Shown here piece after piece: positions 1 to 64,000 of a DNA stretch of 64,000 nt; within the stretch, counting starts at the first letter, position 1, and each line of letters begins with the position of its first letter. The stretch is from Kribbella albertanoniae (lineage in GTDB: Bacteria > Actinomycetota > Actinomycetes > Propionibacteriales > Kribbellaceae): positions 1 to 64,000 of the forward strand of contig NZ_SMKA01000006.1 in NCBI RefSeq assembly GCF_004348455.1, in the 5' to 3' direction. A model generated the notes under the pieces. It made no database searches. It worked only from the letters and a program-made list of their open reading frames with translations, and had not been told where the DNA came from. The position numbers and the translations under genes were made by a program.

Positions 1-1
1 G

Positions 2-517
2 GATCGGAGTGATCGGGCCGGGGCCTGGGTGGCGCGAGCCGCTCTGGAACCGTCGGAGCCGATGCTGGTTCCGGACACGCCCGAGCTGCCGACGGCGGTG
101 GTCGATGTGCGTGATCTCGTCGCCTGGTTGCTGGACCTCGCAACCGAGGGCAGGACCGGCACGTTCGATGCCGTCGGTCCGGTCGTGCCGTTCAGTGAGT
201 GGATCGAGCTCGCGCGGGAGATCGGCGGTCACACCGGACCAGTCGTGCCGGCGAAATCGGAGTGGCTCGAAGAGCAGAAGGTTGAGCCGTACATGGGGCC
301 CGAGTCGCTGACGATGTGGATGTTCGACCCGGAGTATGCCGGTTGGTCCTGCCGGAGCGGGGCTGCGGCGCTGGCGGCGGGACTCGTGCATCGGCCACGG
401 CGTGACTTCCTGGTCGACACGCTTGCCTGGGAGCGCGAGCTGGGGCTGGAGCGGGAGCGTCGGGCCGGCCTGAGCCTCAGCAAGGAGAAGGAGTTGATCG
501 CGGCCCTGGAGCAGTAG
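2..517 (+). CDS. NAD-dependent epimerase/reductase family protein, C-terminal part (5' truncated)
   Basis: The reading frame is open to the first base of the window, so this is the last 171 codons of a longer gene. The residues beginning DRSDRAG and the later VRDLVAWLL stretch resemble the C-terminal half of NAD-dependent epimerase/dehydratase proteins of actinobacteria, where the substrate-domain part ends in a helical tail. The Rossmann GxxGxxG motif would lie upstream of the window and is not visible, so the family call rests on the tail only. The end is well defined (TAG). The metallophosphoesterase gene follows after 11 bp, close enough for co-transcription. Confidence 0.6.
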   Translation, partial: DRSDRAGAWVARAALEPSEPMLVPDTPELPTAVVDVRDLVAWLLDLATEGRTGTFDAVGPVVPFSEWIELAREIGGHTGPVVPAKSEWLEEQKVEPYMGPESLTMWMFDPEYAGWSCRSGAAALAAGLVHRPRRDFLVDTLAWERELGLERERRAGLSLSKEKELIAALEQ

Positions 518-528
518 AGGGTAGGAGG

Positions 529-1020
529 ATGCGGCTGGTGCTGATTTCGGACACCCATCTGCCGGTGCGGGCGAAACGGCTGCCTGATCCGGTGTGGCAG
601 GCGATCGACGAGGCCGATGTGGTGATTCACGCCGGCGACTGGGTGAATGTCGCGCTCCTCGACGAGCTGGAGGCGCGAGCCGCCCGATTGATCGGCTGCT
701 GGGGCAACAACGACGGTCCCGAGCTGCGTGCCCGGTTGCCGGAGGTTGCGCGGGTAACGCTCGACGGGCTGGCCGTGGCCGTCGTACACGAGACTGGTAC
801 GTCGAAAGGTCGCGAGGAGCGCTGCGAGCGGGTGTACCCGGGAGTAGACCTGCTCGTCTTCGGGCACAGCCACATCCCGTGGGACACCACGACCCCGCGG
901 GGAATGCGCCTGCTGAATCCGGGATCGCCGACGGATCGGCGGCGGCAGCCGTACTGCACGTTCCAGACGGCCGCCATCACGGCCGGCCGGCTGGAGAAAG
1001 TTGCCCTACACAACCTTTAG
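529..1020 (+). CDS. Metallophosphoesterase, YfcE/MJ0936-like
   Basis: A 163-aa calcineurin-like phosphoesterase of the short YfcE/MJ0936 class. Metal-ligand motifs appear in order: D8-T-H10, G-D37, G-N-N61-D62 and the late GHSH near residue 111, which together form the di-metal site. Length matches the family (about 160-170 aa). These enzymes are cytosolic Mn2+/Ni2+-dependent phosphodiesterases with broad activity on model phosphodiesters; the in vivo substrate cannot be read from the sequence. An RBS-like GTAGGAGG precedes the ATG. It probably shares a transcript with the epimerase-like gene upstream and ends before a strong inverted repeat at 1079-1138. Confidence 0.85.
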   Translation: MRLVLISDTHLPVRAKRLPDPVWQAIDEADVVIHAGDWVNVALLDELEARAARLIGCWGNNDGPELRARLPEVARVTLDGLAVAVVHETGTSKGREERCERVYPGVDLLVFGHSHIPWDTTTPRGMRLLNPGSPTDRRRQPYCTFQTAAITAGRLEKVALHNL

Positions 1021-1078
1021 CCGAAACGCTTGATCACGACCGTGAGCCCTGCCCCGGCGTAGGATCTGGGCATGGCTT

Positions 1079-1138
1079 CGGCCGGGCGCGGAGGGGTGTC
1101 GCCGTACCACCGAGTTACGGCGTCCTCGCGCCCGGCCG
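1079..1138. terminator. Nested inverted repeat, bidirectional terminator candidate
   Basis: Arms of 12 bp at 1079-1090 and 1127-1138 are perfectly complementary (CGGCCGGGCGCG and CGCGCCCGGCCG). A second inverted repeat, CGCCGTA/TACGGCG, is nested inside at 1100-1106 and 1116-1122. It sits between the convergent genes ending at 1020 (+) and 1168 (-). There is no U-tract, as is common in actinobacteria. Confidence 0.6.
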
Positions 1139-1167
1139 ATCGTCGTACCGGGTGCTGAGCTGCTGGA

Positions 1168-1323
1168 TCAGGCGTGCGCAGCGTGCTTCACGCGCTCCTT
1201 GAGGCGGTCACGCACCTCTTCGGGCGTGTAGGCGCGACGCTTCCGCTCGCCCCGTGCGATCACCACGCCCGTAGCGGCCACGCCGACGAGCCCCGCAAGT
1301 CCTACGACCTTCCATACCTTCAT
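1168..1323 (-). CDS. Small single-pass membrane protein, 51 aa
   Basis: A short gene of 51 codons plus TGA on the minus strand. The protein begins MKVWKVVGLAGLVG and continues with an Ala/Val/Gly-rich hydrophobic segment (residues 5-23), followed by a basic patch ARGERKRR and a charged helix-like tail (TPEEVRDRLKERVKHAA). This is the layout of a small inner-membrane anchor with a cytosolic helical tail. I do not know its function. It is divergent from the gene at 1342 with only 18 bp between start codons, and a minus-strand TAGATT (1336-1331) sits about 7 nt before the ATG, suggesting a leaderless transcript. Confidence 0.7.
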   Translation of the reverse strand: MKVWKVVGLAGLVGVAATGVVIARGERKRRAYTPEEVRDRLKERVKHAAHA

Positions 1324-1328
1324 GGCGA

Positions 1329-1337
1329 CTAATCTAG
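1329..1337. promoter_or_regulatory. Overlapping divergent -10 elements for leaderless transcripts
   Basis: The 7-bp TAATCTA at 1330-1336 reads TAATCT on the plus strand and TAGATT on the minus strand, both fitting TANNNT. Each lies 6-7 nt before a start codon: GTG at 1342 (+) and ATG at 1323 (-). Neither gene has a Shine-Dalgarno sequence in the 18-bp gap, so both are probably transcribed from their first codon. Confidence 0.5.
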
Positions 1338-1341
1338 CGAC

Positions 1342-1977
1342 GTGGAAAGCCGGATTTCACTGGATGACGCTACGGATCTGACACGAACAGGTGACATTTG
1401 GCTGTTCCGCGGTGAGAGTGCCGCCGATCGAGCGATCCAGACGATGACGAACAGCCCTGTCAACCATGTCGGGATGGCGATCGTGCTCGACGATCTGCCG
1501 CCGCTGATGTGGCACGCGGAGCTCGGGAAGTCGCTGCCGGACATGTGGACCGGTACGCACCAGCGCGGTGTGCAGCTGCACGACCTGCGCGACTCGGTCA
1601 CGGTGTGGGCGCGCAAGTACGGTCAGCGCGGCTGGCTGCGGCAGCTGGATCACCCGGTCACGCACGACATGGAGGACGCCGTACTGCGGACTGTCGCGCG
1701 CCTGGACGGTACGCCGTTCCCGTCGACGGCTCGGCTTGCTTCGCGCTGGGTGCGCGGGCGGATCCCGGCGCTGAAGCGCGGCCGGCGCGAGCTCGAGCTG
1801 GAGTTCGCGTACTGCGCCGAGGTCGTTGCGGTCACGTACGAGGAGATGGGACTGCTGATGCCGGGGAAGCGGCCGAACTGGTACGACCCGGGCCGGTTCT
1901 GGAGCGGTGACGAACTCGCGCTGATGCACGGCGCGAAACTCGGCGCCGAGATCGCGGTCGACGTCCCCGCCGAGTGA
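1342..1977 (+). CDS. Permuted papain-like (YiiX/YaeF, NlpC/P60 superfamily) hydrolase
   Basis: A 211-aa protein with the permuted NlpC/P60 layout: an early His in the strand motif NHVGMAIV (H42) and a later Cys in EFAYCAEVV (C158). In YiiX/YaeF-like proteins these form the catalytic dyad in this swapped order. Members cleave amide or acyl bonds, and the substrate is unknown here. There is no signal peptide, so it should act in the cytosol. The start is GTG with no RBS and a -10 hexamer just upstream, fitting leaderless translation. The assignment rests on the two motifs and their order; overall sequence is divergent. Confidence 0.6.
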   Translation: MESRISLDDATDLTRTGDIWLFRGESAADRAIQTMTNSPVNHVGMAIVLDDLPPLMWHAELGKSLPDMWTGTHQRGVQLHDLRDSVTVWARKYGQRGWLRQLDHPVTHDMEDAVLRTVARLDGTPFPSTARLASRWVRGRIPALKRGRRELELEFAYCAEVVAVTYEEMGLLMPGKRPNWYDPGRFWSGDELALMHGAKLGAEIAVDVPAE

Positions 1978-2065
1978 GTGCCCGCGGAGTGAGTGCACGG
2001 AAACTGTCGGTGGCCTCTGACAGGCTTGTTGTGGGTCGGGAGAACCGAGCTCGAGGAGGCCCGCG

Positions 2066-3304
2066 ATGTATGCCGTGATCGACACTGAGACCACCGGCCT
2101 GTTGCCGAGCCATCGGCACCGGGTGATCGAGATTGCGGTTGTCCTGCTGGACGCGCGTGGGCAGGTCGAGGACGAGTGGGTCACGTTGCTGAATCCGCAG
2201 CGCGACCTCGGACCCCAGCACATCCACGGGATTCTCACTGCCGATGTGCTGGAGGCGCCGGAGTTCGTTGCCGTGGCGCGGCGGTTGGGAGAGCTGCTGG
2301 CCGGGCGGATGGTGGTCGGGCACAACGTCGAGTTCGATCTCGGATTCCTGCGGGCGGAGTTCGCTCGGCTCGGGTTCGTGGTGCCGCTGTTCACCGAGCG
2401 CTCGATGTGCACGATGGCGCTCGCGGGGCATCTGTATCCGGGAGCGAAGCGGACGCTCGGTGCGTGCTGCGCTGCGGCTGGGATCTCACTCGAGGGCTGG
2501 CACTCGGCGCTGGCCGATACGCGGGCCACGGCTGAGCTGTTTGGCCGGTATTTACAAGAGTTTCCGTCCCCGCCGCCCTGGCAGTGGGCGTACGAAGAGG
2601 TTCGCGGTTGGCGCTGGCCGGAGTTGCCGAAGCATGAGTTCACGCCGACTGTGCGGCCGGTGCATGCCGGTGGCCGGCACGGGTGGATGAGTCGCCTCGT
2701 CGACCAGTTGCCGCGGGTTCCGGAGCCGCCGCAGGCCGACTCCTACCTGGCGCTGCTCGACGGCATCCTGGCGAATCGGGAGATCACCGCGACCGACGCC
2801 GATCAGCTGGTGCAGGTCGCGACCGAGCTCGGGCTGACGCGGCTGGAGGTCCAGGATCTCCACTGTGACTACGTTTCCGGGCTTGCCGAGGGGATGTGGG
2901 CAGCCGGTGGGCTCACGCCGGAGCGGCGCAGCGATCTCGACCGGGTCGCGGTGATGCTGGGGTATCTCGAGTCCGATGTGGACGATGCCTTGCTCCGCGC
3001 AAGCTCGGGCCGGTACGTCGTGCCCTCGCGTCCCGGTGCGAACGGGTTTCCGCCGGGAAGCACGCTGGTGTTCACCGGCGACATGATCGAGCCGCGCGAG
3101 GTGTGGTGGGATCGCGCGGTCGCAGCTGGGTTCGCCCCGCAGGAGGCCGTGCGGCCGGACACGACGTTCGTGGTCGCGGCCGACCCGGACAGCCTGTCGG
3201 TGAAGGCACGAGCAGCCCGGGAGTACGGCGTACCGATCGTATCGGTGGATGCGTTCCGGCGACTGCTACCGCCTCCGGAGGAGAGACAGCAGCACGCGAG
3301 TTAG
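2066..3304 (+). CDS. DnaQ-like 3'-5' exonuclease with C-terminal BRCT domain
   Basis: A 412-aa protein. The N-terminal ~165 residues are a DEDDh exonuclease: D6 and E8 in VIDTETTG, the second Asp in GHNVEFDLGFL near residue 92, and HSALADTRA near 155 carrying the His and last Asp. The C-terminal part from about 330 (GSTLVFTGDM to the end) is a BRCT domain of the DNA ligase/RFC1 type. The middle (200-320) is helical and not recognised. Related actinobacterial proteins are annotated as epsilon-like exonucleases. Role in proofreading or repair-end trimming is inferred. RBS GAGGAGG lies 8 nt before the ATG. Confidence 0.85.
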   Translation: MYAVIDTETTGLLPSHRHRVIEIAVVLLDARGQVEDEWVTLLNPQRDLGPQHIHGILTADVLEAPEFVAVARRLGELLAGRMVVGHNVEFDLGFLRAEFARLGFVVPLFTERSMCTMALAGHLYPGAKRTLGACCAAAGISLEGWHSALADTRATAELFGRYLQEFPSPPPWQWAYEEVRGWRWPELPKHEFTPTVRPVHAGGRHGWMSRLVDQLPRVPEPPQADSYLALLDGILANREITATDADQLVQVATELGLTRLEVQDLHCDYVSGLAEGMWAAGGLTPERRSDLDRVAVMLGYLESDVDDALLRASSGRYVVPSRPGANGFPPGSTLVFTGDMIEPREVWWDRAVAAGFAPQEAVRPDTTFVVAADPDSLSVKARAAREYGVPIVSVDAFRRLLPPPEERQQHAS

Positions 3305-3313
3305 GGTGCGCAC

Positions 3314-3847
3314 GTGGAGACTGCTGAGCTGGGGCGACGGATCTATCAGACTGCGCATTTGACCGGCGAGTTCCTGCTGCGGTCGGGACAGGTGACGGGG
3401 GAGTACTTCGACAAGTACCGCTTCGAGGCCGACCCGATGCTGCTCGACGAGGTCGCAGCGGCGATGGTCGCGCTGGTCCCTGCCGACACCGAGGTCCTGG
3501 CTGGCCTTGAGATGGGCGGCATCCCCGTGGTGACCGCCCTCAGCCGGCACACCGGCCTGCCCTGCGCCTTCGTCCGCAAACGCGCGAAGGAGTACGGCAC
3601 CCGCCGGCTCGCCGAAGGAGCCGACGTGGCGGGCCGCCGAGTGACGATCGTGGAAGACGTGGTCACCACCGGCGGCCAGATCGTCCTCTCCACCCAAGAC
3701 CTCCGCACAGCAGGCGCCACCATCACCCACGCCGTCTGCGTCATCAACCGCAACCCCACCACGCCCGACCCGCTGACCGAAGCCGGCCTGACCCTGCACG
3801 CATTGCTTACCCCCGCCGACTTAACCTCCGGCGAACACCTCGGCTGA
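3314..3847 (+). CDS. pyrE: Orotate phosphoribosyltransferase-like protein
   Basis: A 177-aa type I phosphoribosyltransferase. The PRPP-binding motif VTIVEDVVTTGG (residues 110-121) is intact, and the N-terminal segment (TGEFLLRSGQVTGEYFDKYRFE) matches the FxLxSGxxSxxYxD region of orotate phosphoribosyltransferases. The reaction would be orotate plus PRPP to OMP in pyrimidine synthesis. No other pyr genes are nearby, so it may be a stand-alone pyrE or a paralogue. Start is GTG, 10 nt after the exonuclease stop. The 3' end overlaps the convergent DUF6000-like gene by 41 bp. Confidence 0.75.
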   Translation: METAELGRRIYQTAHLTGEFLLRSGQVTGEYFDKYRFEADPMLLDEVAAAMVALVPADTEVLAGLEMGGIPVVTALSRHTGLPCAFVRKRAKEYGTRRLAEGADVAGRRVTIVEDVVTTGGQIVLSTQDLRTAGATITHAVCVINRNPTTPDPLTEAGLTLHALLTPADLTSGEHLG

Positions 3848-4490
3848 ACCACCACCACCATCGCGGACCGGCGAATTCCCAGGTCTTGAAATCTTCCTCC
3901 GCCAGTACCTGTCGACGGATACCTGGATCACCGCCGGTGGCGAGGGCGACATCGGATCGCACCCAGTCCAGGTCGTCGGCCCAAGCGCCGTCCTCGTTCC
4001 CAGGCCAGCGTTCCCAGGGCCCGTCGGTCGCGATGAACCGTTCGGAGTAGTCGGTGCCAAGTTGTTCGTCGAGATACCGCAACGTGCCGAGCGCCAAAGG
4101 CTGGCACTCGGTGATCGCCCACTCGGGTTCCTCGAGTGGCAGCGTGAGCGCGTGGTCCAGGTAGGCGACGAGGATCTGAGCGTCCTCCTCGGTGCCTAGG
4201 CTGGCCAATGCCCGGCAGTAGTCCCCGCGTAGCCTGTTCGGGCCCTCGCCCAGGAAGTCACGCCTGATCGTCGGGCGAAGGTCTGATCGGCGGCCGGCGG
4301 CGATGAACCAGGTCGCCACCCTGCCTGCTTTCAGCCCGCTTTCCAGCATCGCGTCCAGGGCCTCGGCCGGTATCCGGCGGCCGGTCCTTCGCAGTCGCCA
4401 TTGGAACCAGCGTTGCTGCCACCGGGGCATCGCCTCGGCCCAGGTGAAGCCATACACCGAGTAGCGCCGCCGCATCCACCGCCAGGCCAA
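3807..4490 (-). CDS. DUF6000-like protein
   Basis: A 227-aa protein rich in Trp and Arg, with the segment YCRALASLGTEEDAQIL and an aromatic C-terminal run of Trp. It resembles the DUF6000 family found in Streptomyces and relatives, of unknown function. The start is a TTG with GGGAG 4-5 nt upstream; an internal ATG lies 5 codons in. It is the last gene of a likely three-gene minus-strand unit (FBP-like, 82-aa protein, this gene). Its 3' end overlaps the end of the pyrE-like gene on the other strand. Confidence 0.6.
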   Translation of the reverse strand: MAWRWMRRRYSVYGFTWAEAMPRWQQRWFQWRLRRTGRRIPAEALDAMLESGLKAGRVATWFIAAGRRSDLRPTIRRDFLGEGPNRLRGDYCRALASLGTEEDAQILVAYLDHALTLPLEEPEWAITECQPLALGTLRYLDEQLGTDYSERFIATDGPWERWPGNEDGAWADDLDWVRSDVALATGGDPGIRRQVLAEEDFKTWEFAGPRWWWWFSRGVRRRLSRRG

Positions 4491-4513
4491 TCGCTCCCGG
4501 CGGTCCTCGCCGT

Positions 4514-4762
4514 TCAGTCCTCGGCTTCTTCTATTTCGAAGCGGAGTTGTTTGCCGGAGCGGATGCGTTCGATGGCGGCCAGGCAGGCGGCTTCGCTCAT
4601 GTGGACGCCGATCTCGGCGAGTTTGTGCAGGAGGACGCGGGCGGCGTCCTCGGCGGAGCGGGCGCTGGACTCGTTGATCGCTTCGATCGTGGTGGCGGTG
4701 AGACGCTCACGGATGTCCGGGTGGGCCTCGTGAATCTCGTGGGTGATCCTGAACTCCGTCAT
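4514..4762 (-). CDS. Hypothetical protein, 82 aa
   Basis: A small acidic, mostly helical protein (HEIHEAHPDIRERLTATTIEAI..., ending EIEEAED). No motif, signal peptide or membrane segment is recognised. It lies 24 bp after the FBP-like gene and 23 bp before the DUF6000-like gene on the same strand, which suggests co-transcription. Function unknown. Confidence 0.55.
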   Translation of the reverse strand: MTEFRITHEIHEAHPDIRERLTATTIEAINESSARSAEDAARVLLHKLAEIGVHMSEAACLAAIERIRSGKQLRFEIEEAED

Positions 4763-4786
4763 GGGATCAGCGTAGTGCCCGGACGG

Positions 4787-5275
4787 TCAGGTGAGGACTC
4801 GCGAAACGAAGGTGTCCAGGCGGTCGGCCAGGCGGTCGATGCGGCGTTCGGGGGAGATGGTCTCGCCTTGCGGTACGTCGAGGTCGCGGAGGCCGCGGAG
4901 GTAGAGGGAGCAGGCCAGATCGGCGCAGATGTAGGTGCCGACCGTGTTGCCCTCGCGGCCGGGTTTGCCGGCGCGGCGGGCGGCGAAGAGGGCGACGTCG
5001 GTGATCTGGTGGGCGGTGTTGCAGAGGTCGCAGAGGCCGGTGCCGCGGCGGGGTTTGGTGCTCGCCTGGGTGTTGAGTGCGATCCCGGTGACGCCGCCGT
5101 CCCGTTGGACAACGAGATAGCCGCGGTTCGGGGCCTTCGGGTCACGCCAGCCGAGGAAGTCGAGTGACTCCCACGGCAGCTCGGTGAGCCCCGGCGGCGG
5201 GGTCATCGCCTTGACCAGGCTCCTGGTCGAATTGACGAACGAGCCTCTGATCTCGTCGATGCTGAGCGGTTCCAC
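4787..5275 (-). CDS. FBP-type treble-clef zinc-finger protein (EF-G-binding, FusB-like)
   Basis: A 162-aa protein with the FBP C-terminal zinc finger: C82-x2-C85 in LCDLCNTAHQ and C117-x4-C122 in ICADLACSLY. FusB/FBP proteins bind elongation factor G and release it from stalled ribosomes; FusB itself gives fusidic acid resistance. Chromosomal actinobacterial copies are common and their role is less clear. The GTG at 5275 was chosen over the ATG at 5305 because GGAAGGA lies 5 nt upstream and the protein then starts with the usual xEPLSIDEIRGSFVN. Confidence 0.75.
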   Translation of the reverse strand: MEPLSIDEIRGSFVNSTRSLVKAMTPPPGLTELPWESLDFLGWRDPKAPNRGYLVVQRDGGVTGIALNTQASTKPRRGTGLCDLCNTAHQITDVALFAARRAGKPGREGNTVGTYICADLACSLYLRGLRDLDVPQGETISPERRIDRLADRLDTFVSRVLT

Positions 5276-5362
5276 CTCGGTCCTTCCGTTGATCCGGCCA
5301 TCCATCAGACCTGGCCGGGCCCACCGCTCGCAACCGAAATACCGAGATAGTTGCCAATGGCA

Positions 5363-5755
5363 TCAACCGTCGAGATAGCCCGTACTGCGGGTGTCGTCGT
5401 GGTTGCGGAGATCGACGCCGAAGTCGACCCAGGCCTTCAGCCGGAGCAGGATCGAGACGTCGTCGCTGAGGTGCGGACCGTCCTGGCCGATTACCGTGAG
5501 GTCGGTCCCGCCGTCCTCGTCGGGGGTGAGATTGAACGTGAGGACGCGGTCGTCGTACCAGGTGAAGCGGTAGCGGCGGTCCTGGACGGCCTCCTCGATC
5601 CGGGCCTGCGTCGTACTGCCGTCGGGGAAGGTGAAGCTGATGGTGCCGTCCGACTCGGGCGCGTCGGCCCAGTACCGCGAGCGGCCGCCCGGTGTGCTCA
5701 GGGCGCGGTAGACGTCACTCGGGCCGGACTTGAAGTGGAGTTTCCACGTGGGCAA
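5363..5755 (-). CDS. SRPBCC (START/AHSA1-like) domain protein
   Basis: A 130-aa protein with the SRPBCC hydrophobic-pocket fold: N-terminal strand PTWKLHF, helix PSDVYRALSTPGGRSRYWADA, central strands, and a C-terminal helix SILLRLKAWVDFGVDLRN. Such proteins bind small hydrophobic ligands or act in stress responses; no substrate can be read. The TTG at 5755 is preferred because AAAGG lies 8 nt upstream; the frame also extends to a TTG at 5788. It stands alone, divergent from the gene at 5958. Confidence 0.6.
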   Translation of the reverse strand: MPTWKLHFKSGPSDVYRALSTPGGRSRYWADAPESDGTISFTFPDGSTTQARIEEAVQDRRYRFTWYDDRVLTFNLTPDEDGGTDLTVIGQDGPHLSDDVSILLRLKAWVDFGVDLRNHDDTRSTGYLDG

Positions 5756-5957
5756 ACCGGAACACCTTTCACGGGGCGGGGCGGGCAATCGATTTCGCGC
5801 CAGGCTGCAGAGTGCGCAGACGGGCAGAGCAGGTGGTCTAGTCCAAGGTTAGACCCCGTTGTGTGGCGGTGCGATCACGATCGGAGTGGCCGGGTTCGGC
5901 CCGCGGCCCGGCTGGGGACACTGACGATGAGTGCCGACGAGGTCGAGGGGTCCGCCG

Positions 5958-6452
5958 ATGATCGACACAAAAATCACCCGCTGGTTGTTCGGTCGCGCCC
6001 GGGTACAGCGACGGGTGCCGGAGCGCTTCCGGCCGCGCGGGACGAGTTCGAAGGTGAGCCGGCTCGCCGACCGGTACGACGCGGAGGTGGATACCGCTCT
6101 GCAGCGTCTCTGGCCGAAGGCGCGGATCTATCACGACCGCGAGTTCACCCGGGATCGGGCCGACTTCCTGCTCGTGGTGCGCGGGCGCGGGGTGATGGTC
6201 GAGACCAAGGTGAAGAGCGATCCGGGCGTGTTCCGCGGCTCCACGCTGCCGCCGCTGCTGGATCGGTTGCAGCGTGACGGGCGGCGGCTGGTCGTCGTCC
6301 TCAACCAGGGTGATCCCACGCCGGCCCGGGCGCTTGTCGCGGACATGCTCGGCGACAAAGGCTGTGTCGTCGTCTGGTCGGGTCCGCAGCACGACGCCGA
6401 CCTGTACGGCGCCGTCGAAGCCCTCCTCCGGCAGATGGTCCGCCACCAGTAG
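5958..6452 (+). CDS. Putative PD-(D/E)XK/NERD-like nuclease-fold protein
   Basis: A 164-aa protein. The segment RADFLLVVRGRGVMVETKVKS carries D69 and E82-T-K84, the D-x(n)-ExK pattern of the PD-(D/E)XK nuclease fold, preceded by a helical region and a strand (ARIYHDREF) as in NERD or Mrr-like proteins. No DNA-binding or helicase domain is fused. The ATG at 5958 was chosen because GAGGGG lies 8 nt upstream; the frame is open to 5931. It is followed by a perfect terminator hairpin at 6467. Whether it is a nuclease or an inactive relative cannot be told. Confidence 0.5.
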   Translation: MIDTKITRWLFGRARVQRRVPERFRPRGTSSKVSRLADRYDAEVDTALQRLWPKARIYHDREFTRDRADFLLVVRGRGVMVETKVKSDPGVFRGSTLPPLLDRLQRDGRRLVVVLNQGDPTPARALVADMLGDKGCVVVWSGPQHDADLYGAVEALLRQMVRHQ

Positions 6453-6466
6453 TTGGAGGTAGTGAA

Positions 6467-6496
6467 GCAGCGCGGAGAGGGGCGTCTCCGCGCTGC
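6467..6496. terminator. Perfect 12-bp stem-loop between convergent genes
   Basis: GCAGCGCGGAGA at 6467-6478 pairs perfectly with TCTCCGCGCTGC at 6485-6496 around a 6-nt loop. It lies between the convergent genes ending at 6452 (+) and 6553 (-), so it is likely a bidirectional terminator. Confidence 0.8.
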
Positions 6497-6552
6497 TGGC
6501 TTCGGCACGCGAGGTGTGCCGAACGGCGGCGAACCGAAGGTCTAAGAACCGG

Positions 6553-7107
6553 CTAGCAAGAGGTCGCGGCGGTACGGCCGCCGTCGACGATCCAGCGGGC
6601 GTTCTGCTGCTGGACCCGCATCTGGTCGAGCCAGCGCGTAGGGGTGCCGGCCGGGAGGACCCGGCGGCCGGAGGCGTCCACCGTGCTGGCGGCGGTCGTG
6701 TCGTAGCAGGCGGTCACGATGACGCCGTTGGAGGCGAGGGTGCGCTTGGCCCAGAGGACCTTGGTGACGCCGGTGTTGCGCAGCTTCTTGGTCCGGTAGT
6801 ACTTCGCCTGGACGCTGATCGACTGGAAGAGCTTCGTCGTCATCAGTGGTTTGAGTTGCGCGGTCTGTACGCCGCCGCTGCGCATCATCTCGTCGAGCGC
6901 GGCGCGGTAGTCGTAGTACGCGTTGACGACGGGGTCGGCGGAGCCGCTGGCCGGCCCGCTGACCTGCTCGGTGAGACTTTGTTTCGACGCCTTCTTGGCG
7001 CCGGGGGACGAGGCAGCGACGTCGGACGACGCCCCCTCGTTACCGCACCCGGCGAGAACCATCACCGGGACAAGTACGGCGGAAACTGCCAGACTCCGAA
7101 TGCGCAT
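6553..7107 (-). CDS. Secreted lipoprotein of unknown function
   Basis: A 184-aa lipoprotein: basic n-region MRIRS, hydrophobic stretch, and lipobox VLAG-C21 followed by a Ser/Ala/Gly-rich linker to about residue 60. The rest (PVVNAYYDYRAALDEMM..., ending VDGGRTAATSC) resembles the NTF2-like/Mce-associated fold seen in many actinobacterial lipoproteins, which is an inference from the helix-strand pattern. The ATG at 7107 has GGAGG 6 nt upstream; the frame itself is open further to 7194. A perfect CRP/GlxR-type palindrome lies at 7195-7210, about 90 bp upstream. Confidence 0.65.
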   Translation of the reverse strand: MRIRSLAVSAVLVPVMVLAGCGNEGASSDVAASSPGAKKASKQSLTEQVSGPASGSADPVVNAYYDYRAALDEMMRSGGVQTAQLKPLMTTKLFQSISVQAKYYRTKKLRNTGVTKVLWAKRTLASNGVIVTACYDTTAASTVDASGRRVLPAGTPTRWLDQMRVQQQNARWIVDGGRTAATSC

Positions 7108-7194
7108 GCCGAACCTCCACTCTGGCCGCGCGCCGCCGACGCAGAACGTCGTTCGGCACTGACCGTGTAACGCGATGGCACGGACCGTGGTCAC

Positions 7195-7210
7195 TGTGAC
7201 CTAGGTCACA
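7195..7210. promoter_or_regulatory. CRP/GlxR-type operator
   Basis: TGTGACCTAGGTCACA is a perfect 16-bp palindrome that matches TGTGA-N6-TCACA, the CRP/GlxR consensus. It lies between the divergent lipoprotein gene (start 7107, -) and the membrane protein/two-component operon (start 7294, +), so it could control either. Confidence 0.65.
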
Positions 7211-7214
7211 GCAG

Positions 7215-7229
7215 ACCCCCTACGGGGGT
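7215..7229. repeat. Short perfect hairpin ACCCCC-tac-GGGGGT
   Basis: A 6-bp GC-rich stem with a 3-nt loop, 5 bp downstream of the CRP-type palindrome. It may be a leader hairpin of the operon starting at 7294. Confidence 0.35.
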
Positions 7230-7293
7230 ACGGGTCCCGAGTTGGCTCCGTGGCTGGAGGTGCCGGCAGCCCGAAATTTCTACGCTCGGTGAC

Positions 7294-7848
7294 ATGACAC
7301 AAACGCTTGTGAACCACCGGATCCAGCCGCTGCCCAAGCACGTCGGCACGGCCGGGTTAAGGCAACTCGGGTACGGCGTTCGCCTCGTCCCGATCGGTAT
7401 CCAGGCGATGGCGGACGCGATCATCGGCCGGCCGGATGACGCGAACGCCCGTTGGCAGCAGGTGCACTCCGAGCGCAAGGCGAGCGGCGTCGCGGTCTTC
7501 GGTGCCGGTCTGGCGAGCTCGGTACTGGGCCTGATGAGCTGGTTCCTGCTGCTCCTGCTCGTGATGTCCGTCATCCGCGGCCCGTTCTACGGCCTCGTCG
7601 AACCCGGCCCGTACGGCGCCGGCACCTGGGGCGGCCCGACCAGAGCAGGCGCGTGGGCGGTGCACGCGGCGGTGTCGATCCCGATCATCGTGCTGATCCC
7701 GTTCGTCCTGCGCGGGATCGCTGCCCTGCATGCCGCGCTGATCCGCAAGGTGTACGGCGTCAGCACCGCAAGGTGGGTGCTTCCGGCAACTATCGCGGTC
7801 TGCGCCGGCGGCATGCTGTTCTTCTGGTCCTGGATCCAGCAGCTGTGA
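7294..7848 (+). CDS. Multi-pass membrane protein, unknown
   Basis: A 184-aa protein with a soluble N-terminal ~65 residues and three hydrophobic segments: about 68-92 (GLASSVLGLMSWFLLLLLVMSV), 122-147 (HAAVSIPIIVLIPFVLRGIAALH) and 162-180. No family is recognised. The gene ends 14 bp before the histidine kinase start, so it is probably co-transcribed with the two-component system and could be the membrane partner sensed or regulated by it. Confidence 0.6.
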   Translation: MTQTLVNHRIQPLPKHVGTAGLRQLGYGVRLVPIGIQAMADAIIGRPDDANARWQQVHSERKASGVAVFGAGLASSVLGLMSWFLLLLLVMSVIRGPFYGLVEPGPYGAGTWGGPTRAGAWAVHAAVSIPIIVLIPFVLRGIAALHAALIRKVYGVSTARWVLPATIAVCAGGMLFFWSWIQQL

Positions 7849-7862
7849 AAGAGTCAATCGTG

Positions 7863-9107
7863 ATGCAGACCGTCGGAGCCTGGCCGCAGGGCAAGTGGCG
7901 CTGGGCAGCTCCCCTGAGCGTCCTGCTCCTCTTCTTGTTCTCAACGCTCGACCTCTATCAGCACTACATCCTGGGCAACGGGCTGTTTGTCTCGGCGTTC
8001 GGTTTCGCCACGTCCGGTGGGCCGCTGGCGCTGGTGCTTGGTCTCGCCCGGGCGATCAGCCTGGCGCTGGCCTGGTCCCGGCCCCGGCTGGGGCTGGTGA
8101 TCGCGCTGACGACCACAGCGGTCACCGCGGCACTAGGCGAGGCCGTCAGTTCGAGCGAGCCGTGGCCGTGGGCAGCCACGGCCGTCTTCGGGTACGCGGC
8201 CATCCTGGCGATCGCCGGCGCGCGGGGTCTGACGAGAGGCCAGCTCATCCGCTGGTGGCTCGTTGCCCAACTGCTGAGCGCCGTCGCCTACGTGCCGAAC
8301 TGGGACCTGTCCAGCACCAACTTCGCCTCCGGGATCGTGATGGCCGTGGTCTCGGGGGTCGGGGCTGTGGTCGGCGACCTGCTCAGGTCTCGCGCCGAGG
8401 CCAGGCACCGGCTGGCCGAGCAGGAAGTCATCAGCGAGACCGAACGCGGTGAGCGGACCCGTCTCCAGGAGCGGGCCCGGATCGCCCGTGAGCTCCACGA
8501 CGTGGTCGCCCACCACCTGTCGGTGGTCGTCGTCCGGGCCGACAGCGCGCCGCACCGGCTGGCCGACGTACCGGAGGATGTGCGGAAGGAGTTCGCCGAG
8601 ATCGGGGAGGCGGCTCGGGCGTCGCTGACCGAGATGCGGCGGGTACTGCGGCTGCTCCGGTCCGACGAGGAACAGGGGCAGGAGCTCGAGCCGCAGCCCG
8701 GTCTCGACCAGCTGATCGACCTGGTCGACACCGCTCGGCAGGCCGGGGCAGTCGTCGAGCTCGTCACCGAGCCACTCGAGGGGATCGATCCGGCCGTCCA
8801 GCTCACCGCCTACCGAGTCGTCCAGGAGGCGCTGAGCAACGCGGTCCGCCATGCGCCCCGGTCCGCCGTACAGGTCGAGGTACGGCGGGTCGCCACCCGA
8901 CTGCACGTAAGAGTGCTGAACGGGGCAGGCGCGCACCCGACGTCCGCCGCGGGCGATGGGCACGGGCTGAGGGGGATGCGCGAGCGAGTGGAACTGGTCG
9001 ACGGCATCGTGATGACCGGGCCGACCCCTGAAGGCGGTTACCTGGTGTACGTCGAGATTCCGCTCGGGGAGGAGGTGGGTGGTGACGATTCGCGTGCTGA
9101 TCGTTGA
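7863..9107 (+). CDS. Sensor histidine kinase, NarL/DesK-type (HisKA_3)
   Basis: A 414-aa membrane kinase. About five hydrophobic segments fill residues 15-172, followed by a coiled linker (RAEARHRLAEQEVISETERGER), the HisKA_3 box ARELHDVVAHHLS with phospho-acceptor H212, and an HATPase_c domain (QEALSNAVRHAP as N-box, GDGHGLRGMRERV as G-box). It should phosphorylate the response regulator that overlaps its 3' end. The input domain is all membrane, suggesting sensing of the envelope or a lipophilic signal. ATG 7863 follows an in-frame GTG at 7860. Confidence 0.9.
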   Translation: MQTVGAWPQGKWRWAAPLSVLLLFLFSTLDLYQHYILGNGLFVSAFGFATSGGPLALVLGLARAISLALAWSRPRLGLVIALTTTAVTAALGEAVSSSEPWPWAATAVFGYAAILAIAGARGLTRGQLIRWWLVAQLLSAVAYVPNWDLSSTNFASGIVMAVVSGVGAVVGDLLRSRAEARHRLAEQEVISETERGERTRLQERARIARELHDVVAHHLSVVVVRADSAPHRLADVPEDVRKEFAEIGEAARASLTEMRRVLRLLRSDEEQGQELEPQPGLDQLIDLVDTARQAGAVVELVTEPLEGIDPAVQLTAYRVVQEALSNAVRHAPRSAVQVEVRRVATRLHVRVLNGAGAHPTSAAGDGHGLRGMRERVELVDGIVMTGPTPEGGYLVYVEIPLGEEVGGDDSRADR

Positions 9108-9738
9108 CGACCAGGAGATGGTGCGAGCCGGGTTCGGTGCGTTGCTGAACGCGCAGCCCGATATCGAGGTGGTCGGTCAGGCCGGCGACGGCGCGCAGGC
9201 GATCACCGCAGCCGCCGAACTCCGCCCGGACGTGATCCTGATGGACGTGCGGATGCCCGTCATGGACGGACTCGCCGCGGCCCGCGAGATCCTGTCCGTC
9301 GCGGACGCGCCGCGCGTCATCATGCTGACCACGTTCGACCTCGACGACTACGTGTACGCCGCTCTGCGGGCCGGTGCGAGTGGCTTCCTGCTGAAGCACT
9401 CGACACCGGATGAGCTGGCCGGTGCGGTTCGGGTCGTCGCGGCCGGTGATGCCCTGCTCGCACCGTCGGTGACCCGTCGGCTGGTGGAGGACTTCACGCG
9501 GGCCCAACCCGCCAGCACGATCGCTCCGGACCAGCTCACGCCGCGGGAGACCGACGTACTGCGGCTGGTTGCGCGTGGGCTGTCCAACCGGCAGATCGCG
9601 GCCGAGCTGGTGGTCGCGGAGCAGACGGTGAAGTCGCACGTGAGCAGCATCCTGACCAAGCTCGACCTGCGGGACCGCGCTCAGGCCGTTGTCTATGCCT
9701 ATGAATCCGGCGTTGTGGTCCCGGGTCCGCGACACTGA
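9082..9738 (+). CDS. NarL/FixJ-type response regulator
   Basis: A 218-aa regulator with an N-terminal receiver (acidic pair D9-D10, phospho-acceptor D55 in ILMDVRMP, Thr and Lys switch residues later) and a C-terminal LuxR HTH (TPRETDVLRLVARGLSNRQIAAEL and following). It overlaps the kinase stop by 26 bp, so translational coupling is likely. GTG 9082 is preferred over GTG 9079 because GGAGG ends 6 nt before it. Targets unknown; neighbouring membrane gene at 7294 is a natural candidate. Confidence 0.9.
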   Translation: MTIRVLIVDDQEMVRAGFGALLNAQPDIEVVGQAGDGAQAITAAAELRPDVILMDVRMPVMDGLAAAREILSVADAPRVIMLTTFDLDDYVYAALRAGASGFLLKHSTPDELAGAVRVVAAGDALLAPSVTRRLVEDFTRAQPASTIAPDQLTPRETDVLRLVARGLSNRQIAAELVVAEQTVKSHVSSILTKLDLRDRAQAVVYAYESGVVVPGPRH

Positions 9739-9742
9739 GGTC

Positions 9743-10102
9743 ATGGACGTACTCGAGCGACTCAGAGCGTTGTGCCTGGCGATGCCGGAGACGACCGAGC
9801 GGTTGAGCCACGGCGAGCCGACGTGGTTCGTGCGGGACAAGAAGGTGTTCGTGATGTTCGCCAACCAGCATCACGACGACCGCGTCGGTCTGTGGTGCGC
9901 GGCGCCACCAGGCGTGCAGGAGTCCCTGGTCGCGGACGACCCCGAGCACTTCTACCGCCCGCCGTACGTCGGTCATCGCGGCTGGCTCGGGGTCTACCTG
10001 GACGTCGACAACGTGGACTGGGACCACCTGGCCGACCTCGTCGAGAACGCCTTCCGCCAGATCGCCCCGAAGACGCTGATCTCTCAGCTGGACCAGAACT
10101 AG
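9743..10102 (+). CDS. MmcQ/YjbR family protein
   Basis: A 119-aa protein of the MmcQ/YjbR (DUF419) family: N-terminal helix followed by PETTERLSHGEPTWFV, the strand KKVFVMFAN, and WLGVYLDVDNVDW near the end. The family has a double-wing DNA-binding-like fold and no firmly established function. It begins 4 bp after the response regulator stop and may be the last gene of that operon. The ATG at 9743 follows GACACTGAGGTC. Its TAG stop overlaps the minus-strand stop of the next gene in a shared CTAG. Confidence 0.75.
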   Translation: MDVLERLRALCLAMPETTERLSHGEPTWFVRDKKVFVMFANQHHDDRVGLWCAAPPGVQESLVADDPEHFYRPPYVGHRGWLGVYLDVDNVDWDHLADLVENAFRQIAPKTLISQLDQN

Positions 10103-10767
10103 TCCGTCAGAGGCTGCGCAGTCTGGGGGAGTCGTGGCAGCTCCACACTCCACGCGGCGGCGTACTCCGGCCTGCTCCACGACCACGCCTCGATCTGCGC
10201 CGCACTCCGGCGACCGAACAGGGCACGGAACAGCTCGTACGTCGACGTCCGCACCTCGGCGGTCGGCGCCTCACCCGCGAGGTGGAAGGTGCCGTCGGGG
10301 GTGATCACGGTCAGCGGACCGGGCTCGTAGCTCTCGACCCAGGTGACGGTCGCCAGCGCGAGGTCCGCCGGTGGACGGCCGGTACCGAGCAGCCCGTGCA
10401 GATCCGCCTCGTGGGTGCCCGCGTCGACCCACGGGTTGCAGACCAGCGGATGCGACGTCGTACCGCTCGTGACGACCTGCTCCACCGCGTGGCTGGCCAG
10501 AGCCCACTCGTCGAGCACGTGCTCGATCGGCCGGTCGCGCCGCGCGTCCACCTGGACGGCTGTCCACTCCGGCTCCGGCGCTCCGTCCAGGTTGCCGGTG
10601 GCGAAGTCGGCCGCCACTCCGGCGAGGTGCGAGACGAGGTTGTGCACCGTCCACTCCGGGCAGGCTGGCACGATCCGCTGTAGTTCGGCCGGGTCGAGAT
10701 CGCGGACCAGTGCGCTGATCCGGTCGCGGGTGCCGGCGTACAGGGTGATGCTGGTTGTCGGGTCCAT
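10099..10767 (-). CDS. Maleylpyruvate isomerase/DinB-like (TIGR03083) family protein
   Basis: A 222-aa protein with the mycothiol-dependent maleylpyruvate isomerase N-terminal fold: CPEWTVHNLVSHLAGVAADF carries the typical W-x-V-x-x-L-x-x-H-x-x metal His, and DAGTHEADLHGLLG holds the second His pair. The family includes mycothiol S-transferases and related metal-dependent enzymes; substrate unknown. AAGGAGG (complement of 10773-10779) lies 5 nt before the second of two ATGs (10767), the chosen start. Its stop is embedded in the CTAG shared with the YjbR-like gene. Confidence 0.75.
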   Translation of the reverse strand: MDPTTSITLYAGTRDRISALVRDLDPAELQRIVPACPEWTVHNLVSHLAGVAADFATGNLDGAPEPEWTAVQVDARRDRPIEHVLDEWALASHAVEQVVTSGTTSHPLVCNPWVDAGTHEADLHGLLGTGRPPADLALATVTWVESYEPGPLTVITPDGTFHLAGEAPTAEVRTSTYELFRALFGRRSAAQIEAWSWSRPEYAAAWSVELPRLPQTAQPLTD

Positions 10768-10848
10768 CATTGCCTCCTTTCTTCGACTGACGGATGAGCG
10801 TCGGCGAGATCGACACACACCAGGCAGATGTTGTGCTTGCATGTGGTC

Positions 10849-12474
10849 ATGCACCCACGCGCAGGCCAGCCCGCCCAGCCCGGCGATCTCGTCGACGTCG
10901 ACGCACTGCTCACGGCGTACGACAGCATCACGCCGGATGTCGAGAATCCCGCTCAGAAGGTCGTTTTCGGTACGTCGGGCCACCGTGGCTCGAGTTTGGA
11001 CGGTGCCTTCAACGAGGCGCACATTCTGGCCGTCACTCAGGCGATCTGTGAGTACCGGGCCGGTGAGGGGACGAACGGCCCGCTCCTGGTCGGTCGGGAC
11101 AGCCATGGCCTGTCCGAGCCGGCGTGGCGGACGGTCCTCGAGGTGCTCGCGGGGAACGACGTACAGACGCTGGTCGACAGCGACGACCGGCTGACGCCGA
11201 CACCGGGTGTCTCGCACGCGATCCTGCGGCTCAACCGCGTCGAGGGCGCTGGTGCGGACGGCATCGTCATCACGCCGTCGCACAACCCGCCGCGGGACGG
11301 CGGCATCAAGTACAACCCGCCGCATGGCGGCCCGGCTGACTCTGACGCGACCGGCTGGATCGCCAACCGCGCGAACGAACTGATCGCGGGCGGCAACCGC
11401 GAGGTCCGCCGCAAGCCCTTCGAGCAGGCGCGGCAGCACGCTGGTTCCTACGACTTCCTCGGCCACTACGTCGACGACCTGCCGTCGGTGCTCAACCTGG
11501 ATGCCATCCGCGAGGCCGGCGTCCAGATCGGCGCCGACCCGCTGGGCGGCGCGAGCGTCGACTACTGGGCCGCGATTGCCGAGCGGCATCGCCTCGACCT
11601 GACCGTGGTCAACCCGCGGATCGATCCGGCCTGGTCGTTCATGACGCTGGACCACGACGGCAAGATCCGGATGGACTGCTCCTCGCCGTACGCGATGGCG
11701 TCCCTGGTCGCTCAGAAGGACCGGTACGACGTCGCCACCGGGAACGACGCAGACTCGGACCGGCACGGCATCGTCACGCCGGACGCCGGACTGATGAACC
11801 CGAACCACTATCTCGCGGTGGCGATCTCGTACCTGTTCGCGAACCGGCAGTGGGGTCCGGAGGTTGCCGTCGGCAAGACGCTGGTGTCGTCCTCGCTGAT
11901 CGACCGAGTGGTCGCTGACCTCGGCCGGCGGCTGTGGGAGGTTCCGGTCGGCTTCAAGTGGTTCGTGCCGGGCCTGATCGACGGGTCGGTCGGCTTCGGT
12001 GGTGAGGAGTCGGCGGGGGCGAGTTTCCTGCGGTTCGACGGCACGGTGTGGACGACGGACAAGGACGGGATCCTGCTCGCATTGCTGGCCAGCGAGATCA
12101 CCGCGGTCACCGGCGAAACGCCTTCCCAGGCTCATGCGAAACTCGTCGAGCGATTCGGAGCATCGGCGTACTCGCGAGTGGACGCTCCGGCGACCCGCGA
12201 TCAGAAGGCGAAGCTGTCGGGGTTGTCGGCCGACGCGGTCACCGCGACTGAGCTGGCCGGTGAACCGATCGTCGACCGGCTGACCAGCGCTCCGGGGAAC
12301 GCCGCTGCGATCGGTGGGCTGAAGGTGACGACCGAGTCGGCGTGGTTCGCGGCGCGGCCGTCCGGGACCGAGGACCTGTACAAGATCTACGGCGAGTCGT
12401 TCAAGGGTGCCGAGCACCTCGAAGAGGTCTTCGTCGAGGCCCGCGACGTCGTGTCGAAGGCTCTCGAGAGCTAA
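10849..12474 (+). CDS. pgm: Phosphoglucomutase (alpha-D-glucose 1,6-bisphosphate-dependent)
   Basis: A 541-aa phosphohexomutase interconverting glucose 1-phosphate and glucose 6-phosphate in the cytosol, feeding glycogen, trehalose and cell-wall sugar nucleotide synthesis. The phosphoserine loop is ITPSHNPPRDGG (S144), the metal loop is near residue 302 (NDADSDRHG), the sugar loop is GGEESAGASF near 384, and the phosphate-binding loop is ARPSGTEDLYKIYGES close to the end. Length matches the family (~545 aa). The ATG at 10849 gives the usual MHPRAGQPA start; no RBS is visible. Confidence 0.95.
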   Translation: MHPRAGQPAQPGDLVDVDALLTAYDSITPDVENPAQKVVFGTSGHRGSSLDGAFNEAHILAVTQAICEYRAGEGTNGPLLVGRDSHGLSEPAWRTVLEVLAGNDVQTLVDSDDRLTPTPGVSHAILRLNRVEGAGADGIVITPSHNPPRDGGIKYNPPHGGPADSDATGWIANRANELIAGGNREVRRKPFEQARQHAGSYDFLGHYVDDLPSVLNLDAIREAGVQIGADPLGGASVDYWAAIAERHRLDLTVVNPRIDPAWSFMTLDHDGKIRMDCSSPYAMASLVAQKDRYDVATGNDADSDRHGIVTPDAGLMNPNHYLAVAISYLFANRQWGPEVAVGKTLVSSSLIDRVVADLGRRLWEVPVGFKWFVPGLIDGSVGFGGEESAGASFLRFDGTVWTTDKDGILLALLASEITAVTGETPSQAHAKLVERFGASAYSRVDAPATRDQKAKLSGLSADAVTATELAGEPIVDRLTSAPGNAAAIGGLKVTTESAWFAARPSGTEDLYKIYGESFKGAEHLEEVFVEARDVVSKALES

Positions 12475-12854
12475 CGAACGAAGGCTTCGAGCAACCGGTC
12501 CAGATCCGCGGCGGGCGCATTGGTGAGCCCGCTGTGGATCGGACTCGGGTGTACGACGGTACTGCGCGGTGCCGCGAGCCAGCGGAACCGTTCACCGATC
12601 CGGGTAGCCGCCGCGGGACCGCCCGCCGGATCACCGGCGCAGATCGACCGGATGTGCTCCAGCGACGCGCACACCACGTCCACGTCGACGGCCGGATCGA
12701 GCGCGCGGAGCCGGGTCGGCTCGACGTCCCAGGCCGCACCGAGGAAGTCGAGTGCGCGGCAGTACAGCACCGCGCCGACGTTCACGAACTCGCCACGATG
12801 GATACGCGGCGCAGCGCGCAGAATCACATAGTCGAACGGCACGAGATCAGTCAC
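12471..12854 (-). CDS. DUF3037 family protein
   Basis: A 127-aa protein of the DUF3037 family (FDYVILRAAPRIHRGEFVNVGAVLYCRALDFLGA). Function unknown. It starts with a GTG inside the GTGA shared with the stop of the HipA-like kinase gene, so the two are translationally coupled. DUF3037 genes often sit next to HipA-like kinases, which suggests they act together. Its stop overlaps that of the convergent pgm gene. Confidence 0.8.
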   Translation of the reverse strand: MTDLVPFDYVILRAAPRIHRGEFVNVGAVLYCRALDFLGAAWDVEPTRLRALDPAVDVDVVCASLEHIRSICAGDPAGGPAAATRIGERFRWLAAPRSTVVHPSPIHSGLTNAPAADLDRLLEAFVR

Positions 12855-13588
12855 GATGCACCACCCGGTTGCCAAGCGGACCGGTGTTCCAGCCGCGCCA
12901 GCAGGTGGCCGAGATAGCGCTCACGATCCCCTTCACCGAGCCACTCGTCCGGGACCAGACCGATCACCTCGGTGAGCAGCTCGGGCGTGATCGCCGCGGC
13001 CAGCTCATCCGCCACCGCCGGTACGCCGGGTGCTGCGATCGAGAACACGTGGTCATCGGCGTCGTACGCGAGGGTGGCGAACTTCTCCGCCGACATCCAG
13101 GAATGGTGGAAGTACAGCGCGGCACCGTGATCGATCAGCCAGAGGTTCTTGTGCCAGACCAGCAGGTTGGTGTTGCGCCAGGAACGATCGACGTTCGCGA
13201 CGAACGCGTCCAGCCAGAGGATCCTGGCCATCGCCTCATCACCGGGGTTGCCGGCCGAGCCGTCGTACCCGAAGGAGCCCGGCAGGAGGTCGACCGCGAG
13301 GTTCAGTCCGGCGCTGCGGATCAGCAGTTCCTGGATCTCGAAGTCCGGCTCCGACTTGCCGATCGCCGGATCCAGCTGGATCAGCTTCAGCTCCGGCACC
13401 CGCAGCCCGAGCCGGCGGAACAGCTCACCGACCACCACCTCGGCGACCAGCGCCTTCGGTCCTTGCCCGGCGCCGTGGAACTTGATCACGTACGTGCCGA
13501 GGTCGTTGCCCTCGACAACTCCGGGCAGTGACCCTCCCTCACGCAACGGCAGCACGTACCGGGTGGCAGTGACGATCGGCAGACTCAC
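12851..13588 (-). CDS. HipA-like kinase-fold protein
   Basis: A 245-aa single-domain protein related to the C-terminal kinase core of HipA. Visible motifs: K36 in TYVIKFHG, the catalytic loop DAFVANVDRSWRNTN (D134, N139/N141) and the DFG-like LIDHGA (D153). It lacks the HipA N-terminal domain and has no HipB-like antitoxin beside it; the partner is the DUF3037 gene, overlapping by 4 bp. HipA phosphorylates glutamyl-tRNA synthetase, but the substrate of this short family is not known to me. GTG 13588 is chosen; a structured repeat lies 10 bp upstream. Confidence 0.75.
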   Translation of the reverse strand: MSLPIVTATRYVLPLREGGSLPGVVEGNDLGTYVIKFHGAGQGPKALVAEVVVGELFRRLGLRVPELKLIQLDPAIGKSEPDFEIQELLIRSAGLNLAVDLLPGSFGYDGSAGNPGDEAMARILWLDAFVANVDRSWRNTNLLVWHKNLWLIDHGAALYFHHSWMSAEKFATLAYDADDHVFSIAAPGVPAVADELAAAITPELLTEVIGLVPDEWLGEGDRERYLGHLLARLEHRSAWQPGGAS

Positions 13589-13598
13589 GGCGCCGAGC

Positions 13599-13769
13599 TT
13601 AGGGCATGGTCGGCAACCCGGCACCTACTGCGCTGCACTCGGCACGGCACCTCGACGCACTGGTGCAAAGCCCACGATGAACACCGCATCGAGGACTTCG
13701 CCCCAGCACGCCGAGCTACCGTACCGAGCACATGCTCGCTACGGCGCCGGGTCACCGACCATGCCCTAA
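13599..13769 (-). repeat. Structured dispersed repeat, copy 1
   Basis: A 171-bp element. Ends 13599-13613 and 13755-13769 are perfect 15-bp inverted repeats (TTAGGGCATGGTCGG / complement). Read as minus-strand RNA, the outer stem runs 27 bp without interruption, with three G-U pairs. The interior shares its sequence with copies at 19088 and 20271 and can form a second long hairpin whose loop contains CGATG/CATCG. It lies between the divergent HipA-like and GCS2 genes. Confidence 0.85.
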
Positions 13770-13798
13770 CCCGTTTCCCCAGGGGGTACCTGCAAGGG

Positions 13799-14851
13799 GT
13801 GAAGCATCCCGCCATCGGCGTCGAAGAAGAACTTCTGCTGGTCTCCGTCACCGGCGACCCGCTACCACGGAGCCAAGCCGTCGTCGATGACCTGCCCGGC
13901 CTCGATGTCACGCTCGAACTGACCCGGGCCCAGATCGAGATCAACAGCCCGGTCTGCAACTCTGCGGCCGAACTGCACGGGCATCTGACCAGCATGCGCT
14001 CCGAGCTCGCCGGTGCGGCGCACAGCGAGGGTGCCCGGCTGCTGGCGACCGGTACGCCGCAGCAGGGGATGGCGGCCCAGTTGGTCACCAAGAAACCGCG
14101 GTACCGGGAGATGGCCGAGCGGTACGGTCTGCTCGCCCGTGAGCAGAGCGTATGTGGCTGTCACGTGCACGTGGACGTGCCGGACAAAGAGGCTGCCATC
14201 CGGGTGTCCAACCACCTGCGGCCGTGGCTGCCCGCGCTGCTGGGGCTGACCGCGAACTCGTCGATCTACCTCGGGCAGGACACCGGGTTCGCGAGCTGGC
14301 GCTGGGTGATGTGGTCGCGCTGGCCGAGCGCCGGACCGCCGCCGTACCTGGAGTCTGCCGAGCACTACGAAGCGTTGGTGGCGATGCACCTGGCCGCCGG
14401 CACGATCATGGACGAGCAGATGATCTATTGGGACGCCCGCCCGTCGACGCATCTGCCGACGATCGAGATCCGGGTGAGCGACATCCCGTTGACCGTCGCT
14501 GAGAGCGTCCTGTTGGCCACGCTCGTCCGCGCGTTGGTAATGACGGCGCTGGAGGACGGTGGTCCCGGGCCCACGCTGGAGACGCAGATCCTGCGCGCGG
14601 CGTACTGGCTGGCCGCTCGGGACGGGCTGACGGCTGGTGGGCTTGAGGTGACGACTGGCGAGCTGCTGCCGGTTGCGGACGTGCTGGCGAAGCTAGTTCA
14701 GTACGTCGGTCCCGCGCTGCAGGAGCTTGGCGACCAGGACCTGGTTGCCGACGGGATCGCGCGAGCGCTTTCCGACGGGAACGGCGCGTTGCGGCAGCAG
14801 CGGATGTTCCGTGAGGGCGGTGATGTCATCGCCCTCACGGAAGTCACCTAG
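13799..14851 (+). CDS. Glutamate-cysteine ligase family 2 (YbdK-type carboxylate-amine ligase)
   Basis: A 350-aa GCS2-family enzyme. IGVEEELLLVS at the N-terminus is the conserved ATP/Mg2+ EEE motif, GCHVHVDVPD (near 120) the HVHV motif, and a later RVSDIP holds the substrate Arg. These enzymes join glutamate (or another carboxylate) to cysteine or an amine with ATP. In actinobacteria, EgtA and various YbdK homologues belong here; mycothiol producers do not need it for glutathione. The substrate is therefore uncertain. Start GTG 13799, 30 bp after the structured repeat. Its stop abuts the minus-strand stop of the GDPD gene. Confidence 0.8.
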   Translation: MKHPAIGVEEELLLVSVTGDPLPRSQAVVDDLPGLDVTLELTRAQIEINSPVCNSAAELHGHLTSMRSELAGAAHSEGARLLATGTPQQGMAAQLVTKKPRYREMAERYGLLAREQSVCGCHVHVDVPDKEAAIRVSNHLRPWLPALLGLTANSSIYLGQDTGFASWRWVMWSRWPSAGPPPYLESAEHYEALVAMHLAAGTIMDEQMIYWDARPSTHLPTIEIRVSDIPLTVAESVLLATLVRALVMTALEDGGPGPTLETQILRAAYWLAARDGLTAGGLEVTTGELLPVADVLAKLVQYVGPALQELGDQDLVADGIARALSDGNGALRQQRMFREGGDVIALTEVT

Positions 14852-16633
14852 CTAGCTTGTCCGAAGGAAGTCTTCGAGCCCGTGCAGGTCGTCGGTGTTG
14901 AGGTGGTCGACACCGGCGGCGGTCAGTTCGGCCCAGAGCGCTTCGCGGGCCGCACCGCGGGTGTCCGGAGTGGCCCAGAACCGGACGCGGTAGCCGGCGT
15001 GGTGGGCGGTCTGAACGATCTCCCGCAGCTTGGCCCGCTCGGCGGCCGGCATCGGGCCGACACCGACCCAGGTGAAGTTCTTCGTCCAGTTGTCGCTGAC
15101 CAACGGCATCAGTGAGGCTGGCATCCCCGAGCTGAGGTCGCTCAGGCGGCCGTCGTACCCGGCGTACCGGATCTTCTGTGCCTTCAGGACGTCGAGCGGA
15201 CGGTTGCCGCTGATCACCGAGGTCACCGCGCCCTTGAACACGTGGCCGTTGGCAAAGATCGTGCTGATCCCGCGGTACTTGCGCAGCGCCGCATCAATGG
15301 CTGCGTACGTCGACGGTCCGTCGCTCTTGATGTCGATCAGCAGCTGGAAGTCGCGACCGTGGCGATAGACCTGACCGTGGTTCGCCCGAACCCGATCGGC
15401 CAGCGGCTTCAGGTACAGGCTCTCCAGCGTGCGACCCGGCTTGACGTCCTCCAGGTCATGCGCGACCCGCAGCTCACCATCGACCAGCCAGACATCCGCC
15501 TCGACACTGTTGAACCCACGGTCCAACGCATCCTGCAACGGCCGCCGGTGCTCGTAGTCGTTGTGCGCATGCGCCGCGGGCAAAGCGCGGACGGCGGGAG
15601 CGTCGTACGTGCGCGGAAGCCGGAAGCCATTGTCCCGTACGACGGAACGCAGCCGATCGGGGTAGTCCGTGATGATCCCGTCGACGCCCTTGTCGATCAG
15701 CGACTGCATGGTCGCCGGGTCGTCGATCGTCCACGGGACCACCTTCATCCCGGCCTGGTGCGCCGACTTCACCATGTCCGCGGTCACGTACGGCCGGTAG
15801 GTCGGATCGGTGATCTTGCCGTTCTGCGGGAATCCGTGCACCGGCGAGATCGCCGACGCACCGAACGACTTGGTCGCCTTGACCAGGTCACCACCGAAGT
15901 CGTCGATGTCGATCCCGCCGAGCCACGGCGACTTGCCCGGCTGGCCGGTCTGCAGGAAGTCGTAGTTCGTCAGCGCGACCAGCGGCAGCTCGGGCGCGAC
16001 CTGGCGCATCCGCATCAGTGCGCCCCAGTCGAAGCTCTGGATCGTCACCTGGCGAGCGATCCGCGCTTTGCGAACTTCCTGCGCGACGACCTGGACGAAC
16101 TGCTCGCGCGGCGCGGTCTCGTTCGGCGCACCGGCCTCGACCTTGGTCTCGATGTTCAGCTTCACGTCGTTGGCGTGATAGCGGTGCACGAGCGCGAAAA
16201 CGTCGCGCAGCTCGGGCATCCGAGCACCGGGATCAGGCTGCTGGGCCGGGTGTTCCGGCTGCGTCAGCGAACCGCAGTCGAGCTGCTTGACCTGGTTCAG
16301 GTCGAGCGTGTTGACGTACTTGCCGACATACGGGAACTCCGGGTCGTTCGGCGTGTACGGCGCGGTGTCGCGGCACTTGTTCCCGCCGACCTTGCGGTCG
16401 TGGGTGATCACGGCGTACCCGTCCTGGGTGATCTGGACATCGAGCTCGAGGGTGCTGACACCGACCTCGAGACCGTGGGCGAACGACGCGATCGTGCTCT
16501 CGACGGTCAGGCCGAGGCCGCCGCGATGACCCTGGATGTCGAAGCTGCCGCGCTGGGCGCTCGCCGGCGCAGCCGGCAGCAGCAGCCCGCCGACCAGGGC
16601 AAGCGGGAGCAGCACACGGGGAAGGCGGTGCAT
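14852..16633 (-). CDS. Secreted two-domain glycerophosphodiester phosphodiesterase
   Basis: A 593-aa secreted protein. Signal peptide 1-26 ends ASA. Domain one (~30-345) is a GDPD: QGHRGG with H36, TLELDVQ, ITHDRKV, and a C-terminal DGIITDYPDRL. Domain two (~360-593) is a second PLC-like TIM barrel starting AHAHNDYEHRRPLQDALDRG with VEADVWLVDGELRVAHD, as in phosphatidylinositol-specific PLC-like proteins. It should hydrolyse glycerophosphodiesters or phospholipid headgroups outside the cell to recover glycerol 3-phosphate and phosphate. ATG 16633 has GGAAGGA upstream. PHO-like repeats lie at 16687-16715. Confidence 0.9.
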   Translation of the reverse strand: MHRLPRVLLPLALVGGLLLPAAPASAQRGSFDIQGHRGGLGLTVESTIASFAHGLEVGVSTLELDVQITQDGYAVITHDRKVGGNKCRDTAPYTPNDPEFPYVGKYVNTLDLNQVKQLDCGSLTQPEHPAQQPDPGARMPELRDVFALVHRYHANDVKLNIETKVEAGAPNETAPREQFVQVVAQEVRKARIARQVTIQSFDWGALMRMRQVAPELPLVALTNYDFLQTGQPGKSPWLGGIDIDDFGGDLVKATKSFGASAISPVHGFPQNGKITDPTYRPYVTADMVKSAHQAGMKVVPWTIDDPATMQSLIDKGVDGIITDYPDRLRSVVRDNGFRLPRTYDAPAVRALPAAHAHNDYEHRRPLQDALDRGFNSVEADVWLVDGELRVAHDLEDVKPGRTLESLYLKPLADRVRANHGQVYRHGRDFQLLIDIKSDGPSTYAAIDAALRKYRGISTIFANGHVFKGAVTSVISGNRPLDVLKAQKIRYAGYDGRLSDLSSGMPASLMPLVSDNWTKNFTWVGVGPMPAAERAKLREIVQTAHHAGYRVRFWATPDTRGAAREALWAELTAAGVDHLNTDDLHGLEDFLRTS

Positions 16634-16686
16634 GAGGGATTCCTTCCGGGGGATGGTGGGCGGACGCCCCGAGAGTCTCCTGGGAA

Positions 16687-16715
16687 GGTAACCGACAAAA
16701 GGCTTACAGGTAACC
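16687..16715 (-). promoter_or_regulatory. Possible PhoP (PHO-box-like) direct repeats
   Basis: On the minus strand, GGTTACCT occurs twice with a 22-nt period (plus-strand GGTAACC at 16687-16693 and 16709-16715). PHO boxes are direct repeats of 11-nt units resembling GTTCACC, so a 22-nt period fits, although each unit matches only about five of seven positions. The sites lie 54-82 bp upstream of the GDPD start, a gene class often controlled by phosphate. Confidence 0.35.
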
Positions 16716-16724
16716 GTCAAGCAT

Positions 16725-17037
16725 TCACGGAATCGACGTGATGTCCTCCTCGGGCCATGACACGCCCTCACAATCAGTCACGGATCAAACGCATTCTGGG
16801 ATCATCAGGGTCCGGTTCACTGATGAAGGAGAGCTCTGATGGTTCGTCGTCTACTCATCGCCGTGCTTGCGACTGGAGCCGCCGCTGTTGGCTTCGCCGC
16901 GATCGCAGGGGCCGCATCCGGCCAGGCGTCTGACTTGCAAACGAACGATTCGCTTGATCTCCAGGTGAGCGCCGTGGTCGGCGGCATTCCCTTCGAAATT
17001 CTTTAACTGCGCCGGTCACGGAATCGAGGTGATGTCC
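16725..17037. repeat. 22-bp near-identical direct repeats flanking the small peptide gene
   Basis: Positions 16725-16746 and 17016-17037 agree at 21 of 22 bases (one C/G difference). The right copy is the last codons and stop of the lipoprotein gene at 17016. The left copy keeps the same minus-strand reading DITSIP-stop but has no gene attached. The pair brackets the 55-aa peptide gene. Confidence 0.7.
16839..17006 (+). CDS. Small secreted peptide, 55 aa
   Basis: A 55-codon gene with a clear RBS (AAGGAGA, 7 nt upstream). The protein begins MVRRLLIAVLATGAAAVGFA, a classical Sec signal peptide with an Arg pair, ending around AGAASG-QA near residue 28-30. The predicted mature part is about 26 aa, acidic then hydrophobic (SDLQTNDSLDLQ, then a Val/Gly/Ile-rich end FEIL). 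No cysteines. I recognise no family; a cell-surface or signalling peptide is possible. It lies in the gap between two minus-strand secreted-protein genes and is flanked by 22-bp direct repeats. Confidence 0.65.
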   Translation: MVRRLLIAVLATGAAAVGFAAIAGAASGQASDLQTNDSLDLQVSAVVGGIPFEIL

Positions 17038-17792
17038 CGGGACGACTGGGCCTCGGCGACGACCGACCCGTCCTTGAAGGCCGGGGAGAGGGTGCCGTTC
17101 TCCCGGCGGAAGACCTTGATCGTGACCGTGCACGACGTGGTGGCGGTCTGACCGGCCGACGGCGACACAGGGCTCTGCTTGATCCGGCCGGCCGGGATGT
17201 GCCCGACGACGCTCCTGGGCGGCAGGCGGAGCTCGCCCTCCTGGATACACGAGCCGGTCCAGTTGACCGTCGTCGGCAGATAGCTCGGCCCCGAGATCCG
17301 GACGGTGATCGGCGACTGCCGCGACGCCCTCGTCCCCACGGCGGGTGCGATCAGCTGGAGCCGCTCGGGCAAGTTGACGTTCGACTGCGCAGACTCGTTG
17401 TCGCTGTCGCGGTGCAGGTCGAAGCTGACGTGGGTGACGGCTAGCAGTTCGTCTTCGAGGCGGCCGGAGTAGTTCGTCACGCCGAGGGACTTGTTGCGAC
17501 GCAACTTCGTCCGGATGAACGTCGGGTCCTGCTCGGTCATCGAGTTGGTTCCCGCGACGTTGATCGCCTCGTCGTTGCCGAGTTCGACGTAGGTCAGCGT
17601 GCCGGCGCGCAGCGTCGCGAGGACGTCGACGCGGGTCTCGTTGTCCTTGACCGTGACCCGGAAGTCGGCCTTGATTCCGCTCGTGCGGATGTCCTTGGAG
17701 TCGGCTGTCGAGCAGCCGGTCACGATCAGACCGGCGACGACCACGCCTGCGATGAGCCTCACCCGCCGGAAGCTAGCACCGCGGCGGCTCAC
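17016..17792 (-). CDS. Lipoprotein of unknown function
   Basis: A 258-aa predicted lipoprotein. From GTG 17792 the protein starts with a basic n-region (RRGASFRRVR), then LIAGVVVAGLIVTG-C27 as lipobox. The rest is beta-rich with no recognised domain; late residues TTSCTVTIKVFRRENGTLSPAF look like an Ig-like strand pair. The frame is open to 17855, but that extension overlaps the 73-bp repeat island, so a start at 17792 (or GTG 17762) is preferred. Its last 22 bp are duplicated at 16725-16746. Confidence 0.6.
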   Translation of the reverse strand: MSRRGASFRRVRLIAGVVVAGLIVTGCSTADSKDIRTSGIKADFRVTVKDNETRVDVLATLRAGTLTYVELGNDEAINVAGTNSMTEQDPTFIRTKLRRNKSLGVTNYSGRLEDELLAVTHVSFDLHRDSDNESAQSNVNLPERLQLIAPAVGTRASRQSPITVRISGPSYLPTTVNWTGSCIQEGELRLPPRSVVGHIPAGRIKQSPVSPSAGQTATTSCTVTIKVFRRENGTLSPAFKDGSVVAEAQSSRDITSIP

Positions 17793-17827
17793 TCGCCGGC
17801 CGGTGAGTAAGGGCTCCCACACGAGCC

Positions 17828-18045
17828 GGTACGACGTTGTGCACGGCTCAGCCATGTACGCGGCCTGCCGGTGGTCGAGCGGTGCTCAAGGTCCGCTCGC
17901 CGGGCGACCTTGAGCACGGTTCAACCATGTGAGCGCCCGGAAGGTGGTTGATCGGTGCTCAAGGTGACCCGGCCGGGCGACCTTGAGCACGGTTCGACCG
18001 TTTCGGTGGGGGGCAGATGGTTGGTGGAGTCTCAAGGTGACTCCC
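17828..18045. repeat. 73-bp tandem palindromic repeats, island 1
   Basis: The octamer CTCAAGGT recurs at 17885, 17958 and 18031, exactly 73 bp apart, with surrounding similarity and a partial unit further left. Units 1 and 2 contain the near-perfect palindrome GTGCTCAAGGT...ACCTTGAGCAC (17882-17917 and 17955-17990). The same family recurs at 23221-23372. Confidence 0.8.
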
Positions 18046-18185
18046 GGCCCGCGATCTCGGGTCCCCGGGGATGGTTGGCGCGTTACGCGGTAGAAAAACG
18101 GCGGATAGGCCCGAAAAATTACCGACTAACGCAAGACCTCGGGCATCACGCACCTCAGCCACAGCTACCGGAATTCTCAGTCGCC

Positions 18186-18245
18186 GTAACGTCCGACGAT
18201 CCGGAGACCAGGTGTGCGGGTTCTTCGGACGTTGTGGAAGCGGGA
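18186..18245. repeat. Degenerate copy of the 62-bp hairpin unit
   Basis: TAACGTCCGA...TTCGGACGTTG around a GC-rich centre, clearly related to the three units at 23588-23761 but more diverged. As at the second locus, it lies downstream of the 73-bp repeats. Confidence 0.6.
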
Positions 18246-18292
18246 GCGGGAAAGTTTGGGGTGCCGGACCGGGAAGCGCCTCACGGCGCGTG

Positions 18293-18314
18293 GCCGCTCG
18301 TAGCGGCTTTATTT
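18293..18314 (+). terminator. Intrinsic terminator with T-tract
   Basis: GCCGCT (18293-18298) pairs with AGCGGC (18302-18307), followed at once by TTTATTT. This is the most classical Rho-independent terminator in the window, yet no plus-strand gene lies upstream within a kilobase except the peptide at 16839. Confidence 0.65.
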
Positions 18315-18432
18315 GGGACCCGGGGCTTGCACCGGTCCGACACCTCCAACAGTGTAACCGGTGCCCAAATCCCTTGTCCTGTTGAGATCTCGGGGTGCCG
18401 GACCATATAACATCTTGTCCGGCTGCACGCAA

Positions 18433-19047
18433 CTACCAGAGTTGCCCGGCGCGTTCGGAGCGGGCCGCGGTCTGCAACTGGTCGGCCATCTCGACCAGTT
18501 TCGAGGCTGACAGCACTTCGTCGTGACCGTCGTCGGCCAGATGTGCACGGCCGGTCGCGATGATCCGCGCGAACGCGGCCGCCCGATCCAGCGTGGTGGC
18601 GAAGTCACCGGTCGCCACACCCCGCAGTACGGCGTCAACCATGTCCCGCACCTCGGCCGGTCCTGGCGGCTCCGCAACTCCGGCGACGACCGCGTGCACC
18701 TCTGCATACTTGCGGCCGGTGCTGAACTCGCGGGACACCTGATCCGCATTCGAGTGCACCCAGGAACGCAACAGATACAGCCGCCACAGTGCACCGGGCA
18801 ACGAATCCGCCGGCGCGTCGGACCACAGCTCCGCGAGCTCGTCGAGACCGTAGTCGTCGGCCAGCTTCACGACCCGCGCATGCACCTCGGCGTCCTCCGA
18901 CGACCGCACCCCGCGGACCAGCAGCTCGGCGGTCCGGTGCGCGACTTCAGTCACGGCCGCCGGGTCGGCAGCACCCGGCAACGACTCGAACAGCTTGTTG
19001 CCCGGCATGATCGGGCGGCGCGGATTCGTGGAGCTCACGGCCTCCAT
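18433..19047 (-). CDS. Conserved hypothetical protein, 204 aa
   Basis: A soluble helical protein (EVAHRTAELLVRGVRSSEDAEV..., LVEMADQLQTAARSERAGQLW at the end) with no catalytic motif I can name. The ATG at 19047 is chosen because the open frame further upstream runs into the structured repeat copy 2. A second in-frame start is GTG 19038. The repeat ends about 40 bp upstream of this start, so it may sit in the 5' leader of the transcript. Confidence 0.6.
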   Translation of the reverse strand: MEAVSSTNPRRPIMPGNKLFESLPGAADPAAVTEVAHRTAELLVRGVRSSEDAEVHARVVKLADDYGLDELAELWSDAPADSLPGALWRLYLLRSWVHSNADQVSREFSTGRKYAEVHAVVAGVAEPPGPAEVRDMVDAVLRGVATGDFATTLDRAAAFARIIATGRAHLADDGHDEVLSASKLVEMADQLQTAARSERAGQLW

Positions 19048-19087
19048 GGTGCCTGACGCGCGAAGCCCTCGCATCTCAAGCAGGCAG

Positions 19088-19252
19088 AGGCCATGTCTGG
19101 CGATCCCACGCCTACTGCGCTGCACTCGGCACGGCACCTCGCCGCACTGGAGGAAAGGCCACGATGAACCACATCGAGGCCTCCCCTCCAGCACGCCGAG
19201 CTACCGCACCGAGCACATGCTCGCTACGGCGCGGAATCACCAGACATGACCT
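19088..19252 (-). repeat. Structured dispersed repeat, copy 2
   Basis: A 165-bp element. Ends 19088-19100 and 19240-19252 are inverted repeats of different sequence from copy 1. As minus-strand RNA the outer stem is 25 bp with four G-U pairs and no mismatch; as plus-strand RNA those four are A-C mismatches. The inner hairpin has a 14-bp stem (CTGGAGGGGAGGCC with GGCCTTTCCTCCAG, two G-U) and an apical CGATG/CATCG stem. It begins immediately at the stop codon of the PPOX gene. Confidence 0.85.
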
Positions 19253-19691
19253 AGTCCGACAGATCACTGCTGAACCACCGCTTCGGCTGCACTCTGTAGA
19301 GGACGGGTGCGGACTCGGGATGCGCGAACTCGTTCTGCACGAAACCCTGCGCATACTCGGCCGGCATGTAGCGCTGGGCGATCTTCTCCATCTCCTCCGG
19401 GGTGGCCGGGCCCGACTTCACGACGGCGCCCTCGATGGTGACGTACTTGTAGGGCATCTCCTCGGTCTGCACGGTCACGGTCAGCGCCTCGGCGGAGGTG
19501 AGCAGCTCGGCCTTGCGGGTCTTGCGGCCGAGGGTGTTGGTGAAGAACGTCAGCTCACCGCCGGGCTCGTAGTGGTAGAAGACCGGCGACGCCAGCGGCG
19601 GCCGCCCGTCCGGCTGGGCGATCGACAGGATCGCGACATGGGACGCGGCCAGGAAGGCCTCGCGGCCGGCGCTGCTCATCGGTCCAGGCAT
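19251..19691 (-). CDS. PPOX/pyridoxamine 5'-phosphate oxidase-like flavin/F420 protein
   Basis: A 146-aa split-beta-barrel protein (REAFLAASHVAILSIAQPDGRPPLASPVFYHYEPGGELTFFTN...). This fold binds FMN, F420 or heme; typical actinobacterial members are F420H2-dependent reductases or simple binding proteins. The ATG at 19691 has GGAG 8 nt upstream. It is divergent from the marR gene, with a palindromic site between them, so MarR probably controls it. Confidence 0.8.
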   Translation of the reverse strand: MPGPMSSAGREAFLAASHVAILSIAQPDGRPPLASPVFYHYEPGGELTFFTNTLGRKTRKAELLTSAEALTVTVQTEEMPYKYVTIEGAVVKSGPATPEEMEKIAQRYMPAEYAQGFVQNEFAHPESAPVLYRVQPKRWFSSDLSD

Positions 19692-19724
19692 TCGACTACT
19701 CCTCACGGGTGGCATACACTTTGC

Positions 19725-19753
19725 TTGACCAAGAGTTTGACTCTCAAAGTCTA
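19725..19753 (+). promoter_or_regulatory. MarR operator candidate in the divergent promoter region
   Basis: TTTGA-CTC-TCAAA at 19736-19748 is a perfect inverted repeat with a 3-bp centre, within a wider ACTTTG...CAAAGT inverted pair (19718-19749). TTGACC at 19725-19730 is a good -35. The site lies between the divergent PPOX and marR starts. Confidence 0.55.
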
Positions 19754-19773
19754 TGACTGTCAAGGAGGGAATC

Positions 19774-20268
19774 GTGGCGGATTCCGTGGAGATCGAGCTC
19801 GACCACCATCTGGCCGGGCACGACGAGGCCGATCGGGTGATCGAGGCTGCCCTCTACCGGATCGTGGAGCTCGCCCGCCGGCACCGGGAGTGGCAGCGCG
19901 CGGTCGCCGCGGAGTCCGGCCTGACGCTGGCCGACTGCGAGGTGATCCTTCGGCTGGCCCACCTGGAGCCTGTCGAGAGCACGCCGAGCCAGCTGGCGCG
20001 GATCTTCCACATCACCGCGGGCAGCATGACCGCCCGCCTCGGCCGCTTGGAGTCCGGCGGCTACCTGACCCGGACCGTCCAGCCGGAGAATCGCGCGCAG
20101 ATCCAGGTCGAGCTGACCGGGAAGGGGAAGGTGCTGCACCACCGGTTCGCCGACCAGATGGTCGAGATCCACCACCAGATGATCGCGGGCGCCCTGCCCG
20201 CCAAGGACCGCGAGACACTCAACGACCTGCTCAGACGCGTGCTGACCCACGTGGAAGCCACCACCTGA
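19774..20268 (+). CDS. MarR-family transcriptional regulator
   Basis: A 164-aa winged-helix regulator: helices EAALYRIVELARRHREWQ, recognition region TPSQLARIFHITAGSMTARLGRLESGGYLTR, wing PENRAQIQVELTGKGK, and C-terminal dimerisation helix. GTG 19774 has AAGGAGG with 6-nt spacing and is preferred over the ATG at 19753. It is divergent from the PPOX gene and probably represses it, and itself, through the palindrome at 19736. Ligand unknown; phenolic or oxidant signals are usual for the family. Confidence 0.9.
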   Translation: MADSVEIELDHHLAGHDEADRVIEAALYRIVELARRHREWQRAVAAESGLTLADCEVILRLAHLEPVESTPSQLARIFHITAGSMTARLGRLESGGYLTRTVQPENRAQIQVELTGKGKVLHHRFADQMVEIHHQMIAGALPAKDRETLNDLLRRVLTHVEATT

Positions 20269-20270
20269 TG

Positions 20271-20435
20271 AGGGCGGGTCTCTTAAGCCCACGCCTACTG
20301 CGCTGCACTCGGCACGGCACCTCGCCGCACTGGAGGAAAGGCCACGATGAACCACATCGAGGCCTCCCCTCCAGCGCACCGATGCACCGCACCGAGCACA
20401 TGCTCGCTACGGCGCGGACTTAAGAGACCCGCCCT
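20271..20435 (-). repeat. Structured dispersed repeat, copy 3
   Basis: A 165-bp element whose ends (20271-20287 and 20419-20435) are perfect 17-bp inverted repeats, different again from copies 1 and 2. The minus-strand outer stem is 25 bp with two G-U pairs. The interior is nearly identical to copy 2 apart from a ~13-bp block near 20379-20391, where a stem is kept by a G-U pair. It lies between the marR stop and the gene at 20450. Confidence 0.85.
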
Positions 20436-20449
20436 AGTAGGCTCGAGTC

Positions 20450-20854
20450 ATGGTGGCTGGGCGAGGCCAATTGGCCAAGAACTTGATCAAGTACGGCGTG
20501 CGCTACGGACCGCTCGTCGCCGAAGCGGTCAAGCACGGCCGCGAACCGGCCCAGCAGGCGGTTCAGGCGGCGGTCGCCCGGCGGACCGCACGCAAGAAGG
20601 CGCTCGAGCATGCGCTGACCGTGCGCGACGGGTCGCTGCTCAAGGTGATCAAGGACGGACAGTCGATCTTCTTCGTCTTCTCCGGGGATGCGATCGTGAC
20701 GACCTACCCGTCGGTGCCGCAGGCGACGTATCCGGAGCTGTTGCGGCATGCCGACCTGGACAAGCGGGAGTCGGCCGAGCAGCTCGCGGCGGCCCGGGCC
20801 GCGCGCAGGCCTCGGATCGGCCCCCGGCTGCCGAAGATGCTGCGCCGCAAATAG
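20450..20854 (+). CDS. Hypothetical protein, 134 aa
   Basis: A basic protein with a helical N-terminal half (AQQAVQAAVARRTARKKALEHAL), a central strand pair (SLLKVIKDGQSIFFVFSGDAIVTTYPSVP) and a very basic Arg/Ala-rich tail (RAARRPRIGPRLPKMLRRK). No family is recognised; the basic ends suggest nucleic acid or membrane contact. The stop lies in the first unit of a 15-bp tandem repeat. It begins 15 bp after the structured repeat copy 3. Confidence 0.55.
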   Translation: MVAGRGQLAKNLIKYGVRYGPLVAEAVKHGREPAQQAVQAAVARRTARKKALEHALTVRDGSLLKVIKDGQSIFFVFSGDAIVTTYPSVPQATYPELLRHADLDKRESAEQLAAARAARRPRIGPRLPKMLRRK

Positions 20855-20903
20855 GTGGGCCGCAAGTAGGTGGGCCGCAAAGAGGTGGGCCGCAAGTAGC
20901 CGG
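20844..20903 (+). repeat. 15-bp tandem repeat spanning the stop codon
   Basis: About four units of GCCGCAARTAGGTGG-type sequence start at 20844, 20859, 20874 and 20889. The natural stop TAG is inside the first unit and is repeated in frame in units 2 and 4; unit 3 reads GAG instead. Confidence 0.75.
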
Positions 20904-21000
20904 GGCCAAGGTTGACGCGGGCGTAACATTCGCGACCCGGCGAGGCAACAGGTCGACCGCAGAGTAGAAGGACGAAGCTCCACTAGGGGAGGGCGTCCGC

Positions 21001-22113
21001 ATGCTCTGGAAGATCAGAACCGAACTCGCCGACCGGCCCGGTGCTCTGGCCGAACTCGCTGCACGGTGTGGTGCGGATGACATCAATATCCTGAGCCTGG
21101 AAGTCTTCACCGCCGAATCCGGTGCTGTCGACGAGCTGGTCGTGTCCACCGGAGTGGGCTGGTCCGCCGAGGACCTGACCGCGCTGGTCGCCGAGGCCGG
21201 CTGTGTCCGCACCACGGTCCGGCCGTGTCAGGCCGACGTACTGAGTGATGCCCCGACCCGGTATCTGCGGGCCGTTCTGCGGCTCGTCGAGGACCCGTTG
21301 TCGGTGGACGACGTGCTGGAGGCATTGCAAGGGTTCGGCGAGTACACGCCGGCCGAGTGGGCCCGGGCTGACGTGCTGGTCGAGATCGCGGCCCGGCTGG
21401 CCGAGCGGTTGCAGGAGCCGGTGATCGACGGCCCGCGGCCGGGGAGCGGCGTACCGGAGTTGCGTCGTGCATCTGTCGCGGATGCTGACGCTGTGGTCGC
21501 GATGCACGAGCGGTGCTCGCACGAGAGCCGCACCCGGCGCTATCACGTGCCGATGCCGAAGCTGACCACCCGTACTGCGCGGCACTTGTCGGCCCCGGCC
21601 GGTGGCGTTTCGATCGTCGCGGGCATCGGCGAGTCCGTGGTCGGGATGGCGACGGCCGCTCCGTGGGAAGAGCTTGGCGGTACGACGATGGAGGTCGCCG
21701 TACTGGTCGAGGACGGCTGGCAGGGGCGTGGGCTGGGTGCTCAGCTCTTGCGTCAGGTGATCGGCGCGGCGCGCGATCTGGGCGCCGACCGAGCTGTCTG
21801 CGTGGTCCAGCCGGAGAACGCGGCGATGCTGCGCACGATCGAGGGTCTGCGGATGCGGACCAGGGTCGTCCACGACGGCGACAACCTGATGGTCACCGTC
21901 GCGCTGTCGCCCGAAAGCCTGTCGCATGCGGTGGATCGGCCGTCGGTGCAATATGGTCGGTCCCGTGCCATCCCTGCCCGGTCGCAATCCGCACGGCCTA
22001 CTGGTCAACCTGCCCGCGAGCACACGCTCGCCGCTCTTTCAGCTCTTCAGCCGGTTGCTGATCGCGCTGGGGCTGTTGACCTTGATGGTGCTGATCGTGG
22101 TGATCGACCGTGA
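21001..22113 (+). CDS. ACT-domain/GNAT acetyltransferase fusion
   Basis: A 370-aa protein. Residues 1-75 form an ACT-like domain (MLWKIRTELADRPGALAELAARCG, then NILSLEVF), normally an amino-acid-binding regulatory fold. Residues about 155-300 are a GNAT domain with the acetyl-CoA motif VLVEDGWQGRGLGAQLL. Fusions of this kind link acetylation to an amino-acid signal. The GNAT domain ends near residue 305. The last ~50 residues overlap the K+ channel gene in another frame and look like out-of-frame sequence. The start ATG follows GGGAGGGCGTCCGC. Confidence 0.75.
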   Translation: MLWKIRTELADRPGALAELAARCGADDINILSLEVFTAESGAVDELVVSTGVGWSAEDLTALVAEAGCVRTTVRPCQADVLSDAPTRYLRAVLRLVEDPLSVDDVLEALQGFGEYTPAEWARADVLVEIAARLAERLQEPVIDGPRPGSGVPELRRASVADADAVVAMHERCSHESRTRRYHVPMPKLTTRTARHLSAPAGGVSIVAGIGESVVGMATAAPWEELGGTTMEVAVLVEDGWQGRGLGAQLLRQVIGAARDLGADRAVCVVQPENAAMLRTIEGLRMRTRVVHDGDNLMVTVALSPESLSHAVDRPSVQYGRSRAIPARSQSARPTGQPAREHTLAALSALQPVADRAGAVDLDGADRGDRP

Positions 22114-23035
22114 CGGCTACAAGGACAGTTACGACGGCTCAGTCGATCTGATCGACAGCATCTACTACGCCACCGTCACCCTCACCACCACCGGGTACGG
22201 CGACATCACTCCGGTGACGCCGACGGCCCGGCTGGTGAACGCCTTCATCGTCACGCCATTGCGGATCTCCTTCCTGGTGGTACTGGTCGGCACGACACTG
22301 GAAGTCCTGGCCAACGAAGGTCGCCGCATCATGCGCGACACCCGATGGAGGAAGCGGATGAAGGACCACGTCGTTGTCGTGGGTTACGGCACCAAGGGAC
22401 GGTCGGCGGTGCAAACCCTGCTCAGCAACGGGGTCAAGCGCGACAGCATCGTCGTGATCGACCCGCGCGCGCAGGCGATCGGTGACGCGGGCAACGACCA
22501 GATGGCCGCCTTCCACGGCGACGCCACGAACCGCACGGTGCTGCGCCGGGCCGAGGTGATGACGGCCCGCGAGGTGATCGTGACCACGGACCGCGACGAC
22601 TCCGCGGTCCTGGTCACCCTCGCCGTACGGCAGCTGAACCCGACCGCGCACATCGTGGTCGCGGTCCGCGAGGAGGACAACGTCCCGCTGCTGCGGCAGA
22701 GCGGCGCCGACGCGGTCGTCACCTCGTCCGAAGCCGTCGGCCGCCTGCTCGGCCTGTCCGCGGTCAGCCCGAACCTCGGCGAGGTGATGGAGGACCTGCT
22801 CACGTACGGCGAGGGCCTCGAGGTCGCCGAACGCCCGGTCCTCGGCCGCGAGGTCGGCAAGCCCCCGTCCGCCCTGCCGGACCGTGTCGTTTCGGTGGTC
22901 CGGGACGGCAAGGTCCACCGCTACTACGACGCCAACGTCTCCGTCCTGGCCGCCGGCGACAAACTCATCGTCGTCCGCCCCGCCAAAGAAACCCCCTGGG
23001 CCGAACGCCCCGGCGCCGACGAAAACGACGACTAA
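21965..23035 (+). CDS. Two-TM potassium channel with RCK/TrkA-N domain
   Basis: A 356-aa channel. TM1 lies at about 30-47, the pore loop carries the selectivity filter TTTGYGD (74-80), TM2 at about 91-112, then an RCK domain from 134 with Rossmann motif VVVVGYGTKGRSAVQ and the acidic strand end VVIDPR, and a TrkA-C-like tail. It should conduct K+ under control of a nucleotide or ion ligand. GTG 21965 gives a normal cytosolic N-terminus PSLPGRNPHGLLVNLPA; ATG 21953 is possible. It overlaps the upstream GNAT frame by about 149 bp. Confidence 0.9.
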   Translation: MPSLPGRNPHGLLVNLPASTRSPLFQLFSRLLIALGLLTLMVLIVVIDRDGYKDSYDGSVDLIDSIYYATVTLTTTGYGDITPVTPTARLVNAFIVTPLRISFLVVLVGTTLEVLANEGRRIMRDTRWRKRMKDHVVVVGYGTKGRSAVQTLLSNGVKRDSIVVIDPRAQAIGDAGNDQMAAFHGDATNRTVLRRAEVMTAREVIVTTDRDDSAVLVTLAVRQLNPTAHIVVAVREEDNVPLLRQSGADAVVTSSEAVGRLLGLSAVSPNLGEVMEDLLTYGEGLEVAERPVLGREVGKPPSALPDRVVSVVRDGKVHRYYDANVSVLAAGDKLIVVRPAKETPWAERPGADENDD

Positions 23036-23220
23036 CCCAGCCGTAGGCCGCCCGCCCCGGCTGGGCGTACTGCGGTCATCAACTGGGGACCGCGGACATC
23101 TGATCAGTTGTCCGAGGCCCCATTAGGTGTACGCGGTTGGGCCGGATACGGAGCCCGTCAGCCGCAGGCAACGTTCGCCTCGGTCACCGGCCGCATCATC
23201 CACCTCAGGGCTTTCCACAC

Positions 23221-23372
23221 GGTCCAGTACGACGTTGAGCACGGGTCAACCAGGTGCGCGCCCTTGAAGGTGGTTGAGGGGGTGCTCAAGGTGAGCCGGC
23301 CGTGCGACGTTGACCACGGTTCGACCGTCCCGGCGGGTGCCAGACGGTTGGTGGGTGCCTAAGGTGACCGCG
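23221..23372. repeat. 73-bp palindromic repeats, island 2
   Basis: CTCAAGGT at 23285 and its variant CCTAAGGT at 23358 are 73 bp apart and the flanking sequence matches island 1 (17828-18045), including GGTTCGACCGT and the following GGCAGATGGTTGGTG-like segment. The palindrome arms are more diverged here. Confidence 0.75.
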
Positions 23373-23458
23373 GTTGCCGGCCTCGCCATCCGGTCCGGCC
23401 AGCTGCGTGGTGCGCCCTCTGAAGGTTGGGGTGGATGTTCGCCGCGCTTTCCTCCAAC

Positions 23459-23554
23459 AAACCGGTTTGGGGAGGGCTGGCATCGTCCGGGAAGCGATGC
23501 GGGGAGGATCCACCCCCCGAATCCGTCGTGGATCCTCCCCGAACCGGTTTGGGG
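23459..23554. repeat. Hairpin bracketed by direct repeats
   Basis: GGGGAGGATCCA (23501-23512) and TGGATCCTCCCC (23529-23540) form a perfect 12-bp stem around a 16-nt loop. The same AACCGGTTTGGGG sequence stands on both outer sides (23459-23472 and 23541-23554). Confidence 0.75.
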
Positions 23555-23587
23555 AAGGAGATTCGGCGTCCCGTTCGCTGCCGGTTC

Positions 23588-23761
23588 GCTAACGTCCGAA
23601 CGACCGGAGGCGGGCCCTCCGTTCCTTCGGACGTTAGCTGGGAGCGGTGGCTAACGTCCGAACGTCCGGAGGCGGGCCCTCCGTTGCTTCGGACGTTAGC
23701 TGGGAGCGGTGGCTAACGTCCGAACGTCCGGAGGCGGGCCCTCCGGTCTTTCGGACGTTGT
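23588..23761. repeat. Three tandem 62-bp hairpin units
   Basis: Units start at 23588, 23650 and 23712. Each has outer arms CTAACGTCCGAA / TTCGGACGTTAG and an inner GGAGG-CGGGC-CCTCC stem, and units are joined by CTGGGAGCGGTGG. The third unit ends in GACGTTG instead of GACGTTAG, as does the degenerate copy at 18186. Confidence 0.85.
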
Positions 23762-23814
23762 GGTGGGGACCGGGATGCCGTGGTCGGGCGGGGGCGCCAC
23801 GCCGCCCCGGCCAT

Positions 23815-23920
23815 AACTGGTGGCATGAGACACCTTCTGACGTCCGGAGACCTGTGGTGCGTGGTCTCCGGCCCCAACTGCCTGTCTCCGGCCACAAGTG
23901 GTGGCGTGGGACAGGAAGAG
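23815..23920. repeat. Short related repeats with a 9-bp inverted pair
   Basis: CCGGCCATAACTGGTGGCAT and CCGGCCACAAGTGGTGGCGT are degenerate direct copies. Between them CCGGAGACC (23844-23852) and GGTCTCCGG (23863-23871) are a perfect inverted repeat. It lies just past the end of the ssuD-like gene and could terminate it. Confidence 0.55.
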
Positions 23921-23930
23921 CGGGCGTGGG

Positions 23931-25070
23931 CTACGTCGCGAACGGTACGGCGGGCTGCGTGGTGCGGGTGGGCTCGGTGGGGTGGTGCCAGAGGTTGTCT
24001 CGGGCTAGGAGGGGGAGGACGGATTCGCCGAACCAGTAGGCTTCTTCGAGGTGGGGGTAGCCGGAGAGGATGAACTCGTCGATGCCCAGGTCGGCGTACT
24101 CCTTGATGCGGTCGGCGACTTCGCGGTGGCTGCCGACGAGCGCCGTACCGGCTCCGCCGCGGGCGAGGCCGACGCCGGCCCAGAGGTTCGGGTAGATCTC
24201 AAGGTCTTCGGGGCGGCCTTCGTGCAGGGCGAGCATGCGCTTCTGGCCCTCGGATTCGCTGCGCCGCAAGCCTTCCTGGACCCGGGCGATGGTTTCGGGT
24301 GGTAGTGCGTCGAGCAACCGCCGGGCTTCTCGCCAGGCATCCTCGGAGGTGTCGCGGGTGATGACGTGCAACCGGATACCGAAGCGGACCGTGCGTCCGG
24401 CGTCGGCCGCGAGCTTGCGGATCCAGGTGAGCTTCTCCGCGACCGCGGCCGGTGGTTCGCCCCAGGTCAGGTAGACGTCACTGTGTGCGGCGGCCACTGG
24501 TCCGGCAGCAGCGGAGGAGCCGCCGAAGTAGATGGGTGGCGTCGGGTCGGGTACCGACACCAGTCGGGCTTGCTCGACCCGCAAATGCTTGCCTGCATAG
24601 TCGAACGGGTCACCGTGCTCCCACAGCTTCCGCACGATCGCGAGGAACTCGTCCGTCCGCGCGTACCGCTCGTCCTTGCTCAGGAAGTCACCGAACGCCT
24701 TCTGCTCGGCCGGCTCGCCACCGGTCACCACGTTGAGCAGCAGCCGGCCACCGGACTGGTTCTGGAACGTCGTCGCCATTTGCGCAGCGAGAGTGGGGGA
24801 GAGCAGCCCGGGCCGGAACGCGACCAGGAACTTCAACCGATCGGTCGAGTCGAGCAAAGATGCCGTCGACAACCAAGCGTCGTCGCACCACAGCCCGGTC
24901 GGCGTCAATGCGCCAACGAACCCAAGTTCCTCGGCCGCCGTGACGATCTGGCGCAGGTAGCGCGTGGTCACCGGCCGATCCCGCTGTACGACGTCCGCGC
25001 CGTGGCCGCCGCCGACGATATTGCGCGAGTCGCCCGAGGTCGGCAGGAACCAGTGGAAGGTCAGGGTCAT
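23931..25070 (-). CDS. ssuD: FMNH2-dependent alkanesulfonate monooxygenase
   Basis: A 379-aa LLM-class flavin monooxygenase very close to SsuD: N-terminal FHWFLPTSGDSR, TPTGLWCDDAWL, FLVAFRPGLLSPTLAAQMATTFQ, GGRLLLNVVTGG and ILSGYPHLEEAYWFGE are hallmark segments. It releases sulfite from alkanesulfonates under sulfur limitation, using reduced flavin from a partner reductase. No ssuE or ABC sulfonate importer is adjacent. Its ATG overlaps the stop of an MHS transporter, which may bring in the sulfonate or related substrate. Confidence 0.9.
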   Translation of the reverse strand: MTLTFHWFLPTSGDSRNIVGGGHGADVVQRDRPVTTRYLRQIVTAAEELGFVGALTPTGLWCDDAWLSTASLLDSTDRLKFLVAFRPGLLSPTLAAQMATTFQNQSGGRLLLNVVTGGEPAEQKAFGDFLSKDERYARTDEFLAIVRKLWEHGDPFDYAGKHLRVEQARLVSVPDPTPPIYFGGSSAAAGPVAAAHSDVYLTWGEPPAAVAEKLTWIRKLAADAGRTVRFGIRLHVITRDTSEDAWREARRLLDALPPETIARVQEGLRRSESEGQKRMLALHEGRPEDLEIYPNLWAGVGLARGGAGTALVGSHREVADRIKEYADLGIDEFILSGYPHLEEAYWFGESVLPLLARDNLWHHPTEPTRTTQPAVPFAT

Positions 25071-26383
25071 CGAACTGCTCCATCCAAAGCACGATTGTCA
25101 AAGTCGAGAGAACGGCCGAGCGTCTCCGGCAGAGCCCGAGCCGAAAGCAGGCTGATGATCGCGATCAGCACGTTGTACGTCGCCAGCCACCACAGATCGC
25201 CACCGCCGAGACTCACCAGCCACGCCGCGATCAACGGCGTCAGCCCGGACGCGACGATCCCGGAGAGCTGATAGAGCGCGCCCAGTGCCGTGTAGCGCAC
25301 CCGCGTGCTGAACAGTTCGGCCCAGAACGCCGCGAGCGGTCCGTAGATCACCCCGTCCAGTACGCCGACGCCGACCGCGAGCGCGATGAACACGGTGACC
25401 GACGTACCGTGCTGGACCAGTGCCGCCGCCGGGAACGCGAACAGCAACGCGGCCCAGGTCCCGGCCCGGTACACGGGTTTTCGGCCGACGCGGTCCGAGA
25501 GCGCTCCCGCGATCGGGATCAGCGCGACGCCGATCAACGCGCCGACCACGATTCCGTTCAGCGCATAACTACGAGGCAGCTTCAGATCATTGGCGACGTA
25601 CGAGAGCAGGTACACCGAGAACAGGTTGAAGGTGAAGCCCTCGATGTAGCGCGTGCCCATCCCGAGCAGCAGCGATCGCGGGTGCTCCTTCAGCAGGTCG
25701 AACAGCGGGACGCTGGACACCTCCTTGCGCTCGCGCACCTTCGCGAACGCCGGCGTCTCCAGCACCGACAGCCGGATATAGGCGCCGATGGCAAGCAATC
25801 CCGCGCTGACCAGGAAGCAGATCCGCCAGCCCCAGGCCAGGAACGCGTCCTCAGGCAGCAGGCTGGCCAGAGAGAACGCGGCCGACGCCAGGAACAACCC
25901 AGCCGGTACGCCGATATGCGCGAAGCTGCCGAAGAATCCGCGCCGGCCGGGCGGTGCGTACTCGACCGCGAGCAGCACCGCGCCGCCGTACTCACCGCCG
26001 ACGCCGATGCCTTGCAGGATCCGCAGCACCACTAGCAGGATCGGCGCCCAGACGCCGATGCTGTCGTAGCTCGGCAGGAGACCGATCAGCGTGGTGCCGA
26101 CGCCCATGATCACCAGCGTCAGCAGCAACATCTGCTTGCGGCCGATCTTGTCGCCGAAGTGCCCGAACACCAGCCCGCCGATCGGCCGCGCCAGGAACCC
26201 GACCGCGAACGTCGCGAACGACGCGAACGTGGCCGCCGAGCCGCTCAGCCCGGTGAAGAACAGCTTGTTGAAAACCAGCCCGGCGGCAGTGCCGTACAGG
26301 AAGAAGTCGTACCACTCGATAGTCGCGCCGACACAGGCCGCGATCGCGACCTTGCGCGGCGAGGGCGGGGGTTTGTCGGTCAT
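25067..26383 (-). CDS. MFS transporter, metabolite:H+ symporter (MHS) family
   Basis: A 438-aa transporter with 12 predicted membrane segments. The MHS hallmarks are present: GATIEWYDFFLYGTAAGLVF near the N-terminus, the loop GHFGDKIGRKQML, and GGEYGGAVLLAVEYAPPGRRGFFGS in the middle. Relatives move shikimate, proline/betaine, citrate or ketoglutarate with protons. Coupling by ATGA overlap to ssuD suggests a sulfonate or organic acid substrate, an inference only. It starts the minus-strand operon; the 160-bp gap to lacI holds both promoters. Confidence 0.85.
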   Translation of the reverse strand: MTDKPPPSPRKVAIAACVGATIEWYDFFLYGTAAGLVFNKLFFTGLSGSAATFASFATFAVGFLARPIGGLVFGHFGDKIGRKQMLLLTLVIMGVGTTLIGLLPSYDSIGVWAPILLVVLRILQGIGVGGEYGGAVLLAVEYAPPGRRGFFGSFAHIGVPAGLFLASAAFSLASLLPEDAFLAWGWRICFLVSAGLLAIGAYIRLSVLETPAFAKVRERKEVSSVPLFDLLKEHPRSLLLGMGTRYIEGFTFNLFSVYLLSYVANDLKLPRSYALNGIVVGALIGVALIPIAGALSDRVGRKPVYRAGTWAALLFAFPAAALVQHGTSVTVFIALAVGVGVLDGVIYGPLAAFWAELFSTRVRYTALGALYQLSGIVASGLTPLIAAWLVSLGGGDLWWLATYNVLIAIISLLSARALPETLGRSLDFDNRALDGAVR

Positions 26384-26473
26384 CGAAGCTCCCGGGCGGT
26401 GGACAAGGGCTATTAAGTCGATGAGGTTAGTTGGATTTCGCGGGCGGGAGTGGCGATCCCACGATGTGAGCTG

Positions 26474-26533
26474 TTGACGGCATCGCCGCGGCGTTTTAGG
26501 GTCGCTCTGTAAACGATTACAAGAACGATTACA
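26474..26533 (+). promoter_or_regulatory. Promoter and LacI-type operator of the catabolic operon
   Basis: TTGACG (26474-26479), 17-bp spacer, TAGGGT (26497-26502). Six bases later stands TGTAAACGATTACA (26508-26521), a LacI-family palindrome with central CG that would cover the transcription start. AACGATTACA is repeated at 26512 and 26524, giving a second half-site before the RBS AGGAG. Confidence 0.75.
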
Positions 26534-26543
26534 GGAGTACGCC

Positions 26544-27545
26544 GTGAGTCGTCCGACGATCGCTGGGGTGGCCCGGGCCGCGGGGGTCTCGGTGGCTTCG
26601 GTGTCCCGGGTGCTGAACGGGTTGCCGGCGACCGAGGAGATGGCCGAGCGGGTACGGCGTGCTGTCGACGAGCTCGGGTATGTGCCGGACTCGCGGGCTC
26701 GGTCGCTGAAAGTGGGGCGGACGTTTCAGCTCACACTGGCGGTGGCGGATGTCGGTAACCCCGTCTACGTGACGATGATGCGGGCCGTCGAGGAGGTCGT
26801 GTCCGCGGCCGGATACCGGTTGGTGGTGACGACGACCGGGCCGGAGATCGTCGACGAGGTCGCGCTGGTGCGCGGGATGGCTCGTGGGTACGCCGATGGG
26901 CTGGTGATCAGCCCGTTGCGGGTCGACGACGACCTGATCAAGTCGATCCAGGAGTGCGACGTACCGGTGGTCGTGGCCGGAAACGTGCCGGCGAAGGCCG
27001 GGGTGGATACGGTGCGGGCGAACTCACCGAAGGGGATGGCCCTGGCGGTCGAGCATCTGGTGTCGCGGGGGCGGCGGCGGATCGCGTTCCTGAACGGGCC
27101 GGCCGACACGGTGCCGGGGGAGGCCCGGGCGAAGGGTTTCGCCGATGCGCTGCGCACCCACAAACTGCGGGCTGTTGCGCAGGTGGAGGCGGTGGACTTC
27201 ACGTTCGCGGCCGGCCGCGAGGGTGGTCGCGAGCTGCTCGGGGGTGCTCGCGACCACCGGCCGGCGTTCGATGCGGTGATCGCGGCCAACGACCTGCTCG
27301 CGGTCGGGCTGATGCACGAGCTGGTCGCCGCCGATCTCGCCGTACCGGATGATGTGGCACTGGTCGGGATGGATGACAGCGAGCTGGCTGAGCAGTGCTT
27401 CCCGACACTGACGAGTGTGAACCTGGGGTCGGCTGAGCGTGGTCGGCGGGCGGCCGAGTTGCTGCTGGCCCGGATCGAGGACGGAGAGCGCTCCCCGCGC
27501 CGGATCGTCGTTCACCCGTCGCTGAGTGTCCGGCGGTCGACATGA
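26544..27545 (+). CDS. LacI-family transcriptional regulator
   Basis: A 333-aa repressor: N-terminal HTH TIAGVARAAGVSVASVSRVLNG, hinge EMAERVRRAVDELGYVPDSRARSLK, and a periplasmic-binding-like ligand domain. It heads the sugar operon and overlaps the first permease gene by 4 bp (ATGA), so it is co-transcribed and should autoregulate through the operator just upstream. Start GTG 26544 with AGGAG 7 nt before it. The inducer is probably the transported compound or ribose derived from it. Confidence 0.9.
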   Translation: MSRPTIAGVARAAGVSVASVSRVLNGLPATEEMAERVRRAVDELGYVPDSRARSLKVGRTFQLTLAVADVGNPVYVTMMRAVEEVVSAAGYRLVVTTTGPEIVDEVALVRGMARGYADGLVISPLRVDDDLIKSIQECDVPVVVAGNVPAKAGVDTVRANSPKGMALAVEHLVSRGRRRIAFLNGPADTVPGEARAKGFADALRTHKLRAVAQVEAVDFTFAAGREGGRELLGGARDHRPAFDAVIAANDLLAVGLMHELVAADLAVPDDVALVGMDDSELAEQCFPTLTSVNLGSAERGRRAAELLLARIEDGERSPRRIVVHPSLSVRRST

Positions 27546-28435
27546 GCCAGGCCACCGTCGCCAGACCGAAGCAGAACAGGGAGGCGATCTTCCTCTTCCT
27601 GCCAGCACTGCTGCCGGTCCTGCTGCTGAGCGTCTACCCGCTGATCCGAGGCATCGCGCTCGGCTTCACCAACGCCCGCGCCGGGCTGCGCGTCGACACC
27701 GACTTCATCGGATTCGGCAACTTCGGCAAGCTGCTGCACAACGAGCTGTTCTGGGACTCGTTCCGGATCGGCGTGATCTGGACTCTCTCGGTGACGATCC
27801 TGCAGTTCGTGGCCGCGCTCGGTCTCGCGTTGCTGCTGAACACAGATCTCAAGTTCCGCGGGGTGGCCCGGACACTCGCGCTGATTCCGTGGGCGATGCC
27901 GCCGGTGGTGGTCGCGATCATGTGGCGGTTGCTGCTGCACCCGACCAACGGCCCCGTGAACAAGGTTCTCCAGGATCTGCATCTCACCGATCACCCGATC
28001 AACTTCCTCGGCGACTTCAGTACGGCGCTCCCGGCGGTGATCGTGGTCGGAATCTGGGTCGGCATGCCGATGACGACTGTGACCCTGCTGGCCGGCCTGC
28101 AGGGGATCGACCGCTCGCTCTACGAGGCGGCCGCGGTCGACGGGGCGAGCGCTTGGCGCCAGTTCTGGTACATCACGCTGCCGCAGCTCAAGACCGTGAT
28201 CGTCGCGATCACAAGCCTGGACCTGATCTGGAACTTCAACTCGTTCGGCCTGGTCTACGTGCTGACGGCCGGCGGACCGGGCGGCAAGACCATGCTGCCG
28301 ATGCTGTTCGCGTACAACGAGGCCTTCCGCTACGGAAACTTCGGAATGGCCGCGGCGATGGGTGACGTGATGGTCGTGGTGATCATCGTGTTCCTCGCCT
28401 TCTACCTGCGGAATCGGCTCCGGAGCCAGGCATGA
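27542..28435 (+). CDS. ABC sugar transporter permease (MalF/MsmF-type)
   Basis: A 297-aa inner-membrane permease with six predicted membrane segments and the EAA loop EAAAVDGASAWRQFWYITLPQLK near 195-218, which docks the ATPase. It pairs with the next permease. No ATPase is encoded in the operon, which is normal in actinobacteria where a shared MsiK-like ATPase serves many carbohydrate importers. Confidence 0.9.
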   Translation: MSQATVARPKQNREAIFLFLPALLPVLLLSVYPLIRGIALGFTNARAGLRVDTDFIGFGNFGKLLHNELFWDSFRIGVIWTLSVTILQFVAALGLALLLNTDLKFRGVARTLALIPWAMPPVVVAIMWRLLLHPTNGPVNKVLQDLHLTDHPINFLGDFSTALPAVIVVGIWVGMPMTTVTLLAGLQGIDRSLYEAAAVDGASAWRQFWYITLPQLKTVIVAITSLDLIWNFNSFGLVYVLTAGGPGGKTMLPMLFAYNEAFRYGNFGMAAAMGDVMVVVIIVFLAFYLRNRLRSQA

Positions 28436-29283
28436 GCGAGGCGAGCGGTATGAGAACACGTCCGGTGGCCCGCGTTCTCCAGTACGCCGCCGTTCTCGGC
28501 TACCTGGTATTCCTGGCCTTCCCGCTGCTGTGGCTGATCTCCAGCTCGCTGAAGTCGCCGCGCGAGTTCGCCGCGATCACGCCGACGCTGCTCCCGAAGA
28601 ACGTCGACTTCTCGAACTACACCAACGCTCTCGAGGAACAGGGCCTGGTCCGCTCTCTCGGGAACAGCCTGCAGATCTCGATCCTGACCACGATCCTGGT
28701 CCTGATCGTCGCGCTCCCGGTCTCGTATGCGCTGGCCCGGTTCCGCAGCCGGCTGCGGCCGATCACGAACGGCTGGATCCTGGTCAGCCAGGTGTTCCCG
28801 GTGATCCTGATCGTGATCCCGCTCTTCATGATCTTGCGGCCACTGCATCTCACGAACACGATCCCGGGCGTGGTGCTGGTGTACCTGGTCTGGTCCCTGC
28901 CGTTCGCGCTCTGGATGCTCCAGGGGTACGTCGCCGCTGTCCCACGGGAGCTCGAAGAGGCGGCGGCGGTGGACGGCGCGAGCCGGATCCGGACCATCGT
29001 CGCGATCGTGATGCCGTTGCTTCGCCCTGGCTTGATCGCAACGGCGATGTTCACCTTCATCTCGGCGTGGAACGAGTTCTTCTTCGCTCTGGTCCTGTTG
29101 CAGGACCCGGAGCTCAAAACCCTGCCGCTGGTCCTGGCCCGCTTCGTCGGCGCCGAGGGTCAGGTGCAGTTCGGCCCACTCGCCGCCGCGTCGGTGCTCG
29201 CGACGGTGCCCAGCCTGGTCTTCTTCGCCTTCCTGCAACGCCGGCTGACCTCCGGCTTGCTGAGCGGTGCAGTCAAGGGCTGA
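28432..29283 (+). CDS. ABC sugar transporter permease (MalG/MsmG-type)
   Basis: A 283-aa permease with six membrane segments and the EAA loop EEAAAVDGASRIRTIVAIVMPLLRPG around 180-205. It overlaps the preceding permease gene by 4 bp and forms the heterodimeric channel with it. The substrate is delivered by the binding protein encoded 21 bp downstream. Confidence 0.9.
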   Translation: MSEASGMRTRPVARVLQYAAVLGYLVFLAFPLLWLISSSLKSPREFAAITPTLLPKNVDFSNYTNALEEQGLVRSLGNSLQISILTTILVLIVALPVSYALARFRSRLRPITNGWILVSQVFPVILIVIPLFMILRPLHLTNTIPGVVLVYLVWSLPFALWMLQGYVAAVPRELEEAAAVDGASRIRTIVAIVMPLLRPGLIATAMFTFISAWNEFFFALVLLQDPELKTLPLVLARFVGAEGQVQFGPLAAASVLATVPSLVFFAFLQRRLTSGLLSGAVKG

Positions 29284-29304
29284 CGATCCCCTGAGGAGAA
29301 ACAC

Positions 29305-30576
29305 ATGAGGAAAGTAGTAACCGCACTACTCGCGGCAAGCGCTCTGGTGACGCTCGCAGCCTGTGGCGGCAACAGCGACAGCGGCAGCGGCGGATCGACG
29401 GAGAAGGTGACCCTGAAGTTCCAGAGTCTCGCCTTCCAGAAGACCACCGTCGCCGCGACGAAGAAGATCGTCGCGGACTGGAACGCCGCCAACCCGAACA
29501 TCCAGGTCGAGTACGTCCAGGGCAGCTGGGACTCGGTCCACGACCAGCTCGTCACCCAGTTCCAGGGCGGGACCGCGCCGGACATCATCCACGACGAGTC
29601 CGCCGATATCACCGGGTTCATCAACCAGGGTTACCTCGCGGACCTCTCGCCGTACCTGAGTCAGGCGACCAAGGACGCCGTACCGCAAGGGGTTTGGGAC
29701 ACGGTCTCCAGCGACGGCAAGGTGTACGCCGCTCCGACGCTCCTGCAGTCGTACGTCGTCTTCGCCAACAGCGCGGCGTTGAAGCAGGCCGGGATCAGCA
29801 CGTCCAAAGAGCTCACCTGGGACGACCTGGCTGCCAACGCGAAGAAGCTCACCGCGGGATCGAAGTACGGCCTCGGCTGGGGTTTGAAGAGCCCGACCGC
29901 GACCGTCCTCAACCTCGGGATGAACTTCGACGGTAAGTTCTTCGATGGCACCGGACGCGATGCCAAGGCAGTCATCGGGGACGCCGAACTCGAGGTGCCG
30001 AAGCGGATCCACGCGATGGCCTATACCGACAAATCGATCGACCCGACCTCGCTGACGCAGAGTGGATCGGACGTGCTGCCGGGCTTCTACGCCGGCAAGT
30101 ACGCGATGGTTGTCGGCGGCAACTACGCTGCTCAGCAGATCGTTGCCGAAGCCCCCAAAGGCTTCCAGTGGGAGGTGCTCCCGCCGCTGAAGGGCACTAG
30201 CGCCAAGCAGGCCGCCAACCCGCAGACGCTGTCGGTGCCCGAAGAGAGCAAGAACGTCAAGCAGGCGGCGCAGTTCATCGACTACTTCATGAAGGCCGAG
30301 AACCTGGCCGCCGTCGGCCAAGGCGACTGGCTGATCCCGACCACGCAGGCGGCACGGGACGCGATCCTGACGACGACCGGCGGCAAGGACGGCTGGCAGC
30401 AGACTCTGGCCAGCGGTGCCGAGCTGACCAAGGCGCCGTTCCAGAGCGTGGAGAACTACCCGAAGTGGAAGGATCAGATCGCGACGCCGGCGCTGCAGGA
30501 ATACCTGGCGAACAAGACCGATCTGAGTGCCCTGGGCAAGAAACTGAACGACGGATGGGGTCAGGTCAACAGCTGA
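29305..30576 (+). CDS. Extracellular solute-binding lipoprotein (family 1)
   Basis: A 423-aa lipoprotein with signal MRKVVTALLAASALVTLAA and lipobox LAA-C, then a Ser/Gly linker and a type 1 solute-binding fold (VTLKFQSLAFQK..., VEYVQGSWDSVHDQLVTQFQGG, DIIHDESAD). It captures the substrate outside the cell for the two permeases. RBS GAGGAG 8 nt before the ATG. The stop overlaps the next ATG (TGATG). Ligand unknown; neighbours suggest a ribose-containing glycoside. Confidence 0.9.
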   Translation: MRKVVTALLAASALVTLAACGGNSDSGSGGSTEKVTLKFQSLAFQKTTVAATKKIVADWNAANPNIQVEYVQGSWDSVHDQLVTQFQGGTAPDIIHDESADITGFINQGYLADLSPYLSQATKDAVPQGVWDTVSSDGKVYAAPTLLQSYVVFANSAALKQAGISTSKELTWDDLAANAKKLTAGSKYGLGWGLKSPTATVLNLGMNFDGKFFDGTGRDAKAVIGDAELEVPKRIHAMAYTDKSIDPTSLTQSGSDVLPGFYAGKYAMVVGGNYAAQQIVAEAPKGFQWEVLPPLKGTSAKQAANPQTLSVPEESKNVKQAAQFIDYFMKAENLAAVGQGDWLIPTTQAARDAILTTTGGKDGWQQTLASGAELTKAPFQSVENYPKWKDQIATPALQEYLANKTDLSALGKKLNDGWGQVNS

Positions 30577-31718
30577 TGCCCAATGATGCGCTGAGTAATA
30601 AGTCGACAGGTGCCCTTGTCGGTTCCGCCGTCGGTGACGCGATCGGCGGGGCCGTCGAGGGCTGGACCCCGGCCGCGATCCGGGAGCGGCACGGCGGCTG
30701 GGTGACCGGCATCGTCGGGCCCTGGTACGACGATTGGCGCACCGCGCGGCCGATTGCGCCGTACCACAAGGGCGATGGGCACATCACCGACGACACCTTG
30801 ATGACGCACGCACTGGTCGAGGTGTACGACGAACGCCGTACTCACCTGGATGCGTACGCGATCGCGGAGTCGCTGGTACCGAAGATGATCACCGGCCGTC
30901 GCTGGGTACCCGAACTGGAGACCGATGCGTTGTTGCTGCAGCGCGTCTTCCTGGCCGAAAAGTGGCTCGTCACGCGGCTGCATTACGGACATGTCGACCC
31001 ACGCGAGGCCGGCGTCGGCAACATCGTGAACTGTGGTGCCGCCATGTACATGGCGCCGGTCGGGATCGCAAACGCCGGTGATCCGCAGGGTGCCTATGCC
31101 GAGGCGATCGACGTCGCCGGTGCGCACCAGTCGAGCTACGGGCGGGAGGCGGCCGGCGTGTTCGCGGCAGCCGTCGCCGCCGCAATGGTGCCTGGGGCAA
31201 CAACTGCGACAGTGATCGAAGCGGCGCTGACCCTAGCCAAGGACGGCACGCGGAAAGCCATCCAGGCCGTGGCTGAGGCAGCAAGCAGCGTGACTGATTG
31301 GGAAGAAGCGATTCCCCTGCTGCGACAGGCGATCGAGCCCTTCGACAGTGTCGGGCCGGACTATCGCGACCAGTCGCTGGACGCCCGACGGCCGAGCCGC
31401 ACGAAGGCGATCGAGGAGCTGCCGGTTGCTCTCGGCTTCGTGCTGGTCTCCGAGGGCGACGTACGGCGGGCTGTCCTCGGCGGCACGAACTATGGCCGGG
31501 ACGCGGACTCGATCGCGTCGATGGCCGGTGCGATCACGGGTGCCCTCGGCGGACTGAGCGGCGTACCGGAGGATTGGGCGAGTGAGATCGCCGAGGCGAG
31601 CCGGACCGACCTCGTCCGGCCGGGCGTGCTGATGGCGTCGGTGGCTCGCGACCTGCACGAAGCTGATGCGCGTCGATGGGCGCGGCGGACCGAAGTACTG
31701 GAGAATCTGACCCAATGA
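30576..31718 (+). CDS. ADP-ribosylglycohydrolase family protein (1)
   Basis: A 380-aa member of the DraG/ARH fold. Near the N-terminus GALVGSAVGDAIGGAVEGW matches the opening motif, GHITDDTLMTHAL gives the T-D-D-T metal ligands, and GRDADSIASMAGAITGALGG near 315 gives the second metal motif. Family members cleave ADP-ribosyl-arginine, -serine or related N- or O-glycosidic bonds of ribose with two Mg2+ ions. In a sugar-uptake operon the substrate is more likely a small ribosylated metabolite than a protein. Start overlaps the binding protein stop. Confidence 0.85.
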   Translation: MPNDALSNKSTGALVGSAVGDAIGGAVEGWTPAAIRERHGGWVTGIVGPWYDDWRTARPIAPYHKGDGHITDDTLMTHALVEVYDERRTHLDAYAIAESLVPKMITGRRWVPELETDALLLQRVFLAEKWLVTRLHYGHVDPREAGVGNIVNCGAAMYMAPVGIANAGDPQGAYAEAIDVAGAHQSSYGREAAGVFAAAVAAAMVPGATTATVIEAALTLAKDGTRKAIQAVAEAASSVTDWEEAIPLLRQAIEPFDSVGPDYRDQSLDARRPSRTKAIEELPVALGFVLVSEGDVRRAVLGGTNYGRDADSIASMAGAITGALGGLSGVPEDWASEIAEASRTDLVRPGVLMASVARDLHEADARRWARRTEVLENLTQ

Positions 31719-33004
31719 GATTGACCTGGGTGCAGCCGGAGGACCTGCTGCCGCATCAGCTGGTTCAGTCCCGGTCGGAAGGCGTCGAGGTCGCAGACGT
31801 CGAGGCCCGCTGGCGGAAGGCTGGTGGGGCGACCGAGGCACCGGTCTCGGGCGCATCCGACAAGCCCGCGAGTTCGGAACTACGCGCCTTGGCGCGTGAC
31901 CTCATCGCGGAGCTGGATGCGCGGACCCCGGTATGGATCGAGCCCGAGATCCCGCAGTTGCCACGGCTCGAAGCATCGACCGATCGCATCGCGGACGCCT
32001 GGCTCGGGCGGGCCGCCGGGAACCTGCTGGGCAAGCCGGTGGAGAAGATTCCCCGCGAGGGGATCCGCGAGATCCTGCAGTCGTCCGGCCAGTGGCCGCT
32101 CACGCAGTACGTGACGGCCGTCGGCGTACCGGACGAGATCCTGCAACGCTGGCCGTGGAACCGGACCTCCGCACCGACCAGTCTCCGCGAGGTCATCGAC
32201 GGGATGCCGGAGGACGACGACCTCAACTTCGCCCTCCTTGCGCTGCGGATGCTCGAACAGTACGGCGATGCCCTGACCACCGAAGATGTTGCCCAGACCT
32301 GGTTGCGGGACCTCCCGGCCGCCCGGGTCTTCACCGCCGAACGCGTTGCCTACCGCAATCTTCTGAACGGCGCCGAGCCGGCCCGGGCGGCCGTTGTCGG
32401 CAACCCGTTCCGCGAGTGGATCGGCGCGCAGATCCGCACCGACGTCTACGGCTGGACGCACCCCGGCGACCGTACGGCGGCCGCCCGGCTCGCGCTGGTC
32501 GACGCCCGGCTGAGTCACACCGGAGCGGGGGTGGACGGCGCGTTGTGGGTGGCCGCGATGTCAGCCGCGGCGATGGCGCTCGACTCGCCGATCGAGGTTG
32601 CGCTCGCCGGGCTCGAGGTGATCCCGGTGGACGGTGCGATCTCCCGCGCGGTCCGGTTCGGCCTCGCGCTGGCCGATCACCCGCTCGACGAAGCACTCGA
32701 TGCGCTGCACGAGGAGTACGGAGGTTTGCACTGGGTACATGCCGTGAACAATTCGGCACTGACCGGATATGCGCTCACGGCGCCCGACTTCACGACGGCA
32801 GTTGGCCGCTCCGTCATGGCAGGGTGGGACACGGACTCCGTGGGTGCGACGGTCGGTGCCGTATTTGGTGCCGTCCGGGGAGTTCCGGCAGAGTGGTCTG
32901 TACCACTGAAGAACCGGCTGGCCACCAGCCTGCCGGGGCTGGACCGAATCGCATTCGACGAACTGGCGGACAGGACTGTGGAGGTGGCCCGGGGTGGAGC
33001 CTGA
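31715..33004 (+). CDS. ADP-ribosylglycohydrolase family protein (2)
   Basis: A 429-aa paralogue with an extra ~85-residue N-terminal region. The core begins DRIADAWLGRAAGNLLGKPVEKI; the first metal motif is PEDDDLNFALLALRML instead of TDDT, and the second is AGWDTDSVGATVGAVFGAVRG. The EDDD variant is, as far as I recall, usual in this subfamily rather than a sign of inactivity. It overlaps the first ARH gene by 4 bp and the ribokinase by 11 bp. Two different ARH enzymes in one operon imply two steps or two substrates. Confidence 0.8.
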   Translation: MRLTWVQPEDLLPHQLVQSRSEGVEVADVEARWRKAGGATEAPVSGASDKPASSELRALARDLIAELDARTPVWIEPEIPQLPRLEASTDRIADAWLGRAAGNLLGKPVEKIPREGIREILQSSGQWPLTQYVTAVGVPDEILQRWPWNRTSAPTSLREVIDGMPEDDDLNFALLALRMLEQYGDALTTEDVAQTWLRDLPAARVFTAERVAYRNLLNGAEPARAAVVGNPFREWIGAQIRTDVYGWTHPGDRTAAARLALVDARLSHTGAGVDGALWVAAMSAAAMALDSPIEVALAGLEVIPVDGAISRAVRFGLALADHPLDEALDALHEEYGGLHWVHAVNNSALTGYALTAPDFTTAVGRSVMAGWDTDSVGATVGAVFGAVRGVPAEWSVPLKNRLATSLPGLDRIAFDELADRTVEVARGGA

Positions 33005-33893
33005 CGTTGTCGTGGTGGGCAGTGCGAACGTGGACCTGGTGCTCCCCGTGCAACGCATCCCGCGCCCCGGCGAAACCGTGCTCGCGGGCGTGATGACCCG
33101 AGGCCCCGGCGGCAAAGGCGCCAACCAGGCGGCGGCGAGCGCGCGGGCTGGTGCACAGACGGCCATGGTCGTGTCGCTCGGAGCCGACGACGGTGGCGCG
33201 CTGCTCCGCGACACGCTGACCGGCGCCGGCGTCGACCTGTCGCTGGCGACGACCTCTGACGCCCCGACCGGTACGGCGATCATCACGGTCGAGGCGAGTG
33301 GTGAGAATTCGATCGTGGTCGCCCCGGGCGCCAACGGCGAGCTGGCGCTGACCCCGGAGGCCGCCCACGTCATCGGCGGCGCCAAGATCGTGCTGGCCCA
33401 GCTGGAGATCCCGATGGAGACCGTCCAGGAGGCCGCGGCGACCAGTTCGTACTTCATCCTGAACGCGGCTCCGGCGGCCGAGTTGCCGAGTGCGCTGCTC
33501 GCCGACATCGACCTGCTCGTGGTGAACGAGAGTGAGGCCGAGGTGATCGCCGGTCCGGACCGGGCCGCGTTGCTGAAGCTGGTTCCGGCCGCGGTGGTCA
33601 CGCTCGGCGGCGCCGGCGCGGTGATCCTGACCCGCGGCAACGACGAGATCACGGTCCCCGGCGTACCGGTCGAGGTGGTCGACACCACGGCCGCGGGGGA
33701 CACCTTCTGCGGGGTGCTCGCGGCAACCTTGTCTTCTGTGTCAGCCATCGAGCCGATTACACCCCGCGACCTGACGAATGCGGTCCGACGCGCTAACGTT
33801 GCTGCTTCACTGAGTGTTCAGACCGCGGGAGCAATCGCCTCGGTGCCTCACGGGGATGCGATCGACGCGCGTTATGCGGAGGTGTATCTGTGA
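32994..33893 (+). CDS. rbsK: Ribokinase (PfkB family)
   Basis: A 299-aa PfkB kinase. [23 protein letters not shown] and the [15 protein letters not shown] signature (PfkB-1) are at the N-terminus; [17 protein letters not shown] (PfkB-2, with catalytic Asp in GD) is near 225. It converts ribose to ribose 5-phosphate. Following two ADP-ribosylglycohydrolase-like enzymes, it most likely takes the ribose they free. Start GTG 32994 lies 11 bp inside the previous gene. Confidence 0.85.
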
Positions 33894-35893
33894 GTCCGCT
33901 CGAACCGCGGCCCATCGATCTGCCCGCCCGGGTAGATCTGGCGTTCCGGGCCGATCTGTCCTTTCTCGACGACGCGAAGATCCTCGGTGCGCCCGATGAC
34001 CCGGCGGAGCTGCCGCGCTGGCGCGCCAAGCTGGCCGAGTGGCTGATCGGGTCGTACGAGCGGTCGCCGTACGACGGCTCCCAGTACGAAACCCCCGGTC
34101 GCGAGTGGACCCAGACGGCGTACTCGGTGGCGCTCGTCTGGCTCTGGGACGACCTGCTGTACGACGTCTCGACCGGCCGGTTCACCCCGGAGAAATTCGT
34201 CCGGCACGGGGTCGAGCAGTTCGGCGGGCATGACGCGATCGTGTTGTGGCACGCGTACCCGGTGATCGGGATCGACTCGCGGAACCAGTTCGACTTCTAC
34301 CGTGACGTGCCCGGGCTGCGCGAGCTGATCGACGAGCTGCATCGCCTTGGTGTGAAGGTTTTCTTCGACTACAACCCCTGGGATGTCGGGACGCGGCGGG
34401 CTGCCCGGTCGGACGCCGAGGAGTTCGCTTCACTGGTCAAGGACTATGACGTCGACGGGGTCTTCCTGGACACGTTGAAGGAAGGCGACCCGGTCCTTAC
34501 CCGGGCGTTGCGGGCAGCCAATCCGGCGATCGCACTCGAGGGTGAGTCACGGTTGCCGATGGCAAGGGTCAGCGATCACGCGCTGTCGTGGGCGCAGTGG
34601 TTCGCCGACACGCACGCACCCGGTGTGCTGCGTGCGCACTTGTTCGAGCGTCGGCACATGATGCACCACACGCGCCGCTGGCACCGCGATCACAGCGCCG
34701 AGCTGCAGTCCGCGTGGATCAACGGCGTCGGCATCCTGGTCTGGGAGTCGGTGTTCTCCAGCTGGGTCGGCTGGAGCGCCCGCGACCGCGCGACCCTTCG
34801 CCGGATGGTGACCGCGCAGCGCGCGTTCGCTCCGGTGCTGATCGACGGCGACTGGATCCAGCTGACCCCGGAGATCCCGGACAAGGCCCGGGTGCACGGC
34901 ATCTACGGTTCGCGGTTCGACCTGCAGGACATCACGTTCTGGACGCTGATCAACCGTCATGAGGACGACTTCGAAGGCATCGTGCTGCGGTCGGAGGATC
35001 AGGTCGGCGACTGGTACGACGTCACGTCGGGCGTGCCGATCACGGCGACCGACGACGGCGTGCACCTCGTCGTACCGGGTCGTGGGGTGACCGGCATCGT
35101 CCGGGTCGGCGCGACCGCGGGAGCGAGCTGCCGGACGACGGCCCGCAAGCTGGGAACGATGCCACGTCCGCACGATTCCGACTCCGCCTTCCCGATGCGG
35201 CCGGCCGAACGGTTGCCGGTGCCAACACCCGCCAGTACGACAACTGCCGGTACGGCGTCGATCGGGCCGGCGGTCGACGTACCGGCTGGGCCTTGTGTGC
35301 TGACCGTGCGGCATCGGCGGCGGGAGACCGGGCTGTACGACCAGGCGCCGTACGTGGACGAGTGGAAGCCGTTGCCTCCTCGCCTGCATGACATCCGCAC
35401 GGTGACGCGCGAGGTGTCTCTGCCGGGGATCTCGGTGGCGGTCTCCGAGGTGACCAACGGCGAGTATTTCGAGTTCCTGACAGCGACTGGGTATCGGCCG
35501 CTGATCTCGAACCGGTTCCTGGCCCACTGGGTTGATGGTGCGCCGGCGGCCGGGACTCTCGACCAGCCGGTGACGTACGTCGATCTGCCGGATGCGCGGG
35601 CCTATGCGGCCTGGCGCGGCGGGCGGCTGCCGACCGAGGACGAGTGGCAGGTCGCGGCCGGGCTGGACGGATTCGTCCGCGCCGAGCCGCTGGTCTGGAA
35701 CCTGACCGAGAGCGAACACCGTGACGGCCGCAGCCGGTTCTGCATCCTGAAGGGCGGCTCGCATTATGTTGCCCAGGGCTCCGATTGGTACGCCGACGGT
35801 GGGCCGCAGGAACCGGAAGTGAGCTTCAAGTTGGTGCTGACCGGTGGTGGTCTCGACCGGTCGGAGACCATCGGCTTCAGGTGTGCGGGATGA
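33890..35893 (+). CDS. Glycoside-hydrolase-like protein fused to an FGE/SUMF1-type domain
   Basis: A 667-aa protein. Residues ~90-330 look like a TIM-barrel glycosidase ([43 protein letters not shown] with an acidic pair, [10 protein letters not shown]), followed by a beta-sandwich-like part. Residues ~505-665 match the sulfatase-modifying factor fold: [46 protein letters not shown] and a final ETIGFRCAG. No catalytic Cys pair is evident there, so the domain is probably a binding module. No signal peptide. I know no characterised homologue; it likely acts on the sugar imported by this operon. Confidence 0.6.
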
Positions 35894-37077
35894 GGCCTGC
35901 TCCTCTCGACGGGGTGAAGGTGCTCGAGGCGGCGACGCTGTTCGCGGGCCCGCTGGCGGCGACGTTCCTGGGTGACTTCGGGGCCGATGTCACCAAGATC
36001 GAGCACCCTGTGCGACCGGATGCGGCCCGCACTCATGGTGCGTCGAAGGATGGCGTCGGGCTGTGGTTCAAGACGCTCGGCCGGAACAAGCGGCTCGCGA
36101 CGCTCGACCTTTCTCAGGGCTCTGAGGTTTTTCTCGAGCTGGTACGGCGGAACGACGTACTGGTGGAGAACTTCCGGCCGGGGACGTTGGAGCGCTGGGG
36201 TCTCGGGCCGGACGTGCTGCTGGAGGCGAATCCGCGGCTGGTGATTGCGCGGGTGACGGCGTTCGGGCAGGTCGGGCCGTGGTCCGGGCGCCCCGGGTTC
36301 GGATCGTTGGCCGAGGCAATGAGTGGGTTCGCGGCTGTGACCGGTGAGCCGGACGGTCCGCCGACGCTGCCGCCGTTCGGGCTCGCGGACGGGATCACCG
36401 CGCTGGCCACCGCGTACGCCGTACTGGTGGCGCTGCGCGAGCGGGATCGGTCGGGGGCCGGGCAGGTGATCGACATGGCGATCATCGAGCCGATTCTGAT
36501 GATGCTGGGTGGCGGGATCACGGCGTACCAGCAGACCGGGTACGTGCAGCCGCGGCTGGGGAATCGCTCGTCGAACAACGCGCCGCGCAATGTGTACCGG
36601 ACCATGGACGGTCGGTGGGTGGCGGTGTCCACGAGTTCGCAGAGCATCGCCGAGCGGGTGCTCACGTTGGTGGGGCGTCCTGATCTGGTCGCGGAGCCGT
36701 GGTTTGCGACCGGGCGCGAGCGTGCTGAGCATGCGGATGAGCTGGATGAGGCGGTTGGATCGTGGATCGCTGCGCGGCCGCTCGACCAGGTGATGGACGC
36801 GTTCGAGAAGGCTGAGGCCGCGGTCGGGCCGGTGCACGACATTCGGGGGATCGTTGCTGATCCGCAGTACGCCGCTCTGCAGACGATCGTTGCCGTTGAC
36901 GACGATGAGCTGGGTGGGTCGGTGCAGATGCAGAACGTGCTGTTCCGGCTGTCGGAGTCGCCGGGGGCGATCCGCTGGGCGGGACGGCGGCATGGTGCGA
37001 ACACCGACGAGGTGCTGGCGGAGATCGGGGTCTCGCCGGAACAGCTTGCTGCACTGAGGGCAGCGGGCGTCGTCTAG
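35890..37077 (+). CDS. Class III CoA-transferase (CaiB/BaiF family)
   Basis: A 395-aa family III CoA-transferase: N-terminal [35 protein letters not shown], then [41 protein letters not shown], both typical. The catalytic Asp position follows in the conserved order. It moves CoA between acyl-CoA and a carboxylic acid. It is coupled by ATGA to the GH/FGE fusion and followed after 15 bp by a CitE-like lyase, so the two probably activate and cleave the non-sugar part of the substrate. Confidence 0.9.
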
Positions 37078-37092
37078 GTTTTGGGGGAACGT

Positions 37093-37914
37093 GTGCTGAC
37101 TGGGTTGTACGTGCCGGCGAATCGGCCGGATCGCTTTGCGAAAGCCGTTGCCGCGGGCCCCGATCTGGTCGTGTTCGACCTGGAGGACGCCGTACCGGTC
37201 GATGCGAAGGTGGCGGCGCGCGAGTGGGCGGTTGCCTGGATTGCTGCCCACGGGGTTGGCTCGGAGCTTCGGGTGAACGCGCCCGGGACACCATGGCACG
37301 CGGACGACCTGGCCGCGGTGGCCGCCGTACCGGAGATCCGGCTGCGCGTGCCGAAGGTGGAGAGCGCGGCCGAGGTACTGCGCATCCTCGAACAGGTGCC
37401 GTCGGCAAGCATTACTGCCCTGATCGAGTCACCGCTCGGCCTGGAGCGAGCCTTCGAGATCGCCACCGCGGATCCGCGGGTGGTCGCCGTCGCCCTGGGC
37501 GAGGCCGACCTCCGCAGCTCACTCGGCGTAGACGGTTCGGAGGGCCTGGCCTGGGCCCGCGGCCGGCTCGTGTCCGCATCCCGAGCGGCCGGACTCGGCG
37601 CCCCGATGATGTCCGTCCACCCCCGCGTCGACGACACCGACGGCCTCCGCCGTACCAGCCTGGAAGGCCGCGCCCTCGGCTTCGTCGGCCGAATGGCCAT
37701 CCACCCCCGCCAGCTACCAACAATCCTGGAGTCCTTCACCCCAACCGCCATCCAGCTCGCCGAAGCGGCTGACCTACTGGCCGCCGTCGAGAAGGCAGGC
37801 GTCTCCGCCGGCGGCGTAACCGTCCTCCCCGACGGCCGAATGGCCGACCCCGCCATGATCGGCCGAGCCCAAGAGCTAACAACCCTCGCCCGCGAAATCG
37901 CCCACAGGTCATAA
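37093..37914 (+). CDS. HpcH/HpaI-type aldolase, CitE-like CoA lyase
   Basis: A 273-aa CitE-family TIM barrel: RPDRFAKAVAAGPDLVVFDLEDAVP, RVPKVESAAEVLRIL, ITALIESPLGLERAFEIA and LGEADLRSSLGV carry the Mg2+ ligands (Glu and Asp) and substrate Arg. Relatives cleave citramalyl-, malyl- or 3-hydroxy-3-methylglutaryl-like CoA esters. With the adjacent CoA-transferase it forms a plausible activate-and-cleave pair. GTG 37093 has GGGGGA just upstream; a TTG at 37081 is also in frame. Confidence 0.85.
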   Translation: MLTGLYVPANRPDRFAKAVAAGPDLVVFDLEDAVPVDAKVAAREWAVAWIAAHGVGSELRVNAPGTPWHADDLAAVAAVPEIRLRVPKVESAAEVLRILEQVPSASITALIESPLGLERAFEIATADPRVVAVALGEADLRSSLGVDGSEGLAWARGRLVSASRAAGLGAPMMSVHPRVDDTDGLRRTSLEGRALGFVGRMAIHPRQLPTILESFTPTAIQLAEAADLLAAVEKAGVSAGGVTVLPDGRMADPAMIGRAQELTTLAREIAHRS

Positions 37915-37986
37915 CCGGCTCGTCTGCTCGATGTGTGGGGTGACTTGCCGTCATGCCCGTCAGCAACTGGGGTTTGAACAGGAACT

Positions 37987-38024
37987 GGTGGGTGTGAACA
38001 GGTCATTACTTGTTCACGCCCACC
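37987..38024 (+). terminator. 14-bp stem-loop ending the catabolic operon
   Basis: GGTGGGTGTGAACA (37987-38000) pairs with TGTTCACGCCCACC (38011-38024), with one G-U pair and a 10-nt loop. It lies 73 bp after the last gene of the operon and before the toxin-antitoxin module. Confidence 0.6.
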
Positions 38025-38091
38025 ACGTGGTGTCCACACCCCCTCGGTAAAGCCGGCAGCAGCGGCGAGCAACCGGCGGCCCAGCCGGGCC

Positions 38092-38129
38092 TGTCCAGTG
38101 CTGGGTCATGAAGTGTACAGTTCTGTACA
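38092..38129 (+). promoter_or_regulatory. Leaderless promoter and operator of the Phd/RelE module
   Basis: TGTACAG-TT-CTGTACA at 38114-38129 is a perfect inverted repeat that ends on the A of the antitoxin ATG. TACAGT (38116-38121) inside it is a good -10, placing transcription start on the ATG, and TGTCCA (38092) with an 18-bp spacer is a possible -35. Antitoxin binding here would shut the operon off. Confidence 0.6.
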
Positions 38130-38383
38130 TGAGTGTCACTTTGCCGATTACTGAGGCTCGCGGCCAGCTTGGGTCGCTGGTGCGCCGGGCCTCGACTCGT
38201 CGCGAACGGACGACGATCACCGATCACGGCGAGGCTGCCGCGGTGATCATCTCGGCTCAGGAGTTGGCCGACCTCGAGGACCAGTTGGCGGTCGCGTTGT
38301 ATCAGGCCGCGAAGGCGACGGGGCAGGTGCAGACTGTCCCGCACGAGGAGGTTAGGCGCCGTCTTGGCATGAGCCAGGCGTGA
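38129..38383 (+). CDS. Antitoxin, Phd/YefM family
   Basis: An 84-aa antitoxin. The N-terminal LPITEARGQLGSLVRRASTRRERTTITDHGEAAAVIISAQELADLEDQ is the Phd/YefM DNA-binding fold; the C-terminal ~35 residues are the flexible toxin-binding tail. The ATG at 38129 is preferred over 38108 because it gives the standard family start and lies directly at the end of a palindromic operator with an embedded -10. The stop overlaps the toxin start (GTGA), so the pair is translationally coupled. Confidence 0.85.
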   Translation: MSVTLPITEARGQLGSLVRRASTRRERTTITDHGEAAAVIISAQELADLEDQLAVALYQAAKATGQVQTVPHEEVRRRLGMSQA

Positions 38384-38631
38384 CCTATCAGGTCGTCTGG
38401 AGCGAACGTGCTCTGGATCAGGCCGCGGGATACCTCGAGGAGGATCCCGACGGGCTCGAGCAGCTCATGGCCGCGATCGACACGCTCGCAGACGAGCCGC
38501 GGCCGGATTGGTCGGTGGAGTTCGGATCGCCCGGGATACGCCGCCTCGATGTCGGCCGGTTCCGCGTCCTCTACGACATCTATGCCAGTTCCGTCGTGAT
38601 CGTCGTCATCCACGCCGGTCAACTCGGCTGA
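38380..38631 (+). CDS. Toxin, RelE/ParE family
   Basis: An 83-aa toxin of the RelE/ParE fold (VVWSERALDQAAGYLEEDPDGLEQLMAAIDTLADEP..., GIRRLDVGRFRVLYDIYASSVVIVVIHAG). The basic/aromatic late residues (R in GRFRVLYDI, H in VIHAG) fit a RelE-type ribosome-dependent mRNA endonuclease better than a gyrase-targeting ParE, but this is inference. GTG start inside the antitoxin's last codons. Confidence 0.85.
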   Translation: MTYQVVWSERALDQAAGYLEEDPDGLEQLMAAIDTLADEPRPDWSVEFGSPGIRRLDVGRFRVLYDIYASSVVIVVIHAGQLG

Positions 38632-38633
38632 GA

Positions 38634-38691
38634 GCCACCACCTCCGCGGGTGGGGGATCACCTCTATCCGCGGGTAGGCGAGTTAAGGTCG
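38634..38691. repeat. Two adjacent short inverted repeats
   Basis: CCACC-TCCGCG-GGTGG and CTATCCGCGGGTAG follow each other in the gap between the toxin gene and the FAD oxidoreductase gene. The first may terminate the toxin transcript; the second lies over the likely promoter of the next gene. Confidence 0.4.
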
Positions 38692-38696
38692 TAGGC

Positions 38697-40292
38697 ATGT
38701 TGCCGCGCAGTGTTGATGCTGTGGTGATCGGTTCGGGGCCGAACGGGCTGGTGAGCGCGATCGGGTTGGCCGATGCCGGGTGGGACGTGCTGGTGCTGGA
38801 GGCCGCGGACACCTTTGGTGGTGCGGTGCGGTCCACCTCCAGTGACGGCTGGGTCAGCGACCGTTTCAGCTCGAACTATCCGCTTGGGGTCGCGTCACCG
38901 GTGATCCGGGCGCTTGAGCTTGAGCGGTTCGGGCTGAAGTGGGGGCACGCGCCGCTGCCGCTGGCGCATCTGCTGGATGCGGAGGACGGGACGGCGGTGG
39001 CGATCCACCCTGACCCCGAGGACACCGCGAAGTCGGTCGGCGCTGAGCATCCGGGTGATGGCGAAGCGTGGTTGCGGCTCTACCAGCAGTACGTCGCGCT
39101 TCGTGAGCCGCTGTTGAAGTCGCTGCTCACGACGTGGCCGCCGGTGTCGCCGGCGATCAAGCTGGTCCGCAAGCTCGGGTCGGCCGGGGAGCTGTTGCGG
39201 TTCGCGCGGTTCATGGCGATGCCGATGCATCGGATGGGCAAGGAGCTGTTCGCCGGTCCGCGAGGTGCTGCGTTGCTGGCTGGGAATGCGCTGCATGCCG
39301 ACGCGCCGTTGTCGGGCAGTGTCAGCGGCACGATGGGCTGGTTGCTGGCGATGCTCGCGCAGGATGTTGGGTATCCGGTGGCAGTCGGTGGATCGAGTGC
39401 GTTCTCCGGTGCGCTGGTGGCTCGGGCCGAGCGGGCGGGTGTGCTGTTCGCTGCGTCGATGCCGGCGACCTCGGTCGAGGTGAGCGGTGGGCGGGCGACC
39501 GCCGTACTGACTGCTTCGGGGGAGCGGGTCGCGGTGGAGCGGGCAGTGATCGCGGACACCTCGGCACCTGCCCTGTACGACGGTCTGTTGTCGGAGGCAA
39601 CTATCCCGGCCGGGTTGCGGCGGGATCTGGATGAGCGGTTCGAGTGGGACTACCCGACAGTGAAGTTGAACTTCCGGCTCAGTGGGGCGATCCCGTGGAA
39701 GGCGGCCGAGGCGCGGTCGGCCGGGGTGGTGCACCTCGGTGGCACGGCCGATGAGCTGGTGCATCTGGCGGCCGACCTGGATACCGGGCGCCTGCCGTCG
39801 CAACCGTTCTTGCTGATCGGGCAGACGACGAAGTCGGATCCCTCGCGATCGCCTGCGGGTACTGAGGCCGTCTGGGCGTACGCGCATCTGCCGCGCGGCG
39901 TGGCCGACGATGAGTCGGCGGAGAAGCTGGCCGGCCGGATGGAGCGTGCGATCGAGCGGTTCGCGCCGGGCTTCGGTGCGTTGATCATCGATCGGGAGCT
40001 GCAGAGGCCGAGCGTGCTCGAGGCGGGGAACGCCGCGCTGGGCTACGGTGCGCTTGGCGGTGGCACGATGCAGCTCCAGCAGCAGTTGATCTTCCGGCCG
40101 ACAATCGGTCTCGGCAGCCCGCGCACCTTCGTCAGCGGTCTGTATCTGGGCAGCTCGGCGATTCACCCTGGCGGCGGCGTCCACGGCGCGTGCGGTCATC
40201 TTGCCGCCCGTACGGCGTTGCGCGACGCGTCCCTGCTCGGCCCGGTCACGCGGTCGATCCCGGCAGCCGCGCTGCGCCGCCTGCAGAAGTGA
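38697..40292 (+). CDS. Phytoene desaturase-like FAD oxidoreductase (PYROXD2-type)
   Basis: A 531-aa flavoprotein: dinucleotide-binding VVIGSGPNGLVSAIGLADAGWDVLVLEA, followed by GGAVRST, and the C-terminal FAD motif SGLYLGSSAIHPGGGVHGACGHLAA. It belongs to the NAD(P)/FAD-dependent phytoene desaturase/PYROXD2-like group; no other carotenoid genes are nearby, so a carotenoid role is unlikely. ATG 38697 has AAGG 8 nt upstream. The next gene overlaps its stop. Confidence 0.85.
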   Translation: MLPRSVDAVVIGSGPNGLVSAIGLADAGWDVLVLEAADTFGGAVRSTSSDGWVSDRFSSNYPLGVASPVIRALELERFGLKWGHAPLPLAHLLDAEDGTAVAIHPDPEDTAKSVGAEHPGDGEAWLRLYQQYVALREPLLKSLLTTWPPVSPAIKLVRKLGSAGELLRFARFMAMPMHRMGKELFAGPRGAALLAGNALHADAPLSGSVSGTMGWLLAMLAQDVGYPVAVGGSSAFSGALVARAERAGVLFAASMPATSVEVSGGRATAVLTASGERVAVERAVIADTSAPALYDGLLSEATIPAGLRRDLDERFEWDYPTVKLNFRLSGAIPWKAAEARSAGVVHLGGTADELVHLAADLDTGRLPSQPFLLIGQTTKSDPSRSPAGTEAVWAYAHLPRGVADDESAEKLAGRMERAIERFAPGFGALIIDRELQRPSVLEAGNAALGYGALGGGTMQLQQQLIFRPTIGLGSPRTFVSGLYLGSSAIHPGGGVHGACGHLAARTALRDASLLGPVTRSIPAAALRRLQK

Positions 40293-40690
40293 ACCTGCCC
40301 GAGTCGACCTGCCGCTCCCGGTTCGCTGCCGCGCGCGTGGCTCGGCTCGCGACGGTCGGGGCTGACGGGGTGCCGCATCTGGTGCCAGTGACGTTCGCGG
40401 TGGCCGGCGACGAAGTGTTCATCGCGATCGACCACAAGCCGAAGACCACCTTGAACCTCCGGCGCCTGCGCAACATCGCAGCCAACCCCGCGGTCACGTT
40501 GCTGGTCGACGAGTACGACGATGACGACTGGACCCAACTCTGGTGGGTCCGCGCCGACGGAACCGCCCGCGTGCAGAACGAGGCGGTCGAGTCGCTGGTG
40601 ACGAAGTACCCGCAGTACGTCGACAACCCGCCGCAGGGGCCAGTGATCGTCGTACGGATAAATCGCTGGAGCGGCTGGTCCTTCGCCTGA
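40289..40690 (+). CDS. PPOX-class F420-dependent oxidoreductase (TIGR03668-like)
   Basis: A 133-aa split-barrel protein: ARVARLATVGADGVPHLVPVTFAVAGDEVFIAIDHKPKTT, then LRNIAANPAVTLLVDEYDDDDW. This pattern is typical of F420-dependent PPOX-class proteins in actinobacteria. It starts with GTG inside the GTGA shared with the FAD oxidoreductase stop, so the two flavin/F420 proteins are probably made together. Substrate unknown. Confidence 0.8.
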   Translation: MNLPESTCRSRFAAARVARLATVGADGVPHLVPVTFAVAGDEVFIAIDHKPKTTLNLRRLRNIAANPAVTLLVDEYDDDDWTQLWWVRADGTARVQNEAVESLVTKYPQYVDNPPQGPVIVVRINRWSGWSFA

Positions 40691-40701
40691 ATGATGGCCG
40701 G

Positions 40702-41715
40702 GTGACTGGATTCAGATCGGCTCGGGAGCTCAGTGCGGCGTTCTACGAGGACGTGATTCGGCCGGTGGTCGACGTACCGCATGCTGCGGGCTTGCTCGGC
40801 TGGGGATCGGATGTCCTCGGGTACGACACCGCCCGGTCGATGGATCACGGCTGGGGACCGCGACTGCAGGTGTTCGTGGACGAGCCGGCGAAGGTGCGCG
40901 ACGCGATCGAGCAGGCGCTGCCCGACTCGTACGACGGGCATCCGGTGCGGTTCGGGTGGGATACGCAGGAGCCGATCCACCACATCACGGTCACGACGCT
41001 CAGCGACTGGCTCGTCGGTCTGCTCGGGTTCGACGCCTCCACCACCAGCACCACGGATTGGCTGATCACGCCGCAGCAGAAGTTGCTGGAGGTTGTCGCC
41101 GGTCCGGTGTACGCCGATGACGGGCGGCTCGAGCCGGTTCGCGCGAGGCTGCAGTGGTATCCGGACGAGATCTGGCGCTGGTCGATGGCGTGCCAATGGT
41201 CGCGAATCGGCCAGGAGGAGACGTTCGTCCAACGCACCCACGAGGTCGGCGACGAACTGGGCTCGCGCGTGCTCGCGGCCAGGCTGACCCGAGACCTGAT
41301 GCGGCTCGCGCTCCTGCAGTCGCGGGCCTACGCGCCGTACTCGAAATGGTTGGGTACGGCGTTCGCGCAGCTCGATCATGCGGACGGGTTGAACCGCGTA
41401 CTGGCCGACGTAGTTGCCGCCGACAACTATCCTGCCCGAGAGCAAGCACTGACGACCGGCTATCAGCTGCTGGGGGAGCGGCACAACGCGCTGGCGATCA
41501 CCCCGGCCGTCGACCCGACGCCGCGACCGTTCCACGAGCGGCCGGCGCTGGTGCTCGGCGCCGACCGGTTCGCGGCTGCGTGCCTGGCAACGGTGACCGA
41601 CTCCGGGCTACTGGCGTTGCCGTCGATCGGGACGGTCGATCAGTTCGCCGACAACACCGATCTGCTCAGCAACCCATCGGCGTACCGGCGACTGATCGAC
41701 GTCTACGCAACCTGA
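40702..41715 (+). CDS. DUF4037 domain protein
   Basis: A 337-aa protein. LLGWGSDVLGYDTARSMDHGWGPRLQVFV resembles a nucleotidyltransferase core (G-S-x-x and D-x-x), followed by a helical half (FAQLDHADGLNRVLADVV...), as in the DUF4037 family, which is thought to be nucleotidyltransferase-like. Substrate unknown. GTG 40702 was chosen, 11 bp after the previous stop; no strong RBS is seen. The 3' end overlaps the convergent ABC gene by 13 bp. Confidence 0.65.
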   Translation: MTGFRSARELSAAFYEDVIRPVVDVPHAAGLLGWGSDVLGYDTARSMDHGWGPRLQVFVDEPAKVRDAIEQALPDSYDGHPVRFGWDTQEPIHHITVTTLSDWLVGLLGFDASTTSTTDWLITPQQKLLEVVAGPVYADDGRLEPVRARLQWYPDEIWRWSMACQWSRIGQEETFVQRTHEVGDELGSRVLAARLTRDLMRLALLQSRAYAPYSKWLGTAFAQLDHADGLNRVLADVVAADNYPAREQALTTGYQLLGERHNALAITPAVDPTPRPFHERPALVLGADRFAAACLATVTDSGLLALPSIGTVDQFADNTDLLSNPSAYRRLIDVYAT

Positions 41716-43445
41716 GTCGCGATCCGGAGCGCCGCGACCAGGTCGCGGTACAGGCTGTCGGTGGCCAGCAGTTCCTGATGGGTGCCTCGGGCACGGATCG
41801 AGCCGGATTCCAGTACGACGATCTGATCGGCGTCGATGACCGTGGACAGCCGGTGCGCGATCGTGAGGACGGCCCCGGTCTGCGCGACCCGGGCGATCAC
41901 CTCGTGCACCGCAGCCTCGGTCAGGCCGTCGAGCTGGGCGGTCGCCTCGTCGAGCAGCAGGATCTCCGGCGTACTGACCAGAGCGCGAGACAACGCGATC
42001 CGCTGCCGCTCGCCACCGGAAATGACGGCCGTGGACAGCAAAGTATCCAGCCCGGAGGGCAGTTGGCGGACCCGCTCGTCGAGCCGGACTGCGCGGAGCG
42101 CCTCCCACAGGGTGGCTTCGTCGGCGTCCTGGTGGGTGTAGAGAAGGTTCTCCCGAAGCGTCCCCGGAACCAGCGGAGTGTCCTGCTCGACGTACACGAT
42201 GCGGCGGCGCAGATCCTCGAGCGACCACTCGTCCAGCGGTACGCCGTCGAGAACGAGCCGGCCGCTGTCCGGGTTGAGGAAGCGCAGCAGCAGCGAGAAC
42301 ATCGTGGTCTTGCCCGCGCCGGACGGCCCGACGATCGCGGTGTGCCCGATCCGCGGGATCTCCAGCGTCACGTCGTGCAAGGCCGGTGCCGAGCCCGGTG
42401 CGTAGCGCGCGGTCACCGCTTCGAAGCTGAGCGCCGATCGGTTCAAGTCCCTGTTGGTACGGCGTTCGCCCGTCGCGTCGGCGGGTTCGAGTTCGAGCGC
42501 GTCGACCTCGCGGATCCGGGTCGCCGCCGCGATCCCGGACTGGAGCGAACTGACCGTCGTGGTCAGCGTGGACACCGGCTCCATCAGCTGGAACGTGTAC
42601 AGCAGGAACGCGACGAGACCGGAGACGGCCAGCAGCCCCTCGCTGACCCGCCAGGCACCGAGGCCGAGGATCAGCAAAGTCGCGAGCCCGATCCCGAAGC
42701 CAGCCACGGTCATCGCGACCGCCTCGTACCGGACCGCGCGGACGCTCTGCCGCGCGGACTCGGTCGCCTCGACGATCACCCGCTCGCTCTCGCGGTGCTC
42801 GGCCCGGCTCGCCTTCACGGTTCGGATCGCCCGCAGCGCGCCCTCCAGTGCACCGCCGAGCCGGCCGACCGCTCCCTGGGCCTGCTCCTGCGCCTTCGCC
42901 ATCGGCGGCATCAGCAACGCCACGATCACCCCGACCAGGGCCAGCGCTCCCAGGGTCGTTGCCAACAGCACCCAATCGAGCAGGGCCATCAGGACCAACG
43001 ATCCGATCAGCGTGATCACGCCGTTCACCAGCTGCACCAGGCTCGACGCAGCCGCCTCCCGCAGCAGCACAGTGTCCGAGGTGACCCTCGTGACGAGCTC
43101 ACCTGGTGACTTGCCGGCCAGCTCGCCGACCCGGACCCGCAGCAACCGCCGCACCATCGAACTCCGTGCGTCGAGCACGACCCGCTCGCCCATCCGCCCC
43201 AGCAGGATCCACTGCACCAGCCCGAGCCCCGAGCTGATCACCAGCAGCCCGACCAGGAGCCCGACGAGCGGTGCGATCGGCGACGACGCCGCCAACCCGT
43301 CCAGCACCGACTTCGACACCATCGGCGTCGCCAGCGCGGCCGCCGTCGTACCGAGTCCGAGCACCATCCCCACCATCAGCGTCCGCCGGTGCGGACGGAC
43401 GAACGACCACAACATCCGCAGGTTCTGCCAGCGTTCGGGCTTCAT
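41703..43445 (-). CDS. ABC transporter, fused membrane and ATPase domains (exporter)
   Basis: A 580-aa half-transporter: six membrane segments in residues 1-310, then the ATPase with Walker A VGPSGAGKTTM, signature SGGERQRIALSRAL, Walker B EILLLDEATAQLD and the H-loop TIAHRLST. It should dimerise to export a lipid, peptide or drug. RBS GGGGAG precedes the ATG. It is divergent from a TetR gene with a palindrome between, the usual layout of a repressor-controlled exporter. Confidence 0.9.
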   Translation of the reverse strand: MKPERWQNLRMLWSFVRPHRRTLMVGMVLGLGTTAAALATPMVSKSVLDGLAASSPIAPLVGLLVGLLVISSGLGLVQWILLGRMGERVVLDARSSMVRRLLRVRVGELAGKSPGELVTRVTSDTVLLREAAASSLVQLVNGVITLIGSLVLMALLDWVLLATTLGALALVGVIVALLMPPMAKAQEQAQGAVGRLGGALEGALRAIRTVKASRAEHRESERVIVEATESARQSVRAVRYEAVAMTVAGFGIGLATLLILGLGAWRVSEGLLAVSGLVAFLLYTFQLMEPVSTLTTTVSSLQSGIAAATRIREVDALELEPADATGERRTNRDLNRSALSFEAVTARYAPGSAPALHDVTLEIPRIGHTAIVGPSGAGKTTMFSLLLRFLNPDSGRLVLDGVPLDEWSLEDLRRRIVYVEQDTPLVPGTLRENLLYTHQDADEATLWEALRAVRLDERVRQLPSGLDTLLSTAVISGGERQRIALSRALVSTPEILLLDEATAQLDGLTEAAVHEVIARVAQTGAVLTIAHRLSTVIDADQIVVLESGSIRARGTHQELLATDSLYRDLVAALRIATQVA

Positions 43446-43484
43446 CCCGTTCTCCCCTCGACCGAATCACCAGAGTAGCCGAAT

Positions 43485-43505
43485 GGGACAAGCGTGTCCT
43501 ATAAA
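43485..43505. promoter_or_regulatory. TetR operator candidate with adjacent TATAAA
   Basis: GGACA-AGCG-TGTCC (43486-43499) is an inverted repeat halfway between the divergent ABC and tetR starts, followed at once by TATAAA (43500-43505), a likely -10 for the tetR transcript. Confidence 0.6.
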
Positions 43506-43541
43506 TAAACAACGGCGACTGATCGAGCTACAGTGCTGCTC

Positions 43542-44159
43542 ATGGCGGAAAGTACTGCGGAGTCGGGGACCCGGAGCCGGACCCGGCGGGCGATCCTGGA
43601 GGCCGCGGCGGTCGTGTACGGGCGGCGGCGGAACGCGTCGCTCGGCGAGATCGCGGCCGAGGCCAAGGTCGCCCGGAGCACGCTGCACCGGTACTTCCCG
43701 GATCGCGAGGCGCTGATCCGGGCGATGGCCGACGACCTGCTGGAGCTGGTCGAGCGAACCATCCAGGAGGCGGATCTGGACGAAGGCCCGCCGCGGCTCG
43801 CCTTCCAGCGGCTGATCGCCGGCTGGTTCGAGCTGGGGCCGCGGCTGTTCTTCCTCTTCAACGAGCCGAGCTTCGGTACGCCCGAGCCGGCCCCCTGGGT
43901 GCAGGACTATTTCGCCCGGCTCGACCAGATCGGCAAGCCGATGGAGGGCCTGATCGCCCGCGGGCACGCCGACGGCGTCTTCGCGCAATCGCTCCCACCT
44001 GCCTGGATCAACCGCATGCTCTGGTGGTCGGTCTACATCGCCTGCGAGGCGGTCGCCGAAGGTGAAATCACCCGGTACGCCGCTCCCGGGATCCTCCTGC
44101 AGACCCTGGAGACCGGAATGCTGGCTCCTGGCACAGCTGGTGAACCCGGGAAGGGGTGA
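43542..44159 (+). CDS. TetR-family transcriptional regulator
   Basis: A 205-aa regulator: HTH RRAILEAAAVVYGRRRNASLGEIAAEAKVARSTLHRYFPDREALI, then an all-helical ligand domain. It lies divergent from the ABC exporter and probably represses it through the GGACA/TGTCC palindrome. ATG 43542 was chosen; GTG 43533 is three codons upstream. Its stop is followed after 1 bp by the sigma factor start, so the two are likely on one transcript. Confidence 0.85.
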   Translation: MAESTAESGTRSRTRRAILEAAAVVYGRRRNASLGEIAAEAKVARSTLHRYFPDREALIRAMADDLLELVERTIQEADLDEGPPRLAFQRLIAGWFELGPRLFFLFNEPSFGTPEPAPWVQDYFARLDQIGKPMEGLIARGHADGVFAQSLPPAWINRMLWWSVYIACEAVAEGEITRYAAPGILLQTLETGMLAPGTAGEPGKG

Positions 44160-44160
44160 G

Positions 44161-45396
44161 ATGGCCGGTATGGAGGAGTTGCTGCGCGAACTGACACCCC
44201 AGGTGCTCGGGTTCCTGACTCGGCGCTACGGGCAGTTCGATCTGTGCGAGGACGCCGTACAGGAAGCGCTGCTGGCTGCGGCAACGCAGTGGCCGACGGA
44301 CGGCGTACCGGCTAATCCGCGCGGCTGGCTGATCACGGTCGCGACGCGGCGGCTGACTGATCAGTTCCGTAGTGAGAGCGCGCGGCGCCGGCGCGAGGAC
44401 TCGGTCGCCGCGATGGGCGGAACGGAGGAGCTGGTCGCCCCTGCAGCCGACTCCTTGGACGCTCCGGACGAGGACGACACGCTCACGCTGCTCCTCCTGT
44501 GTTGCCATCCGGCTGTCACGCCGGCCTCGCAGGTCGCGCTCACGCTGCGCGCGGTCGGTGGTCTCACCACTGCCGAGATCGCGCACGCATTTATGGTGCC
44601 TGAGGCAACAATGGCGCCGCGGATCAGCCGCGCGAAGAAGAGCATCAAGGCCGCCGGGTCCTCCTTCGAGATGCCGCCGGCCGACGAGCTCGCGGAGCGG
44701 GTGCGCGTCGTACGACAGGTGCTCTACCTGATCTTCAACGAGGGCTACACCGCGAGCTCCGGTGAGTCCCTGCAACGCGTCGAGCTGACCGCCGAGGCGA
44801 TTCGGCTGACCCGCATGCTGCGTACGGCGTTGCCCGACGACGGCGAGGTCGCGGGCCTGCTCGCACTCATGCTGCTGACCGACTCCCGCCGTACGGCGCG
44901 CAGCGCGGCCGACGGCTCGCTGATCCCGATCGACGAACAAGATCGCGCGCTCTGGGATCGCGATCAGATCGACGAAGGTACGACGCTCATCCTGGCCACG
45001 ATGGCTCGTGGGGGAGTCGGCCCGTACCAGCTGCAGGCCGCGATCGCCGCCGTACATGCCGAAGCCGCCAGCGCCGAAGAGACCGACTGGCCGCAGATCC
45101 ACGCCCTCTACCTGATCCTCGAGAAGCTGACCCCGAACCCGATGATCACCCTCAACCGAGCGATCGCCCTGGCCCAGGTCGAAGGCCCTCAAGCCGGTCT
45201 GGACCTGCTGGCCACATTGGATGACAACAAGAACCTCACGGAGTCGCACCGCCTGGACGCCGTCCGCGCCCACCTGCACGAACGCGCCGGCAACATCACC
45301 GAGGCCCACGACCTCTACCTCGCCGCAGCGCGCCGTACCACCAGCCTCCCCGAGCAGCGCTACCTAACCGCCAAGGCTGCTGCCTGCACGGTCTAG
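44161..45396 (+). CDS. ECF42-type RNA polymerase sigma factor
   Basis: A 411-aa sigma factor. Region 2 is at the N-terminus (VLGFLTRRYGQFDLCEDAVQEALLAA, then WLITVATRRLTDQFRS), region 4 at about 125-175 (AVGGLTTAEIAHAFMVPEATMAPRISRAKKSI), followed by a ~220-residue C-terminal extension with helical repeats, the mark of the ECF42 group. These are normally encoded beside a DGPF/YCII protein; none is here. RBS AAGGGG 5 nt upstream. Its 3' end overlaps the convergent peroxidase gene by 33 bp. Confidence 0.85.
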   Translation: MAGMEELLRELTPQVLGFLTRRYGQFDLCEDAVQEALLAAATQWPTDGVPANPRGWLITVATRRLTDQFRSESARRRREDSVAAMGGTEELVAPAADSLDAPDEDDTLTLLLLCCHPAVTPASQVALTLRAVGGLTTAEIAHAFMVPEATMAPRISRAKKSIKAAGSSFEMPPADELAERVRVVRQVLYLIFNEGYTASSGESLQRVELTAEAIRLTRMLRTALPDDGEVAGLLALMLLTDSRRTARSAADGSLIPIDEQDRALWDRDQIDEGTTLILATMARGGVGPYQLQAAIAAVHAEAASAEETDWPQIHALYLILEKLTPNPMITLNRAIALAQVEGPQAGLDLLATLDDNKNLTESHRLDAVRAHLHERAGNITEAHDLYLAAARRTTSLPEQRYLTAKAAACTV

Positions 45397-46632
45397 GACT
45401 CCGGCAAGGTCGAACAGGTCAGTCAGTGTGAACGACCCGGTCTCATGGCCAGGCAGAGTGGGACGCCAGTCGTCCGGCGCGGTGACCTGCGCGAGCAGGG
45501 CGTCGGCGAGCAGGCGACTTCCCAGCGGGCCGAGCGTGGCGCCGGCGGTCACGACCTCAGCTTCGGCGAGCAGGTAGTACCACAGGGGCGTGGAGCGATC
45601 GAGGCCGTACGGCTGGAGCTCCGCCAGGTCGGCTGGAGCGAGGACCGGTACGCCGAGTGTCTCGGCGATCGCCTGGCCGGACGGAACCTGCCAGGTGAGG
45701 TGCCGCAGCAGATCACGCTGGGGCAGCGAGACGGGAGCGTCGCCGCTCGGCAACGCTTCCCGCGGGAGCTGGAACAGCGGCGTACAGATGGAGCGGTCCA
45801 GCTTCTGCCCGCGGGCGGTCAGCAGGTGCCGCCAGTCGACGAAGCGCTGCGGATCGCGGCGGCCGCCGCGCAGGTCTGACCCATCGGGGTGGAAGAGATA
45901 GCAGGCCAGGTCGTCATGCACCCGATAGGCCGGCCGCAGCTGGGCATGGCCGATGCGGAGCGCGATCTGGAACTCGATCGGCAACGCATCGGCCGGTTGC
46001 CGCGTGAGCCAGGCCCAGGTGCCGGGCTGGATCAGCGCCGGCAGGTACTCGTGCTGCACGATCCACTGGTAGTGCCAGACGACCTCGCGGCGGTATTCAT
46101 CGAAGCTCTCGACACCGGCCGACCGAAGCCGATCGACGACATGATTGTGGAACCGCAGCACCGCGGCATGCAGCCCGCTGAGAATCACAGTGTCGTCGTT
46201 CCGCAGATCCACGGACATCGTCGTACCGTCCGGAGCGCGCGGCACGTCCTCGTACCGGCCGCCGTCGCCGACCAGCAGTTTGGCGGGGTCTGCCGGGTCG
46301 AAGTGGAGTCCGGGTGGGCCGTCCGAGTACACCGAGTCCAGGTCCAGGCCAGGGGTGCGCTGGTTGGTGACCACGCGCGGATCGGCGGGCCGGCCGAGCC
46401 GCGAGCGCGGATCGAGGGACAGGTCGTGGCTGACGAACTGTCCGAAGAACGCGCTCACGGCGTCCTGTACGCCGGTCCCTGGCTGGTCGGCGAGGACCTC
46501 CGGACTCTGGCTGAGGTCGTCCCGGGCGTCGAGCGGACCGTTCGGGCGGCCGAGTTCGAGCAGTGCCGCGACAACCTCGGCCGTGTTGTCCGCGAACGGC
46601 GGCAGGGCAAACGCCCTCGTGTACGGCGTCAT
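45364..46632 (-). CDS. Animal-type heme peroxidase
   Basis: A 422-aa member of the peroxidase-cyclooxygenase (An_peroxidase) family. The distal motif is FFGQFVSHDL (Q65, H69 and Ca2+-ligand D70), RNDDTVILSGLHAAVLRFHNHVVDRL covers the R-x-N and LHxxFxRxHN region, and RIGHAQLRPAYRV gives proximal H229. It oxidises substrates with H2O2. No signal peptide is visible. Its ATG directly follows the stop of a fulvocin C-like precursor gene (TGAATG), so it may modify, export-protect or act with that peptide. Confidence 0.85.
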   Translation of the reverse strand: MTPYTRAFALPPFADNTAEVVAALLELGRPNGPLDARDDLSQSPEVLADQPGTGVQDAVSAFFGQFVSHDLSLDPRSRLGRPADPRVVTNQRTPGLDLDSVYSDGPPGLHFDPADPAKLLVGDGGRYEDVPRAPDGTTMSVDLRNDDTVILSGLHAAVLRFHNHVVDRLRSAGVESFDEYRREVVWHYQWIVQHEYLPALIQPGTWAWLTRQPADALPIEFQIALRIGHAQLRPAYRVHDDLACYLFHPDGSDLRGGRRDPQRFVDWRHLLTARGQKLDRSICTPLFQLPREALPSGDAPVSLPQRDLLRHLTWQVPSGQAIAETLGVPVLAPADLAELQPYGLDRSTPLWYYLLAEAEVVTAGATLGPLGSRLLADALLAQVTAPDDWRPTLPGHETGSFTLTDLFDLAGVLDRAGSSLGG

Positions 46633-47550
46633 TCAGCCGCAGTGTCCATCGCAGTGGTACGACCAGGCGTCCCCGCAACCGAATCTCGTCCGCGTGCAGT
46701 TGTTCGCCCGGAACCAGCAGGTGCCATCGCACCAGTCGTCCCAGGTGGAGCACGAGCAGTCGCCGGCCGGGGCCATCCCGGCGTTGTCGGACGGACCGAG
46801 GGTACGGAAGAGTTGGTTGCCCTCGCGTTTCTCGTACGCCGAGTTCACCAGCTCGCCGAATTGATCCCGGCCGGCGAAGTCCTCGGCCGGGTACTCGAAA
46901 CCACGCCGTACGAACGCCTCGAACTCGTCCAGGGCTGCCGCCTGGTCGCGCGTCACGACGCGGGCGCCTGCGCGGTAGCGGCGGGTCTGCTCCAGCCAGA
47001 GCTCCTGGCGCGCGGCCACGGGCAGCTCGCCGTACACGGCCTTCCGATACGCCATCGGCAGTCGCGTGAACTCGTCGTACCGGCGCGGGAGTTTGTCCTT
47101 GTTCGCTGCGATCCAGGCGGGGATGTCGCTGGCCTTGCCAGTCGCGAACGCGGGTGCGCGGCCGGTGAGCACGATGCCGGCGGCCATCCCGGCTCCGGCC
47201 CCGAGTCGCAGGAACTGCTTGCGGTTCAGCCCGGCGGCGGGCCGCGAAGATTGCTGCAGCTGGCCCAGACTGCGGAGTACGGCGAGCGTCGTCCGGATGC
47301 CGAGTGTGCGGACCAGCGGGGCGACCAGGGCAGGTCCGGTCCACGCGGCGACTGATTCCCGCACTCGGAGCAGGGTGGGCCGCCACGGCGCATCCGCGCC
47401 CAGCGTCTCGTGCCGCCAGCGGGTCACGTCGTCGTTCTGCAGCGGCAGGACATCGAGCCGGCCGGCGGTGGCCTCTTGTACGGCGGCGGCGATGGCTCGG
47501 CAGTTTCCGCAGGACGCGTCGAAGGCGAGGATCCAGCGTTCGTCGGGCAT
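46633..47550 (-). CDS. Fulvocin C-like bacteriocin-related protein with thioredoxin-like N-terminus
   Basis: A 305-aa protein in three parts. Residues 1-60 hold C14-G-N-C17 in a DUF393/thiol-oxidoreductase-like setting. Around 107-137 a basic NRKQFLRLGAGAGMAAGIVL segment looks like an internal Tat-type or single-pass signal, ending APAFA. The last 43 residues contain eight Cys (265, 267, 274, 278, 285, 292, 300, 304), matching the size and Cys count of fulvocin C of Myxococcus. The C-terminus is thus probably exported and disulfide-bonded. RBS GGAG 5 nt before the ATG. Confidence 0.7.
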   Translation of the reverse strand: MPDERWILAFDASCGNCRAIAAAVQEATAGRLDVLPLQNDDVTRWRHETLGADAPWRPTLLRVRESVAAWTGPALVAPLVRTLGIRTTLAVLRSLGQLQQSSRPAAGLNRKQFLRLGAGAGMAAGIVLTGRAPAFATGKASDIPAWIAANKDKLPRRYDEFTRLPMAYRKAVYGELPVAARQELWLEQTRRYRAGARVVTRDQAAALDEFEAFVRRGFEYPAEDFAGRDQFGELVNSAYEKREGNQLFRTLGPSDNAGMAPAGDCSCSTWDDWCDGTCWFRANNCTRTRFGCGDAWSYHCDGHCG

Positions 47551-47564
47551 GGGGCTCCATCCGG

Positions 47565-47586
47565 TCTGGTTATGGAATAGACCAGA
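47565..47586. promoter_or_regulatory. Palindromic operator upstream of the fulvocin-like gene
   Basis: Arms TCTGGT-TAT and ATA-(G)-ACCAGA form an almost perfect inverted repeat around GGA. It ends 15 bp before the ATG at 47550, a position suited to repression. No regulator gene is adjacent. Confidence 0.5.
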
Positions 47587-47706
47587 TCAGGTTGGCCGTG
47601 TGGCCGGTTGGGCGGCAAGGAGTTCGACGAACGCCGAATCCCGGCTTCGGGGAGTCCTGAAGCGCACTGTGGTCTGGGTCACGTGACTCGGGTTGTAACT
47701 TCGGTT

Positions 47707-47712
47707 TACAGT
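47707..47712 (+). promoter_or_regulatory. -10 element of a probable leaderless promoter
   Basis: TACAGT lies 7 nt before the ATG at 47720, where no Shine-Dalgarno sequence exists. GTGACT (47683-47688) with an 18-bp spacer is a weak -35. Confidence 0.45.
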
Positions 47713-47719
47713 GGCGGGT

Positions 47720-49036
47720 ATGAGCCTTCTGGAGCGAACGCGTGGTCGGGAGCGGCGGCGGGACGTCATCGGGGTCGGGGTCGCCTGGCTGAACCGGCTG
47801 GCGAAGTCGCGCACGATCGACCGGTTCGGATGGCGGAAGCAGACCGAGCGGGTGGTGTTCGAGGCGACGAAGAGCGGCTTCCGGACGGCGGGAGCGCTCT
47901 CCCGGAGTTTCTCGGCCGCCTCGAAGCTGGCGAAACCGTCTCGGCTGCCGTCGGCGCGGGGGAGTGGGAAGTTCGACCTGACGCCGACCGAGGACCAGCA
48001 GACGGTCGTCGAGGTGGTGCGTGAGTTCGCGGCTGAGGTGCTGCGGCCGGCCGCAGCGGTCGCGGACACCGACTGTGCGACCGAGCCCAAGGTGCTGACC
48101 GCCTCGGCGGATCTCGGGCTGAGTCTGATCGAGGTCCCGGAGGAGCTCGGCGGCATCGTCACCGAGCGATCCGCAATGACCGGCGTACTCGTCGCGGAAG
48201 CGCTCTCGCACGGCGACATGGGGCAGGCCGTCGCGTGCCTGGCGCCGGCCGCCGTCAGTACGGCGATCTCCCTGTGGGGAGACGAGACCCAGCAGGCGAC
48301 GTACCTGCCGGCCTTCACCGGCGACTCGGCCCCGGCCGCAGCGCTCGCGATCCTGGAACCGAGGCCGCTCTTCGATCCGTTCGATCTCCGCACTCGCGTG
48401 ACCGGCGGCAAGCTGACCGGCGTGAAGTCGCTGGTGCCGCGCGGAGCCGAGGCCGAACTCTTCGTCATCGCCGCCCAACTCGAGGACCGCGGCCCGGCGT
48501 TGTTCCTGGTCGAGTCCGGTCACCCCGGCGTCACGATCGAGGCCGAGCCGTCGATGGGCCTGCGGGCGGCCTCACTCAGTCGCGTCATCCTGGACGACGT
48601 ACCGGCTGTTCAGCTCGGTACCTTCGACGACTACATCGAATGCGTCCGGCTCTCGCGACTCGGCTGGTGCGCGCTCTCCCTCGGTACGGCGAAGGCCGTG
48701 CTCGACTACGTCACGCCGTACGTGAACGAGCGGATCGCCTTCGGTGAACCGATCAGCCATCGCCAGTCCGTCGCCTTCATGGTCGCGAACATCGCGATCG
48801 AGCTCGAAGGGATGCGCCTGGTGACGTATCGAGCCGGATCCCGTGCGGAGCAAGGGCTTTCGTTCGCCCGCGAGGTCGCGCTCGCCCGGCGGCTGTGCGC
48901 GGACAAGGGCATGCAGATCGGGACGGACGGCGTACAACTCCTTGGTGGGCACGGGTTCGTGAAGGAACATCCGGTCGAACGCTGGTACCGCGACCTGCGG
49001 GCCATCGGCATCATGGAAGGCGCGGTGCTGGTCTGA
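47720..49036 (+). CDS. Acyl-CoA dehydrogenase family protein (1), N-terminally extended
   Basis: A 438-aa ACAD-family protein with an ~80-residue N-terminal extension (LNRLAKSRTIDRFGWRKQTERVVFEATKSG) not found in standard enzymes. The ACAD core starts FDLTPTEDQQTVVEVVREFAAEVLRP; the usual FAD-side motifs are diverged, and the C-terminus stops soon after AIGIMEG, short of the usual final helix. It likely pairs with the next gene as the less active partner of a heteromeric dehydrogenase, as in actinobacterial FadE pairs. The ATG is preceded by a -10 7 nt upstream and no RBS. Confidence 0.75.
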   Translation: MSLLERTRGRERRRDVIGVGVAWLNRLAKSRTIDRFGWRKQTERVVFEATKSGFRTAGALSRSFSAASKLAKPSRLPSARGSGKFDLTPTEDQQTVVEVVREFAAEVLRPAAAVADTDCATEPKVLTASADLGLSLIEVPEELGGIVTERSAMTGVLVAEALSHGDMGQAVACLAPAAVSTAISLWGDETQQATYLPAFTGDSAPAAALAILEPRPLFDPFDLRTRVTGGKLTGVKSLVPRGAEAELFVIAAQLEDRGPALFLVESGHPGVTIEAEPSMGLRAASLSRVILDDVPAVQLGTFDDYIECVRLSRLGWCALSLGTAKAVLDYVTPYVNERIAFGEPISHRQSVAFMVANIAIELEGMRLVTYRAGSRAEQGLSFAREVALARRLCADKGMQIGTDGVQLLGGHGFVKEHPVERWYRDLRAIGIMEGAVLV

Positions 49037-50247
49037 TGATCAACCTCGAGACGCCCCGCAAGTTCCGGGCCTTCGTCAACCAGGCTCATCAGGTCGCTGC
49101 CGAAATGCTGCGGCCGAACTCCCGCCGCTACGACCTCGCCGAGCACGAGTACCCGGTCGAGCTCGACATGCTCGCCGCGATGGTCGACGGGTTAGGGGCC
49201 TCGGGCACCGGTTCCGGCGCCGGCGCATCGGGCGTCCGCCGTACCGAAGGCACTGAAGACACCGGTGTGAAGAACGGCTCGAACCTGTCCTCGGTGCTCT
49301 CCATCATGGAGATGTCCTGGGGCGACGTCGGCCTGCTGCTCTCGATGCCACGCCAGGGCCTCGGCAACTCCGCGATCGCCTCGGTCGCCTCCGACGAACA
49401 ACTCCGCCGCTTCGAAGGTGTCTGGGCGGCCATGGCCATCACCGAACCGGAGTGCGGCTCGGACTCCGCCAGCATCCGCACCACCGCCCGCCGCGACGGC
49501 GACGACTACATCATCGACGGCGAGAAGATCTTCGTCACCGCCGGCGGCCGCTGCGACGCCGTCGTCGTCTGGGCCACCCTCGACAAGTCGGCCGGCCGCG
49601 CCGCGATCAAATCCTTCGTGGTCCCCAAAGACACCCCCGGCGTCACCGTCGAACGCCTGGAACACAAGCTCGGCATCCGCGCCTCCGACACCGCCACCAT
49701 CCGCTTCGAGAACTGCCGGGTCCCCGCCGCCAACCTCCTGGGCTCACCCGACATCGACCCCGGCAAAGGCTTCGCCGGCGTCATGCAGACCTTCGACAAC
49801 ACCCGCCCCCTGGTCGCCGCCATGGCCGTAGGCGTAGCCCGAGCCTCCCTCGAACTCACCAGAGACCTCCTGGCCGAAGCCGGCATCGAGATCGACTACG
49901 ACCGCCCCACCCACCTCCAACCAGCCGCCGCAGCCACCTACCTCCAACTGGAAGCCGACTGGGAAGCCGCCCACCTCCTCGCCCTCCAAGCCGCCTGGAT
50001 GGCCGACAACGCCCGCCCCAACTCCCTCGAAGCCTCCATAGCCAAAGCCAAAGCCGGCCGAACCGCCAACGACATCACCCTCCGCTGCGTAGAACTCACC
50101 GGCACCCTCGGCTACTCCGAGAACCACCTCCTGGAGAAGTGGTCCCGAGACAGCAAGATCCTCGACATCTTCGAAGGCACCCAACAAATCCAGCAACTGA
50201 TCATCGCTCGTCGGTTGCTGGGAAAGACCTCGGCCGAGCTGAAATAA
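49036..50247 (+). CDS. Acyl-CoA dehydrogenase (2)
   Basis: A 403-aa FAD-dependent acyl-CoA dehydrogenase with intact motifs: MAITEPECGSDSASIRTTARRDGDDYIIDGEKIFVT, then LDIFEGTQQIQQLIIARRLLG holding the catalytic Glu in FEGT. It introduces a 2,3-double bond in an acyl-CoA. The ATG overlaps the stop of the partner ACAD gene (TGATG). Substrate cannot be read; codon use in the 3' third is strikingly C-ending. Confidence 0.9.
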   Translation: MINLETPRKFRAFVNQAHQVAAEMLRPNSRRYDLAEHEYPVELDMLAAMVDGLGASGTGSGAGASGVRRTEGTEDTGVKNGSNLSSVLSIMEMSWGDVGLLLSMPRQGLGNSAIASVASDEQLRRFEGVWAAMAITEPECGSDSASIRTTARRDGDDYIIDGEKIFVTAGGRCDAVVVWATLDKSAGRAAIKSFVVPKDTPGVTVERLEHKLGIRASDTATIRFENCRVPAANLLGSPDIDPGKGFAGVMQTFDNTRPLVAAMAVGVARASLELTRDLLAEAGIEIDYDRPTHLQPAAAATYLQLEADWEAAHLLALQAAWMADNARPNSLEASIAKAKAGRTANDITLRCVELTGTLGYSENHLLEKWSRDSKILDIFEGTQQIQQLIIARRLLGKTSAELK

Positions 50248-50284
50248 CCTTGTACGTAAGGGAATCGGGGCTGCCCTGTCAGGA

Positions 50285-50690
50285 TCATCAGAGCAGCCCC
50301 GGACCCAGATCAGGGTCCTCGTATCCCGGCCCGTTTTCTGCTCTGCTCCGTCGCTGCTCCGTGAGCCGCAAACCGAGTCGCTCAAGCCGGCGATCCACGG
50401 CCTGACGAGCCCGGTCGTACGACGACGGCAGCATATGGGTGTACATCTGCAGAGTGAACCCCGGATCGTGGTGCCCGAGGTACTCGGAGAGCTCTTTGAT
50501 GTTGACGCCGTCGGCCAGCGTGATGCTGGCGAAGTAGTGACGCAAGCATGCATCCCGGCGGTGTAGTCAGCCTTGTAGTGCTTGCGCCCCCGCTGGTCCT
50601 TCGTCGGTGGAGGAATGACGCCCGCGGCGACGATGGCCGGCTTCCAGATCAGCAGGTTGTACAGATCGGCCCGGAGCGCCCCGTTGTGAA
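50285..50690 (-). pseudogene. Tyrosine recombinase (integrase) remnant with frameshift
   Basis: The C-terminal part reads RHYFASITLADGVNIKELSEYLGHHDPGFTLQMYTHMLP, with catalytic R-H-x-Y context, LGH-H and the Tyr nucleophile. Upstream in another frame stand LLIWKPAIVAAGVIPPP and RKHYKADYTAGMHA, an earlier part of a phage-type integrase. A single missing base near 50547 would join them (GCC-TTG needed, GCT-TG found). The N-terminal two-thirds are gone. No tRNA or att-like repeat was seen beside it. Confidence 0.75.
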
Positions 50691-50816
50691 GTAGGGCGGA
50701 CGCAGAGCATCTGTGAGGCCGACGCACCGGCTCTGCGCGTCGCGGCCATGCAGGGGGTCACCGAGCGACCGAGGTCTCAACCTCGGGTACTGGCACTCGC
50801 GGTTGCTCGGCGGAGC

Positions 50817-51347
50817 TCAGGTCCCGATCACTGAGCGCACCTGGGCGACGCGGTGGGCCAGGTCGCCGGCCGGGATGTCGACGAGGTCGTAGCCGAAGAG
50901 GCGGTAGCTCTCTTCGTGGATCTTTTCGAAGGTCAGCGAGTCCTGGAAGCTGATCCGGCGGGCTGCGGTTGGCTGGACAAACCCTAGGTTTCGAACGAAG
51001 AGCACTTGTTGCTCGTAGATCCGCTCCGAGGTGACTCGTTCGAGTTCGTCCGACAGGGCTGCAGATACCGGCCAGCCCAGGTAGGTCGTGAGGGCGTGAG
51101 TGCAGACCGGAGACCGGTCGAACACCTGAATGGTTCCGGACGTCTCGAGCTGGCGTCGGCGCTGTAGGGCGACGATGTCGTCGATGAAGGATGCGCGTGA
51201 CCATGGCTCGGACTCGCCTAGGGCCTGCGCTTGTGCGATGACCGTAGTCGCTGCCTCGTTGACTGTGTGACAGCCGATCTCCTCCAGACACTGGAGTATT
51301 GAGGTCTTACCGCTGCCGGGTGTGCCGGTCAGAACGTATCGCTGCAT
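50817..51347 (-). CDS. AAA_28-type ATPase/kinase
   Basis: A 176-aa P-loop protein: Walker A LTGTPGSGKTSI (residues 7-16) and an acidic strand IQVFDRSPVCTHAL as Walker B. It resembles the AAA_28 group, related to NadR-type small kinases. Substrate unknown. ATG 51347 has GGAG 7 nt upstream; the open frame extends to 51524. It sits beside an integrase remnant and before the tryptophan-type cluster, so it may belong to an older inserted segment. Confidence 0.75.
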   Translation of the reverse strand: MQRYVLTGTPGSGKTSILQCLEEIGCHTVNEAATTVIAQAQALGESEPWSRASFIDDIVALQRRRQLETSGTIQVFDRSPVCTHALTTYLGWPVSAALSDELERVTSERIYEQQVLFVRNLGFVQPTAARRISFQDSLTFEKIHEESYRLFGYDLVDIPAGDLAHRVAQVRSVIGT

Positions 51348-51577
51348 GTGAGAACTCCTCCGTACCCACTCAGTCATCAAAGCCGCCCGCGCGGCGTAGG
51401 ACCTGCTGCAAAGGCTCCCACGGACAGGTCCTTCGTCGCTGCACAGATCAATCCACGCTTCCCTGGGCAAACGCTGGGCGCCGACGCGTTCCCTCATCGC
51501 TCCCTCATCCGGGCTGAATGGCACTGTGGCGCACTCGGAGGATGGAAGAACCGGCTGACACGGGGGATTCGTGGCCT

Positions 51578-52396
51578 ATGAGGACATATGACGGCGCGTC
51601 TGCCCAGACGACGAGCGCGGCGGAGGAACTGCGGGACAGGTTGTCGAGGCCGCTGTTCAACCCGGTGCTGAAGACCGTGGTTGGGGACGGCAGTCTGGAC
51701 TATGAGGTGTACGTACGCACCAAGGAGTTGCTGTCGCTGCAAACTTCTGCGGAGTTGCTGACGGATCCGGACGAGTTGATGTTCCAGGTCGTTCACCAGG
51801 CGCAGGAGGTCTGGCTCAAACTCCTGTCCCACGAGCTGACCGAGATCGTCGGCGACCTCGACCGTGACGACTTGTGGGAAGTAGCCGCGCGGCTCGAGCG
51901 CGTGAACCGGATCACCGCTTGTCTTGCCAACGAGATCAGGGTTCTGGAGACGCTCACTCCGGACACCTATCAGGTCATCCGTCGCAGTCTCGGCAACGGC
52001 AGTGGTCAGGAGTCGCCTGGCTTCAATACAACCCAGACGGCGGCCCAGTACGTCGCGGAGGCGCTCGATCGGATGCTGGCTCGGAGGAACATCCGGATCA
52101 GTGACGTCTACCAAGCCGCCGGGCCGACTGATCTGAAACGGATCTGCGAACTGCTGCTGGACTTCGACGAGCGGTACCAACTGTGGTTGATCGCCCATTT
52201 CATGCTTGTACGGCGGACGATCGGCGTCGGCCGGGATGTCAAGGCACTGGACGGGGTCTCGACCCGGATCCTGATCGGCCGGATGACCAAGCCACTGTTC
52301 CACGCGCTCTGGCGAGTCCGGGAAGAGCTCACCGCGGAGTGGAGCAGGGAAGGTGGCCATCAGCCGGGCTCGGATCGGAGCGTGCAGCAGGCATGA
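51578..52396 (+). CDS. Tryptophan 2,3-dioxygenase-like heme enzyme
   Basis: A 272-aa TDO-superfamily protein. LDYEVYVRTKELLSLQ and ELMFQVVHQAQEVWLKLLSHEL (H73) match the substrate-side helix, IRRSLGNGSGQESPGF the following loop, and AHFMLVRRTIG (H207) the heme-ligand helix. The canonical GTGGSxG loop of TDOs is replaced by DVKALDGVSTRIL, so it may use another substrate or do another oxidation. ATG 51578 is chosen; ATG 51542 is an alternative, with GGAGG too close. It overlaps the next gene (ATGA). Confidence 0.7.
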   Translation: MRTYDGASAQTTSAAEELRDRLSRPLFNPVLKTVVGDGSLDYEVYVRTKELLSLQTSAELLTDPDELMFQVVHQAQEVWLKLLSHELTEIVGDLDRDDLWEVAARLERVNRITACLANEIRVLETLTPDTYQVIRRSLGNGSGQESPGFNTTQTAAQYVAEALDRMLARRNIRISDVYQAAGPTDLKRICELLLDFDERYQLWLIAHFMLVRRTIGVGRDVKALDGVSTRILIGRMTKPLFHALWRVREELTAEWSREGGHQPGSDRSVQQA

Positions 52397-53508
52397 ACCA
52401 ATCGATCCGGGCCGAGTTCCCGCTGCTGGCAGACTCCGTCTATCTGAACAGCAACTCGACCGGCGCCACGCCCCGCGGCGTGGAGCAAGTCCTGCAGAAC
52501 TACTGGCAGACGTTGAGCACTTGGCGTGACTCAGCCTGGGGCGGATGGCTGGCTGAGCTCAACGGCTACGTCGAGGCACTCGCGTCGTTCATCGGGGCCC
52601 CCGCGGGAACCGTGGTGACCGACACGAACGTCAGCACGCTGCTCGGCAGGATCGGCACCTGTTTCGACTTCCGCGGCGAGCGGAACAGAGTCGTCACCAC
52701 CGACCTGGAGTTTCCCACTGTTCCGTTCTTCTGGCGTGGCTTCGCCCGCTACGGAGCTGAACTCGTGGTCACCGGGACCGGCGGACCCGTTTTCGACATC
52801 GAGGCGGTGGAGGATGTGATTGACGAGCGCACCCGGCTCGTCTGTGTATCCCATGGCAGCTACACGACCGGCGCGCTTCTCGATCTGGAACGAGTCGTCA
52901 CTCGCGCCCACCAGTACGGCGCTCTGGTCGTGGTCGATGTCTTCCAGACCATCGGGGCAGTACCGCTTGACGTCGTCGCGCTCCAGGCAGATTTCGTCCT
53001 GGGTGGCGCGCACAAATGGATGTGTGGCGCTCATACGGCGTTTCTGTACGTGCGCCAGGAACTGATCGAGAGTTTGTACCCCGCGGCCACCGGGTGGTTC
53101 GCCGGCGCGGACCCCCTCTCATTCCAGGAGACAGGGTGGGCACCTGATGCCAGACGGTTCTCGGGCGGTACTCCGATCCCGATCACCGCCATGATGTCGC
53201 GGGTCGGGCTGGACCTGCTTGCCGAAATCGGTGCCGAGAAAATCCGGGCACATTCTCTGCGCTGCACCGACCAGCTGATCAGGCGCGCCGACGCAGCCGG
53301 GATCGAGGTGCGCACGCCGCGGACCCCAGAGCACCGCGGCGGCATGGTGAATCTCTGTTTCCCCGGCGACCGGACAGCGGCCGCGGACCTGGCAAGCCGT
53401 GGTCTGATCTGTAGCTGGCGGAACGGACTGCGAGTCGCCCCGCACATCTACAACACCATTGACGAGATCGACCTGTTCATGGACGCTCTGGCAGAGGTAC
53501 GACGATGA
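52393..53508 (+). CDS. Kynureninase-like PLP enzyme (aminotransferase class V fold)
   Basis: A 371-aa fold-type I PLP enzyme. VVVDVFQTIGAVPLDV gives the D182/Q185 cofactor contacts and FVLGGAHKWMCGAHTAFLYV the Schiff-base lysine K208. The pattern is close to kynureninase-like and isopenicillin epimerase-like enzymes. Placed after a TDO-like gene it probably cleaves or transaminates a kynurenine-type product, giving anthranilate or a relative. Overlaps both neighbours by 4 bp. Confidence 0.75.
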   Translation: MNQSIRAEFPLLADSVYLNSNSTGATPRGVEQVLQNYWQTLSTWRDSAWGGWLAELNGYVEALASFIGAPAGTVVTDTNVSTLLGRIGTCFDFRGERNRVVTTDLEFPTVPFFWRGFARYGAELVVTGTGGPVFDIEAVEDVIDERTRLVCVSHGSYTTGALLDLERVVTRAHQYGALVVVDVFQTIGAVPLDVVALQADFVLGGAHKWMCGAHTAFLYVRQELIESLYPAATGWFAGADPLSFQETGWAPDARRFSGGTPIPITAMMSRVGLDLLAEIGAEKIRAHSLRCTDQLIRRADAAGIEVRTPRTPEHRGGMVNLCFPGDRTAAADLASRGLICSWRNGLRVAPHIYNTIDEIDLFMDALAEVRR

Positions 53509-54527
53509 CGCCGAGAGCACTGATGAGCCTGCTGTTCAACGGAACCAAGGCAATCGACGTACTACAGACTGCGCTGGACCTCGGACTACTCGACGCCCTG
53601 GAGCCCGGCCCAGTCAGGCTCGGCGATCTCAGTGAGCGGTTCGAACTGGTACCGCTGCGCCTGTACAAGCTCCTCGACTGCTTGGAGTGCATCGGCCTGG
53701 TCGAACGGGTGTCCCAGACACCAGGCGAGCTCTGCGATGTCGGGTACCGCGCGATCGCCGGGACCAGACTTGCCGCATTGGAGGTTCTCGGACCAACTTC
53801 GATCGAACGCGACCGCGACCGGTACCCCTGGGCCAGCCTGCATGGCCGGCTGGCTGAGACCCTCCGCGGCGACTTCAGCATGCCGGGCGAAGCCTTCAGT
53901 TGGCCGCCCGCCGACGAAACACAGGTGACCGCCTTCGAGCGGAGTATGGCGGCAGGGCTCGGGCCGTTCATCGAGACCTTCCAGGCCAATGCCGAACGGC
54001 TCTGGAGAGATCGGGGCAACCTACGACTGCTGGACGTCGGAGGCGGCGACGGCACGCTGGCCGCCCGGCTGTTGCCTGGGGCACCAGGCGTGATGATCGA
54101 CGTCTACAACCTGCCCGCCGTACAACCTCTGGTGAACAAAGTCCGCGATGAGCATGATTGCGCCGACCGGCTGGGGTTCGTCGGAGGCGACTTCCTCGCG
54201 GAGCCGTTGCCCACGGCATACGACGCTATGTCATTCGTTCGGGTTCTGCACGACTGGCCGGCGCCGGTAGCTCTCACGCTACTCCAGAAGACCTTCGATG
54301 CACTCGACACCGGCGGCCGAGTGATGATCTGCGAGGAGTTCCGGAACGCTGACCGTCTCGCCAAGCAGTTCTTCTGGTCATATTTCCTGATCGGCGTCGA
54401 CAGTTGCTCCAGCATGCTCCGCGACGTGGAACAGTACGCCGACATGCTGATGGCCGTTGGTTTCGCCGACATCGAAGTACTCCCCGGACCTGTCGAAATC
54501 ATCGTCGCCACGAAGCCATCAGCATGA
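53505..54527 (+). CDS. SAM-dependent O-methyltransferase (Methyltransf_2)
   Basis: A 340-aa methyltransferase: N-terminal winged-helix dimerisation domain (LDLGLLDALEPGPVRLGDLSERFELVPLRLYKLLDCL), SAM motif LLDVGGGDG (175-183), and VLHDW with catalytic His H249. Members methylate hydroxyls of phenols or antibiotics. It is the third gene of the TDO/PLP enzyme unit and would cap its aromatic product. The stop lies 2 bp from the convergent LAL regulator stop. Confidence 0.85.
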   Translation: MTPRALMSLLFNGTKAIDVLQTALDLGLLDALEPGPVRLGDLSERFELVPLRLYKLLDCLECIGLVERVSQTPGELCDVGYRAIAGTRLAALEVLGPTSIERDRDRYPWASLHGRLAETLRGDFSMPGEAFSWPPADETQVTAFERSMAAGLGPFIETFQANAERLWRDRGNLRLLDVGGGDGTLAARLLPGAPGVMIDVYNLPAVQPLVNKVRDEHDCADRLGFVGGDFLAEPLPTAYDAMSFVRVLHDWPAPVALTLLQKTFDALDTGGRVMICEEFRNADRLAKQFFWSYFLIGVDSCSSMLRDVEQYADMLMAVGFADIEVLPGPVEIIVATKPSA

Positions 54528-54529
54528 AT

Positions 54530-57118
54530 TTAGGGTTCGAGCCAGACCCGGGCCTGCTCGACGGCCTCGGAACGGGTGTGAACTCCGAGTCTGGCGAGGA
54601 CTGCCGCTACGTGGTTGCTCGCAGTACGCACGGAGACGACGAGGCGGTCCGCGATCTCGGCGTCAGTCAGGCCCTGGTTCAGCAGCCTGAGCACCTCGAG
54701 TTGACGCGCTGTCAGACCGGCGGGGTTCTGCCGGGAGGTGAGGGCTCGACCACGCGGAATGGTGGTGGCGCCTTGCTCGCGCAGCAGACGTCGAGTGACC
54801 TTGGCCAAGGAGGTGGCGTTGATGGAGCCAAGTACGTCGAGTGCCTCGAGCAGATCAGCTGGATCCGGGCTCTCGGTCAGGGCCAACGCGTACTCGTAGC
54901 GGTAGCCTGCGGTGCGCCATCGATCGGCGGCTTCGCGCCAGCGTCCACTGGTCAGCAAGTCGAAGGGACTGTCCGTCTCGGGGGCCGCTACCTCGTGACC
55001 TGCCTTGGTGAGCCAGTACCCAAGCTCCGGCCAGGGCCAGCCGGTTCGGATTCGGCGTTGCCGGGCCTGGGCGTACGGGGCTGCAGCGATGTCTATGACC
55101 GCAGCAGCATCACCGCGCAGCCATGCCTCTTCAGCCGCGGCGGCCGCTGCGTGGCCGATCCATAGCTGTTCACCGATCCGATGGCTGAGCTCCAAGGCGG
55201 AGGCAAGAAGCTCACCGGCTGTTGGATCCCCGGTTCTGGTCTTGATACGTCCGAGCGTGACGAGTGCAGGGCAGCGGAAGAGTGTCTGGGCACCAACGGC
55301 TTGCTCGGCAGACCGGACGGCTTCGCTCCAGCGTCCTCGTGAGGTCTCGGCCACCGCTCGGAGGACGTGGAGCATGTCGAGCCAGCCGAACTGCTCTGCT
55401 CGTTCCGCCAGTTCCAGGCCGGCCGTGATGAACTGCTCTGCATCCGCCGCCCGGAACTGATCGAGCAGGTTCCAGGCGATGTTGACATAGATCCGGCAGG
55501 CATCCTCCTTGGCGCCTACATCGAGGGCGACCTGCAGTCCTTCTTCCAGGGTCTGCATCGAGTCCGGCATTCCCAGCTGCCACAGGGAGGCGCCCAGGTT
55601 TGTGAGCGCGTGTGCCAGGGTTGCGGGGTCCTCGGTCTGCCTGGACATGGCAACGGCACGCTCAGCGGTCGGCATCGCCTTGGTCGGGTTGTAGGCGAGG
55701 ATGTCCAGCTGAGCTTGGTTGCTGTAGGCCCGGGCCAGTGATCGGGACGGTCCCAGCGGCTCAAGGACTCCGATCGCCTCTTCCGCCACTTGTTCAGCGG
55801 TCAGCCGATCTCCTCCCCACCAGTGCATTCGCGAGAGCCAACGCAGCCCTTCGCCGACGGCGACGTGATCTCCGAGCGATCTGCGCAGGTCGATCGCGCG
55901 CCGCTGTGCGGCTACCGCCTCGTCGCTCGCACCGATGGTGTACGACTCGATGGCGTACTCCTGCAACAGTTGAGAACGCTCGATGGGAGGGAACGCATCG
56001 GCGTACAGGAGGGCCGCTTGATAGTGGGCGACGGCCTGTCTGTGCGCACCACCGCTAGCCGCATCTCGAGCGGCTGCTGGGGCGAAGCGGACGATCGCCT
56101 GTTGATCGCCCGCGGCGACCGCGTGGTGGACGATTCGCGCGACATCGGCATCGCTGCGAGCGACCAGCGCGGTGAGAACGTTCTGATTGAGTTCCATGTA
56201 ACGCACGACTGGTAGCGAATCCGCAATGGCCCGCCGGGTGAGCTCATGCCGGAAGGAAACTCGTCGCGGTGTCACCTCGAGTAGTCCAGCCTCCTCAGCA
56301 TCCGCAAGCGCCCTGATGCCGCCAACCACGATTTCGTCCAGCAGCCAACGGTCGATGACCGTCGGTACGACGGCAAGCTGCTGGACGGCGGAATGGACTT
56401 CAGGCGACAGCCTTTGCAGCCGGTCCCGTACGGAGTCAACGACTGTGCTTGGTACTTCAGTAGCGGTGCCTGATGCGAGTACCTCGCTGACAAAGAACGG
56501 ATTGCCGGCTGTCGCGGCAAAGACGGCCGCCGCATCGAGTGAACTGTTCGCCGCGAGTTCGGCGACGCCGTCGGGTGTCAGCCGGTTGAGGGGTAGCCGT
56601 CGGCAAACGTCGCTCCCGCCGGTCACCCCCAAGAAATGCAGCAGAGGGCCGAGGGACAGGTCGTCGTCGCGATAGGTGAGCATGAGCACCACGGGCAGTT
56701 GTTCGATTCGCCGTACCAGGTATCGCAAGACATCCAGTGTGGCTTCGTCGGCCCAATGGATGTCTTCAACAGCGAGCAGGGTGGGGCGGCGGCTGTCTCG
56801 AAGCTCCGCCAGGAGCGCGGTCAGGAGCCGATCCCGGTCGGTGCCGATTTCCAGCTCAGTGGCCAGACCTGCGCTCACCTTGTCGGCCAGGTCACGGAAC
56901 GGACCGAGAGTCCGCGCGGTCTGCAGATCGTCGCAGTGACCAACCAGTGTCCGCCCTTCCGGGGGCATCCACGCAGCCATCGCTTCTACCAGCCTTGACT
57001 TGCCGATCCCCGCCTCGCCCGAGATGAGCACCACGGATCCGCTGCCGGACGCGGCCAGGCGGACCGCGGCGGTGAGCTCATCAAGCTCACGCTCACGCTC
57101 GACGATCCGGCGATTCAC
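54530..57118 (-). CDS. LAL-type transcriptional regulator (AAA ATPase, TPR region, LuxR HTH)
   Basis: An 862-aa regulator of the LAL class: Walker A SGEAGIGKSRLVEAM (34-41 core), Walker B LLAVEDIHWADEATL near 118, a long helical TPR-like middle and a C-terminal LuxR HTH (LTARQLEVLRLLNQGLTDAEIADRLVVSVRTASNHV). Such proteins are pathway-specific activators of secondary metabolism. It is convergent with the TDO/PLP/methyltransferase genes and divergent from the hydrolase gene. Start GTG 57118. Confidence 0.9.
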   Translation of the reverse strand: MNRRIVERERELDELTAAVRLAASGSGSVVLISGEAGIGKSRLVEAMAAWMPPEGRTLVGHCDDLQTARTLGPFRDLADKVSAGLATELEIGTDRDRLLTALLAELRDSRRPTLLAVEDIHWADEATLDVLRYLVRRIEQLPVVLMLTYRDDDLSLGPLLHFLGVTGGSDVCRRLPLNRLTPDGVAELAANSSLDAAAVFAATAGNPFFVSEVLASGTATEVPSTVVDSVRDRLQRLSPEVHSAVQQLAVVPTVIDRWLLDEIVVGGIRALADAEEAGLLEVTPRRVSFRHELTRRAIADSLPVVRYMELNQNVLTALVARSDADVARIVHHAVAAGDQQAIVRFAPAAARDAASGGAHRQAVAHYQAALLYADAFPPIERSQLLQEYAIESYTIGASDEAVAAQRRAIDLRRSLGDHVAVGEGLRWLSRMHWWGGDRLTAEQVAEEAIGVLEPLGPSRSLARAYSNQAQLDILAYNPTKAMPTAERAVAMSRQTEDPATLAHALTNLGASLWQLGMPDSMQTLEEGLQVALDVGAKEDACRIYVNIAWNLLDQFRAADAEQFITAGLELAERAEQFGWLDMLHVLRAVAETSRGRWSEAVRSAEQAVGAQTLFRCPALVTLGRIKTRTGDPTAGELLASALELSHRIGEQLWIGHAAAAAAEEAWLRGDAAAVIDIAAAPYAQARQRRIRTGWPWPELGYWLTKAGHEVAAPETDSPFDLLTSGRWREAADRWRTAGYRYEYALALTESPDPADLLEALDVLGSINATSLAKVTRRLLREQGATTIPRGRALTSRQNPAGLTARQLEVLRLLNQGLTDAEIADRLVVSVRTASNHVAAVLARLGVHTRSEAVEQARVWLEP

Positions 57119-57250
57119 CTGCCGATGATCTCACGCCGAACAGTGTCAGGACCGCAGGTTCCCTCCGGCGACATCTGTACGTTCCGCTCCCTGGCACTGG
57201 ATGGAACGCCACATCTGAGGAAAGGTTGCGTCGATGTTCTTGGAGGAGTT

Positions 57251-58288
57251 ATGTCTCGTACCTCACGTCGAGGCACTCGGACTTGCCTCGCGCTTGCGGC
57301 CGCAGTGTTCGCGGGGGTAGTGGTCGCCGCGCCGGCCTCGGCTGCACCGTCGTCCGTCGAGGTGGAGGTCCACACCGACATCGCCTATGCACCGGCGCAG
57401 CCCAGTACCAGCCGAGGTCATCTGCTGGATCTCTATGTGCCTGGCAAGTACGGCGGGACGAAGCGGCCGCTGCTCATCTTCACGGGTGGTAGCGGTTGGC
57501 TCGAGGACGATGGAAAGGAAGTTGCCCAGGACATCGCGCCGTACTTCAATGCTGCCGGGTACGTCGTGGCGGGGGTATCGACTCGATCGAGTGTGCAGGC
57601 CACGTTCCCTGCGCAGGTGCATGACATCAAGGCCGCCATTCGCTGGTTGCGAGCGAATGCTCTCACGTACGGGATCGACTCTTCGCGCTTTGCGGTGATG
57701 GGGGACTCGTCCGGAGGCTGGACAGCTGCGATGGCGGGGGTTACCGGCGACGTGCGGCATTTGGAGGGCACTGTGGGGGTAACCGGTGTGTCGAGCAAAG
57801 TTCAGGCCGTCGTGGATTTGTACGGTCCCGCCGATTTCCTCCAGATGGACGAGCGCATGCTGCCGGGTGCATGCGCCGCGTTCAATCAGATCTTCGGCTT
57901 GAGCAATTGCCACAACGACCCGCGGTCGCCGGAGTCGCTGCTCGTTGGGTGCGCCATTCAAGAGTGCCCTGACCGCGTCCGCGCGGCCAACCCGATCGCC
58001 TACGTCTCTCGCAACGATCCACCGTTCCTCATCGCACATGGCCAAGATGACACGATCGTTCCGCACCACCAGAGTGAACTGCTGTTCCGGGCGCTGAAAG
58101 GCGCCTGCGTCTCGGCGACGTTCTACTCCGTGCCCGGCGTCGGCCATAGCCCAGAAATCGTCTCTCCGGACAACCAGCCTGCCGCGGTTACTTCGACGCG
58201 AAACTGCCGTGTCGTTGATCCGCACAGGCAGCCGAGCCAGCCGACGTTCGACACAATCCGTGCGTTCCTCGACCGGGCACTCGGCTGA
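57251..58288 (+). CDS. Secreted alpha/beta hydrolase
   Basis: A 345-aa secreted serine hydrolase. Signal peptide 1-32 (RRGTRTCLALAAAVFAGVVVAAPASA). The nucleophile Ser is in VMGDSSGGW, Asp in HGQDDTIVP and His in GVGHSPE, in correct order; IFTGGSGWLEDDG near 90 is the oxyanion strand. It resembles acetyl xylan esterase-like or feruloyl/tannase-type hydrolases. Two Cys pairs may form disulfides. GGAGG 5 nt before the ATG. Possible role: activation or inactivation of the product outside the cell. Confidence 0.8.
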   Translation: MSRTSRRGTRTCLALAAAVFAGVVVAAPASAAPSSVEVEVHTDIAYAPAQPSTSRGHLLDLYVPGKYGGTKRPLLIFTGGSGWLEDDGKEVAQDIAPYFNAAGYVVAGVSTRSSVQATFPAQVHDIKAAIRWLRANALTYGIDSSRFAVMGDSSGGWTAAMAGVTGDVRHLEGTVGVTGVSSKVQAVVDLYGPADFLQMDERMLPGACAAFNQIFGLSNCHNDPRSPESLLVGCAIQECPDRVRAANPIAYVSRNDPPFLIAHGQDDTIVPHHQSELLFRALKGACVSATFYSVPGVGHSPEIVSPDNQPAAVTSTRNCRVVDPHRQPSQPTFDTIRAFLDRALG

Positions 58289-58367
58289 CTCCTCGCCTGT
58301 TCACTGCGCCGCTGATCACAAATTTGAGTAGCCGTTACTCAGGCGGACCTCGGCCAGAATCGGCACG

Positions 58368-60242
58368 GTGGAACCTCGACCGGAGAGCAGGAGTGGCTCG
58401 GGGAACGTAGTGGAGATGGTGATGGCTGCTGGCCTGACTGACGACCTGACGGCGATGCTCGCAAGAGGCTTCGACGCCCTTGTGTCCGAGGGGGATCTGC
58501 TGATCAGCAGACGACTCTTCGAGGCGGCGTACCAGACCGCGCTGACGACCGGTGACCATCAGGCGATTGGGTTGGCAGCCATAGGCGGAAGTGGGCTGTG
58601 GGGCAACGAAGTTCGGGACGCACAGGGCTCGGCGAAGGTCCGGGCCAGGCTACGCAGGGCGCTCTCGATGGTTGATCCGCAGTCAACGCTCGGCTTGAGG
58701 CTGAGAGCAAGACTCGCCGGTGAGGATGACTATCGGACCGGCGACAGCGCGAAGGTTCTGGCCGTCCTCGACGAGGCTCGGCACCGGCCGGATTCGGAGG
58801 CGTTGGCGGACATTCTCAACGTCGCACACCATTGTCTGCTGGGACCTGATCACCGAGTCTTGCGGCGAGAGCTCGCTGCCGAGCTTCTCGAGCAGAGTAG
58901 CCACACCATGCGCCGCGGAGACCTACTGATGGGCATGCTGTGGAAGACGGTCGACTTGTTCCTGGATGGTGATCTACGGGCCGAGCGCAACCTCCTGGAA
59001 GTGCGACACCTTCTGGAGCAGAGGGGCCACCTGGCTATCGGCTTTGTGCTGGACGCGATGGACTGCATGCTTGCGATCCGGAGCGGCGATCTGGACCACG
59101 CCGAGAATCTGGCTCAGGTCTGTGCGCAGCGTGGCAGGGATGCCGGCGATGCGGACGCAACGGGTTGGTTCGCCGCGCAGATGGTGGCGATCAGGTGGTA
59201 TCAGGGTCGCATCGCAGAGTTGCTGCCGATGTTGCAGGAGGTGGTGCATTCACCGACCCTCAGCGTCACTGATCATTCGTTGTTCGCTGCCGTTGCTGTG
59301 TCGGCGGCAGCCGCCGGTGATGTCTCCAGCGCAGAATCTGCGCTGGCAAAACTGACTGGCCGCGATCTTGCGGATCTGCCACGCTCCAGCAGTTGGCTGG
59401 TGATGATGAACGGTGTTGTCGAGGCGGCGCACCTACTGAAGGACAGCCGAACCTCAGCGCGTGCGTACGAGCTGCTCAGCCCTTTCGCGGATCTCCCGAT
59501 GGTGGCCAGTCTCGGAGTCGCCTGTTTCGGATCGGTCCATCACGCCCTCGGTGTCGCCGCACTCACGATGGGCGACGTGGACAAGGCGATTGCTCACTTC
59601 GCGACGGCCGCCGAGCAGAACCTTGCCCTGGCGCACTGGCCGGCCGTAGCCGCGTCACGACAGCGGCATGCTCTTGCGAAAGCGACAGCAGACGTCGAGG
59701 GCAGCCAGATCTCCGATCTCACCTGTATCAGATACGGGCAGGCATGGAAGATCGAGTCGGGTGATCGAAGCATCCTCCTCGCCCACAGTGTTGGCATGCT
59801 GCATCTGGCAGTTCTGATTGCCAACCCGGGCCGGGAGATCTACTCCGCTGATCTCGTCGCTGGGTTGTCTGAGCTCAGTCGGGCCGATGCCGGTACGGCG
59901 CTCTCGTCACAGCCGTTCCTTGACCGAGTGGCTGTTCAGAACTACCGGACGAGGCTGGCGGATCTGCGGATCGAGATCGAACAGCTTGAGTCGAAGAACG
60001 AGTTCGACGAAGTGGCGCGGGTGAAAGCCGAGCAGGCCTGGATCATGAGCGAGCTGTCTGCTGTTACAGGGATCGGTGGAGCTGTACGCCGCTTTCCCGA
60101 CGGTCACGAGCGGGCTCGTATCGCCGTAGGCAAGGCCATTCGCCGGGCGCTGGCCCGGGTGACCGAGTCGGATGCGGAGATCGGTGCCTACCTGCGCCGG
60201 ACCATTCATACCGGAGTCCGCTGCTCCTACCGGCCGACCTGA
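58368..60242 (+). CDS. TPR-like regulator-related protein without ATPase domain
   Basis: A 624-aa, mainly helical protein resembling the TPR-rich C-terminal half of LAL/SARP regulators. No Walker motif or HTH is seen. The last ~60 residues (GGAVRRFPDGHERARIAVGKAIRRALARV, then YLRRTIHTGVRCSYRP) match the tail found in several actinobacterial AAA-type regulators. It may be a partner or a split relic of one. Start GTG 58368 is weakly supported; GTG 58410 is possible. Confidence 0.65.
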   Translation: MEPRPESRSGSGNVVEMVMAAGLTDDLTAMLARGFDALVSEGDLLISRRLFEAAYQTALTTGDHQAIGLAAIGGSGLWGNEVRDAQGSAKVRARLRRALSMVDPQSTLGLRLRARLAGEDDYRTGDSAKVLAVLDEARHRPDSEALADILNVAHHCLLGPDHRVLRRELAAELLEQSSHTMRRGDLLMGMLWKTVDLFLDGDLRAERNLLEVRHLLEQRGHLAIGFVLDAMDCMLAIRSGDLDHAENLAQVCAQRGRDAGDADATGWFAAQMVAIRWYQGRIAELLPMLQEVVHSPTLSVTDHSLFAAVAVSAAAAGDVSSAESALAKLTGRDLADLPRSSSWLVMMNGVVEAAHLLKDSRTSARAYELLSPFADLPMVASLGVACFGSVHHALGVAALTMGDVDKAIAHFATAAEQNLALAHWPAVAASRQRHALAKATADVEGSQISDLTCIRYGQAWKIESGDRSILLAHSVGMLHLAVLIANPGREIYSADLVAGLSELSRADAGTALSSQPFLDRVAVQNYRTRLADLRIEIEQLESKNEFDEVARVKAEQAWIMSELSAVTGIGGAVRRFPDGHERARIAVGKAIRRALARVTESDAEIGAYLRRTIHTGVRCSYRPT

Positions 60243-60351
60243 TGCTGCGGGTTAATATTCAACGAAAGGTTCCGGATCCACCGGGGCGGCTCACCTGATC
60301 GGCGGCAGGCGCAGTGGAAACTGCTGTGGTGCGTAAGACGCTTACGACACC

Positions 60352-63297
60352 ATGAGTGGACACGGCCCGCAATTGGGGTTCAGGATCCTCGGGCCGCTCG
60401 AGGTCCTGCGTGACGGCATGCGCGTGGAACCGCGCGGCGCCAAACTGCGCACGCTCCTCATCGACCTGCTGCTGCACCGAAAGCAGTACCGAACTGGTCC
60501 ACAACTGATCGACGATCTCTGGGCCGGACACCCGCCGGCCACCGCGCCCGGGATCTTGCGGAACTACTTGTCGCAACTGCGGGAACTGCTCGGGCCGGAA
60601 GTGCTGATCCGGCGTGGGGCCGGGTACGGCGTCGACATTCGCGCCGAGGAACTGGACAGCGAGCATTTCGAGCAGCTCTCGGTGCGGGCGCGAATCGCGG
60701 ATCGCGATGGCGACCTCGCCGCGGTCCTCGACTCGACGACGGCAGCGCTGGCTTTGTGGCGTGGTCAGGCGCTGAGCGACGTCGTCGCTACAGAGTTCGC
60801 TCAGCCGCATATCGCTCGGCTGGAAGAGCTACGGCAAGCGACAACCGAGCTGCACCTGGAAGCGACGATCGCGACGGGTCGACCGCAGGAGGCGATCGCT
60901 CCGCTGGAGGAATTGGTGGTCGTCGAACCGATGCGCGAGCGGCTCTGGTGGCTGCTGATGCTTGCGCAGTACCGGTGCGGCCGACAGACGGACGCCCTAC
61001 GCTCCTACCAGCGTGCACGGGCCGAGCTGGCAGCCCAGCTCGGCGTCGATCCCGGTCATGAGCTCCGCCAACTCGAAGTGGCGATCCTCAACCAGCGCCC
61101 TGAGCTCGACGACCTGCTCCGCCGCACCCCGGCACCGGCCGTCGTCTCGGGGTTACCGATCTCCGGTGTGCGTCCACTCCATCGCTACCGAAGTGCGCTG
61201 GTAGGACGGCAGGCCGAGTTGGACATCCTGGCCGTCCGTGTCGAGGCCGGAGCGGTGCTGACCCTGACCGGGATCGGGGGCGCAGGCAAGACGCGGCTAG
61301 CCATCGAGCTGGCGGAACGGCTGCGTCGCCTCTGGCCCGATGGGGTGGCGTTTGTGGATCTCGCGCCCGTGATCGACGAGGGGATGGTTGCCGCTGCCGC
61401 GCTGCTCGCTTTGGGGCTTGACGAGGAGCCGATCCGGCCTCCGCTCGACACCGTTGTCCGTGCGCTGCGGGATCGCAGGTTGTTGCTCGTGGTTGACAAT
61501 TGCGAGCATCTGAGTGACGCGGTCGGGCGGCTCACCGGCGCCGTGGTCGACGCTGCACCAGGCTGCGCGGTGCTGGCCACCAGCCGCACGCCGCTAGGAA
61601 TCCCCGGTGAGCGGATCTGGCCTGTGAGGCCGCTGGAGACCGACAACGAGCGGTCAGACGCGGTGCAACTGCTGGTGGAGCGCGCCGTTGCGGTGAATCC
61701 AGCTTTTCGCAGCGACGATCACACCGTCGAACTGGCTCGGCGGCTTGGTGGCCTGCCCTTGGCGATCGAGATGGTCGCGCCGTGGACTCGCACGCTGTCG
61801 ACGCTCGATATAGCGGATCGGCTCGAACAGTTGGTCGCGATCGGTGATCACACCAGACCGGAACGACAGCAGCGGATGGCGGCGGTCTTCGAGTGGAGCG
61901 ACCGCCGCCTGGATGCGGACACCCGTCGGGTCTACCACCGGCTCGGCGTGTTCGTCGGCGACTTCGACCTCGCTGCCGCCGAAGCAGTCGTCCCGGCCGA
62001 CGACGCAGGGCGGCCGGCCGTACTGGTGTCGCTCGGCCAACTGGTCGATCACTCGTTGGTCATGGCGGAGACGTCGAGCGGACGGGCCCGATACCGGCTG
62101 CTGGAGCCGGTCCGGCAGTTCGCGGCAGACAGACTCGTCGATGACGGAGACGACCTTGCCGTTCGTGATCGCCACCTGCGGTACTACCGGTCGGTCGCGC
62201 TCGGGGTCGGCAAACACGCAGCCGGGCCGGAGGCAACGACCTGGCTCGGCCGCGCCGACCAGGAGATCGCCAATCTGCGCGCCGCGCACGACCATGCGCT
62301 ACGGACAAGGCGCGCAGACGATGCCACGATCATGGCCGGTGGGTTGTATTGGTACTGGTGGATCCGGGCTTCTAGCACCGAAGGGATTGACCGCCTGCGA
62401 CGTTCCCTCGAACTTCGGCCTGGCCCCGGCCCGCGTGCTCGCGCCCGAATCGGCCTGGCGTCGTTGCTCATCCAGGCCGACCGGCACGATGAAGCTGCGG
62501 AACAAGCCGAGGCGGCGCTCGAGGACGCACGCCTCATCAATGACCCGCGGCTCGAGGCACTCGCGGTCGGCACCGTCGGTCGGATCGCGGCCGATCGCGG
62601 TCAGTACGACGTGGCTGAGACAATGCTGCGGAGTGCCCAGATCCAATTCGAGGCATTGGGCCACCGTGGGGGAACGGCATGGTGCCTGTTCGTCCGTTAC
62701 GTCGCCGCCGCATCGCCCGTTGCCCGTGCCCAAAAGCTACCCGGTCTGCGACGGGCCCATCGGATCTATACCGAGGACGGCATGCGGTGGGGCCAAACGT
62801 GGACGAGAAGCATGCTGGGCCTGGCCGCGATCCGGGAGGAACGGCTCGACGATGCGGCCCTCGAGCTGACTGCGGCGAATCGCCTCATCGACGAGGACGG
62901 TCTGCGCGACGAGCTCGCGGTCTACGCGAAATCCTTTCTGGGCGTGGTCAGCGCCAGGTCGGGACAGTTGCGGCTCACCGCCGATCTCCTCGCACAGTCC
63001 TTGACGATCGCGGAGGGATTTCCCGACCGGAGGCCGTTCGCTGCCTGGCGCTGGGCACTTGCTGAGGCCGCCGCTGCCGCTGGGGCCTCTGAGTTGGTCG
63101 CGCGCTCGCTCGGTGCCGGACACCGTCGTACCGATCCAACCGGGAACATGGTCGACGCTGTGCGACTCGCCGCTCTTCGCGCAGCGGTGGTCTCGGCGTT
63201 GGGCGAAGAACGCGCTGAAGTGCTGGCCAGTAGCGGGGCCCACGAGCAAGATCACCACCTGCTGGCTGCGCTCGAAGCCGCGCTGAGCAGCCGCTGA
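60352..63297 (+). CDS. SARP/AfsR-type regulator (BTAD, NB-ARC, TPR)
   Basis: A 981-aa regulator. Residues ~10-95 are the OmpR-like winged helix (LGFRILGPLEVLRDGMRVEPRGAKLRTLLIDLLLHRK), ~100-250 the BTAD domain, ~300-560 an NB-ARC ATPase with Walker A TGIGGAGKTRLAIEL near 306 and LLLVVDNCEHL as Walker B, and the rest a TPR-like region. Like AfsR, it would activate specialised-metabolism genes; the nearby TDO/PLP/methyltransferase genes are the obvious target. Two further regulators flank it. Confidence 0.9.
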   Translation: MSGHGPQLGFRILGPLEVLRDGMRVEPRGAKLRTLLIDLLLHRKQYRTGPQLIDDLWAGHPPATAPGILRNYLSQLRELLGPEVLIRRGAGYGVDIRAEELDSEHFEQLSVRARIADRDGDLAAVLDSTTAALALWRGQALSDVVATEFAQPHIARLEELRQATTELHLEATIATGRPQEAIAPLEELVVVEPMRERLWWLLMLAQYRCGRQTDALRSYQRARAELAAQLGVDPGHELRQLEVAILNQRPELDDLLRRTPAPAVVSGLPISGVRPLHRYRSALVGRQAELDILAVRVEAGAVLTLTGIGGAGKTRLAIELAERLRRLWPDGVAFVDLAPVIDEGMVAAAALLALGLDEEPIRPPLDTVVRALRDRRLLLVVDNCEHLSDAVGRLTGAVVDAAPGCAVLATSRTPLGIPGERIWPVRPLETDNERSDAVQLLVERAVAVNPAFRSDDHTVELARRLGGLPLAIEMVAPWTRTLSTLDIADRLEQLVAIGDHTRPERQQRMAAVFEWSDRRLDADTRRVYHRLGVFVGDFDLAAAEAVVPADDAGRPAVLVSLGQLVDHSLVMAETSSGRARYRLLEPVRQFAADRLVDDGDDLAVRDRHLRYYRSVALGVGKHAAGPEATTWLGRADQEIANLRAAHDHALRTRRADDATIMAGGLYWYWWIRASSTEGIDRLRRSLELRPGPGPRARARIGLASLLIQADRHDEAAEQAEAALEDARLINDPRLEALAVGTVGRIAADRGQYDVAETMLRSAQIQFEALGHRGGTAWCLFVRYVAAASPVARAQKLPGLRRAHRIYTEDGMRWGQTWTRSMLGLAAIREERLDDAALELTAANRLIDEDGLRDELAVYAKSFLGVVSARSGQLRLTADLLAQSLTIAEGFPDRRPFAAWRWALAEAAAAAGASELVARSLGAGHRRTDPTGNMVDAVRLAALRAAVVSALGEERAEVLASSGAHEQDHHLLAALEAALSSR

Positions 63298-63333
63298 ACA
63301 ACGACTGAACGGTTCGCGGGCACGCTGATCACT

Positions 63334-64000
63334 GTGACTGCTGGACGCCGTGGGGTGGCACTGACCCCAATGGAAACCCGCGAAGACATCATCAGGCGCA
63401 CTGCTGTGCTGGCAGACGACCTGGGCTACGAGGCGTTCGCCCTGCCGGAGGCATGGGGCATCGACTCAACCGTCCTGCTCACCCAGATCGGTCTGCAGAC
63501 CCGACGGATCACGCTGGTGGCCGGTGTCCTGTCCGTTTGGGGCCGTACGCCAGCCACGCTCGCAATGACCGCGACCACGCTCTACCGCGCGAGTGACGGC
63601 CGATTCGTGCTGGGGCTAGGAACCAGCACAGCCCCGCTGGTCGAAGGATTCCATCGCATCCCGTTCGAGCATCCCGCTGCGCGGCTGCGCGAGGTCACCA
63701 GCGAGGTACGCCGCCTCGTCAACGGAGGACGCGCCCAGCACAACCCCGAACTGACGGCTCGCCCGCTCGCACTGGGTGTTCCGGCGATCCCCGACCTACC
63801 GATCTGGATCGCCGCAATCGGCGAACGCACCATCGAGGTGGCAGCGGACCTTGCCGACGGCTGGTTCCCGCTCTTCCAAACCCGTGCAAGCATCGCTGAT
63901 CGGGCTGCACGATTCACCCGCCCGGTCACCGTGGCGGCCGGTCCGTTGACCGTCGCCGCGGCCGACCCTGAAGCCGCGCGGTCCGCAGTCGCCAGCGGCC
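63334..64000 (+). CDS. LLM-class (luciferase-like) F420/FMN-dependent oxidoreductase, 3' truncated
   Basis: A reading frame from GTG 63334 runs to the window end without a stop (222 codons). The start GVALTPMETREDIIRRTAVLADDLGYEAFALPEAWGID, then TLVAGVLSVWGRTPATLAMTATTLYRASDGRFVLGLGTSTAPLVEGFH, are typical of F420-dependent LLM-family enzymes. It lies 37 bp after the SARP gene and could be the oxidoreductase of the small metabolite cluster. Expect about 270-330 aa in full. Confidence 0.85.
   Translation, partial: MTAGRRGVALTPMETREDIIRRTAVLADDLGYEAFALPEAWGIDSTVLLTQIGLQTRRITLVAGVLSVWGRTPATLAMTATTLYRASDGRFVLGLGTSTAPLVEGFHRIPFEHPAARLREVTSEVRRLVNGGRAQHNPELTARPLALGVPAIPDLPIWIAAIGERTIEVAADLADGWFPLFQTRASIADRAARFTRPVTVAAGPLTVAAADPEAARSAVASG

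Follow-up and report, generated by a model that had tools for sequence, protein, structure and literature searches.

The window, which is the whole 64,000-nt stretch of Kribbella albertanoniae DNA that was analyzed, carries three copies of a hairpin element of about 165 nt (Table 1). The first-pass annotation had reported these copies, and we confirm all three, with the covariance model setting the boundaries of copy 1. When read as the minus strand, the outer arms of each copy form 25-26 consecutive pairs with zero mismatches, so that the arms are fully paired even though their sequence is specific to each copy, as had been claimed. The minus strand was also said to be the better-paired one as RNA, and this is what we observe: folded as RNA, the minus strand of copies 1, 2, and 3 has minimum free energies of -139.5, -136.9, and -138.6 kcal/mol, and the plus strand reaches only -96.6, -90.1, and -103.2 kcal/mol. 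As single-stranded DNA, copy 3 folds at -73.2 kcal/mol on the minus strand versus -59.4 on the plus strand (z -13.4 versus -9.3 against shuffles). The tandem U-G/G-U pairs of the core lie at alignment columns 40/41:133/134, 47/48:126/127, 52/53:121/122, and 62/63:111/112. The minus-strand gene at 19251-19679 runs into copy 2, whose first bases complete its TAG stop codon.

Table 1. Hairpin elements in the window and their parts.
Feature	Position	Strand	Remarks
Copy 1, complete hairpin	13601..13767	minus (= sense strand)	covariance model; 13599-13769 with TT/AA flanks
Copy 1, 5′ arm	13742..13767	minus	mismatch-free pairing with 13601-13626
Copy 1, 3′ arm	13601..13626	minus	pairs with 13742-13767
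Copy 2, complete hairpin	19088..19252	minus	empty site in G021
Copy 2, 5′ arm	19228..19252	minus	
Copy 2, 3′ arm	19088..19112	minus	
Copy 3, complete hairpin	20271..20435	minus	between two plus-strand genes, antisense to both
Copy 3, 5′ arm	20411..20435	minus	
Copy 3, 3′ arm	20271..20295	minus	
Copy 3, conserved core	20296..20410	minus	tandem U-G/G-U pairs and GTAGCGAGC..GCGCAGTAGGC internal loop

A search with the covariance model, which had been proposed as a check for further copies, finds 20 close copies in the K. albertanoniae genome (type A) and about 20 further relatives there (types B, C, and D), all of them hairpins of about 165 nt. The family is present in 38 of 38 Kribbella genomes, with as few as 2-3 copies in some, and divergent relatives occur in other Propionibacteriales genera. 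Among the Kribbella genomes, G008 and G024 are poor in copies and G000, G020, and G049 rich. Core-deleted copies also occur frequently, in size classes of about 103 and 86 nt. Three matches to the 22-base core, in Kineococcus, Kitasatospora, and Sphaerisporangium, were taken as chance because the covariance model matches none of them. Plasmids, phages, and viral contigs gave no match to the element, and an Rfam search returned only chance matches far under the gathering scores, with no known RNA family and no group II intron among them. We found no published description of this hairpin family in a literature search conducted mostly outside subscription journals.

To examine covariation in the stem, we used an alignment of 45 copies and 69 pairs, with 500 shuffles and slid structures as controls. 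The family covaries: 99.3% of the pair cells are paired, and 30 of the 69 pairs carry compensatory changes versus 15.7 in the control; at the level of cells, both partners have changed in 275. Neither any of the 500 shuffles nor any slid structure approaches these values. Departures from Watson-Crick pairing in the sense strand are G-U in 517 cells and A-C in only 4; quasipalindrome correction alone would leave equal numbers of the two and was rejected as the cause. The first-pass proposal that the stem has diverged under selection for pairing on the minus (sense) strand is supported. The strand asymmetry is compatible with RNA or with single-stranded DNA, and a role for RNA is neither shown nor excluded. 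Apparent orthologous copies differ mostly by compensated or G-U changes; the pairs L074/L245, L076/L233, and L200/L239 have cores as unlike as those of unrelated copies, are possibly independent insertions, and were left out as proof of compensation in situ.

The elements are mobile, structured, and MITE-like, which the first-pass annotation had named as one possibility. The site of copy 2 is empty in the nearest relative (G021), where neither an arm nor a hairpin is present, and copy 1 is absent from its position in the relatives examined. Elsewhere, the site of copy L219 is empty in K. albertanoniae and that of copy L202 is empty in >15 species, and none of the 20 type-A copies of K. albertanoniae was found at a site shared with G021, the closest genome. 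The arms hold a motif common to copies elsewhere and therefore travel with the element. Elements are thus gained and lost at orthologous sites, and both arms arrive together with the core. The suggestion that the element targets existing hairpins such as terminators does not hold, because the empty site of copy 2 has no hairpin of the kind that such targeting would require. One Kribbella rubisoli site, occupied by the full element in K. sandramycini, has just a short arm-like hairpin, but since core-deleted size classes are common, this hairpin is more simply read as a deletion product.

The ends of the element are sharply defined, with pairing dropping from 80% at the outermost pair (A-T) to 42%, the background level, one base outward. 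A TA target-site duplication was favored at first from copy 1 and was then disfavored by the flank statistics. Comparison of flank repeats of 1-12 nt revealed none beyond a weak TA signal, and among 67 copies with perfect arms the flanking T is present in 66%, the flanking A in 58%, and both in 37%, which is the expectation under independence. Filled and empty sequences alone do not reveal whether TA was duplicated or the element simply entered between T and A. The flanks show a CT/T preference, and the foot of the hairpin lacks a GT[AG]G guide, with no GTAG in the flank composition.

All three copies had been described as having the same orientation whatever their flanking genes, and this holds across the family, where the reference is replication and not the genes. 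In 12 complete genomes, with the chromosome arms confirmed by GC skew, 136 of 138 places have the G-U (better-folding) strand as the leading-strand template (p = 5.5e-38), and the sequence of this strand is thus that of the nascent lagging strand. Individual genomes are fully polar (31/31 in G012, 23/23 in G015, and 8/8 in G034, which belongs to another genus), and four copies with identical score in G015 all obey the rule. This polarity points to the replication fork, and the family probably either moves in the form of a folded single strand produced there or owes its survival to one. With respect to genes, 148 copies comprise 57 antisense, 22 sense, 45 divergent, and 24 convergent cases; gene orientation was rejected as the cause because it accounts for only 57 of 79 codirectional cases. 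Compositional strand bias was likewise rejected, since the G-rich leading strand and the G/T-rich strand of the element are opposite strands. Many copies directly adjoin a stop codon.

The reading we prefer, to which we give an even chance, is that these are non-autonomous mobile elements propagated as a strand-specific hairpin of about 165 nt and inserted with fixed polarity relative to the fork. What moves would be one folded strand, of DNA more probably than of RNA, whose two ends lie next to each other at the base of the stem. Both ends would be joined to the nascent lagging strand at a gap or nick, with a preference for positions between a T and an A, and the next round of replication would copy the inserted hairpin. 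Joining would require pairing up to the last base, so that in this proposal the arm sequence would be free while its pairing is forced. A further step, which we consider doubtful, would be to see here a new class of mobile DNA, in which a single-stranded hairpin that is paired with itself and free in its arm sequence is joined into the nascent lagging strand (at Okazaki junctions) without duplicating its target and hence has its orientation fixed chromosome-wide. We found no precedent for the nick-joining step. Several observations stand against the preferred reading: for IS608, ISDra2, and RmInt1, which are known to exploit single-stranded DNA at the fork, that DNA is the lagging-strand template (PMC6006769, PMC8914252), whereas the other strand folds best here; the relatives in G209 (probably Nocardioides) look mixed in polarity; and no partner gene was identified. 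We infer a mobilizing enzyme and an intermediate; the enzyme is not a Y1 transposase, as the Y1 domain (PF01797; IS200/REP) is found in 0 of 16 Kribbella genomes with positive controls. In the K. albertanoniae draft, the pattern AGGGYRTGTCT occurs in elements, in solo arms, and in one coding match but nowhere else, so that no autonomous IS with the arm motif was found, although at 593 contigs an IS in gaps or with other ends could be missed.

Polarity could also come from retention instead of insertion, with elements inserting both ways and copies being excised, deleted, or harmful when their better-folding strand is on the lagging-strand template. Native chromosomal integrons are a direct precedent, as the leading-strand template carries their recombinogenic attC strand, just as it carries the better-folding strand here, and inversion of these integrons raises excision (PMC11023631). 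The common core-deleted copies also fit. A near-absolute filter would nevertheless be surprising when both strands are strong folders even as DNA (-73 versus -59 kcal/mol); near-identical recent copies are already polar, and L082, one of the two exceptions, was not quickly lost, given its apparent orthologue L237 in a second species. We consider retention rather unlikely. We rate as less probable still that the element is a mobile RNA, with a transcribed sense hairpin copied into DNA by a reverse transcriptase at the fork and selection acting on RNA folding. The tolerance of G-U and the nearly invariant tandem U-G/G-U pairs fit RNA best, and group II introns exemplify RNA entering DNA at the fork (PMC8914252). 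However, insertion of a sense RNA into the lagging-strand template predicts the reverse polarity, the element has no Rfam match, and a consistent upstream gene is missing, since just 46 of 148 copies have an upstream gene that points into their sense strand.

In its size, its long stem, its place between genes, and its TA-flanked ends, as well as in the T/A preference at its flanks, the element resembles ordinary palindromic MITEs of the ERIC, NEMIS, or RUP type (PMC2229807), which a DDE transposase would move at TA sites, leaving pairing and polarity as by-products. This is improbable, because the T and A flanks, even where the arms are perfect, occur independently and lack the conservation of a duplication, a sequence-specific transposase would not bind fully divergent arms that are still paired, DDE insertion does not predict fork polarity, and no IS with the arm motif was found in the K. 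albertanoniae draft genome (L057-L059 included). Least probable is a domesticated structured RNA or terminator with a host function at gene ends. The exact abutment of stop codons and the compensated or G-U differences between apparent orthologues would suit it, but the orientation ignores genes, sites turn over between close species, and some genomes have so few copies.

The element is itself a palindromic MITE in being a short, non-coding, dispersed, intergenic, and mobile palindrome, and like ERIC, Correia/NEMIS, and RUP it is <200 bp with a long stem-loop, many copies, size variants, and often TA ends. RUP terminal repeats are common to the autonomous IS630-Spn1. Unlike those families, the Kribbella element has covarying copy-specific arms, no detectable target-site duplication, near-absolute strand asymmetry, a replication-bound orientation, and no arm-motif IS found in K. 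albertanoniae. There is no settled account of the movement of palindromic bacterial MITEs, and their mobilization by transposases was without experimental support as of a 2007 review (PMC2229807). Two signals here are not predicted by standard transposition, namely stems of free sequence that are always paired on one strand and a near-absolute replication orientation, and together they make a replication-fork mechanism directly testable. The family also offers a natural setting in which to study the chromosomal survival of long palindromes.

Hairpins recognized as single strands are known from REP/REPIN with TnpA-REP (RAYT) and from IS200/IS605, of which IS608 and ISDra2 are coupled to replication. 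Unlike REP/REPIN (21-65 nt), the Kribbella element is a single 165-nt hairpin in a genus with no Y1_Tnp domain in 16 genomes, and at the fork its better-folding strand is not the one that IS608 and ISDra2 use. Compared with integron attC sites, the elements are dispersed singly and have another length, and no cassettes were seen, but they too are sequence-variable, structure-conserved hairpins, and by analogy only their better-folding strand takes the place of the recombinogenic attC strand. The group II intron RmInt1 differs in its domain V ribozyme, to which the element has no Rfam match, and in its opposite strand preference, but like the Kribbella element it is structured and mobile, and it inserts at the replication fork with a strand bias, as the Kribbella element may do.

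Each of the three elements in the window folds as RNA into a single long hairpin on the minus strand, and the positions assigned to them in the first-pass annotation were confirmed exactly. That annotation had also taken the minus strand to be the better-folding form, and this is what we observe, with folding energies of -137 to -140 kcal/mol for the minus strand vs -90 to -103 kcal/mol for the plus strand across copies 1-3.

Positions of the hairpin elements and of other repeats in the window
Feature	Position	Sense strand	Remark
Copy 1	13601-13767; 13599-13769 with TT/AA flanks	minus	
Copy 2	19088-19252	minus	
Copy 3	20271-20435	minus	
Tandem repeat	23400-23900		suggested by ORF translations; unrelated to the hairpin element
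Dispersed repeat, common to both positions	17890-18050 and 23220-23360		suggested by ORF translations; unrelated to the hairpin element

A DNA search of the 9.7-Mb draft Kribbella genome that contains the window found 20 close relatives of these copies (type A). The covariance-model search proposed with the annotation was run on this genome with a model built from 45 copies, and it recovered all 20 at 163-181 bits. Roughly 20 more elements scored 51-110 bits. The latter belong to other subfamilies (types B, C, and D), which differ from type A in cores and arms and are like it in length (158-169 nt), long stem, and strand preference. Matches were present in 38 of 38 Kribbella genomes, with counts, taken from 75 scored candidates per genome on both strands, ranging from 2-3 (G008 and G024) up to 69. 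Weaker matches were found in 22 of 257 genomes from other genera of the order, and most of those read, at 161-166 nt, carry at least one of two shared features, namely the inner loop GTAGCGAGC..GCGCAGTAGGC and the arm motif GTGTCT..AGACAC. The element was absent from the plasmid, phage, and viral collections searched.

In the 45 type-A copies, standard pairs occupy 99.3% of 3103 cells, and slid control structures are merely 35-52% paired. Both sides have changed in 30 of 69 pairs (275 cells), as against 15.7 pairs and 69 cells in shuffles, although the copies are related and the shuffle control therefore overstates their independence, a limit that does not apply in equal measure to the slid controls or the G-U/A-C asymmetry. 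Both sides vary in 22 of the 24 outer-arm pairs of the type-A alignment. Departures from Watson-Crick pairing had been described as G-U pairs on the minus strand, and this holds across these copies, with 517 G-U cells vs 4 A-C cells. Several core wobbles hardly vary between copies and are arranged as tandem 5′-UG-3′/3′-GU-5′ steps. Given the pairing, the covariation, the asymmetry, and these tandem wobbles, the fold of one strand is under selection, either as RNA or as single-stranded DNA. We also compared copies at sites common to two or three species. Among clear orthologues (L065/L282, L293/L295, and L258/L261/L269) and a probable pair (L082/L237), arm differences are mainly compensated or G-U. 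The cores of other shared-site pairs have diverged as much as those of unrelated copies, and such pairs may be separate insertions.

The element is mobile. The suggested empty-site search found the copy 2 site empty in G021, the nearest genome found, where the flanks directly adjoin and neither an arm nor a hairpin is present, which contradicts the idea that pre-existing hairpins are targeted. Copy 1 is missing in the relatives examined, with arm-like scraps remaining at the site in some; one element (L219) is missing from the window's own genome and another (L202) from more than 15 species, and no copy was found at a site common to the window's genome and G021. The boundary is sharp, with pairing of 80-95% within the element falling to 42%, the background level, one base beyond its end. 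On the left the flanks prefer T (58%), and on the right A (44%). When only copies with perfect arms are counted (n = 67), the frequencies are 66% and 58%, with both in 37%, as expected from independence. No flank repeats of 1-12 bases were detectable beyond a weak TA signal. Filled and empty sites look alike whether TA is duplicated or the element is inserted between T and A, and the flank statistics favor insertion between T and A. In many copies the element supplies the end of the upstream gene's stop codon; T/A sites in GC-rich DNA would often be the stop codons TAG or TAA, which would account for this.

Which strand an element occupies is predicted by the chromosome arm, with right-arm elements on minus and left-arm elements on plus at 136 of 138 places (p = 5.5e-38), a count in which copies are not fully independent, dnaA is the origin marker, genome sizes for the replichore split are rounded, and only best-scoring copies enter from seven Kribbella genomes. 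The set comprises 11 complete Kribbella genomes with dnaA located and one genome of another genus (G034) with dnaA at its start, and positions came from match lists ranked by score, not orientation. Single genomes give 31/31 (G012), 23/23 (G015), 18/18 (G013), and 18/19 (G002). The GC skew of flanking DNA is +0.020 and -0.023, the expected sign on each arm, and from this and the strand-by-arm rule the sense (G-U) strand is therefore the leading-strand template, with the same sequence as the nascent lagging strand. Gene orientation was ruled out as the cause because the bias relative to codirectional genes is only 57 antisense to 22 sense copies, a weaker bias of the kind that would arise from a tendency of genes to be oriented with the fork. 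Base composition was ruled out as well, since the G/T-rich sense strand is opposite the G-rich leading strand. G209, probably a Nocardioides, showed no clear polarity. Elements are denser near the origin in G002, G012, G013, and G015 (KS p = 5e-6). Among the listed places, none lies at 5.65-8.30 Mb in G012 or 4.38-7.65 Mb in G013.

Our preferred reading is that the element is a non-autonomous mobile hairpin, that it moves as its folded sense strand, and that its insertion follows the polarity of the fork. The fully paired stem would hold the two ends side by side, which could allow the hairpin to be joined at a nick or gap in the nascent lagging strand. Such joining would require pairing to the last base but no specific sequence, would create no duplication, and would set the orientation. 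Mobility, covariation, strand asymmetry, the boundary, polarity, and the lack of a detectable duplication are established by the data; the single-strand form, the nick, and the enzyme are what we infer here. Single-strand insertion at forks does occur with IS608/ISDra2 (PMC6006769) and RmInt1 (PMC8914252), but on the lagging-strand template, whereas the Kribbella sense strand is the leading-strand template. The strongest rival is that orientation is set by retention, with elements in the other orientation being lost. A precedent is found in chromosomal integrons, where the attC strand able to fold is maintained on the leading-strand template because the opposite orientation is unstable (PMC11023631). 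RNA-mediated and DDE-mediated versions of the movement are both possible.

Among known kinds, the palindromic MITE (ERIC, NEMIS, and RUP) comes closest. TA ends and duplicated targets characterize most of the families listed for it (PMC2229807), and no such duplication was detected for the Kribbella family. No Y1_Tnp gene was found in the 16 Kribbella genomes searched, and Rfam gave no match to the element. We therefore consider it to resemble a palindromic MITE in genome ecology and do not assign it to any named family. A categorically new mechanism is possible but not proven.

Short versions of about 103 and 86 nt, with complete arms and no apical stem, recur in several species (L250, L279, L281, L215, L265, L255, L278, L251, and L198), and there are many further short matches of 102-107 and 83-86 nt, of which those in complete genomes obey the polarity. 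Two solo arms of type-A elements in the window's own genome (L058 and L059, on contigs C272 and C344) lack the remainder and are probably deletion remnants. Where L229 is compared with L214, the Kribbella rubisoli site is a bare arm hairpin, AGGGTGTGTCTCGGGAGACACACCCT, and K. sandramycini has the full element. Elements of different species also share an intergenic site, either exactly or to within a few bases (L099/L212, L207/L242, and L221/L243/L281), apparently as independent insertions. In type-A copies such as L013, L025, L017, and L021, stem modules (the AGCTC/GCATC bulge, apical stem, and loop) are shuffled among copies whose arms are the same, which looks like an exchange of apical parts between elements.

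Follow-up and report, generated by a model that had tools for sequence, protein, structure and literature searches.

A conserved three-gene unit in Kribbella albertanoniae combines a divergent TDO-superfamily heme oxygenase with a kynureninase-like enzyme and a methyltransferase

The locus and its surroundings

The window analysed here comprises the first 64,000 nucleotides of contig NZ_SMKA01000006.1 of K. albertanoniae. At 51578-54527 its forward strand carries three genes joined by two 4-bp overlaps. HDO (51578..52396, + strand) encodes a TDO-superfamily heme oxygenase of 272 aa which has neither the GTGGS loop nor the aF/aG insertion, KYN (52393..53508, +) a kynureninase-like class V PLP enzyme of 371 aa with a KYNU_C domain, and OMT (53505..54527, +) a Methyltransf_2 family methyltransferase of 340 aa. 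Coupling of the three genes by such overlaps had been proposed in a sequence-only reading of this DNA, and its coordinates are right: both junctions (52393..52396 and 53505..53508, +) read ATGA.

The same reading placed three large regulators and an LLM oxidoreductase next to the unit, which holds in part. A large AAA_16/LuxR-type regulator (54530..57118, - strand) is convergent with the unit, and a BTAD (SARP-like) regulator, which also matches AAA_22/NB-ARC, lies at 60352..63297 (+). These two carry regulator domains, but the large gene at 58368-60242 gave merely a weak TPR match in the domain search, and an alpha/beta hydrolase (57125-58288) is found among the regulator genes. The LLM gene (PF00296) is real and runs from 63334 to the window end, but is located about 8.8 kb from the unit.

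HDO falls outside the canonical TDOs

HDO meets PF03301 (75.7 bits, Pfam gathering score 34.9), stays below the TDO equivalog TIGR03036 (109.9 bits versus a cut-off of 390.7), and shows no GTGGSxG loop in the alignment, which bears out the earlier view of a TDO-superfamily enzyme without the canonical loop. The place of GTGGS, a motif present in 31 of the 32 canonical-type loci examined (L079 being the exception), is taken by A223-L-D-G-V227 (52244..52258, +). The aF/aG insertion of canonical TDO is likewise absent, as seen from an alignment gap and from the helices of the predicted model. In a tree built without the MarE sequence, the HDO branch is split from the canonical TDOs with 100/100, and the cassette clade also has 100/100 support; HDO is thus outside the canonical TDO clade. 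The branch extends over Actinomycetota, Planctomycetota, Acidobacteriota, Myxococcota and other phyla (27 sequences and further actinobacterial ones).

Within an alignment of 27 rows (7 cassette HDOs and 20 other HDOs of group A2), H73, H207, R135, Y131, F69, Y42 and Y45 are all invariant. His73 (51794..51796, +) aligns with the distal His55 of XcTDO, His207 (52196..52198, +) with its axial heme ligand His240, and Arg135 (51980..51982, +) with the substrate carboxylate residue, Arg117 in XcTDO and Arg118 in MarE. We take the XcTDO positions aligned with all these invariant residues to bind heme, indole and carboxylate. For the MarE counterparts, such roles are described in PMC11904535. The loop itself separates two groups: it reads ALDGV in 7/7 cassette rows and SLK-(G/N)-x in 20/20 other A2 rows, with Lys at position 225 replaced by Asp in the cassette.

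The fold predicted for HDO (pLDDT 83.6) is nearest to MarE of the maremycin producer Streptomyces sp. B9173 (9CA3, 8VYY), with Z 23.5 over 233 residues versus 19.8 over 213 for XcTDO. Both HDO and MarE are TDO-superfamily proteins with a loop other than GTGGS, and HDO has counterparts of MarE His55, His201 and Arg118; MarE also has no aF/aG helices according to PMC11904535. MarE scores 87 bits in a single stretch with the HDO subfamily profile, whereas the canonical profile gives 39.7 bits and matches its first part alone. In our reading, HDO is probably built like MarE and binds its heme through a histidine. However, the MarE loops are SLGGR and DATG, those of HDO ALDGV and NGSG, and identity over the structurally aligned part is 22% to MarE and 32% to XcTDO. 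A PDB search with L067 did not match MarE, and the window shows no beta-methyltryptophan pathway, the partners of HDO being KYN and OMT. With XcTDO, HDO shares the axial and distal His, the carboxylate Arg and the Tyr/Phe pocket residues, but differs in loop, insertion, equivalog score and clade as given above.

KYN and OMT

The best PDB match of KYN is P. fluorescens kynureninase (1QZ9), with a fold TM of 0.81 by query length and a common NS(L/T)G motif. The PLP Lys (Lys208, 53014-53016, +, directly after His207 of KYN) and the carboxylate Arg (R347) are present. However, KYN stays under the kynureninase equivalog TIGR01814 (91.2 versus 246.4 bits), and in the alignment His, Val and Gln stand at the positions of Y226, D132 and H204 of the P. 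fluorescens enzyme. All three are kept by the four canonical kynureninase rows aligned, namely the Tyr before the PLP Lys, the Asp of FP(T/S)D and the His about three residues behind the Asp/Asn of the DLxH stretch; Tyr226 and Asp132 are important in kynureninase. A kynureninase-like PLP enzyme, as read earlier, therefore stands with respect to fold and domain, while both the equivalog cut-off and the three active-site positions speak against an actual kynureninase.

The methyltransferase gene is confirmed by PF00891 (71.4 bits, cut-off 22.3), and transfer to oxygen is predicted, in a family which also has C- and N-methylating members. His249 of the VLHDW motif (54249-54251, +), at the place of the catalytic His of the family, is invariant in 7/7 loci. 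The best matches of OMT are RedM and BchU-like proteins, and SibL is matched at 7e-13.

Distribution of the unit and its relatives

The trio with both overlaps also occurs in six other actinobacteria, and the seven loci examined, the window included, span five families; in every one of them, ATGA or GTGA forms the overlap at each junction. One more actinobacterium has a variant operon with two tandem HDO genes, in which the methyltransferase is kept. Among 293 genomes searched from the host's order, there was no further orthologue (own score 598 bits, next 68), and we thus call the unit sporadic, as is the case for specialised-metabolism genes. L034 and L035 have an orthologue of the LuxR-type regulator (63-64% identical) in the vicinity of the unit, and BTAD-type genes are near it in four of the seven loci (window, L034, L038 and L039). 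A literature search, mostly outside subscription journals, returned no publication on the unit.

The K. albertanoniae genome has a canonical TDO (on C221) and an operon of kynureninase, KMO-like and HAAO genes (on C27) elsewhere, hence the unit is extra to the primary pathway, which rules out that pathway as the whole explanation. An opposing account had foreseen such a pathway together with an HDO inside the canonical TDOs; the former was found, yet the tree places HDO elsewhere. A canonical TDO also occurs in 6/7 unit hosts; in the cassette strain Microlunatus parietis, the search revealed no canonical TDO and no kynureninase. A KMO homologue is found in three of the seven and in none of the other four at E 1e-20, and the seven host genomes have no KMO and no clear formamidase in common.

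Relatives of HDO occur in several contexts. A KYN-like gene adjoins HDO or lies within 4 kb of it in 6/20 unrelated loci, and in Planctomycetes and other relatives HDO is paired with a KYN-like gene while no methyltransferase gene accompanies the two. On the other hand, for 21 of 23 class-level KYN-like matches the stretches retrieved contain no HDO, which makes the partnership a weaker argument for a kynureninase function. The HDO and KYN-like genes of L040 flank a gene for a beta-eliminating lyase. The L049 relative is the sole PF03301 protein of a genome with a kynureninase-HAAO-ALDH-formamidase-KMO-like operon, and thus members of the branch can plausibly open the tryptophan ring. Related HDOs of the f100 actinobacteria lie in catabolic clusters; together with L049, this suggests catabolic roles for the branch. 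The G959 relative (loop GTQGTPVE, 36% identical to the window HDO) is surrounded by genes for an indolepyruvate oxidoreductase, a KynB-type cyclase, thiolase-like and enoyl-CoA-hydratase-like proteins and a salicylyl-CoA hydroxylase-reductase, the latter of a type also acting on anthraniloyl-CoA. The genes around the Acidobacteria and myxobacterial relatives were looked up and gave no functional clue.

Comparison with known gene sets

TDO, kynureninase and methyltransferase occur together in the gene sets for actinomycin, sibiromycin and other pyrrolobenzodiazepines. The unit resembles these sets in its combination of TDO-type, kynureninase-type and Methyltransf_2 enzymes, and in the match of OMT to SibL, but it has no KMO or NRPS. 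Since the hosts share no KMO or clear formamidase, the unit is no simple copy of the actinomycin/sibiromycin route; the four hosts without a KMO homologue likewise weaken a copy of the 4-methyl-3-hydroxyanthranilate route. In thiocoraline and sandramycin biosynthesis, a TDO opens the ring of beta-hydroxy-Trp and a PLP enzyme follows (TioF/TioG; PMC9962454). The likeness, at the level of description, consists in an actinobacterial TDO on a modified tryptophan plus a PLP enzyme, whereas our unit comprises neither an NRPS nor a P450.

Proposed function and alternatives

From the family placements and the conserved residues and gene order, we infer substrate, order of steps, both chemistries, product and a biosynthetic role as follows. 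HDO would place O2-derived oxygen onto the C2=C3 bond of the indole ring, in L-tryptophan or in a near relative with a carboxylate. The oxidised amino acid would then pass to KYN, which would most likely break the side chain between C-beta and C-gamma to give a 2-aminobenzoyl- or isatin-type aromatic, and OMT would cap the freed aromatic with a methyl group. The unit probably helps to make a small methylated aromatic compound; for the full reading, in which the three enzymes form a unit dedicated to specialised metabolism that oxidises the indole, cleaves the side chain and methylates the aromatic, we see a chance slightly short of even. It is favoured by the conservation of trio and overlaps across five families, by the sporadic occurrence of the unit, by the invariant heme, indole and carboxylate residues, by the L049 relative, by KYN-like genes near HDO in unrelated loci together with the BTAD-type regulators, and by the canonical TDOs that most hosts also have. 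Against it stand the three replaced residues of KYN, the KYN-like genes that are mostly not linked to HDO and the related HDOs in catabolic clusters. Moreover, as the hosts share no formamidase or KMO, no source is seen for the hydroxyl that an O-methyltransferase needs after plain NFK formation. The small route of the sequence-only reading is partly supported, in that the trio is a conserved unit in scattered actinobacteria.

The GTGGS/SLGGR loop has lately been implicated in whether the heme enzyme stops at one oxygen atom or goes on to two (PMC12312684). In the HDO branch, this loop varies naturally while the remaining pocket residues stay constant, and the cassette, with its three genes, is small enough to be expressed in full. 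An NFK-like product would mean that dioxygenation does not need the GTGGS loop; a new methylated aromatic would point to a small metabolite family in at least five genera. In a wider and rather speculative view, which we consider on the unlikely side, the branch would represent widespread, unstudied heme aromatic oxygenases in which evolution has rewritten the loop linked to mono- and dioxygenation (SLKG, ALDG, GTQGTP, DGSPGSP), with some members reaching des-amino indoles and the cassette leading to a new class of small O-methylated Trp-derived metabolite.

Doubtful, but the strongest of the alternatives, is a monooxygenase route, in which HDO would act as MarE or a loop-swapped TDO does and yield a 2-oxindole, a C3-hydroxy pyrroloindoline or a dioxindole amino acid, thereby providing OMT with its hydroxyl, while KYN would catalyse a retro-aldol cleavage or other PLP reaction instead of the classical one. 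The fold and profile comparisons with MarE, the missing hallmark residues of KYN and the four hosts without a KMO homologue, where the hydroxyl would need to come from the unit, argue for such a route, as does the finding that MarE-like loops in place of GTGGS shift TDO towards monooxygenation (PMC12312684). Yet identity is higher to XcTDO than to MarE, the loops differ from those of MarE, MarE itself dioxygenates when ascorbate is absent (PMC12312684), and the L049 relative takes the place of TDO where the genome has a kynurenine operon. The room once seen for a TDO-superfamily monooxygenase of an antibiotic pathway is thus real with respect to clade, fold and loop, but a divergent loop is no proof of an antibiotic pathway, since HDO relatives are found in catabolic settings, too.

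SfmD and TyrH are enzymes of the wider superfamily which use tyrosine-like amino acids. A substrate of this kind, or a des-amino indole acid such as indole-3-acetate, in place of tryptophan is an unlikely choice for HDO. It would agree with the loss of the TDO loop that recognises the substrate ammonium, with the G959 gene set, which fits ring opening of indole-3-acetate, and with the lyase of L040; however, the cassette partner is a PLP enzyme and requires an amino group, the G959 protein is only 36% identical to ours, and HDO keeps the residues with which TDO contacts the indole. Ordinary tryptophan catabolism, with a second TDO and kynureninase pair for anthranilate or NAD synthesis and the methyltransferase as a chance neighbour, finds an argument in the methyltransferase-free pairs and in the L049 and f100 contexts, but is highly improbable given a methyltransferase that is overlapped and kept in 7/7 loci and in the variant operon, the pathway genes already present elsewhere and the sporadic occurrence of the unit.

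Apart from the unit, the window carries a CrtO/CrtI-like FAD oxidoreductase gene (38508..40292, +), whose product is 30-32% identical to the FAD oxidoreductase adjoining the unit in Jiangella and Nocardia. This identity falls short of making it the same partner, and we note it as a possible, uncertain distant one.

The three-gene unit and its distribution

The unit comprises three genes on the forward strand: HDO (51578-52396), a TDO-superfamily heme protein with a PF03301 Trp_dioxygenase match over its first half and renewed matches to TDO sequences near its end; KYN (52393-53508), a kynureninase-like PLP enzyme of class V that carries a kynureninase C-terminal domain; and OMT (53505-54527), a Methyltransf_2 protein. 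The HDO/KYN and KYN/OMT junctions are one ATGA overlap each. An AAA_28 gene is divergent from HDO, and a large LuxR-type regulator is convergent with OMT, followed by an alpha/beta hydrolase, a TPR protein, a BTAD regulator and, at the window's end, a luciferase-like gene. Separately, we observe an animal-haem-peroxidase-like gene at 45364-47550 (reverse strand), adjoined by a protein without Pfam match which has a cysteine-rich tail of about 40 residues at its end and, by eye, the look of a peptide precursor.

When HDO was used as query against one genome per species, 27 loci were obtained, six of which carry the whole trio (Jiangella anatolica, Microlunatus parietis, Nocardia vulneris, N. 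panacis, N. altamirensis and Rhizohabitans arisaemae), with identities to the window of 62-80% for HDO, 63-76% for KYN and 59-71% for OMT. Both junctions are 4-bp overlaps in all seven loci, the window counted. The Jiangella and Microlunatus loci also hold orthologues of the LuxR-type regulator (63-64%). A CrtO/CrtI-like FAD oxidoreductase is located next to the unit in L034, L036 and L038 and about 6 kb off in L037; the best such match in the window's genome, located at window positions 38727-40220, reaches 32%. When 293 genomes of the order were searched, 148 gave some match to HDO, and only the window's own was at orthologue level (598 bits; next 68). Likewise, the only cassette-level match among 396 genomes of the phylum was the window's own (517 bits), the other four scoring 112-154. 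The three-gene unit is thus sporadic in its distribution.

A variant operon in the actinomycete G496 (L087, 4853-9211) came up in the phylum search through the match of its HDO1 to the cassette profile. Here, KYN (59%) and OMT (61%) stand behind two tandem TDO-superfamily genes, and all four genes are joined by 4-bp overlaps. By eye, each superfamily protein lacks a different key residue: HDO1 (8450-9211, reverse strand; DGSPGSP at the loop) has Gln at the place of the substrate Arg, and HDO2 (7035-8453, reverse strand; GTGYTEG) has Leu at that of the distal His.

The HDO branch and its predicted fold

A tree of 48 rows was built from 27 HDO-branch sequences (seven cassette rows and 20 relatives of other phyla), 16 of 30 clean canonical TDOs, L064-L067 and L079; L058 was kept out, its sequence being cut. 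The cassette rows form a single clade (support 100/100) which groups with the 20 relatives (97/90), and a branch of support 100/100 parts them from canonical TDOs. Long branches occur in several rows, and the position of L040 beside the cassette clade may be an artefact.

In the alignment, all 27 HDO-branch rows lack the aF/aG stretch and GTGGS, and all carry GSGQxSPGxN, the counterpart of SSGFQSxQYR in TDO. Counterparts of Tyr24, Tyr27, Phe51, His55, Tyr113, Arg117, Ser124 and His240 of the canonical XcTDO are invariant (27/27), while position 225 is Asp in the seven cassette rows and Lys in the other 20. At the GTGGS place the window's HDO has ALDGV, whose register shifts by one or two residues from method to method. 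A short TDO-like protein of 240 aa (L088, 8347-9069; G248), which keeps GTGGSSG and misses much of the aF/aG region, is a possible intermediate form.

An AlphaFold2 model of HDO (pLDDT 83.6, pTM 0.77) was compared with known structures. Foldseek TM scores by query length were 0.71-0.76 for MarE, the TDO-superfamily monooxygenase of the maremycin pathway, and 0.59-0.67 for XcTDO chains (entries other than 1yw0). VIA-align gave Z 23.5 for MarE (rmsd 2.3, 233 aligned, 22% identity), Z 19.8 for XcTDO (rmsd 2.1, 213 aligned, 32% identity) and Z 12.1 for PrnB. MarE is the nearest fold to the predicted structure; since the best Z and TM scores are to MarE yet the identity is higher to XcTDO, the modelled HDO has a build like MarE's with residues nearer those of TDO. 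MarE itself scores 87 bits in one stretch with the subfamily profile, and 39.7 bits over its first part only with the canonical profile. PMC11904535 describes MarE as missing aF/aG, with SLGGR replacing GTGGS and DATG replacing PASG; ALDGV differs from both GTGGS and SLGGR. According to PMC12312684, MarE chiefly dioxygenates without ascorbate, and loop swaps shift the outcome of oxygenation.

Partner enzymes and proposed reaction

By sequence, KYN is nearer to kynureninase than to SufS; a fold search with its model (pLDDT 77.5, N-terminus poor) did not tell the two apart (TM 0.81 and 0.80). Aligned with canonical kynureninases, KYN retains counterparts of the NS(T/L)G Ser, Phe129, Asp201, the PLP Lys227 and Arg375, and has Val, Gln and His at Asp132, His204 and Tyr226. 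A KYN-like gene adjoins HDO in L041, L042 and L043 and is at most 4 kb away in L040, L054 and L056, hence in six of 20 relatives, some on short contigs. In L040 (9989-13710), a beta-eliminating lyase of the tyrosine phenol-lyase/tryptophanase type stands between both genes. Counting against this pairing, fetched stretches around 21 of 23 class-level KYN-like genes (26 matches less the window, Jiangella and G496) contain no HDO, and several of these genes stand, by eye, amid housekeeping genes. HDO was present in the first stretch fetched only for G1000; in G959 it was found about 18 kb away in an extended stretch.

We tentatively prefer a reading in which HDO would oxidise the indole ring of tryptophan or of a closely related compound, KYN would work on the side chain and OMT would add a methyl, the oxygen count being left open. 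O-methylation is favoured because the His of the OMT HDW motif is conserved in 7/7 sequences. A distinctly MarE-like monooxygenase route is less likely; the strongest argument for monooxygenation is the otherwise unaccounted-for source of the oxygen that OMT would methylate. Another substrate class for HDO seems rather improbable, and plain catabolism by the window's unit more so still.

Neither the superfamily nor the types of partner are new, and TDO-kynureninase-methyltransferase sets are likewise a known idea. Literature searches outside most subscription journals found no paper on the three-gene unit; the HDO branch, its loops and the minimal cassette appear to be undescribed so far.

Relatives in catabolic settings

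The G959 HDO (loop GTQGTPVE, 36% to the window HDO) has CoA-ligase-, thiolase- and enoyl-CoA-hydratase-like neighbours, recognised by eye only. Its cluster also encodes a bifunctional salicylyl-CoA 5-hydroxylase/oxidoreductase (1351.8 bits, cut-off 1078), a type to which anthraniloyl-CoA enzymes belong, together with an SDR gene, indolepyruvate oxidoreductase subunits, a PF04199 cyclase, two CrtO-like genes, PaaX, a cupin and the KYN-like gene. This suggests a heme dioxygenase for indole-3-acetate. In G1000 (C61; L119, L125), HDO and a CrtO-like FAD gene are arranged back to back, and a Liv-type importer, a cupin and the KYN-like gene are found nearby. Both settings point to participation of the branch in indole breakdown, possibly of indole-3-acetate, and to a CrtO-like enzyme as recurrent partner, and they caution against taking the window's unit as necessarily biosynthetic. 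The G959 stretch (L127, L128; C16:20500-49000) has the appearance of an indole/anthranilate catabolic cluster.

Primary tryptophan metabolism in the hosts

In the window's genome, C221 encodes a canonical TDO, and C27 carries a kynureninase (394 bits) with KMO-like, HAAO and further genes behind it. A PF03301 census of the 26 genomes that contain L034-L060 (L058 excepted) revealed a canonical TDO in five of six further cassette hosts; none was found in Microlunatus parietis, where a kynureninase search at E 1e-15 matches the cassette's own KYN only. A second PF03301 gene occurs in none of the 20 non-cassette genomes, most being metagenome assemblies whose completeness is unknown. Among these genomes, G702 (L049) has a row of kynureninase (462 bits), HAAO, aldehyde dehydrogenase, arylformamidase-type (211.8 bits, cut-off 223) and KMO-like genes. 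Given this kynurenine-type row and no other PF03301 gene, its non-GTGGS protein is therefore the sole candidate TDO, and G702 is the best sign that the HDO branch is able to form N-formylkynurenine. Only three of the 14 genomes searched, G692, G693 and G702, scored above 120 bits with the arylformamidase model TIGR03035, and none passed its cut-off. A KMO homologue is present in three of the seven cassette hosts (the window's genome, Rhizohabitans and N. vulneris).

Apart from the unit, Nocardia vulneris carries another set in which a TDO (loop GTAGTDG) is accompanied by a kynureninase and a methyltransferase (L079, G689:C2:94000-104000). A KMO homologue is located about 4 kb beyond the fetched stretch, and the first ORFs of this stretch resemble, by eye, parts of a condensation-type enzyme.
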